NCBI GenBank assembly: GCA_015234045.1
Contig: JADFWU010000033.1
Span: forward strand, 1-36,879
DNA from: Magnetococcales bacterium
Lineage (GTDB): Bacteria; Pseudomonadota; Magnetococcia; Magnetococcales; JADFWU01
Reading direction: 5' to 3'
DNA length: 36,879 nt
Below the pieces are notes generated by a model. That model saw only the letters and a list, made by a program, of their open reading frames with translations. It did not search any database and was not told the origin of the DNA. Both the position numbers and the translations under genes were made by a program. How positions within the stretch are numbered: position 1 is the stretch's first letter; each line of letters starts with the position of its first letter. This document shows positions 1-36,879 of the stretch, one piece after another.

Positions 1-222
1 ATAAAGATAAAAAACAACACTCCGAAACTAGAAATGTAAAATATTTTTTACTTATTCGTTATTCTGCACCACAGTTTGCGGTTTTTTTTAAGACAATCAG
101 ATAGTTCATCGAAATAGGATATTGATTTTGATCTGGAAATTTCATATGGTACGAAATGTGTTTGTTTTATGTAAAAAAGAAGTATAAGAAAACAGCCTCA
201 AAAAATCAGGTAACGCACTTTT

Positions 223-254
223 TTTACACATTGTTCAGCGGAAGCTGATATAAT
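223..254 (+). promoter_or_regulatory. Candidate promoter with extended -10 for the FecR-domain gene
   Basis: TATAAT at 249-254 is preceded by TG at 246-247, giving an extended -10 element (TGnTATAAT). The best -35-like hexamer, TTTACA at 223-228, sits 20 bases upstream, which is too far to be ideal, so the extended -10 would carry most of the recognition. The predicted leader is about 110 bases and includes a short hairpin (GATCACC/GGTGGTC, 283-300). The ribosome binding site AAAGGCGG lies just before the ATG at 370. The AT-rich stretch 1-222 shows no gene I can support. Confidence 0.45.
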
Positions 255-369
255 CTGTGTCCTGTAAGATCGTGTTCAGGCTGATCACCTGCGGGTGGTC
301 GCTCTGTATATCTGAGTTCCTATTAGAAAAAGTGCTTCACTGTACAACTGAGAATAAAGGCGGATCATC

Positions 370-1323
370 ATGAAATCTCTTAGTCTTAGACGTTTATTTC
401 CCGTTCTGATGGCGCTTCTTTTTGCGGTATCCAGCGGATCGGTTATCGCCAAAGAACCACCGGTACTGATGCTAATGCAGGTCAAAGGTACTATTGAGTA
501 TAGTAAAAACGGAACAAAATGGAAAAAAGTTAGACGTAACAAGTTTCTGTTTTCCGGCTATCAACTGCGCTCCGGTGCTGATGGCAGTGGTACACTGGTC
601 AATCAGTCCACCAGCATGTCTCGTCAACTCGGTGCCAATACGGTTATCAAAGTCGCCCCAGAGGGTGCTCAATTGGTTTCCGGTGACCTGGGTGAACCTG
701 CTAAAGCTGACAGTAGCTTGGTGAGCAACCTGAATAATCGGTTCAGCAAAGCCCAGCGCTACACCACCGTGCGCCGTAGTGTGAATAAGAAGGGATCAAT
801 TAAACTCTCTACCGCTAAACAAATCACACTCTCCAACACCTATCCTGAACTGGTGTGGCAGAATGTTGGTGAGGAGTACAGCTATCGTCTTACCATTGAT
901 GGTGATCAAACTTTCACGATTGACTCAGGCAGTAATGACATTATTCGCTTCAAGTTATCTGGTCTTTCCAGTGGCGAACACGACTACCGTGTCGAAGTTA
1001 TTAAAGGCGAAGAAGTGATCTATGCGCCTCGTAAGGACGCAACCCTGACTTGGCTCTCCAGTGATGAAGAAGCCAAACTGCTCGCCAGCGTCAAAGCTGT
1101 TAAAGATGTCGCTCCTGGTGATGACTTCCTGATGGCTGCCCACATGGAAGAAAAAGGCCTGGCTGTCGCAGCTATGGATCTGTACCGGAAATACTTTGAT
1201 GAGAATCCAGACGATTTGGACATGCGTCCCCTGTTGATCAAGGCTTACCATGATCTGAAACTGTCCACCCTGAAAAAACAAGAAGCGATTCGCTACAACG
1301 AAATGCTAAACGCTGAAGGCTAA
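370..1323 (+). CDS. Secreted FecR-domain protein with C-terminal TPR-like tail
   Basis: A 317-residue protein. Residues 1-27 form a signal peptide ending in SVIA before KEPP, so it should act in the periplasm. Residues about 35-120 resemble the FecR beta-sandwich domain (short strands, a positively charged stretch GTKWKKVRRN, then SGYQLRSGADG). Residues about 235-310 are helical with the pattern of a TPR unit (AMDLYRKYFDENPDD). FecR-domain proteins of this kind are often encoded beside CHASE2-domain cyclases, as here; that pairing suggests a periplasmic partner or ligand-binding component for the sensor encoded next. It is not a classical FecR sigma regulator: no FecI or TonB receptor is nearby. 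A terminator follows, so the cyclase is probably transcribed separately or by read-through. Confidence 0.75.
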   Translation: MKSLSLRRLFPVLMALLFAVSSGSVIAKEPPVLMLMQVKGTIEYSKNGTKWKKVRRNKFLFSGYQLRSGADGSGTLVNQSTSMSRQLGANTVIKVAPEGAQLVSGDLGEPAKADSSLVSNLNNRFSKAQRYTTVRRSVNKKGSIKLSTAKQITLSNTYPELVWQNVGEEYSYRLTIDGDQTFTIDSGSNDIIRFKLSGLSSGEHDYRVEVIKGEEVIYAPRKDATLTWLSSDEEAKLLASVKAVKDVAPGDDFLMAAHMEEKGLAVAAMDLYRKYFDENPDDLDMRPLLIKAYHDLKLSTLKKQEAIRYNEMLNAEG

Positions 1324-1356
1324 TCCCTTCCCGCCTTCCCGATTTTTTGGGCACTT

Positions 1357-1408
1357 AAAGGCCCTTCCTGAACGATCTTCGGATCTTTTGGGAAGGGCTT
1401 TCTTTTTT
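1357..1408 (+). terminator. Rho-independent terminator after the FecR-domain gene
   Basis: AAAGGCCCTTCC (1357-1368) pairs with GGAAGGGCTTT (1391-1401), with one bulged G, and is followed by a T-rich run to 1408. It lies 34 bases past the stop codon. The remaining gap to 1532 holds no gene I can support. Confidence 0.8.
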
Positions 1409-1532
1409 GATATCCCATTGAACAATACCCCAATTAGTGAATATTATTAGGATGAGTTGGTAATTTACTCTATTCGGCCCATAATGGCTCTAAGAGTACT
1501 CATTATTCATTTTTCTGACCATAGGTCACACC

Positions 1533-3599
1533 ATGAAAAATCTTATGAAGCGCTATGATGTCTTCTTGACCATTCTGTTCTTTTTATTGGCTATTCCAGC
1601 TGAACGGTTTGAGTTGTTTTCCCTGTTAGAAGACCAAACCATCTCCTTCAGACATATTCTGCGCTCTTCTTATGGTTCACCCGAAAAAACGGGGTTTACC
1701 AAAGATATTGTCCTCGTTAATACCGATGAAGAATTTTTCAAGGATTATAAAAGCTTTCCGCTACGCCGGACAGATATTGGTCACATTGTAGAGAATCTAT
1801 CATTTCTGGGGGCTAAAGTTATCGCCCTCGACATTCTGATGGACTTTCCCTCCTCCTATAACGAAGATCCTGAAACTGCTCGTAATCTCAAAGAAGCAGG
1901 CAACACACTTCTGGTTTCTCAAGCCCAGTTTAACAATGGAAAATTCGTCAAGATCAACTACCCAACGACACAACTGGATGAAGCATCTCGGAGTGGCTAT
2001 ACCAATATCGGCTCTACCAGTTCCATTGTGACCACGCTTTCCCGTCTAAGAGTACACCCAGAGATCACTAAATTGCGCGATGGTTGGCCATTTGCCGTTA
2101 CAGCCCTCTCCATGTTCTGGGATGTGGAACCAAAACTGGAAGGCAACACACTGACCTTTGGTGACAAAGCAACCATTCAGCTTGATCAGTTCAACGAATT
2201 TTATATCGACTTCCCAACCCTAATGCCTGGGACACAATTTCTCAGTCAATCCGCTGGTATTACAGCACTTGAATTCATCGACATGTCGGATCTAGATGAA
2301 GATGAAATTGACGAGTTACGCTATTGGATTGAAGGTAAACTGGTACTGATTGGCGACACTTCTGAGGTATCACATGACTGGTTTGATACACCAGTGGGTA
2401 TGGTCTACGGTGTTGAGGTAATTGCCGACAGCATCCACACGCTGATGAAAGGCGCTCCACTACAACCCGCCTCCATGCCGGTGGAGATTATTGCCAGCTT
2501 ATCATTCATGATTGCTATTTTGATCAGTGGTAAAATTCAACATCCCACATTGCGAATGGGTGCAGCCATATTGGGTGCAGCCATTTTTATTGGTGTTGTC
2601 ACCGCACTGTACATTCACGCTGATCTAGTCATTTCCATGAGCTATGCGCTCCTGGCTGGCCTATTGGGCTTCTTTACCATTAACCTGCGCCTGTTTGTCA
2701 AAGAACGTGGTCAAAAGAAGATGATCAAAGGCGCTTTTGGCCAATATCTATCGCCCAAGGTGGTGGATATTCTGGTAAAAGACCCGACAAAACTTTCGTT
2801 AGGCGGTGAACAGCGTGAGATGACCGCTTTCTTCTCTGATGTCGCGGCCTTTTCAACCATTTCTGAAAAACTTACGCCGAATGAACTGGTACAACTGCTC
2901 AATAAATACCTGACTGCCATGTGCGATATCATCGCGCAACAGGACGGTACAGTGGATAAATTTGAAGGTGATGCCATCATCGCTTTCTGGGGCGCACCTT
3001 TGGACCAACCAGACCATGCCATTCGTGCTTGCCATGCGTCCATTGATATGTCCAACCATATGGTTCTCATGCGTGAAGAACTTGCCAAAGTGGATGGACC
3101 ATTGATGACAGTGCGTATGGGGCTGAACTCTGGGCCAATGGTGGTCGGCAACATGGGTTCAGCACAACGCATGGATTACACCATTATGGGTGATGCTGTG
3201 AACTTGGCTGCCCGCCTGGAAGGTGCCAATAAGTTCTTTACCTCTGGCACAATGATTTCCCAATTCACTTATGAGCTGGCTAAAGACGAGATCGACTGCC
3301 GTTTACTTGATACGGTCCGTGTGGTGGGTAAAAAAGAGCCAATCACCATCTATCAACTATTGGAAAGAAAGAATCAAACCCCATCCACGCTGGCCGATGT
3401 GGTTGAACAGTATAACCGCGCCATGGTGCTCTATAAGGATATGGACTTTGTCGGTGCCAGGGATGCTTTTAAGAAGGCTTTGGACCTTATGCCGGATGAT
3501 GGCCCCTCTACCAGCATGATCGACCGCTGCTCGCTGTTTATACAAGATCCGCCTCCCTCTGATTGGGACCGAGTCTTCAACCTGACATCCAAAGGCTAA
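1533..3599 (+). CDS. CHASE2-sensor class III adenylate/guanylate cyclase
   Basis: A 688-residue membrane signalling enzyme making a cyclic nucleotide, most likely cAMP. Order: a first membrane helix (about 8-25), a periplasmic CHASE2 sensor (about 26-310), three membrane helices (about 317-385), a catalytic domain (about 425-610) and a C-terminal helical TPR-like tail. Catalytic residues are intact: metal-binding D436 (FFSDVAAF) and D480 (FEGD), substrate-selecting K476 and T550 (DYTIMGDAVN), N557 and R561. The Lys/Thr pair, rather than Lys/Asp, places it in class IIIb, whose members are often bicarbonate-responsive; that behaviour here is inference. The FecR-domain gene lies directly upstream. 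The ribosome binding site before ATG 1533 is weak. It ends convergently with the chemoreceptor gene. Confidence 0.9.
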   Translation: MKNLMKRYDVFLTILFFLLAIPAERFELFSLLEDQTISFRHILRSSYGSPEKTGFTKDIVLVNTDEEFFKDYKSFPLRRTDIGHIVENLSFLGAKVIALDILMDFPSSYNEDPETARNLKEAGNTLLVSQAQFNNGKFVKINYPTTQLDEASRSGYTNIGSTSSIVTTLSRLRVHPEITKLRDGWPFAVTALSMFWDVEPKLEGNTLTFGDKATIQLDQFNEFYIDFPTLMPGTQFLSQSAGITALEFIDMSDLDEDEIDELRYWIEGKLVLIGDTSEVSHDWFDTPVGMVYGVEVIADSIHTLMKGAPLQPASMPVEIIASLSFMIAILISGKIQHPTLRMGAAILGAAIFIGVVTALYIHADLVISMSYALLAGLLGFFTINLRLFVKERGQKKMIKGAFGQYLSPKVVDILVKDPTKLSLGGEQREMTAFFSDVAAFSTISEKLTPNELVQLLNKYLTAMCDIIAQQDGTVDKFEGDAIIAFWGAPLDQPDHAIRACHASIDMSNHMVLMREELAKVDGPLMTVRMGLNSGPMVVGNMGSAQRMDYTIMGDAVNLAARLEGANKFFTSGTMISQFTYELAKDEIDCRLLDTVRVVGKKEPITIYQLLERKNQTPSTLADVVEQYNRAMVLYKDMDFVGARDAFKKALDLMPDDGPSTSMIDRCSLFIQDPPPSDWDRVFNLTSKG

Positions 3600-3616
3600 T
3601 CATTAGGTTGAGTGGA

Positions 3617-3687
3617 AGCCCTGGTGATGTTTTGCGCCGCTTTCGATATGCGAAGCAGATCATCAGAACAAAAACATCACCAGGGCT
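3617..3687. repeat. 17-bp perfect inverted repeat in the convergent intergenic region
   Basis: AGCCCTGGTGATGTTTT (3617-3633) is the exact reverse complement of AAAACATCACCAGGGCT (3671-3687). The 37-base spacer can itself form a small hairpin (GCTTTCG...CGAAGC). It sits 18 bases after the cyclase stop codon. It may be an extended terminator or mRNA-stabilising 3' structure, although a separate terminator follows at 3776-3809. Confidence 0.75.
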
Positions 3688-3775
3688 GGAACGGTTGACT
3701 GTTCAAATTTCAGACGAAAGCACTATACAATTTAGACATCATGCAGTTGTATTAATTTTGTACCCGTCATCTGTC

Positions 3776-3809
3776 AAAAAAGGCCACTGAATAGATCCAG
3801 TGGCCTTTT
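3776..3809. terminator. Bidirectional terminator between cyclase and chemoreceptor genes
   Basis: The stem GGCCACTG/CAGTGGCC (3782-3789 and 3798-3805) is flanked by an A run on the left and a T run on the right, so it can end transcription from both the + strand cyclase and the - strand chemoreceptor. Confidence 0.85.
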
Positions 3810-3863
3810 GTTCAACAAAACCCTTTCAGATTCTGCCCTACACTATTTTCTCAACATCTCAAC

Positions 3864-6134
3864 TCACTCCAGCAATGCCGTTGTGCGGCCACTGCGTGGT
3901 TGTGCGGCCATTTTAAAGAACGATATCGCCTCAGTAAGACTTCCCGCTTCAATACTGAGATCCTTTGCCGTACCAGCCATTTGACTGGATGTATGAGCAT
4001 TTTGTTGAATGACTTGATCCAGCTGTTGAATCGCTTGGTTAATCTGATCAGCACCATGGCTCTGTTCTTCGGAACTTGCGGTAATTTCCTGTACAAGATC
4101 AGCCGTTTTTTGAATAGTAGGCACCAATGCGTTGAGCAAACTTCCAGCCTCTTCAGCAATCAATACACTAGAGGATGAGATCTCATTGATTTCAGCCGCG
4201 GCACCTTGACTGCGTTCCGCTAATTTACGCACCTCAGCGGCCACAACTGCAAACCCTTTCCCCTGTTCACCAGCCCGAGCCGCTTCAATAGCGGCATTGA
4301 GAGCCAGCAGATTTGTCTGACGCGCAATTTCTTCAATCACTGATATTTTCTCAGCGATTTCTCTCATGGCAGCTACAGCCTTGGTCACTGACTCCCCCCC
4401 TTTTTTAGCATTTCCAGCTGCTTCCTGAGCCATTTTTTCAGTGATGCGAGAATTTTCTGTATTTTGTTGAATATTAGCAGTCATCTCTTCAACTGCGGCA
4501 GAGGTCTCTTCAATGGAAGCCGCCTGTTGACTGGCACCATCAGAAACAATCTGCGAGCTGGTGGTGACATCTTCACTCCCTGCTACAAGCTTTTCGCTCA
4601 CACGCATCACTGTACCAACTGTTCCGCTGAGATTCTCCACCATGTCTTTCACAGCGCCATAAATACCAACACTTTTTTGAGATTGATCAAATTGAACAGA
4701 CAGATCGCCCTGTGCAACCCGACGCGCTATAGCCGTCACTTCAGAAGGTTCACCACCCACCTGACCTAACACTTCACTGGCGACAACAATACCGAAGATT
4801 GAGGCCAACAACACTCCAGCCAAAGTAAAGATCATATACCCCCAAAATGCGGTATTAGCAGCAGATTGAAGCGCCACAGTGGTTTCAGAAAGATCCTTGG
4901 AAAGGTGATTCTCTACCTCTTTTAGCAGATTGATCTTCTGTGTAATGGTCTTGAACCATACTGTTGGATCAATACCAAAATTACCGGCAGAGGTTAACGC
5001 ACTCAAATCACGCAATGCTTGCAAGGCAGGGCTATCATTGACTTTTACAGCCTTGTCCATATCACCGATGGACGCACCATTTTTGGCCATGGCGGTTACT
5101 TTTTCAAGCCCGGCTTTATACTGATCGACCGTATCCTGGACACTATCCAACAGCTTTTTCTCATCAACAGTGGCTGAAGGCATAGTCCTAAATGCATCCA
5201 AGCTGGCTGTGATGGCCTGATAATTCTTCATAAAGCGGTCTTCAAACTTAGGCGCTTGACGCAAGACAAAGTTCTTAAAATTGTGAATCGCACCACCATA
5301 ACCAATTTGTTGATAGACATGGGCAAGGTGATTGGTTTTCTGAGAGGCCAATCCTTTGGCAAACGCCACATCACGCATCTTTTGTACTTCAGCAACCACA
5401 GGAGCATTGATCTTATCTTTAAAGAACTGAACCTGAGAAGGTGGTGCAAAAGAGGAGAAAACCCTGAAATAGGTATCCTGTTCAGAAACCAGTACGGTAA
5501 ATTTATGGAACATTCCCGGACCAAACGCATTGCGGGCAAACGTATTACTCAACACAGCCCGTTCAATACCCGCTCGCTCTTTACCAAGTAGAAAATTCAC
5601 ATAAGCGGATGTGAGTGGTGCCAACTTATCAACAGCAACTTTGGACATTTCGCCAATGGAATTGAGGAAAGAGCCATTCATTTTAGTGTAATAACCAATG
5701 GCCTTACCTGCGGGAATGGATTGACGTGTCACTTGTTCCCGAATACTACCCAGGCCATCCAACAACCCGATGGCTGAACTGAATTTTCCATTGAAATCCG
5801 ATCCAAATGACGGCAGATCCACTTCTGATAGAAAAGCTTTCAAGTCGGCTTTTTTGCTATCAGTGAGTTGTCGTTGCTGAGGCAGTTCAGAACGGAACTT
5901 TGCGCCCTTGCTGCCCAGAAAGCCCGCCGTCATGCCACGTTCTTTTTGTGTCTCATGGACCAACGCACTGATCCGAACCGCCACACCTGCCATAGCGTTC
6001 ATTGTGTCCATGGTTGTTGAAAGTACGTGCTTGCTCCATACGCCCTGACCACCAAACCAGATCAAACCGGCCAGTGGTATGAGTAACATCAGAACAAATT
6101 TTGCCTTCAATGAAAGCCCCTGAAGCATTTTCAT
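3864..6134 (-). CDS. Methyl-accepting chemotaxis protein with NIT sensor domain
   Basis: An inner-membrane chemoreceptor of 756 residues. A first membrane helix (about 10-32) is followed by a large periplasmic region opening with an NIT (nitrate/nitrite-sensing family) signature ([16 protein letters not shown]), a second membrane helix (about 425-450), a HAMP linker ([11 protein letters not shown]) and the MCP signalling domain. The conserved hairpin tip ([20 protein letters not shown], about 600-645) is intact. There is no C-terminal CheR/CheB-tethering pentapeptide. An in-frame ATG lies two codons further upstream (6140), but GGGGGAG sits directly against it and is correctly spaced, six bases, only for ATG 6134, so I chose 6134. 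NIT domains are thought to sense nitrate/nitrite; the ligand here is unproven. No chemotaxis kinase genes are adjacent. Confidence 0.93.
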
Positions 6135-6381
6135 ACACATCTCCCCCAGTTTATTGAGTATTTATTGACACTGAACCCATCCATCATTGACCAATTTTTC
6201 ATTGGCACATCATACAGTTCTAAATAGTTCTCACTTACCATACAATGTGATACCACCTATACATTGATAAAGGCAATGACAATTAGCAATCATATTCATG
6301 TTTTTTCTTTAATTTATTAAATATTTTCAGACCTATATCCTCAATTTCTTATACTTACTGAAACCTCTTTGTTCGAAACAG
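6135..6381. other. AT-rich intergenic region, no gene seen
   Basis: The 5' flank of the chemoreceptor gene. Its promoter must lie here on the - strand, but I could not single out convincing -35/-10 boxes. The right part leads into an IS3 remnant and may be decayed IS sequence. Confidence 0.5.
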
Positions 6382-6489
6382 GAAATTTTCGAATACATCG
6401 AAGTTTTCTATAATCGTCAAAGAAGACATTCAACAATAGGTTACCTATCACCGACGACATACGAGAATCAGTACTCGAACGCTGCGTAA
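6382..6489 (+). pseudogene. IS3-family transposase (OrfB) C-terminal remnant
   Basis: Thirty-five codons in frame before a TAA encode the typical end of an IS3-family DDE transposase: EIFEYIEVFYNRQRR, then HSTIGYLSPTTYENQ, then YSNAA. The catalytic core and OrfA are missing. The bases just after the stop (GTGTCCGGAAAACCC from 6494) look like an IS3-family right terminal inverted repeat, but the left end is absent. This marks an old insertion at the left border of the accessory patch. Confidence 0.85.
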
Positions 6490-6709
6490 TTTTGTGTCCG
6501 GAAAACCCTTGCCACTTCAGACCCCCAGGTACTCAAAAACCGGAAGAGCCCATTTAATTAAAAATAGGTTGGCATGTAAATTTTATCAACGTGCTATTGA
6601 TCTATTAGGAATTTTATGATTAGTTAAATTGTTAAGTGTTGGTGATTGATCCTGCTGATGTGCTTAATTGGGCTCCCAGGATTTTATACGAATAGCAAGG
6701 AAATTATTC
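6490..6709. other. IS right end and leader of the ATPase-nuclease gene
   Basis: The first bases hold a likely IS3 terminal repeat (from about 6494). The rest is AT-rich leader sequence in which the promoter of the following gene should lie. AAGGAA at 6697-6702 is the ribosome binding site for ATG 6710. Confidence 0.5.
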
Positions 6710-9700
6710 ATGTGCGGTTCTGAATCAAGCGGTAATGGCGTTGTTCCGCGTCTTTTTACTCAACTGGATTCACCTAATGAAGGAAAAAGGGAAAACCTCC
6801 CTTTATCAAATTTCCTATCTGAACCGGCCTTAGTGGTATTAGGAGAGCCTGGGATGGGGAAAACCACGACATTCGTTCAGGCTGCTCAGAAAGAGGAAAA
6901 TGCTGAATGCCTAGACATCCGTAGATTCATCCCGCCAAGAAATCCAAGAGGACTTGAAGGAAAAACCCTCTATTTGGACGGTCTGGATGAACAACGAGCT
7001 GGAAGAACGAACAGCAATGATGCTCTAGATGCCATTATCGGACGCTTAGAAGAGCTTGGTCGTCCAAAGTTTCGCCTCTCTTGTCGTACAGCGGATTGGT
7101 TCGGAGAGTTGGATAAATCCCATCTCAGAGATGCGTCATCCTCTGGATACGTTACCGTCATCAGATTGGAACCCCTGAGTGAGGTTGAGATTAGGCAAAT
7201 TGTGGCTGCGCAAGGCCTTGATGAGGAAACTTTCCTGGAACAGGCACAGCAATCCGGTATCGAGGAATGGATCACAAATCCACAGCATCTGGAAATGATA
7301 TTGAAAGTCGTATCACAAGGGCAAGAGTGGCCTGAAACGAGAAAGGAACTATTTGAACGCGCCTGTTTGGAGTTGGTTAGGGAGCACAATGATACCCATC
7401 GCAGAGGGATGAACCCGTCTCCAGACAACCAGTTAATGCTAGCTGCTGGGATGTTGTGCTTCTTGATCTTGCGAGCCAATCTGGAGGGGGTGGCTTTTGG
7501 AGAAACCAGTGTTGGAGAAGGGTTTCCGGGTCTGACAAGTTTCTCAGAAACAGGATTACCCATTGTTGAAGCAGCCAGAACCAAGCTCTTCCATCATCCT
7601 GGTCCAGAGCGTGCGGCATACTATCATCGCACAATGGCCGAATATCTAGCCGCCTGTTTCTTGGTTTATCAGATAAATCACAATGGCCTTCCTGCTTCGC
7701 GAGTAAAAAGTCTGTTGATTTCAGAAAATGGCCTTCTGCCCTCTCATCTTCGTGGATTACATGCTTGGATAGCTTCTTTATGTTCTGAGCCAGCACTGTC
7801 CTTGTTCCTCAATACTGATCCTTTGGGATTTATCCTTTATGGCGATCCGACTTTTCTTTCAATCAAAAGGAAAGAGCAGTTGCTAAATGAGATGTCTGAA
7901 TTGGCAGAACAAGATCCCTGGTTCCGCCAAGATCTCTGGGATATCAATCCATTTGAACGTTTGGCCGATTCCAGTTTAAGTGAAAAATTTCAGAATGTTT
8001 TGTCTGATTGGCAAAATCATCAATCTCCATTTGTGGCTACAATTCTGGACATTATAACAGCTGCTAAAATCCCAATTGTTCCTGACTCCAGTTTGTTGAG
8101 TGTCATCAGAGATCATGAAGCACCTTCTTATTTGAGTTATAAGGCAGTACGTGCGTACGCTACTCATTATCCAGGTATGCTGGATAAGCTAAAATCAGTA
8201 GTAATAGATTATATTGATAATAAACTGGTTGATAAAGACAGTACATTGGAAATTCTGCTGACTGAGCTTTATCCAAAGCATTTAACGTTGGAGTTTTTGT
8301 TTAATAACATATCAAAACTAAGGGTGAATAATTTCTTTCAGTATTATTTGGTGGAGAAAATACCGAAAGAACAACTCCCTCAATTGTTAATATTATTACA
8401 ACAAAATAAGAATTTCATTTTTGAAGGTGAGCAATACGACTCCCATTTTTATTGGAAAGAGCTTGTTGGTCAATCTTTGGTAAAAGCCATTAAATACCAT
8501 GGAGAAATAAGTGAACCTGAGGTGATTTGGAGTTGGTTTGGAGTCTTAACAAACAGTAATAGCTTTTCAGATTATTCAGAAAAATATCGATTAAAAATAC
8601 AGGAATGGTTTGATGAGCATAAAGATGTATTAAAAAATATACTAATGTTTACCATCAATAATTCAGATCCGAACGAAATTGGCAAAGATGTTTTTAGGTT
8701 GTGGAGAAGACTCCAGATTTCAGAACCAGAATGGTTTGCAAGCTGGTGTTTGGAACAAGTACCTGAATTTACAAACAATCAAGAAGCAGCTAATGCCTTA
8801 TTCGTAGAAGGTATTAAAGCTCTTTTTTGGCACGAACCTATTCCGCCTTATCCCCTGGACATTGCTTTTGATTTTGTTGAATGGCATCCATACTATAAAG
8901 ATTTGCTTACTCCACTTCTATCAAGCGATCTTGATGAAAATAAATGGATAAGGCCTATATCAAATATTGCTGAGAAGGCCGAAAGGAACAGAACGAAGCA
9001 ACAATTAATTGCAAATCTTACCAGAAAAATTCAAGGTATTGAACAATGTGTAGAAAAAGGTGAACTGTATCGTTTAGCCAAAATCTATCATGGTCGATTC
9101 TGGAATGTGAATTTTGAGCTATCTCCCTATCACCGCTTGGTTGACTATACCTCTCAAGATATTGCAAAGGCTGCATCTCTTGGATTTATTAAGTGTGTCT
9201 ATGAGAGTCATAGCTATACTCCAGAGGACATTAAGAAGCTGGCATTAGAAGGAAAAGAATATAGTATCTCTTATGTGCTTTTGGCTGCTTTAGAGTTGAT
9301 TGGAGAAAGTAGCCTGCTCAATATCCCTGAAGACACGCTTAAATCAGCTATTGCTTTCAAGATGAGCAAACCCTCTGGTCGAGAGCCAGCCTGGTTTCTT
9401 TACCTCCTGAAAGAGCAGCCTGACATGGCTAGTAGAGTCATTTTCGCTTATTGGCTCCCACAGCTTCAAGCCAACAGTGAGCATATCTCTGATTTATCAA
9501 GATTAGACAGTAAGGAGTGGTCTGAAATAGCTCAAAGGTTGGCAATTCCTCTTCTTGAAGCCTGTCCCAAACTGGAGGGGCAAAGTCTTGAACTTTTACT
9601 TCTTGCAGCACTAAAGTGGGGTGATCATCAAGCGCTCAACCAACTTGTTCAAGAGCGCTGGCAACATGTAACGGATCAAATTTCCGGATGGTCATATTTG

Positions 9701-10735
9701 GCTGCTTCTGCTGTCTTGCTTGATCCTGCTGAATGGGCGCATGTTAAGGGTTTACTTAAACAAAACTGTGATAGATTCATTGAGTTTGTAAGCTTTATAT
9801 TGACAACAACCAATGGAAAGTTAATTCCATTATCAAAACTCTATAGTCAAGCCATTGATATTATAACTATTGGTTCAAAAAATTGGTTCCTCCATTCGCC
9901 TGTAGCTTGGTCCGGAAAAGTCTATACCCCTACCCCAGATGATAATATATCAGATTATTTACGAAATCTGGTTGATAGGATCGGTAAGGATCCCAGTCCA
10001 GCAGCCTCAAACGCACTACAGCAACTTCTTGATTCAGATTTACCAGAGGATTGGGATCAATATGTTCGATCAATTTTGGCTACCCATCATAGATTGGTTG
10101 CAGATGATTTGTTTCCTGCTCTTCAAGTAAACGATGTATTAAATGTTATTTCCAATGGTTCTCCTGCTACAGCTGGTGATTTTCAGGCTTTGATTATAGA
10201 TTATTTGACGGATATTGCGGATGATCTGCGCAACAATACTACTGATGGTTATAAAGTGTTTTGGAATTTAGATAGCCATGGCAGAACCGCCAATCCAATC
10301 CCTGAAGAGGATGGGCGCGATAGATTGCTGGAAAAACTTCTAACCCAACTTTCTGCTGTTGGCATTAGTGCAGAACCAGAAGGGCATACTGCTGACGATA
10401 AACGAGTTGATATAAAATGCAAATTTGGAACTTGGGTGTTACCAATAGAGATAAAGCGTGATGATCATGATAAGTTGTGGAAATCTCCAGAAAATCAATT
10501 GATTAAACAATATGTTAGGGAGCGGGGGACAGAAGGATACGGTATCTATTTGGTATTCTGGTTTGGTGAGCATGGCCGAGGCCTGCAAGGCCCACCACGT
10601 GGGAGTGGAATTGGTACGCCATCATCGTTCATAGAACTGGAAACAGCATTGCAGAAAACAGTACCTTCAGAACATGAGAGTCGTGTCATTGTTAAAGTAA
10701 TTGATGTCTCAACACGCAAACCTGCTAACCAATAA
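6710..10735 (+). CDS. NACHT/STAND-like ATPase with C-terminal PD-(D/E)XK-like nuclease motif
   Basis: A 1341-residue cytoplasmic protein. The NTPase sits at the very N-terminus: Walker A GEPGMGKT (45-52), Walker B LYLDGLDE (87-94), then SCRTADW (124-130). A long helical middle (about 350-1150) with no motif I recognise resembles the repeat sensor arms of STAND proteins. Near the C-terminus, D1234, then 12 residues, then E1247-I-K1249 match the D...ExK core of PD-(D/E)XK nucleases. Bacterial NACHT and Avs-type proteins couple phage sensing to an effector; here the effector would be C-terminal. The TTG-start extension (6668) is rejected because AAGGAA is ideally spaced before ATG 6710. The middle is strongly AT-rich (8281-8340 has 15 G/C in 60) and IS debris flanks both sides, which suggests horizontal acquisition. 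A defence role is inference. Confidence 0.75.
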   Translation: MCGSESSGNGVVPRLFTQLDSPNEGKRENLPLSNFLSEPALVVLGEPGMGKTTTFVQAAQKEENAECLDIRRFIPPRNPRGLEGKTLYLDGLDEQRAGRTNSNDALDAIIGRLEELGRPKFRLSCRTADWFGELDKSHLRDASSSGYVTVIRLEPLSEVEIRQIVAAQGLDEETFLEQAQQSGIEEWITNPQHLEMILKVVSQGQEWPETRKELFERACLELVREHNDTHRRGMNPSPDNQLMLAAGMLCFLILRANLEGVAFGETSVGEGFPGLTSFSETGLPIVEAARTKLFHHPGPERAAYYHRTMAEYLAACFLVYQINHNGLPASRVKSLLISENGLLPSHLRGLHAWIASLCSEPALSLFLNTDPLGFILYGDPTFLSIKRKEQLLNEMSELAEQDPWFRQDLWDINPFERLADSSLSEKFQNVLSDWQNHQSPFVATILDIITAAKIPIVPDSSLLSVIRDHEAPSYLSYKAVRAYATHYPGMLDKLKSVVIDYIDNKLVDKDSTLEILLTELYPKHLTLEFLFNNISKLRVNNFFQYYLVEKIPKEQLPQLLILLQQNKNFIFEGEQYDSHFYWKELVGQSLVKAIKYHGEISEPEVIWSWFGVLTNSNSFSDYSEKYRLKIQEWFDEHKDVLKNILMFTINNSDPNEIGKDVFRLWRRLQISEPEWFASWCLEQVPEFTNNQEAANALFVEGIKALFWHEPIPPYPLDIAFDFVEWHPYYKDLLTPLLSSDLDENKWIRPISNIAEKAERNRTKQQLIANLTRKIQGIEQCVEKGELYRLAKIYHGRFWNVNFELSPYHRLVDYTSQDIAKAASLGFIKCVYESHSYTPEDIKKLALEGKEYSISYVLLAALELIGESSLLNIPEDTLKSAIAFKMSKPSGREPAWFLYLLKEQPDMASRVIFAYWLPQLQANSEHISDLSRLDSKEWSEIAQRLAIPLLEACPKLEGQSLELLLLAALKWGDHQALNQLVQERWQHVTDQISGWSYLAASAVLLDPAEWAHVKGLLKQNCDRFIEFVSFILTTTNGKLIPLSKLYSQAIDIITIGSKNWFLHSPVAWSGKVYTPTPDDNISDYLRNLVDRIGKDPSPAASNALQQLLDSDLPEDWDQYVRSILATHHRLVADDLFPALQVNDVLNVISNGSPATAGDFQALIIDYLTDIADDLRNNTTDGYKVFWNLDSHGRTANPIPEEDGRDRLLEKLLTQLSAVGISAEPEGHTADDKRVDIKCKFGTWVLPIEIKRDDHDKLWKSPENQLIKQYVRERGTEGYGIYLVFWFGEHGRGLQGPPRGSGIGTPSSFIELETALQKTVPSEHESRVIVKVIDVSTRKPANQ

Positions 10736-10862
10736 TTGCATGAAATTCTTTCAATGAATCAAATGCTGCCGTTTTGGAACTGTAGATACACAATCCTGAA
10801 AAACAGCTATTTATCAAATAATTGCATATGGGCCCCAAAAATGGCGTGTACCTACTGAAAGT
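10736..10862. other. Intergenic, includes the outer end of an IS fragment
   Basis: AT-rich sequence after the ATPase-nuclease stop. The right part (about 10830-10862) is probably the terminal region of the IS1634-like element whose transposase fragment follows. No canonical terminator was found for the + strand gene. Confidence 0.4.
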
Positions 10863-11280
10863 TCAGGCCATCTTCGATAGGTGAAACAGAAAAAGTCCTT
10901 TTATGAAGAGGGGTTGAGAGTTTTTTAAGATGATATCGGCTTTTTCTGATGGCCGATTTCTCTGAAAAAATTCAAAATTTCCTGAGCGAATTTTACTGAC
11001 CTGCAACGCTTTCAAAGCCTCTTTGACTTGGAACCATGATTCTCCGCATTGATGCTCCACTACACGCGCAATGAGCAAAGCTAATACGCAGATCTTCACG
11101 TGGGCTTCGATTCTCTTTTCCAGACGGTGAAACATTGGGGTCATTTTGATTTCTGTGCGTTTAAGGGAGCGGAAACAGCGTTCAACGACCAGCAGCGATT
11201 TATAGGCATTTGCCGCATCAGCCACGGTAATCGTGTCGTCATTTGTTTGAATGACCCACTTGCCGTCATAACGAGCAGCA
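10863..11280 (-). pseudogene. IS1634-like (IS4 superfamily) transposase, C-terminal fragment
   Basis: Reading on the - strand, the fragment encodes AARYDGKWVIQTND followed by LLVVERCFRSLKRTE and a helical tail. This is the C-terminal part of an IS4-superfamily transposase, including the region around the catalytic Glu (VERCFRSLK). The N-terminal half is missing: homology stops at about 11280, where sequence changes abruptly into an istB fragment on the other strand. The few residues before FNAARYDG come from that foreign sequence. It is not functional alone. Confidence 0.8.
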
Positions 11281-11559
11281 TTGAACCGACTTCTAAAACC
11301 AGACCTGCTCATCTTGGATGAATTAGGATACCTGCCTATAGATAAAGCTGGAGCCGATCTTCTATTCCAAATCTTCAGTCACCGTTATGAACAAGGCTCT
11401 ATCATCATCACGACCAACCATGCCTACAAGGACTGGGCAAAAATCTTCAACAACGATGCCACACTCACATCGGCCATCCTCGACCGTCTACTCCACCACG
11501 CAGAGACCATCCTTATTGAGGGTAAAAGCTACCGAATGAAAGGTAGAATTGAGGAGTAA
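11281..11559 (+). pseudogene. istB: IS21-family IstB ATPase, C-terminal fragment
   Basis: About 90 residues starting at the Walker B region (LLILDELGYLPIDKAGADLL) and running to a natural C-terminus (EGKSYRMKGRIEE). This is the end of IstB, the helper ATPase of IS21 transposition. The Walker A half and istA are missing, so it cannot function. It is fused back-to-back with the IS1634-like fragment on the left. Confidence 0.85.
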
Positions 11560-11817
11560 AACACCATTTTATGCCTCGCATCCGTGCTTCCATGGAGTGG
11601 AATCACGGATGCGTAGGCTTGATTTCGTGACTGCATTTTCAAACCGCCAGGATTGCTACATTTTCACGCCACCGCTGACAACATCGATTATTCACAGAAA
11701 TCCACCATGAGCTACCATTGACAACAATCCGTCAAAACCATTAAGATTCAACCGTATCTAAGAATCACCAAGACCCGCCGATACTGCCACCCCCCTCTAA
11801 GGCCGATTCCTAATCAC
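11560..11817. other. IS21 right-end sequence with a strong hairpin; no gene
   Basis: After istB, GCATCCGTG (11578-11586) pairs with CACGGATGC (11604-11612). The stem continues, after one mismatch, as TTCCA/TGGAA around a five-base loop. Further on is CCGCCAGG...CTACATTTTCACGCC, typical of the right part of IS21-type elements. I see no coding sequence here. Confidence 0.5.
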
Positions 11818-11853
11818 AAAAAAGCCCCAGAAACTTATTTCTGGGGCTTTTTT
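11818..11853. terminator. Terminator of the secretin/TPR operon (bidirectional shape)
   Basis: A 16-bp perfect stem, AAAAAAGCCCCAGAAA (11818-11833) with its complement at 11838-11853, and a four-base loop. It lies 21 bases past the stop of the - strand TPR gene, and T runs on either strand make it able to work in both directions. Confidence 0.9.
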
Positions 11854-11874
11854 GTTGGGTACAATGAATAAAAT

Positions 11875-13701
11875 CTATTGGGCTGAAAAACGCCTGGAAA
11901 GCGCTTTGGCGCGCTTTCGTGCCGCTTCAAGGTCGAAATTGATCGCCCTGTTTTGGCCCAATTTCAAGGCATTACGATAGTAGGCAAGCGCTTCTCTAGG
12001 CTTACGCATTTGATCGAGGCTGACGGCAAGATTATATGCGATGTCCGGGTTTTGAGGATCTAATTTCAATGCTTTATCAAAAGAATCCTGCGCCAAAGCC
12101 CACCGCCGATGGGTGATATAGAGCGTACCCAACACAAAATGCAAATGAGCTGAATTTGGCTCTCGTTTGAGCATAATTTTCAAGCGGCTCTCACGATGTA
12201 CCGGATCTACATTGCGTCCTAAACTAATGAGACCTGCCATGGCCACACTATCCGAAGGAGTCACCCGTAATACCCGTTCATAAAGTTTCCGTGCATCATC
12301 AAAGCGCTTCTGACGCAAGGCTACCGATGCCATACCAATCAATGCATCACGGTGTGAACGATCATGCTCCAGCACCCTTCCATAGGACTGGATAGCACGG
12401 GAATAATCACCCTGATTGAGCGCTTCTTTACCCTGATTCAGTTGTTGTAAAACAAGCTCTTCTACTCGCCGATGTGAGATACGAACAGATTTCTCAGCAG
12501 GTTCTTCGTAACGTTCCGCCTCTATCGTGCTGTCTTTGACACTCTGTTGAGTCGCTGTTGGCCGACGTGCGATCGGTTTCCTAGCAACTGGAATAGGTTT
12601 AGCGGATGGTTGAGCCACTTCTGTCGAGACCGGTACGGATACCTGCTTGTCCGGCACAGCGGCAACCACTGGCTTATGTTTTACAAGCGAAGCGTTTTTC
12701 ACAGGTGCAGGTTTCTTTGCTTCTGGCTTGCTGGCTTGTTCAATTGATACTGAAGGCGGCGTGCTTGATTTCACCAGAGCTGGATTTGCCAATTCGACAA
12801 TCTTTGGCCCATCGGGCAACTTATCCGACTTTGGCTCAACAACGCGCTGATCCGGCGATGAGACTGGCACCTGTATTGGCGAATCCGAAAACTTAGGAAG
12901 ATTCAAACGACTCGATGCATCATCAACCTCAGTACCCTCTTTATCACTAAGCCCTAAACCAGGAATGGTTGGTCCAGACTCTGCGGACATCGTTTGCGAA
13001 TAGTGATCATCCTCACCCAGATGTGGAATGGCTAATTCATTCGAGAGTCCCTGACCACCAGTATTTGGCGTATCATTCAGTTGTGGAATTGTCGGAACCG
13101 CTTTTTTAGACGGAGACGGAATAGGTACAACCGGGACGGGTTTAGCAGGACGCGCCTGAGCAACCAAAGCGCCACGACTCACTGAAGGAGCACCCCACTC
13201 ATTCAGGGATTGATACAGAACGAACCCACCTCCACCAACCAAAGCAGAAAGCAGTGAAGAAATAATCAAACCATTGCCCATCTTTCGCCCACGCCGTTCG
13301 CGTCGGGCAATCTCGCCGCCCCATTTATCAGACGAGAAGAAAGGATCAGCACCAGAACCAATACCCCTGCTCCACTCACCAGAGGCTTTGGAATCCTGCC
13401 AATCCTGTTGCTTACTGGTACGTTCAGATGCATTATCCGAACTTGGCATGTCCGCTTTTGGCATACCTTTGGTCTTGGTATCCCCTTCAGTAGATGGCAA
13501 ACCGGGAGGCGGAATGGCTGGCCCCGTCATATCAGCAGAACGCGCTGAATCAGCTGTACCAGCTGCCGTATCGACAGGTCTGGACACCGCACTGGCTCCA
13601 GGCATACTTACCGAATCGGTCTCCGCCGTTGTCTTTGCTGCCTTTCCCTTTTGGTCCTTAGCAGCTTCAGCGGTTTTCAGGGCATCCATCAAAAGGCTCA
13701 T
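11875..13701 (-). CDS. Membrane-anchored TPR protein of an MSHA/type II-like apparatus (MshN-like)
   Basis: A 608-residue bitopic protein. It opens with MSLLMDALKTAE, the short cytoplasmic motif seen in MshN/GspB-like assembly proteins. One membrane helix follows at about 143-165 (LIISSLLSALVGGGGFVLY), then a long Pro/Lys/Ser-rich linker to about residue 410, then about five TPR repeats (for example NQGDYSRAIQSYGRVLEHD and FDKALKLDPQNPDIAYNLAV). The TPR domain would be periplasmic and could contact the secretin or pilin subunits. It starts six bases after the secretin stop, as the last gene of the operon. Overall plan, rather than close similarity, supports the MshN-like call. Confidence 0.75.
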   Translation of the reverse strand: MSLLMDALKTAEAAKDQKGKAAKTTAETDSVSMPGASAVSRPVDTAAGTADSARSADMTGPAIPPPGLPSTEGDTKTKGMPKADMPSSDNASERTSKQQDWQDSKASGEWSRGIGSGADPFFSSDKWGGEIARRERRGRKMGNGLIISSLLSALVGGGGFVLYQSLNEWGAPSVSRGALVAQARPAKPVPVVPIPSPSKKAVPTIPQLNDTPNTGGQGLSNELAIPHLGEDDHYSQTMSAESGPTIPGLGLSDKEGTEVDDASSRLNLPKFSDSPIQVPVSSPDQRVVEPKSDKLPDGPKIVELANPALVKSSTPPSVSIEQASKPEAKKPAPVKNASLVKHKPVVAAVPDKQVSVPVSTEVAQPSAKPIPVARKPIARRPTATQQSVKDSTIEAERYEEPAEKSVRISHRRVEELVLQQLNQGKEALNQGDYSRAIQSYGRVLEHDRSHRDALIGMASVALRQKRFDDARKLYERVLRVTPSDSVAMAGLISLGRNVDPVHRESRLKIMLKREPNSAHLHFVLGTLYITHRRWALAQDSFDKALKLDPQNPDIAYNLAVSLDQMRKPREALAYYRNALKLGQNRAINFDLEAARKRAKALSRRFSAQ

Positions 13702-13707
13702 GGCCGA

Positions 13708-15552
13708 TTACAGTCCCCATCCGTTGGAAGGCTTATCTTTGTTAAAATAGGTGCGGGTTCTGGCTCGTTCCAGAGCACCAAACTCACCACTATTAACCAA
13801 ATCATCATCAGAATGAATCACAGATGGACGTAAAAACACGATCAATTCGGTTTTACTCAGTGTGTCATCCTTATATTTAAACAAATTACCAAACACCGGT
13901 AAACTGGACAGTACAGGCACATGTGCTGTGGATTTATCCACTCGATTGGTCATGAGACCACCAATAACGCCCACTTGACCACTGCGAACGGTCAACATTG
14001 TCTCCATTTCACGAACCTGAATTTTAGGTACGCGACTGGTCACATTCTGTTCAGCCAGATCAGGATTGGGATCGGTAGCGAATCCGAGAATTCTGGTGAT
14101 CGTTGGACGCACAATCAGTGTCACTTCATCACTCAAACTGATCTGCGGCAACACATTCATCACCAAACCGACAGGAACAGTATGAACTTGAGAGGTAAAG
14201 GTAATGGACTTACCCTCATCCCGAGCATCTTTTTCAATAGTAAAGTAGACCTCATTGTCCACAACTTTGAGTACGGCTATCTGGTTATTCAGTGAAACCA
14301 ATTTCGGTGTCGAAAGTACCTGAACATCACCAAACTGCTTCAACATGCGAACTGCGGTGGTCACATTGTGTACAGTACCTGTGATACTGCCAAATGATGC
14401 ACCTGGCGAAAGCATATTGAGATTGAATACCGACTTCTCCAGCGGTCCATAGCTATCAGCATCAAATCCCGTATTAACGCTGGACGTACCAGACCAGTCC
14501 ATCCGATTAGAACCCACATCCCGCATGGCGGACCAATCTACACCGGATTGGAAACTATCGCTGAGTTCCACTTCAACAACGGTAGCCTCAATCCGTACCT
14601 GACGACGTGCCCCAGCCATTACCTGATCCAGAAATGATTGAATTTCGGCATGTTGGCGCGCAGTAGCCCGAACACTGATCAGACCAGATTGTGGATTGGT
14701 GAATACCAACGGTGTTTGAGTATTTTTCTTGGTGATTGTGGGCCGAACAGCATCAGCACCCCCTTCTCCATCCACCGGCATACCGTCACGAATTCGCTCT
14801 ACACCGTCATCCACTGCTCCATCAACACCCTCACCAGCGGCTTCATCACCACTGGCATCCGCACTGGGCTGTTTATCTTCAATAATACCAAGAATACCGC
14901 GGATATTGGATGTAAGCGTTTCCCAAAACTGGTTTGAGGACTCACTGTCCACCATCACGGTAGAGCGTCCTTCAGTATTGCCATTCTTATCGCTACTGAC
15001 ATCCCCAGATTGATTCCGGCCAATCTGATTAGTCAAGCGCAATTGCGTGGTAGACGTGCGTGTCATGTTAATATAATCAACATGATAGGTATACAAATAA
15101 GGCTTGTCAGGTCGAACAATCAGTGTCTCACCTTCAACCTCAAATTGCAGATCCACTTGTTGAGCGATACGCTCAAGAATTCTTGGCAAAGGCTGATCAA
15201 TGGCATTCAAGGTCACCTGACCGGCAACACCGGGATGGATATCAACATTCAGATTGGCATCCCTCGCCAAAGCATAGAGCAGATCCCGCACCTGCATATC
15301 CGACACGCCTATCGTATAGACTTCCTTATCCGCACCTTGAGGAATGGTGGAAGATGGCGTTGTCAAAAAGGGTGAGTGAATCACTGGCTCAGGGATATCC
15401 CCGACAACGGCCTCCGGTGGCTTCAGATGCCCTTCCATATTCTGGACAGCTGGATTGGTGGTGATACATCCACCAAGAATCAAGCTATAGGCAAGCAGGC
15501 TACCCAGCTTCTTTGGAATTCTGATCTTCGTCATACTTTCCCGTGTCATCAT
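13708..15552 (-). CDS. mshL: MshL-type secretin, outer-membrane lipoprotein
   Basis: Outer-membrane secretin of about 614 residues. The N-terminus is a lipoprotein signal with lipobox LGGC. An STN/N0-type domain follows (about 75-150: YTIGVSDMQVRDLLYALARD, then PRILERIAQQVDLQFEVEGE). Next comes a variable acidic linker, then the secretin core starting QVRIEATVVEVELSDSFQSG and ending with RVPKIQVREMETMLTVRSGQ and TELIVFLRPSVI. This order matches the MSHA pilus secretin MshL. An upstream TTG could extend the frame by six codons, but AAGGG is correctly spaced only for the ATG pair at 15552/15549, so I start at 15552. Adjacent ExeA/MshM-like and MshN-like genes support an MSHA-like or type II-like channel. 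Confidence 0.9.
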   Translation of the reverse strand: MMTRESMTKIRIPKKLGSLLAYSLILGGCITTNPAVQNMEGHLKPPEAVVGDIPEPVIHSPFLTTPSSTIPQGADKEVYTIGVSDMQVRDLLYALARDANLNVDIHPGVAGQVTLNAIDQPLPRILERIAQQVDLQFEVEGETLIVRPDKPYLYTYHVDYINMTRTSTTQLRLTNQIGRNQSGDVSSDKNGNTEGRSTVMVDSESSNQFWETLTSNIRGILGIIEDKQPSADASGDEAAGEGVDGAVDDGVERIRDGMPVDGEGGADAVRPTITKKNTQTPLVFTNPQSGLISVRATARQHAEIQSFLDQVMAGARRQVRIEATVVEVELSDSFQSGVDWSAMRDVGSNRMDWSGTSSVNTGFDADSYGPLEKSVFNLNMLSPGASFGSITGTVHNVTTAVRMLKQFGDVQVLSTPKLVSLNNQIAVLKVVDNEVYFTIEKDARDEGKSITFTSQVHTVPVGLVMNVLPQISLSDEVTLIVRPTITRILGFATDPNPDLAEQNVTSRVPKIQVREMETMLTVRSGQVGVIGGLMTNRVDKSTAHVPVLSSLPVFGNLFKYKDDTLSKTELIVFLRPSVIHSDDDLVNSGEFGALERARTRTYFNKDKPSNGWGL

Positions 15553-15674
15553 CCAACCCTTTGAGGACAATCCGTTGACGCCGACTCGTCCATCTTTTTG
15601 GAAGTACCATCATGGCGTAACAGTTCTTCATATACCATGATGATGCACTCCTCGGCTTTGTGCCTGTTTATCAT
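15549..15674 (-). CDS. Possible small ORF translationally coupled to the secretin gene
   Basis: Forty-one codons (MINRHKAEECIIMVYEELLR...CPQRVG) whose TGA overlaps the secretin start as ATGATGA. The frame extends further upstream to about 15737. A perfect hairpin, GGGAAG/CTTCCC (15685-15699), lies just before the proposed ATG. It has no recognisable domain and no clear ribosome binding site. It could be a real coupling peptide or chance. The surrounding region 15675-15835 holds nothing else I can support. Confidence 0.3.
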   Translation of the reverse strand: MINRHKAEECIIMVYEELLRHDGTSKKMDESASTDCPQRVG

Positions 15675-15835
15675 TTCATTTACTGGGAAGATACTTCCCA
15701 CCACCCCCCTACCATGAAACCCACTGTGCGTAGTCATGGCCTATTCGGTATGTTCCATATTCACCGAATGAATAAACAGGGCCTTAGGGCACTATTAGCA
15801 ATTTCCATGCTATGTTTTATACAATGTGCAACTTT

Positions 15836-17782
15836 TTATTCATTCCACGCTATTCCGTGGCGTTTTAATTCGCTTTGAAGGCTGCGTACCGACTGAATAT
15901 ACGCACCCGTTTTCTGAAGCGCTTTTGGCAATTTTTCCAGCGCGGTTCGCGCGGATGAAAACGTTGGATAATCCCCATGGTAGATTATCATATGTTTGTT
16001 TTTTAGTGGGAAAATAAATACAGTTCCCATTTCCTTTTTGAGCATGTTTTTGCGGAAGAAACCATACAGTGTCTTTCTGGTTTCAGGCTTCTCAACCCGC
16101 ATGACACGAATCGTATAGTGACGCGGACCTGTTTGATCAATCCATTCACGCCCAGCCATTATCCTCTCTTCAATAAACGCTTCTGACTTGGGTAATTCCA
16201 CTGCCTCGGCACTATCATCAGACAGATTTTGTCGAAGAACTGACACCTCTTTATACTCAACATCGGACCGGGACTCTTGTTGTGCGGCCTCTTGTTTTGC
16301 GGCCTCTTGTTGTGCGGCCTCTTGTTGCTGTTCCTCTCGTTGAGTATCTACTGGATTTACTGATTCATTTAAAGAGTCCAGCTGCATTGCGGACGGTTCA
16401 CCCGGTTCAGCTGACGGTTCCAATTCCGGCTGCATCACCACAGAATTTGGTTGGTGTTCGACAGATTCAACAGGTTTATCAGAGGCCATATTTTCCTCAG
16501 CTGGCAACTGTTCATAAGCATGCAGCGAAGCCATAACCGTATCGACCATAACCGCTGCATCCTGCTTACTTTCTGCTGTCATATTCATGACACCAGGTAC
16601 TGTGTCCTGCATCATGTTCTGTCTATTATCTTGGCTATGTAGTGAGGCGTTATTCAGTACCGATGGGTGCTGTTCGACTATGCCAACATCATCCTGTGTT
16701 TGCAAAACAGGGCTTTTTTTTTCAGGAACACCAAGCTGATCTACCCGCTCTTGCTCTGTCCTGCTGGTCTGCGGCTGTGCCACCTCTTGTTGGTGCTGAC
16801 TCATTTCTGGCTGATAAGTCGCTATATCAACGTGCTGTTCTGTCCTGGAACTATCCATCAACGACTCCAACAAAGCCGGTGGATCTTTGATCAACCAACC
16901 CATCACACCACCACCAATCACCATGCTGGTAAGTACTGTAACGGGTCGAAAAAATCGTTTGATGCCCGCAGCGTTTTCCCTCTGTGTTCCACTCACTGCC
17001 GTGCGAGCCGTTTGAATCCCGACCCGATGCACATTTTTCACATAAGCTGCCAACAAAGCCTTGTGTGCCATCTGATTCAATGGCCCAAACCAACCGCCCG
17101 ATGCATGCGCCAATATCCGCGCGGCACCACTGCTAAAGACATCCTCTCCACGATATCCAGTACCGTGCATTCTAAATGCAAGATAGGCTTTTACCTCTTT
17201 TGCTTTTAGTGGCGACAAACGGAAATTATTAGTGACCCGATCCCTGAATTGACGCATGTCATAGCCGGACAGGCGCTTATCCAACTCAGGACGACCAAAC
17301 AGAACAACCTGAAACAACTTATGCTTGCCGGTTTCCAGATTCCCCAACAAACGAATCTCTTCCAGTGTAGCCAGTGGCAGTTTATGTGCCTCTTCGATCA
17401 CTACAACCACTTGTTGCCCGGCCATATGGTGATTCATTAAGCTCTCCTGGATCAAATGAAGATGATCCAGAGGACCGCTATCAGGAGGAATGGACAGTCG
17501 TAACTCAACAGCAATGGCTTTGAGAATATTTTTGGGCGTAAGATCCGTCTGAACCAAATAGAGCGTTCTGATTGTATCCGAGACAACCACACCAAGCATT
17601 CGACTGAGGACCGTTTTTCCACTGCCTGGAACACCAATCACCTTGGTCATTCCCTCACCGCTGGTGAGTGCATATTGCAGCCCTTGCAATACCTCCGCAC
17701 GCCGACCACCTTGGTAAAAAAGGCTGACATCAGCACTATTGGAGAAGGGAAAGCGTTCCAATCCAAAGTGGTCTAAATACAT
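15836..17782 (-). CDS. ExeA/MshM-type AAA ATPase with C-terminal SPOR-like domain (copy 1)
   Basis: A 648-residue inner-membrane protein. The N-terminal AAA domain opens with the family signature MYLDHFGLERFPFSNSADVS, has Walker A GVPGSGKT (50-57) and a Walker B region ending IEEAH, with Glu at 130 where the third copy has Asp. A single membrane helix (about 280-300: VTVLTSMVIGGGVMGWLI) leads to a long Gln/Glu-rich periplasmic linker. The last ~95 residues (RHYTIRVMRVEKPE...YHGDYPTFSSARTALEKLP) resemble the SPOR peptidoglycan-binding domain of DamX-like proteins. In the ExeA family such ATPases help insert the secretin through the peptidoglycan. GGAG precedes ATG 17782. It is the third of three tandem paralogues, 23 bases after copy 2. 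Confidence 0.85.
   Translation of the reverse strand: MYLDHFGLERFPFSNSADVSLFYQGGRRAEVLQGLQYALTSGEGMTKVIGVPGSGKTVLSRMLGVVVSDTIRTLYLVQTDLTPKNILKAIAVELRLSIPPDSGPLDHLHLIQESLMNHHMAGQQVVVVIEEAHKLPLATLEEIRLLGNLETGKHKLFQVVLFGRPELDKRLSGYDMRQFRDRVTNNFRLSPLKAKEVKAYLAFRMHGTGYRGEDVFSSGAARILAHASGGWFGPLNQMAHKALLAAYVKNVHRVGIQTARTAVSGTQRENAAGIKRFFRPVTVLTSMVIGGGVMGWLIKDPPALLESLMDSSRTEQHVDIATYQPEMSQHQQEVAQPQTSRTEQERVDQLGVPEKKSPVLQTQDDVGIVEQHPSVLNNASLHSQDNRQNMMQDTVPGVMNMTAESKQDAAVMVDTVMASLHAYEQLPAEENMASDKPVESVEHQPNSVVMQPELEPSAEPGEPSAMQLDSLNESVNPVDTQREEQQQEAAQQEAAKQEAAQQESRSDVEYKEVSVLRQNLSDDSAEAVELPKSEAFIEERIMAGREWIDQTGPRHYTIRVMRVEKPETRKTLYGFFRKNMLKKEMGTVFIFPLKNKHMIIYHGDYPTFSSARTALEKLPKALQKTGAYIQSVRSLQSELKRHGIAWNE
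16274..16333. repeat. 15-bp tandem repeat inside ATPase copy 1
   Basis: Three copies of CTCTTGTTGTGCGGC (16274, 16289 with one change, 16304) and a degenerate fourth copy at 16319. On the coding strand they encode a Gln-Glu-Ala-Ala repeat (QEAAQQEAAKQEAAQQE) in the periplasmic linker. Slippage here would change linker length in steps of five residues without a frameshift. Confidence 0.85.
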
Positions 17783-17805
17783 TCAGACTCTCCAGGCTTC
17801 TTTGA

Positions 17806-19704
17806 TCAGCGATGTTCTGGGACATCATCACCCAGAGCCACCAAGTTGAATACCTGTCGCCTGATATTGGCCAAACGTTTGGGAAACGGGCCTGCTGCCT
17901 TGAAGATTTTCGGCAAATGTGTAACCCCTTTTCGAGCTGATTGCTCTGAATCAAAATCCCCAAAACAGACGGTGATTTTACCCTGTTGATCTCTCAGGAT
18001 ATGGATCTGTTCGAGCGTTTTCGAGTTAACCTCAGTGAAAAGCCTTTCTGCAAGGCGACGCTGATTGGACATTGCATCCAAAGAGAGTACCTGAAGGCTC
18101 CATCTCTGCCCTGAGGAACGCATTACCCATTTGCGGCCGGATATAATGCGCTCATTCATCAACGCCAGCGCCATTCGTGTCTTTTCAGGAAGCAGGTGAT
18201 CCAACTGATTGGCAAATCTCAACCCACGCACAGAAGTACCGTCAAGATGTGCGCCGGATTGTGTATCCACGACATCGGAACCCTGTGACTTCGGTTCTAA
18301 TACATCGGCCTGCGTTAACGGCTTTGCCGAATCCAGTAGTACAGTACTTGCTTGCGGTATCTCGTCCTCTTCTTCAAAAAGATGATCCGGCAGAGCAATG
18401 ACTGTTTCTGGAATTGAGACAACATCCTGTAATCCAATAGGCCTGACAAACGTCCGACTCATCGTTGTCACCATAGGCTTAACGGCAGAATCAATGTGCT
18501 TGGTGTCTTCAATTAAACGAGGGGATTCAATCATCGCTTCTGGATGGCCAAAATGAGATCTTTCCGCCTCTTGTATCTCTTTACTGCCCTTATTCGGGAC
18601 TATAGGATCACTGCTTTGAATGGCTTTATCAAGTACTGGAACAGGTAGATTAACACTCTGTTTCTGCTGCGATATACTGGTCGGTTGTGCTGCCAATGTT
18701 GGTAATTCTGCCGGTTGGCTGAGTAGATAAGCACCACCAGCACCCATCATACCGGCCATCAGTGTCGCGGCTGTAAAAACATGACGCTGCCGCACTGGCA
18801 GTGTTAAATCCATCCATGGACTCTGCCAAAACTTCAATTTTTCTCCGGCATACATCAACTGATGCATCAAATTTTTACGCCGCGTCTCATTTCTTTGCCA
18901 GTTAACATCACTATCTCGCACGGCTAAACGGACATGGCGTTGATAAATTCGATGTTTTTTCTGACTGTAGGCAGCCATCAATGACTTATGACTCAGCGTA
19001 TGGATACGCCGCACCAATCCTTCTGACACCCGATATACTTCACTCAGTGCCCAACGGTTGAATAACTGTGCGCCATGATGCCCGGAAATAATCAAACGAT
19101 GGGCAATATAATCCGCAACTTCCTGGCGATTGAACGGCCTGAGTCGGAACTCATAATTGATGTGCTGAGTAAGCTTAAGACCTTCCACCGTTTTTAACCG
19201 TTGATCCATCTCAGGCTGACCAAACAGAACCAGCTGTAATAGTGGCTGCTTGCTATCCGGCATGGCGAAATCACGCAATGCGTTGAGCGTTTCCAACGGC
19301 ATCCCCTGCGCTTCTTCAATCAAGGCCACAACTTGTCGTTTTTCGATCTGCTTGTTTTGTAGATGATCTCGCAGTAGAGACTGTACGGTCTCCATGCTTT
19401 CTGATGCAGAGATCTTAAGTCCCAGTTCACGGCCAACTGCATGAAAAATATTTTGTGGAAACAGACTTGGATTGGATAGAAAGGCAACATCGACCAAACT
19501 GTCCAGCTCATTTTCGAGCATGCGACAGAGCATCGTCTTGCCACTACCCACTTCACCAACAACCAATAGCACGCCCGCATGATCCAGGATGCATGACACC
19601 AGGCTGTCCAACACCATACCGCGCTGACCACCACCGAAAAATCGGTTGATGTCCGGTGTATTCTGAAAGGGAAAATTATCTAGGCCAAAGTGATCCAGAT
19701 ACAT
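17806..19704 (-). CDS. ExeA/MshM-type AAA ATPase with C-terminal SPOR-like domain (copy 2)
   Basis: A 632-residue paralogue with the same plan as copy 1. The opening is MYLDHFGLDNFPFQNTPDIN, with Walker A GEVGSGKT (50-57) and Walker B region LIEEAQ, again Glu at position 130 in place of the usual Asp. A membrane helix lies at about 310-330 (VFTAATLMAGMMGAGGAYLL), then a periplasmic linker, then a C-terminal SPOR-like domain (QRWSLQVLSLDAMSNQRRLA...CFGDFDSEQSARKGVTHLP). It is encoded between copies 1 and 3 in one presumed transcript. The linker differs completely from that of copy 1, so the duplication is old or the linker evolves fast. The substrate is unknown; a role in secretin assembly is inferred from family and context. 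Confidence 0.85.
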   Translation of the reverse strand: MYLDHFGLDNFPFQNTPDINRFFGGGQRGMVLDSLVSCILDHAGVLLVVGEVGSGKTMLCRMLENELDSLVDVAFLSNPSLFPQNIFHAVGRELGLKISASESMETVQSLLRDHLQNKQIEKRQVVALIEEAQGMPLETLNALRDFAMPDSKQPLLQLVLFGQPEMDQRLKTVEGLKLTQHINYEFRLRPFNRQEVADYIAHRLIISGHHGAQLFNRWALSEVYRVSEGLVRRIHTLSHKSLMAAYSQKKHRIYQRHVRLAVRDSDVNWQRNETRRKNLMHQLMYAGEKLKFWQSPWMDLTLPVRQRHVFTAATLMAGMMGAGGAYLLSQPAELPTLAAQPTSISQQKQSVNLPVPVLDKAIQSSDPIVPNKGSKEIQEAERSHFGHPEAMIESPRLIEDTKHIDSAVKPMVTTMSRTFVRPIGLQDVVSIPETVIALPDHLFEEEDEIPQASTVLLDSAKPLTQADVLEPKSQGSDVVDTQSGAHLDGTSVRGLRFANQLDHLLPEKTRMALALMNERIISGRKWVMRSSGQRWSLQVLSLDAMSNQRRLAERLFTEVNSKTLEQIHILRDQQGKITVCFGDFDSEQSARKGVTHLPKIFKAAGPFPKRLANIRRQVFNLVALGDDVPEHR

Positions 19705-19794
19705 GGCTCTATTCTCTCTTGTCCTTCACAGGACAGGTTGTCATCTTGATTATTTTTTCTCACACAACTAGGACGTTTTACCTGCCTAGGACTA

Positions 19795-20982
19795 TCAATT
19801 CATTTCAACAGCTGATTCCTGACGTGGATTCCAGCCCGGCAGGTGGGTTCGTGGCGCTGCCAAAAAAACCGCCATACGCAACGTATGGCCTTTTTTTACC
19901 CGCTGTTCGAAAAATTGTGACTTTGTTTTTTCAACACGTGCAATCCTTTCGGATTGATTCATCATCGGTGTTTTTTCTTCTACTGCCGTATGTTCAATCC
20001 GCTTTTCAGTGCTCATTTCTGGCGCAGCGCTGGCGTGTGCCTGTGTTATGCCATCAGTTGAAAACATGTTATATGCCCCCAATCCAGCAAAACCAATACC
20101 AACCGCGACCAATCCAGCGGCCATTGCGCTGTACCAATTCCAACCAATAGATTTTTTCACAGACCTTTCGGAACGCAAAAAATCACAATCTTCCATGGCT
20201 GTACGCACATGTTTGACCGTAACCTGGTTTGCGCGTTCAACATACGCTGCCATAAGGGATTTATTGGCCAACGTGTTCGTGCGTCGAATCAGTCCTTGGG
20301 CCTCTTTAGCCACTAATTTGGCGGCGCGAGGATGAAACACCCCCTCTCCTGACAAACCTGTCGCACGCATGCGCACTATGAGGTATTGCAAAATATCGCT
20401 TTTATCCAGTGGTTCCAGATAGAAACTGTGTGCAATCCGATCCTTGAGCTGACGAATACCATAACCATCCAGATTGACATCCAATTCTGGTTGGCCAAAC
20501 AGTACGATCTGCAACAATTTCTGGCGCTGCGTTTCCAGGTTACTCAATAGGCGAATCTCTTCCAGTGTCTCGATTGGCATTCCCTGGGCTTCATCAATAC
20601 AAACAACAACCTGACAATTTTCTGAATAGCGCTGAACCAGGTAATCCTGAATCATATGCATCACGTGCAACCGGTCGGCATTGTCCGGTGGTGACAGTTT
20701 CAATTCAGTAGCAATCGCATGGAAAATGTTTTCTGGAGAAAGGCTGGGATTTACCAGATACACAACCTCAACTTCCGGCGGCAATTGAGCCATTAAATAG
20801 TGGCACAACATGGTCTTACCACTGCCCACTTCACCAACCACCTTGAGAATACCCTCACCGCCGAGAATGGCATAGATGATCGCTTCAACGACCTCACCAC
20901 GTCGCCCACCTTCATAAAAAAGGCTCAGATCTGGTAAATTGCTGAATGGTTGGCGTTTCAGACCAAAATGTTTCAAATACAT
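19795..20982 (-). CDS. ExeA/MshM-type AAA ATPase, short form without SPOR domain (copy 3)
   Basis: A 395-residue paralogue, first in the operon. The opening is MYLKHFGLKRQPFSNLPDLS, with Walker A GEVGSGKT (50-57) and canonical Walker B CIDEAQ (Asp130, Glu131). Sensor and lid regions follow up to about residue 275, then one membrane helix (WYSAMAAGLVAVGIGFAGLGAY) and a tail of only about 85 residues with no SPOR domain. An upstream ATG would add 23 residues, but GGAG is well spaced before ATG 20982, and all three paralogues begin MYLxHFGL, so 20982 is chosen. It may be the principal active ATPase, with copies 1 and 2 adding peptidoglycan-binding ends. Confidence 0.87.
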   Translation of the reverse strand: MYLKHFGLKRQPFSNLPDLSLFYEGGRRGEVVEAIIYAILGGEGILKVVGEVGSGKTMLCHYLMAQLPPEVEVVYLVNPSLSPENIFHAIATELKLSPPDNADRLHVMHMIQDYLVQRYSENCQVVVCIDEAQGMPIETLEEIRLLSNLETQRQKLLQIVLFGQPELDVNLDGYGIRQLKDRIAHSFYLEPLDKSDILQYLIVRMRATGLSGEGVFHPRAAKLVAKEAQGLIRRTNTLANKSLMAAYVERANQVTVKHVRTAMEDCDFLRSERSVKKSIGWNWYSAMAAGLVAVGIGFAGLGAYNMFSTDGITQAHASAAPEMSTEKRIEHTAVEEKTPMMNQSERIARVEKTKSQFFEQRVKKGHTLRMAVFLAAPRTHLPGWNPRQESAVEMN

Positions 20983-21153
20983 GCACGTTTCTCCAGTACG
21001 TCTCATATCTATTTTGAACAATAGATAGAGTGAATACAAAGTGAATAGCAAGTTCTGTGCAACTATTGAATCACATTGTTTCTAAAGTAACTTTATCAAG
21101 CATATCCGATAACCGACATAGCTGAAATTGACTGATTTCGTCAGATTGATGGC
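20983..21153 (-). promoter_or_regulatory. Leader/promoter region of the ATPase-secretin operon
   Basis: On the - strand this region contains two neighbouring TATTCACT copies and, closer to the gene, a perfect 7-bp hairpin ATCTATT/AATAGAT (21007-21026) in the presumed leader. I could not assign -35/-10 boxes with confidence. The operon must start here because a terminator for the preceding gene lies at 21155-21187. Confidence 0.35.
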
Positions 21154-21154
21154 G

Positions 21155-21187
21155 AAAAAAAAGCGGACAGGATAGACCCCGTCCGCT
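21155..21187 (-). terminator. Rho-independent terminator of the giant mosaic protein gene
   Basis: AGCGGAC (21162-21168) pairs with GTCCGCT (21181-21187). On the - strand the hairpin is followed by an eight-base T run (A run 21155-21162 on +). It separates the 1917-residue protein gene from the ATPase operon downstream. Confidence 0.85.
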
Positions 21188-21220
21188 CATTTTGATTGGC
21201 TGTTATAAAAGCGCTAACTG

Positions 21221-24200
21221 CTACTGAACAACCGCAATATCTTCCAGTTTAACACCCCATTTTTCAGCCACACCAGGATGTAATGTATTGTCGATCAATA
21301 CCTCTGACTGTTGGTTTGCCGGTAATGAGATGACAGAAGTCGCGCCCCATACCTTATTACCCGTCGTATCCGCATAGCCCACATCAACCCCATTGACCGT
21401 GACCAACACCTCCGTAGCACTGTCCACATCATAGTAACGCAATGTCAAATCACGCGACGACTCCGCTATTGGGATCAGATAACGCAGATTACTATATTGC
21501 ATATCATTTGTGCTCTGACTGGGATGCCGTCCTCTTGTTTCCGACATTTCACCGAGACTATAGAATTTAACACCCCAGCCTCTCTGGGCTTTGGGATCTG
21601 TACTGCTCTTGATACGAAGAATATTATCCGTATTTGTCAACAACGCAGGTGGCACGACAACATGGTAACGACTGGTCCACTTTTTCCAAGCTCCTTCTGG
21701 AATACCGACCAATGCCTGTCCATTCAACGTGAGTGCAATCTCACCATCTGAACCACTATCCCAGCCTGCCATTTGAAGCAGGTAACCGGCATCACTTTTG
21801 GGCAGGTGGAGATCAATACCACTCGCATGTTTCCGGTCACCACCCTTCAAGCCAAGAATATTACCGAAACTACTCAACCTCAGAGGAAAAATCCCCAACT
21901 GACGAACGCCCCATTTTGTGCCTTTTTTCTTATAGTGCAATCGTAGTTCTATACGGTTTTGCTCTCCGGAGTCATTTTGAAGCGTTACAGGAATTGGGAA
22001 CAATGAGTGTTTGGAGAACCCATTTTTCTTACAACAAGAAACCCAACCAAGCCGCGTTCCATTAACAAATACAGCCAGCTCTTTGAGCATGTTCATATCG
22101 TAGCCTTGGACATGGAACAGACGATCCGTGCCATCACCCACAAAGGTGGCAGCCAGTCGGCTATAGTGACTGCTTGTGCCATAACTATAGCCATAACTGC
22201 CACTGTCCAGGACACTATCCTGTAATACAATCACCGGCCCTGTATCGCTTTGAGCATTTGGATGACTGTCAGTGCTATCACTCACACCATCTCCATCGCT
22301 ATCACTCACCGTGGGATCGGTTTCAATGCGGTATTCATCCAGATTGGACAGTCCATCACCATCATCATCATTGGTTGCATCCGATGACAAGAGCGGATTC
22401 AAACCGTATTTAATCTCAAAGCTATCAGGCATGCCATCATTGTCATCATCCGTGTCAACGGTATCAAACAGCCCATCACCATCACTATCCTGTACCGGTA
22501 ACAAAGAGACGACCTGCACACCCCAAGCATATTTTTTTGGTGGATTGTAGGTGTTATTGATATCCAACACTGACCACTGACCAGCAGGAAGATCAATCTG
22601 TTTTGAAGCACTCCAACCATTATTTGCCGTCTTGCCTGCATGACCAATGCTGGTGCCGTTCAGCTGAATCTGTAGTTCATCGGCATAGTCCACATCGTAA
22701 TACTTCACACTCAGTTGGGCCGCTGTCTCATATTTTGGTGTCAACAGATAGACTCGTCTGATCTGTGATGATGACAAGGCATTGCCAGACATTTTGCCTA
22801 AATAGCTATCCAGCGGGCGCAGATCATGCAAACGAACGCCCCAGTTATATTTATTGCTGATGCTATTGTTGATACGCAGAAAATTATCACCAGCCTTGAG
22901 GTCATCGCCCGGAATAATCAGCTGATAGCTGGACGTGAAGCCGTTATTCTTACCTTTTGGTACACCCGAATAGACCGAACCATTCAGTAAAATTTGCACT
23001 TCACCATCACTGTCACTATCAAAGCCTGCCAATGTCACCAAATACCCACTGGTTCCACCGTTCAAGTGGAGATCAATGCCCGCAGGATGACTGGTATCAC
23101 CATTGGTCAGACTCTTCATATTACCAAAGCCGGTAGGCAGCGCATAAACCCCGAGTTTTCGTACTCCCCACTTCCACCCGGAATTTTTCTGACGAAACTC
23201 CAGGCGATTGGTTCCCGTAATCTGATCACTTGCAGATAACAGGTAGATCGTGTTGTTGCCGTGGGCGTTATTCTTACTCTCTGCCAAGTAGCCAATGCGC
23301 ATGTCATTGAGATAGATACCCACCTCATTAGCTGAATCAATATCAAAAGCTTGTGTATGAAGGAACAGATCTTCTCCAGTACTTTCAAAGGTAGCGACTA
23401 ATGTTTGTGGATGTGCATTGGTGCCATAGCTGGAACCGTATTGACCACTCTGTTGTTCACCAAGTAGCAGAGAAATAACCGGCGGTTCTGTACTTTCATT
23501 GACCGTGATTTGAAAAGCCGACTGACTCAGCAAAACACCATCGCTTACCGTGAGAATAACAGTTGCAACACCTGATTGATTGGCAACCGGTGTAACCGTA
23601 ACACTCCGACTCGCACCCGTCCCACTGAGCACAACATTACTGGTAGGAACAAGGGCAACATTCGAAGAAGTAATGGAAACAGTCAGACTTTCAGGAGCCG
23701 TTTCACCATCCGACACAGAGAATAATAACGGGCCAACACTCTGATCCTGATCAATTACTTGATCAGATAGTGCGGAAATTTCAGGAAGGGTGTTTTCAAT
23801 GCCTGCTGTAGTGGCAATGCGCGTCACAGAGTCAATGGTCACTGGAGAAACAGGCACATCCTGATAGTAACCTATTGTGGTTGTTGGCGTTTCTACAATT
23901 GAATCTGCGACATCCAGACCATCGACTACGGCTCCAAATACCGCATAGCCCGGAGAAGAACTGGACTGGTAGTCCAAAAATGTATTATCTACCACGTTTA
24001 TAAAAAACTGTGAACTTGCCGTATCTGCTCCAGTCATGCGTGCCATTGCAATCGTGCCACGCAGATTGGATAGACCATTGTTGGCCTCATTAACGATAGT
24101 AGCATTCGGTGTTTGATACTCCAGAGTACCATCTATCGACTTGAAACCACCGCCTTGAATCATAAACCCTGGTATGACCCGATGAAAAATCAGGCCGTCA

Positions 24201-26974
24201 TAAAAACCACTGTCCAAATAGTCCAGAAAGTTCGCCACTGTCACCGGTGCTCTGTCAGGGTAAAGCTGTAGCGTGATATCTCCAAAATTTGTTGTAATGG
24301 TTACCTGATTGTCACTGCTATCAGAAAACGCAGGCCAGGAGCCCACATTTAATTGACCTATGCTGTTCACTCCAAGGACTTGCACTGGCACTGATGATGC
24401 CGTTGTATTTCCAGTACCCAGTTGACCATTATCATTTGCACCCCAGGTCCAGACAGATCCATCTTTCAAAATGGCGACTGAATAATCATTGGCTGTGGCC
24501 ACATGTGTTACATTACTCAGAGAGGTAATCTCACTCAGAGTTGGATTAACATAACGATCTGAACTTCCCTGACCCAACTCGCCATTTTCATTTTTTCCCA
24601 AACCAAACAGCGTTCCATCAGTATTCAACGCCAACGTATGTGCAGAACCTGTATCAATCTGCGTCTGAGAAAGAGCACTCAACACAGTAATCTGAGAAAC
24701 CTCTTTTGATACGGAGTAATCATCCGCCGTACCCAACTGTCCCCAGCCGTTATATCCCCATCCATAGACAGAACCATCACTGGCCGTGGCAATAACACTA
24801 TCCAAACCAGATGAAATACGGGTTATTGTAGAAGGCAGAGCTGTGATCTGCACAGGTGTCGTTGCATTGGTATTTCCAACCTGACCCAATTGGTTTCTAG
24901 TATTGGAACCCCAAGCCCAAACCGCGCCATCCGCATCCAGTGCCAAACTATGTGACCAACCCGCCTCAATAGCGATAATGTTTGAAATATTTGATACCTG
25001 AACAGGCTCCAACGTGTATTGTCCGACAGAATCATTCCCAATCTGTCCATCACCATTCCAGCCCCATGCCAAGACCGTTCCATCCGCAGACAAGGCCATT
25101 GAATGGGCACTGCCAGCCGCTACGGCAACTATCTGAGACAGCCCAGTAACCTGAACCGGTGTACTCCGGCTGGTTCCCGTACCATCTCCTAACTGACCAG
25201 ACTGATTGTTACCCCAACTCCATACCGTTCCATCTTTTTTTGCCGCGAGAACAGTACCATTTCCTGCCGCGATATCACGCACATCGGTTATGTCCAATTG
25301 TTCTGGTGTCGAGCGACTACTGACAGTTGAGCTACTCACTCCCAACTGACCTTTACTATTCAGCCCCCATGTCCACACCCGTCCCGTATTGGTCAGCACC
25401 ACTGTAAAAGAGCTGGTATATAGCCCAACTTCAACAACACCATTTGATGGCACCAATGGATTGATATCAGTACCATCTTTGATACCATCTCCATCCGTAT
25501 CAGCAATATTGGGATTACTGAACGCAATCGCTTCAGAGGCGTTACTCAACCCATCTCCGTCACTGTCCAACACACCATCAATACTGTCCAAGCTATCCAA
25601 ACCATACGCACTTTCGTACAGATCGGACATGCCATCATTATCATCATCACTGTCACAGGCATTACCAAGCCCATCACCATCCTGATCAGTCTGATCGGTG
25701 TTGACCGTATTCGGACAATTATCTACACCATCCTGAATCGTATCCGCATCACTATCGGCCAAAACGGTTGTGGATTCTGTGCTGCTATTGTTGCTGGTAT
25801 CACTATCTACTGAACTGCTGGTCACACGTACTGTGTGATCGACACTGCCCGCTGCTGTTGCCTGAACAATCAATGCCATATGAACCGATGCACCACTCGC
25901 CATATCACCAATCTGACAGATCAGTGTGCCACTGCTGTTCGTACAACTCCCTTGTTCCGGGGTCGCCGAAACAAAGGTCATAGTGCTATCCAATGTCGAA
26001 GAAACAACCACAGCGCTGGCTGACTCAGTGCCATTATTAGAGACCGTTACCGTATAGGTATAATTAGAACTCTGAACCACTGGATCAGCGCTTTCCGTCT
26101 GGCTAATGACCAGATCAACATCTGAAAAATTCTTTGCAGATTGGAAAGCCGCCACTTGAGGTGCCGCATTATTGATAGAAAGAACATTGTGTGCGGAATT
26201 TGTCTCAGTTGTGGCGATACCACAGGCATAGGCACCATCGGTTCCACAAGTCAGATCGGGGCTGGAGAACTTGGCCTCCAGTGGATCAATATAGCTCATA
26301 ATGGTGCCGAATTGATCAGTAACACCATAACCAAATGAGTAAGAATATAGTCCTGAGGAATCAGGATCAGAATATTGAGCACGCTCATGCATACTGCCCA
26401 AATTGTGACCTAATTCATGAACCATGGTGTAATCATCACAAAATGATGTTCCACTGCCACTCTCATCCTGACCATCACCCACAACAGAAAAACCGTGACT
26501 ACTCTGTAATTGCCGAACATCAGAACCGGGTTCTGTCTGCCAACTGAATGCACCCAGACCACAACTCCCTTGTTCAGTAAAGTGAAAAGGTCGTATCAAT
26601 GTGACCAGATCAGCACCATAATTGGTCCGAATTTCAGCAATATTGGAGAATGCACTTACTTGTGCACCTCTGAGATCACTCAATGCTGTTTCGTTGGATG
26701 TTGTGTCCGAATAGTCCACTTCCATAGTGTGGACCAGTCGAATCTCAATATTGATGCCACTGTCCACATAGGCCTGATTACTGAGCGTCACCAATTGGTT
26801 GATTCGGGTCTGCAAGGCACCATTCGGATAGTTGCTCGCCATACCTGGTGTATAGAGCACCATTAGATCAATTTGATTGATTGTAGCACTGTTGGCAGGT
26901 GTGCTTGTAAACAGCAGGCCCAGCAGGAAAAAATGAAGTATTAACAGGAATCTGTTATTCATTAACCAATCCAT
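21221..26974 (-). CDS. Giant secreted mosaic protein: zincin protease, TSP3, RCC1, cyclophilin and six WGV repeats
   Basis: A 1917-residue exported protein. An N-terminal signal peptide (to about residue 29, TPANSA) precedes an M12-like metalloprotease with the full zincin motif [11 protein letters not shown] (186-196) and a downstream Met-turn-like IMSYID. Then come a DUF11-like domain (about 285-400), thrombospondin-3-type Asp-rich calcium repeats (about 405-510), seven RCC1 units (about 515-870, e.g. [15 protein letters not shown]), a cyclophilin-type prolyl isomerase (about 885-1065, [15 protein letters not shown] and SSQFFINV) and a cadherin-like segment (about 1060-1165). Two triplets of an unrecognised repeat (Trp-Gly-Val at W1269, W1378, W1484 and W1688, W1800, W1906) are separated by more TSP3 repeats. 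No sorting motif or C-terminal anchor was seen. The ATG at 26974 has a poor ribosome binding site; the ATG four codons later is possible. Likely an adhesin/protease at the surface; substrate unknown. Confidence 0.85.
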
Positions 26975-26997
26975 TTCAAGATGTCATCCAGACTGAG

Positions 26998-27015
26998 AAA
27001 AGCGCCATCCGGCGC
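26998..27015 (-). terminator. Terminator after the SulP transporter gene
   Basis: GCGCC (27002-27006) pairs with GGCGC (27011-27015), with a four-base loop and a T run on the - strand. The stem is short. It lies between the SulP stop and the start of the giant protein gene, in a 125-base gap with no other feature. Confidence 0.65.
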
Positions 27016-27099
27016 GAAGAGCACACAAACAAATGCTCTTCCTCACTTAGGAAATGCTAACATTTTGAAAAAATGATTGGTAGCACTAAGAACACTGCG

Positions 27100-28848
27100 T
27101 TACGTAACAGGCTCCGAAGGTGCATGTCTGCTGGCACATTCCAGGAATACTTCGTGAGGACAATTTGAGCATATTTCTGGCTCAAGATAATGTGCGAGAA
27201 TATTCTCAATCGCGTCATGTTTTGTTTGAAAAATGTGGTCCCTGCCAATGGTGGTCAAATACTCACATTTTTCTAAAATATCCATAATCTGATCTTTCAG
27301 ACCATGCAAGAACATGTCTCCGCCTGCAACCCTGCGTCGTTGGGACTCATGGAGAAGTAGCGCCGCACCAGCCAAATCTGAAAAGTTGACTCCAGTGCAT
27401 ACGATCAACAGATTCTTTTGCTCAGGATATTTTTCACGTGTTCTTCGAAGCACAGACTCCACACTGGCCACAGAACCAAAATAGAGCGAACCATCAATAC
27501 GTAATATCTTGAGTTGCGGACATTCAGTCAGTCCCTTTTTGGTAATAAACATACGCCAGGGAGAGAGTGGATTGGGCACACGACTGAGAATTTTCGGCTT
27601 TGAAGTCCTATTGAGATATAGGACAAGCGACAACATGACACCAACATAGACCGCAAATTCCAACTCCAGAAATAGTGTAGCGAGGAATGTCACGATCATC
27701 ACAGAGGCTTCGAAACGTGCAGCTCTTAAAATGGTACGAATGTGATGAATATCAATCAGATTATAAGCAACATGCAGGATGATACCCGCCATAACGGCAA
27801 TGGGCAAATGTGCCGCCAATGGCGCAACCAATAACAGAATAGCAGCAAGAAGCAGCGCCGCAAACACAGCCGAAAGAGGTGTCTTAGCCCCTGCTCGGTA
27901 GTTAACCCCTGTGCGCGTAAAAGAACCGGAGGCAGGATAGGCAGAAAAGAAACTACCCACAATGTTGGACATACCCTGACCAATGAACTCTTTATTGCCA
28001 TTTATGGTTTGGCCGGATTTTGTCGCAATGGAACGCGCAATGGAAACCGCTTCCAACAATCCCAAAATAGCAATCGCCAACGCACCGGAAGAGAGCGTTC
28101 TGATAGTGCCAAATGAAAAGTCAGGCATAGAGATGGGTGGAAGAACCGCTGGCAATGACCCCACCACAGTAATTTGATGCACCGATGCATCAAATGTCTG
28201 TGCCAACAGACTGCCAATCAGCATGGCGATAAGCATTTCTGGCCATTTAGGGAAAAATCTTTTGATGGTAACAGCTGAAATGAGTGTTACCAGCCCCACG
28301 AGCAGGACAACGTGGTTCATATCAGGCAGTGCGTGATACAGATCAATCCATGTATGAATAAATGATTCACCACTCGGAAGTTTGATACCAAACAAGTGTT
28401 TAAGTTGACTCGTAGCAATCAGAATTGCAGCACCGCTGGTAAAACCAACAACAACTGAATGAGAAACAAAACTGATCAATCCACCCAGACGCGCCAACCC
28501 CATCGCAAGCTGAAAAAATCCAGCCATAAATGAGAGACTCAGTGCCAATATGATAAATTCCTGACTGCCAGGATCTGCCATCGGCGCTAACGTTGAAAAA
28601 ACGACAATGGAAATAGCCGTGGTAGGACCAGAGACCAAATGCAGTGAAGATCCAAAAAGGGCCGCAACAATAGCAGGAACAATCGCGGTATAAAGCCCAA
28701 ACTCCGGCGGAAGCCCCGCAATCGCGGCAAAAGCAACCCCTTGGGGAAGGACGACAACGGCACCGGTCATGCCTGACATCAAATCTTGGAGGAGGGTTTT
28801 ACGATTAGTCGTTTTAAGCCAATGCGGCACTATTCTTCTAAATTTCAT
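27100..28848 (-). CDS. SulP/SLC26-family anion transporter with STAS domain
   Basis: A 582-residue inner-membrane permease. It has the SulP N-terminal signature (LLQDLMSGMTGAVVVLPQGV, then AAIAGLPPEFGLYTAIVPAI), about 10-14 membrane helices to residue ~410, and a cytoplasmic STAS domain at about 430-550 (LKILRIDGSLYFGSVASVES...TGVNFSDLAGAALL). Members carry sulfate, bicarbonate, nitrate or dicarboxylates; the substrate cannot be told from sequence. The C-terminal tail past STAS carries an unusual cysteine cluster (EICSNCPHEVFLECASRH, C-x2-C-x7-C). It stands alone on its strand. A bicarbonate substrate would fit the class IIIb cyclase elsewhere in the window, but that is speculation. Confidence 0.9.
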   Translation of the reverse strand: MKFRRIVPHWLKTTNRKTLLQDLMSGMTGAVVVLPQGVAFAAIAGLPPEFGLYTAIVPAIVAALFGSSLHLVSGPTTAISIVVFSTLAPMADPGSQEFIILALSLSFMAGFFQLAMGLARLGGLISFVSHSVVVGFTSGAAILIATSQLKHLFGIKLPSGESFIHTWIDLYHALPDMNHVVLLVGLVTLISAVTIKRFFPKWPEMLIAMLIGSLLAQTFDASVHQITVVGSLPAVLPPISMPDFSFGTIRTLSSGALAIAILGLLEAVSIARSIATKSGQTINGNKEFIGQGMSNIVGSFFSAYPASGSFTRTGVNYRAGAKTPLSAVFAALLLAAILLLVAPLAAHLPIAVMAGIILHVAYNLIDIHHIRTILRAARFEASVMIVTFLATLFLELEFAVYVGVMLSLVLYLNRTSKPKILSRVPNPLSPWRMFITKKGLTECPQLKILRIDGSLYFGSVASVESVLRRTREKYPEQKNLLIVCTGVNFSDLAGAALLLHESQRRRVAGGDMFLHGLKDQIMDILEKCEYLTTIGRDHIFQTKHDAIENILAHYLEPEICSNCPHEVFLECASRHAPSEPVT

Positions 28849-29020
28849 GTGTATCTTCGAAAGACCAAAAAAGCTGGGATGCGGGGGAGGTTTTCATCTA
28901 TCGGAAAACTTTAAACCACTCAACAATAACATGATATAAGCCTAAGCAACCAGGGCAGTTGTCATGAAAATTTTCAGCACTTTGACATGTAGATATTATC
29001 GGTGATCTTACTCTGGATAT
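28849..29020. other. Intergenic region upstream of the SulP gene
   Basis: Contains the 5' flank of the SulP gene (- strand). AT-rich; no gene and no clear promoter boxes were seen. Confidence 0.4.
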
Positions 29021-29077
29021 GAAGAGGAGGCCGAAGCCCCCTCTTCCGATACTGCGGATTCCACTGAATAGTGGAAT
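29021..29077 (-). terminator. Two consecutive strong hairpins downstream of the CHAD gene
   Basis: Read on the - strand, the first hairpin is ATTCCACT (29070-29077 side) paired across a four-base loop with AGTGGAAT (29058-29065 side). The second (29046-29021) is an 11-bp stem with one G-T pair closed by a TTCG tetraloop. Neither is followed by a clear T run, so they may be mRNA-stabilising structures or a non-canonical terminator. Confidence 0.55.
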
Positions 29078-29106
29078 TGATATTCAAAATCCAACAGACT
29101 TTTTAC

Positions 29107-30015
29107 TTACCAGGGACGTTTGGTTCCTGTGAAGGTTTTCCATACGCCAGGTAGCTTTTTACGAACATCTGCTTTTGTGCCCTTGGCACTGCTTCCAACC
29201 AAACTGTCACAATATTTTTTTACTTTGGCGTTTTTATTACCTGCTGTGATCTCACCCAACAGAACAGGCATGACAGAGGCATCTTGCATGGAACCAAGCA
29301 GACCCTGAACCGCTTTCAGATTGGCGATAAACTTACGCATAGCGGCTTTGCCAAGCACTGGAACAAAAAATTCGCAGGCGTAACGCATTTTTTTACACTC
29401 AATGCGTAAACGATGAAGTTCGTCATCGCTCATTTTGGCATGTCCCTTGCCGAGGGCTTCCAGTTTATTGTAGCGGCGCCCCAACTCCATTTTGGCGTAG
29501 TCAGCCACATTCATCGCCATTTTCTTCTTGGCCTTGGGATCAACCTTACCCCATTTGCCACCGGACCATGCTTTAAAGTCCGATTTAAATTTCTTATAGC
29601 GACCACTGTCAAACATGGCACGCACTTGCTTGTAGGCATCTTTATGATGCGCTTCAACCAGAGCTGTCAATTCAGCCTTACCAGCTCCTTTAGGCGCATT
29701 GGCCAAGGTTTCGCTAATGAACACATCCGTATCACGGGCCTGACCCATGGCACTGGCAGCCCATTTCATCTCAACGCGGTAATGATCAGTCACTGTACGG
29801 GGGAAAGCCCGGCGGAAAATACCAAGGGAAGATCTCATGCGGCGAAAAGCCACGCGAGCCTGATGGACACCACGGATGTTTTTTCCCTCATAGGCAACCG
29901 CTGCCCAGCCTTCCATATACTTGAAATTATGTTGAAGAATGGTCTGAAAAGCCTTCTCGGTGCTCATCTTGGCAGTGATGGGCGCGTTCTTTTTCATGGT
30001 CGGAACTTTGGCCAT
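29107..30015 (-). CDS. CHAD-domain protein (polyphosphate-binding family)
   Basis: A 302-residue, highly basic helical protein consisting of one CHAD domain. Typical pieces are RGVHQARVAFRRMRSSLGIF near the N-terminus and DDELHRLRIECKKMRYACEF in the second half, where conserved His, Arg and Lys residues line a positively charged surface. CHAD proteins bind inorganic polyphosphate and often localise to polyphosphate granules; some are fused to CYTH phosphatases, but this one is stand-alone. GAGGAAAAGAGC before the ATG is a strong ribosome binding site. No polyphosphate kinase gene is nearby. Confidence 0.92.
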   Translation of the reverse strand: MAKVPTMKKNAPITAKMSTEKAFQTILQHNFKYMEGWAAVAYEGKNIRGVHQARVAFRRMRSSLGIFRRAFPRTVTDHYRVEMKWAASAMGQARDTDVFISETLANAPKGAGKAELTALVEAHHKDAYKQVRAMFDSGRYKKFKSDFKAWSGGKWGKVDPKAKKKMAMNVADYAKMELGRRYNKLEALGKGHAKMSDDELHRLRIECKKMRYACEFFVPVLGKAAMRKFIANLKAVQGLLGSMQDASVMPVLLGEITAGNKNAKVKKYCDSLVGSSAKGTKADVRKKLPGVWKTFTGTKRPW

Positions 30016-30134
30016 GCTCTTTTCCTCGATTGTTCTAAATGTTGAATGGTTTGTTTTTTTCGCTATTATACATATTTATATAGCATAAAAAAATGAAATC
30101 CACATGAATATTTCAGTACTTTACTGTGAAAAAC

Positions 30135-30174
30135 AAAAAGCCCGCCAGATCACCATAGACCTGACGGGCTTTTT
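30135..30174. terminator. Terminator after the small membrane protein gene
   Basis: AAAAAGCCCG (30135-30144) pairs with CGGGCTTTTT (30165-30174), extended by a further G-T-tolerant CCAG/CTGA-type segment. On the - strand it lies 19 bases after the stop codon at 30194 and has a T run. It could also act on + strand transcripts. Confidence 0.85.
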
Positions 30175-30193
30175 ATAGAATAACAACAATCAG

Positions 30194-30619
30194 TTAGAAC
30201 AATACCGCAAATCCGACACCCAAGCTGAAAGAAGTCACAACAGCTAATACCAACAGCGGATGAAGATGGTCTTTATTCCGTTTAAGCCGACTTATATTTA
30301 AAATCAGGCCAGCCACACTGACGATAAACGCCACCATTGAAAGAAAGATCGCACCTTTGACTTGTGCCAGATTCCAAACACCTCGAACCGGCAGATCAAA
30401 CAGCTTATGAAACAGCGTAGAAGACTCTGGTGCCGCCTGCTCTACCAATGCCCAGGCCAAAACAATCAGAACCCATGAAAAAACCGCTGACCACAGCGAT
30501 AATTGAACATTCCGATCTGGTCCAATACGGCGATTGACAGCGCGTCCAAACATATGCCCAGACATCGGGCCATGATGGTGCGTGGCCATAGAACCGGAAA
30601 ATGAATGAACCCCAGGCAT
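30194..30619 (-). CDS. Small three-helix membrane protein of unknown function
   Basis: A 141-residue protein I do not recognise. A soluble, His/Met-rich N-terminus (MATHHHGPMSGHMF) precedes three predicted membrane helices: WSAVFSWVLIVLAWALV, AIFLSMVAFIVSVAGLIL and PLLVLAVVTSFSLGVGFAVL. The His/Met cluster could bind metal, but that is a guess. An upstream in-frame ATG (30700) would give a longer N-terminus. I prefer ATG 30619 because GGGAGG sits seven bases before it and because the upstream stretch looks non-coding. No operon partner is apparent. Confidence 0.65.
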   Translation of the reverse strand: MPGVHSFSGSMATHHHGPMSGHMFGRAVNRRIGPDRNVQLSLWSAVFSWVLIVLAWALVEQAAPESSTLFHKLFDLPVRGVWNLAQVKGAIFLSMVAFIVSVAGLILNISRLKRNKDHLHPLLVLAVVTSFSLGVGFAVLF

Positions 30620-30770
30620 GATGCACCTCCCACACGCATGTAAATCGAATGACAACCCTCTCGACCTAACTGAAAAATCAGACAGCCTCTTCACGGACAA
30701 GGAGAAGGTTTCATACGATTAGATACAAAAATGTGCTATTGGGTTCAATATCTCAACAATTCACACTGAA

Positions 30771-31226
30771 TTATAGTGCAACTTGATGTTTTTCCAGAGT
30801 ACGTCTCACTGTTTCATGAGAAACATCCGCAACCACACCACGCTCTTCCATGGCACGCGCAAGCTTACGTAAACTCCAGCGCCGCGCACCTTGAGGCGGT
30901 CTCTGTTGCGCCAGTTCCAGCAACTTTTCTTCTGCCTGTACATCAAGTTTTGACTGGTAAACCCTTTTGGACGGTGCACGTTCAAGGGCAGCTTCAAGCC
31001 CATGGGATACAAATTGCTGTCGGATACGTTCAACCGTACGAATGCCAACTTCCAGTGCATCACCAATCCGTCTATCACTCCAACTCGGACCGTGCTCACC
31101 GGTATCCGCTTTCAACAACACGCGGGCGCGTGTCTGCTTTCTTGCGGGTGCCTGACCGGAAGAAATGAGTTTTTTCAGATAGGTACGCTCGTTTCTCTGC
31201 AATGTTACGATATATTTCTTCTGCAT
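30771..31226 (-). pseudogene. Orphan IS630-type OrfA, helix-turn-helix part only
   Basis: A 151-residue protein with the DNA-binding part of an IS630-type transposase: QARKQTRARVLL-like region, WSDRRIGDALEVGIRTVERI, and the second HTH SLRKLARAMEERGV...SHETVRRTLEKHQ. In two-frame IS630 elements the DDE catalytic ORF follows at once, but downstream of this stop I find no DDE coding sequence in any frame, and no terminal repeats. It is either a decayed element or a retained HTH protein. AATTCA-CAC-TGAATT (30758-30772), a perfect dyad, overlaps the stop codon. Confidence 0.7.
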
Positions 31227-31378
31227 ATGCCCACCAAACAGAATTTCGTATTATCACGCGTTAGAAATACCGGGTATCCATTTCAATGATGACTTGATTC
31301 TTCTTTTCCTGCAACTGTGTCTATGCTTCAATAGAGAAAAATATTGAAATTTTACACTATACACTTTGGTTCAATACC

Positions 31379-32167
31379 ATGACTTCAGCACCATCATCAC
31401 TGCTTAACGCAGCACAGCGTGCTTGGCAACAGGTTGCTTTTCACCAAAATCTACTGCCACACATACCTCAATCAGAAACAGAGGTTCCTTTTATTACGGA
31501 TGCTGATTTTTTCAACACCAACGGACTTGAAAACCTGATCACTGACCCATCCGCCGTTTCCTGGGTCATTCTTCCCTTCAATCGAACGGGAAAACGATTT
31601 CCCTTTGCCGTTGTGGAAGATGAACAGGATCAGGAAAATCGGCAAAAGCGCTTTTGTCTGGCATTGTCTGCTCTCGGCCTCTCTGAAAATCAGAGTGATC
31701 ACCGTTTTCTACTGGTTGCAGACGATGCCACCGGACCCGTTGCTTGTGAACTCTGCTCTGCCATCAGTTGGGAAAAACATCAAGCGTCCATAATCTATTG
31801 GACAGGGCATCTCGAACATTTAAAAGCAGATATTTCAGCCTTTGATCCACAAATTTTGGTCATTCTTGCCAAGAATGTAACCACGGAAACTATCCCTGGG
31901 ATACTCACCGTTTGTGTGGAACAGGCTGAGAATCAGCCGGATTTAAGCGTTGAAAACGTATATGGTTGGCTCTATTCAGACCAGTTGGGATTCATCGGGC
32001 ATCGGCCACCAAACAGCCAAACATGGCAATGGGATAAGGATCAATTTCTTGTAGAAACACATCCATACTCTAAACTAAGCCACATTACCACCTTGAATTT
32101 TTCGCTGATGCCTTTCATCCGTTACGGCCTTGGTCGCACACTCAACAAGGGAACATCCAATCCATGA
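31379..32167 (+). CDS. Degenerate adenylate-forming enzyme paralogue (predicted pseudoenzyme)
   Basis: A 262-residue protein with no obvious motif alone, but it aligns by eye with the next gene's PaaK-like protein. Its FITDADFFNTNGLENL matches LPSMDKAFYREPLEAEAL, VILPFNRTGK (63-72) takes the place of VCDFSSGSTA, FDPQILVILA matches LNPTVILTLP, and YGWLYSDQLG plus ITTLNFSLMPFIRYGLG match YGTTEIGGMA and FTTLHFTTQPVIKYRVA. The ATP-binding SSGST loop and the YGTTE adenine/magnesium motif are both lost, and the C-terminal subdomain is missing. Its stop overlaps the next start (ATGA). A regulatory or scaffold subunit of the neighbouring ligase is a reasonable inference. The ribosome binding site is weak. 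Confidence 0.6.
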   Translation: MTSAPSSLLNAAQRAWQQVAFHQNLLPHIPQSETEVPFITDADFFNTNGLENLITDPSAVSWVILPFNRTGKRFPFAVVEDEQDQENRQKRFCLALSALGLSENQSDHRFLLVADDATGPVACELCSAISWEKHQASIIYWTGHLEHLKADISAFDPQILVILAKNVTTETIPGILTVCVEQAENQPDLSVENVYGWLYSDQLGFIGHRPPNSQTWQWDKDQFLVETHPYSKLSHITTLNFSLMPFIRYGLGRTLNKGTSNP

Positions 32168-33486
32168 ATGCACACTATGATTGGATCAGTACAGCAGATA
32201 ATAGTTGGACCTTGAAACCAAATGATCACCGCTTTCTCACACGGCTGCGCCACTTCTTTACCAAGCTGCATGAACAGTCACCCGCTTATGCACAACGCTT
32301 TGAAGAAGCAGGATTTATGCCTCCTTTTGATGATCCCTGGTCGCTCTATTTAGCACTGCCTTCAATGGATAAGGCTTTCTACCGAGAACCTTTGGAAGCA
32401 GAGGCCCTGCACCGACTCAATCACCAAAACACTTTTGTGTGCGATTTCAGTTCAGGCTCAACAGCACAATGCGTATTACGCTTTTCTGCACCTATTGATG
32501 AATTGGCTGAACAGTCGATTACCGAAACAGTATTCAAGCGGGCGGGCATGGGTCCTGGCGATCATTTCATCTGCCTTGAAGTCGGTGTCGCAGAGATTTA
32601 CGATTTCTATTTTCGGGCCGCACGAAACCTCGGTGTCAATCGGACCAGTTTTCTACATCTGACCGGACGGTATGGTCCATCTATCGCACCGCTGAAAAAA
32701 CTCAATCCCACAGTGATACTCACCCTACCCAGTATCCTGGCGCGAATATGGCCACATGTGAAAAATCTCTGGCCCAAAGGCCAATCACCCATTCATACCC
32801 TGATCCATATGGGCGAATCCATGCACTCCGCCCTGAAGGCAGAAATCCAACACCATTGGGGATGTCGCATCATCTCTTTTTATGGCACAACTGAAATCGG
32901 TGGCATGGCTGGCGAGTGCCCACACAATACCGGGTGTCATTTTGAGCCCATGAACACACTGCTCACCCTCACCGATGCCAAACAGTTGGATGATAACACC
33001 GTTGAAGGAGAAGCACTTTTTACCACACTCCACTTCACCACTCAGCCGGTGATAAAATACCGCGTTGCCGATCTGTTACAGGTCACATCCAACCCCTGTG
33101 TGTGTGGAGAGTCCACACCGCGTCTTACCTTCCTGGAACGAACACGGGACGCTTTCATCATCACTGGTGTCAAATTTAGGCACAGTACGATTATGGAAGC
33201 ACTCCGAGAGATTGTCCCTGAGTTGCGCTATCTCTCCATTGTTCTGGATGATCTTTCTGAAGAATCAGGCAACACACGCGTAACGCTCCACCTTCCTGAA
33301 GCCTTTAAGGATCAGGAAACAGAACTATTGGAACAAGTCATTCAGGGCGTATTTGATATGGATGCCATCCATCGGTATGGTCTAGTCAGATTTGAAGCTT
33401 GTTTTCTAAAGGATACCGAATTCGGATCGCGCAAAATTCGCAAAGTGATCGATAACCGCCAATACATGGGACAACAGGGTGACTGA
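32164..33486 (+). CDS. PaaK-like AMP-forming acyl-CoA ligase/adenylation enzyme
   Basis: A 440-residue member of the adenylate-forming (ANL) superfamily, nearest in layout to phenylacetate-CoA ligase (PaaK). The P-loop-like SSGST is at 96-100, HMGES at 215-219, the adenine/Mg motif YGTTE at 240-244, and a Cys-containing GECPHNTGCHFE follows, as in PaaK proteins that bind zinc. The C-terminal subdomain (about 345-440) ends with a lysine-containing GSRKIRKVIDNR. It would activate a carboxylic acid as acyl-AMP and pass it to CoA or another acceptor; the substrate is unknown. It overlaps the upstream gene by 4 bases and the downstream one by 8, so all three are probably translated together. Confidence 0.82.
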   Translation: MNAHYDWISTADNSWTLKPNDHRFLTRLRHFFTKLHEQSPAYAQRFEEAGFMPPFDDPWSLYLALPSMDKAFYREPLEAEALHRLNHQNTFVCDFSSGSTAQCVLRFSAPIDELAEQSITETVFKRAGMGPGDHFICLEVGVAEIYDFYFRAARNLGVNRTSFLHLTGRYGPSIAPLKKLNPTVILTLPSILARIWPHVKNLWPKGQSPIHTLIHMGESMHSALKAEIQHHWGCRIISFYGTTEIGGMAGECPHNTGCHFEPMNTLLTLTDAKQLDDNTVEGEALFTTLHFTTQPVIKYRVADLLQVTSNPCVCGESTPRLTFLERTRDAFIITGVKFRHSTIMEALREIVPELRYLSIVLDDLSEESGNTRVTLHLPEAFKDQETELLEQVIQGVFDMDAIHRYGLVRFEACFLKDTEFGSRKIRKVIDNRQYMGQQGD

Positions 33487-34144
33487 TACGCCAAAACAAA
33501 TTGCTGTGTTTGATATCAACGGCACACTGCTACACGACAATATCGGTGTACTATTTATCCGACACCTGTTTCGACGTGGTAAATTACCGCTCTTGACCAT
33601 GCTGCTGATCAGCTTCATCTATCCATTGGTTAAACTGCGATTGCTGAGTTTCCGCTATGCCATCTTGCTTGGTATTTGGGGCGTGGCCGGTATGACAGAG
33701 CAGGAAGCAGAACAGGAAGCACAGCTGTGCTTTGATGCCGTGATGAAACCAAAACTCCTTCAGGATGGGTTGAAGGAGATCGCCCACTGTCAACAACGTG
33801 GCATACCGATTATTCTGGCCACCGGCAGTCAAATTTCGATTGCCAAAATTTTCCAAAAGCATGTTCAAGCCGATGAACTGATTGCAGCCACAACACAACT
33901 GGATAGTAACGGTCGTTTCAGCATGCGTGCTCAAAAGCCTCTTCCCTTTAAGACAGGAAAGCGCGATCTGGTGCTTGCACTCAAAAATAAAAAAGCGCCG
34001 CAATCCAAAATGACCGTTTATAGTGATACGATCAAGGATACGGCGCTTCTTGAAGCTGCGGATCATCCCATTGCTGTTAATGCAACAACTGAGTTTTCAG
34101 CATGGGTCAAAAGCCAAAATGGATCAGTTCGTCATTTTAAATAA
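33479..34144 (+). CDS. HAD-superfamily phosphatase-like protein with altered DxN motif
   Basis: A 221-residue HAD protein resembling the SerB-like (HAD-IB) group. Motif I reads FDINGTLL: nucleophile D12 is present, but the acid/base position +2 is N14, not Asp. Motif II is IILATGSQ, the motif III Lys lies in FKTGKRD, and motif IV is VYSDTIKDTALL. A hydrophobic stretch (LLTMLLISFIYPLVKLRLL) in the cap region suggests membrane contact. The start is GTG 33479, inside the end of the ligase gene. With Asn in place of Asp, phosphatase activity may be weak or the chemistry changed. It ends 13 bases from the convergent CheX-like gene. Confidence 0.82.
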   Translation: MTDTPKQIAVFDINGTLLHDNIGVLFIRHLFRRGKLPLLTMLLISFIYPLVKLRLLSFRYAILLGIWGVAGMTEQEAEQEAQLCFDAVMKPKLLQDGLKEIAHCQQRGIPIILATGSQISIAKIFQKHVQADELIAATTQLDSNGRFSMRAQKPLPFKTGKRDLVLALKNKKAPQSKMTVYSDTIKDTALLEAADHPIAVNATTEFSAWVKSQNGSVRHFK

Positions 34145-34157
34145 TATAAACAGCGTT

Positions 34158-34925
34158 CTACAATCCTTCTTTCTTAATACGTTCAATCTCTTCTCGAACC
34201 AACTTTTCAGCGATTTCAGGCAATACTTCCTGCACATGATCACGTGCAGTTGCTTCCATAACGGACTGAAGTTCCGGCTCAATGGCAGAACGCACCGCCT
34301 TATGGAGCTTACCGCTGTCAGTCAATGCGGAAACCGACACTGAACCACCACTGGCACCAACATCACGCCCGTCATTAAGATTGATGGTTACTGCGGTATC
34401 ATCCTCATCATCCAACCGCGGTGCGGCATCGGGATTATTGCGTCTAATCTCCGCGTTATCCAATGACTCTTGAGCGTAATAGATTTCAGTGAAAAACGGA
34501 ATACCACTGATTTCAAATAGATGACTCACACAAAGAAAAGAGCGATCACTGGCCACCCGATGATCACGTCCGGTAACCACAACCGGTGGTGACATGCGGA
34601 TAGGCCCAAGCCAGTCCTCAACCCGTGTCTGAACACCACCGGCAACCATATTGGCCACCTCGGAGTATGCATCATTCATTTCCAGATCGAAGTTACCACG
34701 CTCTTCACCGAGCAAAGCACCAGCCAGTTTCAGCACAGCTTCTTCAGGACCAGCAAGTCGCATACTGCCCTTAAGATTGCCACTGTAGCCGATAACCGCA
34801 CTATAATCGCCGGTTAACGGACTTTGGGTAAGTGCCGACTCTCCGGGAATCACTTCCACAAACAGCATGGTTTCACAGATTTCCTGAATCGCTTCTCTTA
34901 ACGAGACAATAAAACGTTCCGGCAT
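34158..34925 (-). CDS. CheX-like phosphatase-fold protein with PopZ-like C-terminal helix
   Basis: A 255-residue protein. Residues 1-160 look like the CheX/CheC chemotaxis phosphatase fold, with the motif E89-V-A-N92 in DAYSEVANMVAGG, matching the ExxN active motif that dephosphorylates CheY. An acidic, low-complexity linker follows (about 160-205), then an amphipathic helix ending LPEIAEKLVREEIERIKKEG, similar to the C-terminal assembly helix of PopZ/DUF2497 and of some response regulators. A GTG start 14 codons upstream is possible, but AGGAG is well placed before ATG 34925. It may adjust CheY phosphorylation for the chemoreceptor system. It lies just after proS on the same strand. Confidence 0.7.
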   Translation of the reverse strand: MPERFIVSLREAIQEICETMLFVEVIPGESALTQSPLTGDYSAVIGYSGNLKGSMRLAGPEEAVLKLAGALLGEERGNFDLEMNDAYSEVANMVAGGVQTRVEDWLGPIRMSPPVVVTGRDHRVASDRSFLCVSHLFEISGIPFFTEIYYAQESLDNAEIRRNNPDAAPRLDDEDDTAVTINLNDGRDVGASGGSVSVSALTDSGKLHKAVRSAIEPELQSVMEATARDHVQEVLPEIAEKLVREEIERIKKEGL

Positions 34926-34986
34926 TCCCTTGACTCCTGTTTCGGGGAGAGCGCCCAACACCAGCACCCACGTTACCCCTATTTGA

Positions 34987-36714
34987 TCAGGATGAAGCGT
35001 TTAGCGCAAGTTCTTGTTGAACCATTTGATAAAGACCTTCCACAGCATCATCGGGTGACAGCGTGGTTGGATCGCCGCCACGACGGCTTTGGATCTCCAG
35101 TTTACCTTCTTTCAGACTACGTCCACCGATCACCACACGCAACGGGATTCCTGTCAAATCCGCATCCTTGAATTTCACACCCAAACGCTCATCACGATCA
35201 TCGGTAAGTACATCAACCCCCTTTGCACTAAGCCCTTTTTCCAGAGCGCTGGCCGCTTCCATCAAAGCCTTATCCTTGGGGTTAATCACCAATAACATCA
35301 CCTGGAATGGCGCTAACGCCATGGGCCAGATAATACCATTATCATCATGATTTTGCTCAATGGCTGCGGCAACGATCCGCGAAACACCGATACCATAACA
35401 TCCCATCACCAGTGTTTTTTCCCGACCATTTTCATCCAACACCACCGCGTTCATCGCCTGGCTGTATTTCTCACCCAGCTTGAACACATGCCCCACCTCA
35501 ATACCACGATGCAATACCAATGTACCAGAATCACAACGCGGACAAGGCTCACCCGCTGTTACATTACGCAAATCAACAAAACGCGGCGCAGGCAGATCCC
35601 GTTCCCACACCACATTGGTAAGATGCCAACCCGCTTCATTGGCACCGCAGACAAACCCTCCGGCCATCTGAGTACCAGGATCGGCCACAATGGTTATTTC
35701 AGTACCAACCGGCCCGATAGATCCCACCGGAACACCGGTCAATTCACGCACGCGCTCCGGCTCCGGCAGAGTGAGTTGTGTAACACCCAAGGCGTTCATG
35801 GCTTTCACTTCGTTAAGCACATGATCACCACGCAGCACCAACATTATCAATCCCTCTTCCGTCTCAACGATAAGGGATTTAACGGTCTGCTCCACCGGTA
35901 CCTTGAGAAATGAAGAGACCTCTTCAATAGTCCGTTTATTGGGTGTCTCAATCCGAGCCATCGGTTCAGGCGTACCATCGGATGCCACTTCAGTGTCACC
36001 GGAAACCGCTTTTTCCAAATTGGCGGCATAGCCACAGTTTGTGCATGACGCGATGGTATCTTCACCAGATTCGGCCAACACATGAAACTCATGCGAAGAA
36101 GCACCACCGATTGAACCGGTATCCGCTTCAACGGCGCGGAACTCCAGTCCACAGCGTTGGAATATGCCCTGATAAGCCGCGAACATCGCCTTATAGCTGA
36201 CATCCAGCGCTTCCACATCCTTATCAAAGGAGTAGGCATCCTTCATCAAGAATTCGCGCCCGCGCATGATGCCAAACCGTGGCCGGATTTCATCACGAAA
36301 TTTGGTCTGAATCTGATAGAAATTCAACGGTAACTGCTTGTAGGAACGCACCTCACGGCGCACCAGATCGGTGATCACCTCTTCGTGGGTCGGTCCAAAG
36401 CAGAAATCCCGGTCATGCCGGTCTTTCATGCGCAACAGTTCTTTACCGTAGTGCGCCCAGCGTCCAGACTCTTCCCACAGTTCAGCAGGTTGCACTGCGC
36501 GCATCAACACCTCTTGTGCTCCAGCCCGGTCCATCTCCTGTCTCACGATTGTTTCCACACGACGAAGCACGCGCAATCCAAGTGGCAACCAGGTATAGAT
36601 GCCTGCATTCAGCTGCCGGATCAAACCAGCCCGCAACATCAATCGATGTGACACGACCTGGGCTTCTACCGGGTTTTCCCGCAGGGTGGGAATAAGGGTC
36701 TGACTGAAACGCAT
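34987..36714 (-). CDS. proS: Prolyl-tRNA synthetase
   Basis: A 575-residue, full-length bacterial-type (ProS type 1) enzyme that charges tRNA-Pro. Class II motif 1 lies near NAGIYTWLPLGLRVLRRVET, motif 2 around CFGPTHEEVITDLVRR to KFRDEIRPRFGIMRGREFLM, and motif 3 near VMGCYGIGVSRIVAAAIEQN. The insertion (editing, INS) domain occupies about 225-395, and the anticodon-binding domain is at the C-terminus (about 470-565: PFQVMLLVINPKDKALMEAA). A zinc-like pair CTNCG begins the insertion. The start ATG 36714 lies two bases after the folE2 stop, so the two genes share a transcript. Confidence 0.98.
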   Translation of the reverse strand: MRFSQTLIPTLRENPVEAQVVSHRLMLRAGLIRQLNAGIYTWLPLGLRVLRRVETIVRQEMDRAGAQEVLMRAVQPAELWEESGRWAHYGKELLRMKDRHDRDFCFGPTHEEVITDLVRREVRSYKQLPLNFYQIQTKFRDEIRPRFGIMRGREFLMKDAYSFDKDVEALDVSYKAMFAAYQGIFQRCGLEFRAVEADTGSIGGASSHEFHVLAESGEDTIASCTNCGYAANLEKAVSGDTEVASDGTPEPMARIETPNKRTIEEVSSFLKVPVEQTVKSLIVETEEGLIMLVLRGDHVLNEVKAMNALGVTQLTLPEPERVRELTGVPVGSIGPVGTEITIVADPGTQMAGGFVCGANEAGWHLTNVVWERDLPAPRFVDLRNVTAGEPCPRCDSGTLVLHRGIEVGHVFKLGEKYSQAMNAVVLDENGREKTLVMGCYGIGVSRIVAAAIEQNHDDNGIIWPMALAPFQVMLLVINPKDKALMEAASALEKGLSAKGVDVLTDDRDERLGVKFKDADLTGIPLRVVIGGRSLKEGKLEIQSRRGGDPTTLSPDDAVEGLYQMVQQELALNASS

Positions 36715-36716
36715 GA

Positions 36717-36879
36717 TTATGCCACTCTCTTGCCGCCTTCGATGAAGGCGTATGCTGAATGATTATGAATGGATTCGAAATTTTCCGATTCCACAGTATA
36801 CCAGACAATACGGTCATCGCCCTCTAAATCACTGGCTACCGACCGTACCATATCTTCGACAAAACGTGGATTTTCATAG
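36717..36879 (-). CDS. folE2: GTP cyclohydrolase FolE2, C-terminal part (runs off the window)
   Basis: Fifty-three codons before a TAA (36717-36719), too short to be listed by simple length filters. They encode [20 protein letters not shown], then [20 protein letters not shown], which is the characteristic C-terminus of type IB GTP cyclohydrolase (FolE2), including the conserved [11 protein letters not shown] segment. The enzyme converts GTP to dihydroneopterin triphosphate for folate or queuosine synthesis and, unlike FolE, can work with metals other than zinc. The N-terminal part lies beyond position 36879. It is upstream of proS in the same operon. Confidence 0.93.

What the first reader, a model, noticed from the sequence alone, without database searches (positions are those of the whole stretch)
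6710..10735. Candidate single-gene defence system: NACHT/STAND-like ATPase with a C-terminal nuclease
Seen: an N-terminal P-loop NTPase (GEPGMGKT, LYLDGLDE), about 800 helical residues with no recognisable motif, and a C-terminal D1234-x12-E1247-I-K1249. Known: bacterial NACHT and Avs proteins sense phage proteins and fire an effector, and in the nuclease-bearing Avs types the nuclease lies before the ATPase. Inferred: here the order is reversed, with only 44 residues before Walker A, so it would be a separate architecture. IS debris on both sides and AT-rich sequence fit an acquired defence gene.
Basis: partly seen in the sequence, partly recalled or inferred. Interest (0 to 1): 0.8.

Follow-up and report, generated by a model that had tools for sequence, protein, structure and literature searches.

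The report
EruA-like NACHT antiphage nuclease gene
This gene from a relative of magnetic bacteria very probably makes a one-protein alarm against viruses, with an animal-like immune-receptor motor in front, a fast-changing detector in the middle and a DNA-cutting enzyme at the end, but the kind is already catalogued as the EruA/HyoA antiphage family.

Summary
Window 6710-10735 (+) is one intact 1341-codon gene. It has a P-loop NTPase starting 44 residues from the N-terminus, a long helical middle, and a C-terminal D1234-x12-E1247-I-K1249. The predicted fold of residues 1-600 is a NACHT module: best matches are NLRC4 (Z 24.9), NOD2 (22.8) and NLRP3 (22.5). The C-terminus is a PD-(D/E)XK nuclease; its best nuclease match is Can2 (Z 8.4). 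Across 72 relatives, Walker and nuclease residues are almost invariant while the middle diverges fastest, the pattern of a sensor between motor and effector. Relatives are sporadic (24 of 397 Pseudomonadota genomes) and their neighbours match 219 defence models, against 6 for control genes. 'Single-gene defence system' is therefore well supported as an inference, but untested by experiment. The 'separate architecture' claim holds against Avs and the published bNACHT plan. It is not new: NCBIfam already holds EruA ('NACHT domain-containing antiphage protein'), collinear over the full length (E 1e-258), and HyoA, with the same layout. The window protein scores 862 bits against the EruA cut-off of 1000, so it is a divergent EruA-like member. 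I found no paper describing EruA in the library held.

The parts
6710..10735 (+). EruA-like gene, 1341 aa: NACHT - helical solenoid - PD-(D/E)XK nuclease
   Evidence: open frame; NCBIfam EruA full-length E 1.1e-258, 862 bits, cut-off 1000
6697..6701 (+). AAGGA, likely ribosome-binding site for the ATG at 6710
   Evidence: sequence read directly
6842..6865 (+). Walker A GEPGMGKT (residues 45-52)
   Evidence: K51 in 69 of 72 relatives
6968..6991 (+). Walker B LYLDGLDE (residues 87-94)
   Evidence: D90 and D93 in 71 of 72 relatives
6710..7969 (+). NACHT module (NBD, HD1, WHD, start of HD2; residues 1-420), including sensor R126, N190-P191 and H306-R307...E311-Y312
   Evidence: AlphaFold2 model pLDDT 89.5, pTM 0.86; NLRC4 Z 24.9, NOD2 22.8, NLRP3 22.5
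7970..9949 (+). HEAT/ARM-like helical solenoid, residues 421-1080; least conserved part, candidate sensor
   Evidence: importin-type matches; conservation profile
9950..10732 (+). C-terminal domain, residues 1081-1341, with a PD-(D/E)XK nuclease core at about 1199-1332 (E1199, D1234, E1247, K1249, Q1263, Y1268)
   Evidence: alpha-beta-beta-beta-alpha-beta order in the model; Can2 Z 8.4, McrC Z 7.0, Can1 Z 6.6; PADLOC LmuA E 1.3e-5; invariance
6376..6489 (+). IS3-type transposase C-terminal remnant (KQEIFEYIEVFYNRQRRHSTIGYLSPTTYENQYSNAA*)
   Evidence: translation, family by recognition of the IS3 OrfB tail; nearby 54 bases (6462-6515) recur elsewhere in the genome at 87%
10766..11312 (-). IS1634-family transposase remnant; element end about 30 bases after the stop codon
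   Evidence: NCBIfam NF033559 E 6e-30; 97-100% copies in three other contigs starting at 10765/10766
11281..11559 (+). IS21 IstB helper ATPase fragment
   Evidence: Pfam IstB_IS21 E 2.5e-33

Best explanation
A divergent, EruA-like, single-protein antiphage receptor from a Magnetococcales bacterium. Proposed mechanism: at rest the NACHT module (residues 1-420) holds nucleotide and keeps the protein monomeric or inhibited. A phage product, or a phage-caused disturbance, is bound by the variable helical solenoid (about 421-1080). This permits nucleotide exchange and NACHT-driven oligomerisation, which brings the C-terminal PD-(D/E)XK nucleases (about 1199-1332) together and switches them on. They then cut DNA (phage, host or both) and stop the infection, probably at the cost of the cell. 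Shown here: the three-part anatomy, the fold assignments, near-invariance of the ATPase and nuclease residues, faster divergence of the middle, patchy distribution and defence-rich neighbourhoods. Inferred: the trigger, oligomerisation, DNA rather than RNA as target, cell death, and antiphage activity of this particular copy.
For: NCBIfam EruA full-length collinear match, protein 24-1334 to profile 9-1318 of 1318, E 1.1e-258. All 35 relatives scanned match EruA and 33 match HyoA. In the gene tree the window copy is nested among over-cut-off EruA sequences, with the other Magnetococcales copies. NACHT fold: NLRC4 Z 24.9, NOD2 22.8, NLRP3 22.5, well above Apaf-1 (12.0), MalT (12.2) and AVAST5 (10.1); Foldseek E 4e-9. 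Nuclease fold: Can2 Z 8.4 (rmsd 3.1, 120 residues) at model 551-746, with E1199 opening the first core helix, D1234 and E1247/K1249 on the central strands and Q1263 in the next helix. Conservation in relative entropy: NACHT 1.64, middle 1.03, C-terminal domain 1.76. 148 neighbour genes match 219 PADLOC models (type I RM, SIR2-HerA, Gabija GajB, PD-T7-4, PDC candidates), against 6 models for 148 control genes. Distribution is sporadic: 24 of 397 Pseudomonadota and 9 of 48 Magnetococcales genomes, with copies on plasmids, many conjugative. Within Magnetococcales the gene tree disagrees with family membership: the G045 copy (f7) groups with G033 (f13), not with G041 (f7).
Against: The window protein is below NCBI's EruA cut-off (862 < 1000 bits). 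No experiment exists for this copy, and I could not find the primary EruA paper in the library, so the word 'antiphage' rests on NCBI's naming plus the neighbourhood. The window itself holds no second recognised defence gene: its neighbours are chemotaxis and secretion genes plus IS debris. The nuclease Z of 8.4 is modest, near the level where the tool warns of chance, and rests also on topology and invariant residues. Three distant relatives (L074, L082, L084) align without a nuclease.
Confidence: 0.82

Rival explanations
1. Same machine, but aimed mainly at incoming plasmids or other mobile elements rather than phages (exclusion between mobile elements).
For: Relatives sit on plasmids in 39 records, 22 of them predicted conjugative, next to relaxase or mobilisation genes and integrases; the window copy lies among IS remnants.
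Against: Most relatives found are on contigs not marked as plasmids and the neighbourhood is rich in classic antiphage systems; NCBI names EruA and HyoA as antiphage.
Confidence: 0.08
2. A STAND signalling ATPase, such as a MalT-like regulator or DNA-repair scaffold, in which the nuclease-like domain is structural or inactive.
For: NACHT/STAND modules also occur in regulators; MalT appears among structural matches (Z 12.2).
Against: All catalytic positions of the nuclease are kept in about 67 of 72 relatives; distribution is patchy; neighbours are defence genes; Pfam finds no regulator domain.
Confidence: 0.05
3. A decaying copy that no longer works, trapped between insertion-sequence remnants.
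For: IS debris on both sides, one IS end about 30 bases from the stop codon; the window copy has a very divergent middle (26-38% identity to the other Magnetococcales copies there).
Against: Full-length open frame, a ribosome-binding site, and every conserved ATPase and nuclease residue intact.
Confidence: 0.05

Closest known systems
EruA, NCBIfam NF058535 (NACHT domain-containing antiphage protein EruA)
   Same: Collinear over the whole length, same NACHT - helical - C-terminal nuclease layout; window copy nested among over-cut-off members in the tree
   Different: 862 bits against the curated cut-off of 1000; about 25-30% identity to most relatives, 40-46% to Magnetococcales ones; strongly divergent middle
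HyoA, NCBIfam NF058534
   Same: Related NACHT module and the same C-terminal E-x-K nuclease (L081 is over the HyoA cut-off; alignment)
   Different: Only 156 bits to the window protein, best stretch 301-675
bNACHT25/32 (NACHT clade 6, N-terminal PD-(D/E)XK DNase; PMC12169576)
   Same: NACHT module coupled to a PD-(D/E)XK nuclease in one protein
   Different: There the nuclease is N-terminal and the sensor C-terminal; here the nuclease is last and the candidate sensor in the middle
Avs (AVAST) antiviral STAND NTPases
   Same: STAND ATPase with nuclease effector in the nuclease-bearing types (known, not tested here)
Animal NLRs (NLRC4, NOD2, NLRP3)
   Same: NACHT module fold, Z 22-25 over 340-400 residues
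   Different: No CARD/PYD in front, no leucine-rich repeats; a nuclease at the C-terminus
LmuA of Lamassu / Can2 and McrC nucleases
   Same: PD-(D/E)XK nuclease domain: LmuA weak sequence match, Can2 and McrC fold matches
   Different: No SMC partner, CARF sensor or McrB partner tested or seen

Membership tests
EruA (NCBIfam NF058535) | Score at or above the curated equivalog cut-off of 1000 bits | tested here: not met
   862 bits
EruA (NCBIfam NF058535) | Full-length collinear homology with the same domain order | tested here: met
   protein 24-1334 to profile 9-1318 of 1318, E 1.1e-258
EruA (NCBIfam NF058535) | Phylogenetic placement among EruA members | tested here: met
   FastTree: window clade lies among over-cut-off EruA sequences (rooted at midpoint, support values not examined)
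EruA (NCBIfam NF058535) | Demonstrated antiphage activity | not testable with these tools
   needs phage plating; primary EruA paper not in the library
HyoA (NCBIfam NF058534) | Score at or above the cut-off of 1200 bits | tested here: not met
   156 bits, best stretch 301-675
NACHT / bacterial NLR-related proteins | Walker A, D[GAS]hDE Walker B, sensor arginine, WHD H-x4-E[YF] motif | tested here: met
   G45-T52, D90-G-L-D-E94, R126, H306...E311-Y312, near-invariant
NACHT / bacterial NLR-related proteins | NACHT fold (NBD-HD1-WHD) | tested here: met
   NLRC4 Z 24.9, NOD2 22.8, NLRP3 22.5
NACHT / bacterial NLR-related proteins | Pfam NACHT model match | tested here: inconclusive
   no match for the window protein; 5 of 35 relatives match PF05729
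bNACHT tripartite plan (effector N-terminal, sensor C-terminal) | N-terminal effector domain | tested here: not met
   only 44 residues before Walker A, forming short strands; nuclease is C-terminal
PD-(D/E)XK nuclease superfamily | alpha-beta-beta-beta-alpha-beta core with E, D, ExK and helix Q | tested here: met
   secondary structure order and residue positions; Can2 Z 8.4, McrC Z 7.0; conservation
PD-(D/E)XK nuclease superfamily | Nuclease activity | not testable with these tools
   needs purified protein and a metal-dependent cutting assay
Avs (AVAST) | Effector before the STAND ATPase | tested here: not met
   order is ATPase first, nuclease last

The most novel reading that the evidence does not exclude
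EruA-like proteins form a distinct 'effector-last' class of NLR-like receptors: NACHT first, a fast-evolving HEAT/ARM-like sensor in the middle and the nuclease at the far end. The published tripartite rule (effector N-terminal, sensor C-terminal) would then not hold for all bacterial NACHT receptors, and activation must be transmitted across or around the sensor.
Probability: 0.5. Interest if true: 0.5.

Novelty: new member of a known kind. Interest (0 to 1): 0.35.

Why it matters
It documents a second layout for bacterial NLR-like receptors and shows that the layout is conserved across many bacterial phyla. Recent primary literature still describes bacterial NACHT proteins as effector-first, sensor-last (PMC12169576). 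It gives direct residues to mutate (K51, E1247, K1249) and a defined variable segment (421-1080) to swap for sensor mapping. For the genome itself the finding is ordinary: one more patchily inherited defence gene.

Tried and rejected
Papers naming EruA or HyoA: library searches on names or architecture gave none; DefensePredictor mentions NACHT only for DS-8, a metallophosphatase fusion, and as one of a list of NTPase kinds, and does not use these names. Pfam on the window protein: only weak AAA hits. PDB by sequence: nothing for the single protein; with profiles only P-loop and chance hits. Phages: two partial matches in unannotated faecal contigs; viral contigs: none with the single sequence, two with the alignment, so this is not a typical phage cargo gene. 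A recent foreign segment in the middle, suggested by its low GC, was rejected because all eight relatives measured show the same dip. Whole-protein folding was not possible (limit 1200 residues), so two overlapping halves were folded.

Full report
What was checked. From the ATG at 6710, eight bases behind an AAGGA, 1341 codons run to a stop at 10733-10735 without interruption. Walker A (GEPGMGKT) starts at residue 45, Walker B (LYLDGLDE) ends at 94, and D1234-x12-E1247-I-K1249 is correct to the residue. Around it are remnants of an IS3-type (6376-6489), an IS1634 (10766-11312) and an IS21 (11281-11559) element. The genome belongs to the order Magnetococcales: the same-order genome G024 contains the contig that public records title 'Magnetococcales bacterium DCbin4' (same 70,175-base length and match position).

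What it is. NCBIfam's EruA model ('NACHT domain-containing antiphage protein EruA') matches from residue 24 to 1334 at E 1.1e-258. The score, 862 bits, is below the curated cut-off of 1000; HyoA, a second named antiphage family, matches more weakly. A profile scan found 71 loci in bacteria of many phyla (by their record titles: Pseudomonadota, Chloroflexota, Acidobacteriota, Bacteroidota, Gemmatimonadota, Actinomycetota and others). All 35 relatives scanned match EruA. In a tree of 84 sequences the Magnetococcales copies form one clade, nested among sequences that pass the EruA cut-off. So the window protein is an EruA-like member that NCBI's strict equivalog threshold leaves out.

Anatomy. 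AlphaFold2 models were made for residues 1-600 (pLDDT 89.5, pTM 0.86) and 590-1341 (pLDDT 85.7, pTM 0.59, so relative placement of its parts is uncertain). The first is a NACHT module followed by a helical stretch: NLRC4 Z 24.9 over 401 residues, NOD2 22.8, NLRP3 22.5, against 10-12 for Apaf-1, MalT and AVAST5. The second is a HEAT/ARM-like solenoid ending in an alpha-beta-beta-beta-alpha-beta domain. The invariant residues sit where a PD-(D/E)XK enzyme needs them: E1199 at the start of the first helix, D1234 and E1247/K1249 on neighbouring strands, Q1263 in the following helix. Best nuclease matches are Can2 (Z 8.4, rmsd 3.1, 120 residues), McrC (7.0) and Can1 (6.6). These Z values are modest on their own; topology, residue positions and conservation carry the case together. 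PADLOC's LmuA model also picks up residues 1091-1261 (E 1.3e-5).

Conservation. Over 72 sequences the ATPase and nuclease residues are kept in 66-71. Position-wise information falls from 1.64 bits (NACHT) to 1.03 (middle) and rises to 1.76 (C-terminal domain). Within Magnetococcales the window protein shares 50-64% with its kin in 1-420, 26-33% in 421-780, 32-38% in 781-1080 and 40-53% in 1081-1341. This is what a receptor with a fast-changing detector between two fixed machines should look like; it does not prove that the middle is the detector. Three distant relatives (L074 and the two Hymenobacter proteins L082, L084) end before the nuclease; behind L082 and L074, the two whose downstream ORFs were listed, no obvious nuclease gene of this type follows. 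So the effector is a separable module at the edge of the family.

Distribution and neighbourhood. The gene is patchy: 9 of 48 Magnetococcales genomes and 24 of 397 sampled Pseudomonadota, plus 39 plasmid records, 22 predicted conjugative (partial matches included). Inside Magnetococcales the gene tree contradicts the family assignment of the genomes, which suggests transfer. For 20 loci I took up to eight neighbouring genes (148 in all) and, as control, 148 genes from other places in 17 of the same genomes. PADLOC models at E 1e-10 or better: 219 against 6. The neighbours include type I restriction, SIR2-HerA, Gabija, PD-T7-4 and PDC candidates; the control hits are mostly of kinds that also occur in housekeeping genes. 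Many models are redundant versions of one another, so the ratio overstates the number of genes, but around nine distinct kinds of defence protein are seen in the 25 rows shown. Plasmid loci agree: TrlF, SIR2, an AAA-UvrD pair and AbiEi.

How it most likely works. NACHT receptors oligomerise after ligand-driven nucleotide exchange (established for NLRs). By analogy, trigger binding by the solenoid would release the NACHT ring and bring the C-terminal nucleases together to cut DNA. bNACHT25, with the nuclease at the other end, degrades DNA after phage infection and needs its nuclease (PMC12169576). Trigger, oligomer, substrate and cell fate are inferred here.

Known or new. Against EruA and HyoA it is the same. 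I could not find the paper behind these names in the library, so what its authors say about the architecture is unknown to me. The finding is a real, well-supported defence-gene candidate of a kind already catalogued.

Noticed in passing
window 370-1323: Full MtxA-type protein (three MtxA-related Pfam domains); MtxA is annotated as a magnetotaxis protein, fitting the Magnetococcales assignment.
   Followed up: no
window 11875-26974 (-): TPR protein, secretin, three tandem AAA_22 ATPases and a 1917-aa protein in one direction: looks like a type II/IV-pilus-like export cluster.
   Followed up: no
window 6710-10735 and relatives L003, L004, L006, L007, L012, L013, L016, L019: GC and GC3 are lower in residues 421-780 than in 1-420 in all nine sequences, across hosts of different GC; a family-wide dip under the fast-evolving segment.
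   Followed up: partly
L082:9887-13528, L084:9887-13525, L074:9851-13612: Distant relatives with NACHT and solenoid but no C-terminal nuclease; the Hymenobacter one L082 lies beside a large methyltransferase-like protein and a 2182-aa ATPase-like protein.
   Followed up: partly
L036:8714-14170: Relative of 1819 aa with an AAA_14-DUF4143 protein fused in front of the NACHT module.
   Followed up: no
L123 (G357:C4:626726-630733), also L050: An EruA copy over the cut-off split by one in-frame TAA.
   Followed up: no

Follow-up and report, generated by a model that had tools for sequence, protein, structure and literature searches.

An uncatalogued domain family of predicted galactose-binding-like fold closes a giant, probably secreted mosaic protein in six copies

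The window that we analyzed, a stretch of 36,879 nucleotides, encodes a giant ORF that closes with six ~100-residue repeats, arranged as two groups of three, and these repeats belong to a real, uncatalogued domain family: a new family with a known fold. The WGV domains, as we call them after their Trp-Gly-Val motif, are copies of one non-catalytic domain, a beta-sandwich by prediction, that is often appended in tandem to large exported proteins. The family occurs in the Pseudomonadota and in the phylum of Desulfonema, in fusion with secreted peptidases of three families and with a predicted pilus-associated protein, and a name for it would allow the tails of giant exported proteins in uncultivated bacteria to be annotated. 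As to what the domain does, we give roughly even odds (about 50%) to its being a non-catalytic, multivalent targeting module, most likely for a glycan or a surface, whose ligand we infer.

The repeats stand at the end of a long series of modules (Table 1): a Sec-type signal peptide (by eye), a metzincin, DUF11, TSP3 and RCC1 modules, a cyclophilin, a cadherin-like linker and the six WGV repeats. The zinc motif HExxHxxGxxH is intact (at aa 186) and, together with the Reprolysin_5 match (1.8e-16), places the N-terminal domain among the M12 metzincins; the 15-residue cyclophilin motif at aa 930 is likewise intact. Residues 1061–1162 are 37% identical to cadherin-like stretches of a protein on another contig of the same genome (C20), to which we return below. 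From aa 1165 to the end of the protein at 1917, Pfam and NCBIfam scans yielded only the mid-region TSP3 and weak noise. The GC and GC3 contents of the repeats are unremarkable compared with the rest of the ORF.

Table 1. Features of the window, with positions counted from its first nucleotide.
Feature	Position	Strand	Basis or remark
Whole giant ORF, 1917 aa, probable secreted mosaic protein	21221..26974	-	Pfam and NCBIfam scans
Metzincin (Reprolysin-like M12), Pfam aa 33-228	26117..26884	-	Pfam 1.8e-16; Mep72 model 158 bits, positions 2-241
DUF11 domain, aa 287-400	25775..26116	-	Pfam
TSP3 repeats	25475..25774	-	Pfam
RCC1-like repeats, n=7	24350..25447	-	Pfam
Cyclophilin (Pro_isomerase), aa 891-1051	23810..24313	-	Pfam
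Cadherin/Ig-like linker, aa 1056-1164	23483..23809	-	By eye; no Pfam match within the giant ORF
WGV repeat copy 1 (c1)	23135..23482	-	Repeat alignment; AlphaFold2 model
WGV repeat copy 2 (c2)	22808..23128	-	Repeat alignment
WGV repeat copy 3 (c3)	22493..22804	-	Repeat alignment
TSP3 linker between triplets, aa ~1495-1578	22241..22492	-	Pfam TSP3_bac at 1536-1555
WGV repeat copy 4 (c4)	21881..22237	-	Repeat alignment
WGV repeat copy 5 (c5)	21542..21871	-	Repeat alignment
WGV repeat copy 6 (c6), runs to C-terminus	21224..21517	-	Repeat alignment
Terminator-like hairpin directly after giant ORF	21161..21188	-	12-pair stem, T run; 1 found vs 0.5 expected in shuffles
MSHA-like cluster: TPR protein, MshL-like secretin, three consecutive MshM/ExeA-type AAA ATPases	11875-21051	-	
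IS1634-type transposase fragment	10863-11312	-	C-terminal part of model only
1355-aa ORF	6668-10735	+	No Pfam match at E 0.001
MtxA-like magnetotaxis protein: DUF7354, MtxA_IG-like, MtxA_C domains	370-1323	+	

On re-checking, the Trp residues of the WGV motifs fell at 1269, 1378, 1484, 1688, 1800 and 1906, exactly where an earlier note on this DNA had put them, and the TSP3 linker that stands between the two triplets refines the picture given there. That note had also proposed that copies 1 and 4, 2 and 5, and 3 and 6 are the most alike and that one triplet was duplicated whole, and both proposals held. Scored against 200 shuffles, c1/c4 (37% identity, Z 19.7), c2/c5 (43%, Z 21.7) and c3/c6 (39%, Z 17.2) stood out from the remaining pairs in the window, which had 21–34% identity and Z 2.2–9.6 (lowest for c1/c5, at Z 2.2), and the two triplets aligned end to end with 38% identity. 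In a tree, c2 and c5 (support 0.998) and c3 and c6 (0.890) paired up, and one clade (0.997) contained c1 and c4 along with the copy from C20 and two copies from Gammaproteobacteria. The pairwise scores, the triplet alignment and the tree thus indicate that three distinct domains came first and that the triplet was duplicated later. For tests of structure and binding, this unit of three domains offers a compact target.

Searches of Pfam, NCBIfam and PHROG returned no model above noise for the repeats, in agreement with the earlier failure to recognize a named family, and the result that the note had named as contrary to its claim (an HMM match to a described repeat or CBM family over the full unit) did not appear in any of these three collections. 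For the family members as a group, the same collections gave nothing better than E 0.0042; among 17 members scanned for Pfam CBM families, the best E was 0.0045 (DUF7383), with none near a gathering cut-off; and the PPC/bacterial collagen-binding profile was absent among the Pfam matches of the six copies at E up to 10. The weak sequence matches fall on sugar-binding families of the galactose-binding-like fold, namely PL4 domain III, beta-galactosidase ABD2, GH2 beta-galactosidase and BcsB.

The coherence of the family was seen with a profile built from ten sequences of other genomes and none of the window, which recovered all six window copies (58, 35, 53, 57, 24 and 48 bits for c1 to c6) and the C20 copy (62.6 bits), the best score across 200 shuffles of the tail being 3.3. 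In a 17-row alignment of the family (A4), the hairpin Asn was conserved in 17 of 17 rows, the Trp in 16 of 16, and the Gly and the Val in 15 of 16 each. Two loop residues, Asp48 and Glu54, were both present in 13 of the 17 rows and both missing in four (from two lineages), and never occurred singly. The repeats had been described as containing an Asp-rich strand; the Asp residues are indeed present, but they lie in the loop that follows the strand (D48-x-D50...E54 in copy 1) and not in the strand itself.

An AlphaFold2 model of copy 1, for which the six copies served as the alignment, has nine strands (pLDDT 85.9, pTM 0.81; loop 19–23 poor) and predicts a galactose-binding-like beta-sandwich. 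Foldseek ranked a collagenase PPC domain first (5sv5, E 6e-5) and also returned rhamnogalacturonan lyase and BcsB. With VIA, the model matched the GH98 C-terminal domain (Z 9.4; 3.4 Å, 102 residues), BcsB (Z 9.2; 2.7 Å, 102 residues), XynJ (Z 8.9; 3.0 Å, 98 residues), CBM35 and CBM36 (Z 8.5 each) and the ColG domain (1nqj; Z 8.3; 2.7 Å, 92 residues), with CBM6E and GH2 sugar-binding domains also among the neighbors at Z 8–9.4. Because so many families tie, we assign copy 1 to the fold and to no single family within it. The suggestion that the repeats resemble a beta-sandwich carbohydrate- or calcium-binding module therefore fits the predicted fold, given its CBM35/36, GH2 and BcsB neighbors, but the reference to calcium loses weight, since two sub-lineages lack the Asp/Glu pair and a site at this loop would thus not be family-wide. 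Prediction of a triplet, which the earlier note had proposed, was poor (pLDDT 67.6; PDB matches with rmsd above 16), and domain packing from that model was set aside for this reason.

These neighbors bear on the idea that a single described CBM or PPC family includes the repeats, as divergent members past the reach of profile searches. CBM35, CBM36 and CBM6 resemble the predicted sandwich at VIA Z about 8–8.9 over ~100 residues, a level tied with many other families, but they have no sequence match to the WGV domain, share 7–15% identity with it and are equaled in score by several unrelated families. The PPC and collagen-binding domains (5sv5 and ColG 1nqj), from which the top Foldseek match came, are also C-terminal beta-sandwiches on secreted metalloproteases, but they are 12–15% identical to the WGV domain, which has no Pfam PPC match. 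GH2-type sugar-binding and BcsB domains share the fold, a hairpin pattern around the conserved Asn-Gly turn (by eye) and weak profile matches, but the scores are sub-threshold (E 0.03–1.6 against PDB sequences; 0.011 in NCBIfam). We consider membership of one such family quite improbable: for all the structural likeness to CBM35/36/6 and PPC/CBD domains, with the E limit set at 0.1, CBM and PPC models matched none of 17 members, save for single weak matches to the PL4 CBM-like and ABD2 models, and Z is level across many families with none prominent.

Within its own order, the domain was present in 1 of 48 genomes, that of the window, with no match to either profile in the other 47, and a survey of 398 genomes of the phylum gave, outside the window's genome, only weak partial matches. 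Further afield (taxa being quoted as those of the sampling centers), among 369 genomes sampled from the class of an Aestuariibacter genome (Gammaproteobacteria), one was a clear carrier, through two proteins (E 9e-18 and 3e-16), and two further matches were weak, and 395 sampled from the phylum of Desulfonema magnum contained five genomes, with best E per genome of 1.7e-21 to 7.6e-9. Plasmid and phage searches, as well as 42 genomes with TSP3 proteins, gave no match. A scan of genome contigs with the whole 753-residue tail returned 61 loci, none carrying the repeat at E≤10, and was dominated by the TSP3 linker, which makes it uninformative on the spread of the domain; another profile (A1) was unsuitable for scanning contigs because too few of its columns are conserved. 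Planctomycetes matches of 20–28 bits covered part of the domain and were excluded from the family counts, and matches of 15–21 bits in other Pseudomonadota, which by eye resemble 7TM-DISM sensors and CreD-like proteins, were rejected as superfamily-level or chance.

The domain typically lies towards the C-terminus, often in tandem, and is linked to peptidases of families M12 (window), C13 (the C20 paralogue) and C1 (L137), attachments that fit a targeting module. The C20 protein, the second WGV protein of the window's own genome, carries Big_9/cadherin domains, Peptidase_C13 and a surface Ig domain in addition to one WGV copy, 63% identical to c1, and part of a second that is interrupted by the contig end. 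L137 and L135 have a papain-type C1 peptidase and PKD followed by WGV domains, in tandem in L135 (partly masked), and L133, cut by a contig end, combines sortilin/BNR and Ig-like domains with three tandem WGV domains. Two TSP3 or RCC1/laminin-G giants (L131 and L132) have one WGV domain each, C-terminal of which is a region that by eye resembles type I secretion; L138 has a fibronectin-like region (by eye) and then two tandem WGV domains; and L142, on a beta-helix protein, is a weaker, partial member. Our literature search found no paper naming this mix of domains together.

A different architecture was found in L134, L139 and L140 (genomes G805, G881 and G845), in which an FHA domain is followed by a hydrophobic segment, a single WGV domain and a helical tail. 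L139 is flanked by Tad-type pilus genes (RcpC/CpaB, a secretin, a T2SSE ATPase with FHA, and FHA-TPR). These FHA proteins are possible periplasmic components of a pilus machine. Since they lie past a membrane segment, off any extracellular enzyme, they count against the glycan reading, as does the point that function does not follow from a shared fold; domains of the galactose-binding-like kind have proteins, lipids and nucleic acids among their ligands too. The main rival, which we think unlikely, is accordingly that the WGV domain docks protein to protein, for instance onto pilus or secretion machinery, and does not bind glycans. It draws on the FHA architecture with its adjoining Tad genes in G881 and on the genes that follow the giant ORF on the same strand, three ATPases of the MshM/ExeA kind and a secretin that resembles MshL (241.7 bits, against a cut-off of 250.2). 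Against it, a terminator-like hairpin parts the ORF from these msh-like genes, most other WGV domains belong to secreted enzymes or to giants, and the nearest folds are mostly sugar-binding. A more general version, in which the domain would serve type IV filament and secretion machines at large (Tad, MSHA, type II), both as a periplasmic machine part in the FHA proteins and as a tail tag delivering secreted proteases, strikes us as a long shot.

For the targeting reading, the closest comparison is Mep72 of Pseudomonas aeruginosa, a metzincin with two tandem C-terminal CBM-type domains that is exported by type II secretion and whose autoproteolysis is slowed by alginate (PMC4334185). The likeness of the window protein to Mep72 is that a metzincin, presumably secreted, has domains of presumed carbohydrate-binding type on its C-terminal side, and the Mep72 model is the best NCBIfam match of the window metzincin, at 158.3 bits over positions 2–241 only. 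That score is well short of the 645-bit cut-off of the 573-position equivalog model (NF052434), so the protein is not a Mep72 equivalog; the C-terminal half of the model has no match in it, and it has in addition DUF11, TSP3, RCC1, a cyclophilin and six domains from a different family. By analogy with Mep72, the protein would be exported to an extracellular location, where each WGV copy may weakly bind a ligand, most likely a glycan belonging to a polymer outside the cell or on its surface, and a metal at the Asp/Glu loop may take part; the six weak-binding domains would jointly hold the giant protein on its surface by avidity, and the metzincin and cyclophilin, at the opposite end, could then act on nearby proteins.

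Alternatively, the repeats might be ligand-free, passive spacers or stalk segments that aid export or domain separation. They keep company with TSP3, RCC1, Ig and cadherin-like modules, which are often spacers, and the genome holds paralogues with shuffled modules. We find this improbable, because the repeats are C-terminal rather than between an anchor and the enzyme, the Asn, Trp and Gly-Val are near-invariant across phyla, and the Asp/Glu pair is kept or lost together.

As to the surroundings, we considered whether the giant ORF and the msh-like genes form an operon and, given the hairpin between them, make no such claim. The host is probably a magnetotactic bacterium, and three observations point to the Magnetococcales: the window encodes MtxA domains, MamA scores over its cut-off on contig C20 and is present in 37 of the 48 genomes of the order, and this order is the sole one in its class. 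A paralogue in the window's genome (L106; contig C42, 3170-8368, + strand) is 67% identical to aa 15–895 of the giant ORF but, where the latter has its cyclophilin and WGV repeats, carries repeats that by eye are PKD-like and carboxypeptidase-regulatory-like, which suggests that C-terminal modules have been swapped between giant proteins. Other giant ORFs of the RCC1/TSP3/DUF11 type in the same genome are 2258, 2463 and 2791 aa long (L107, L078 and L109, on contigs C25, C23 and C26), the first of which ends in a cyclophilin that is 65% identical to that of the window.
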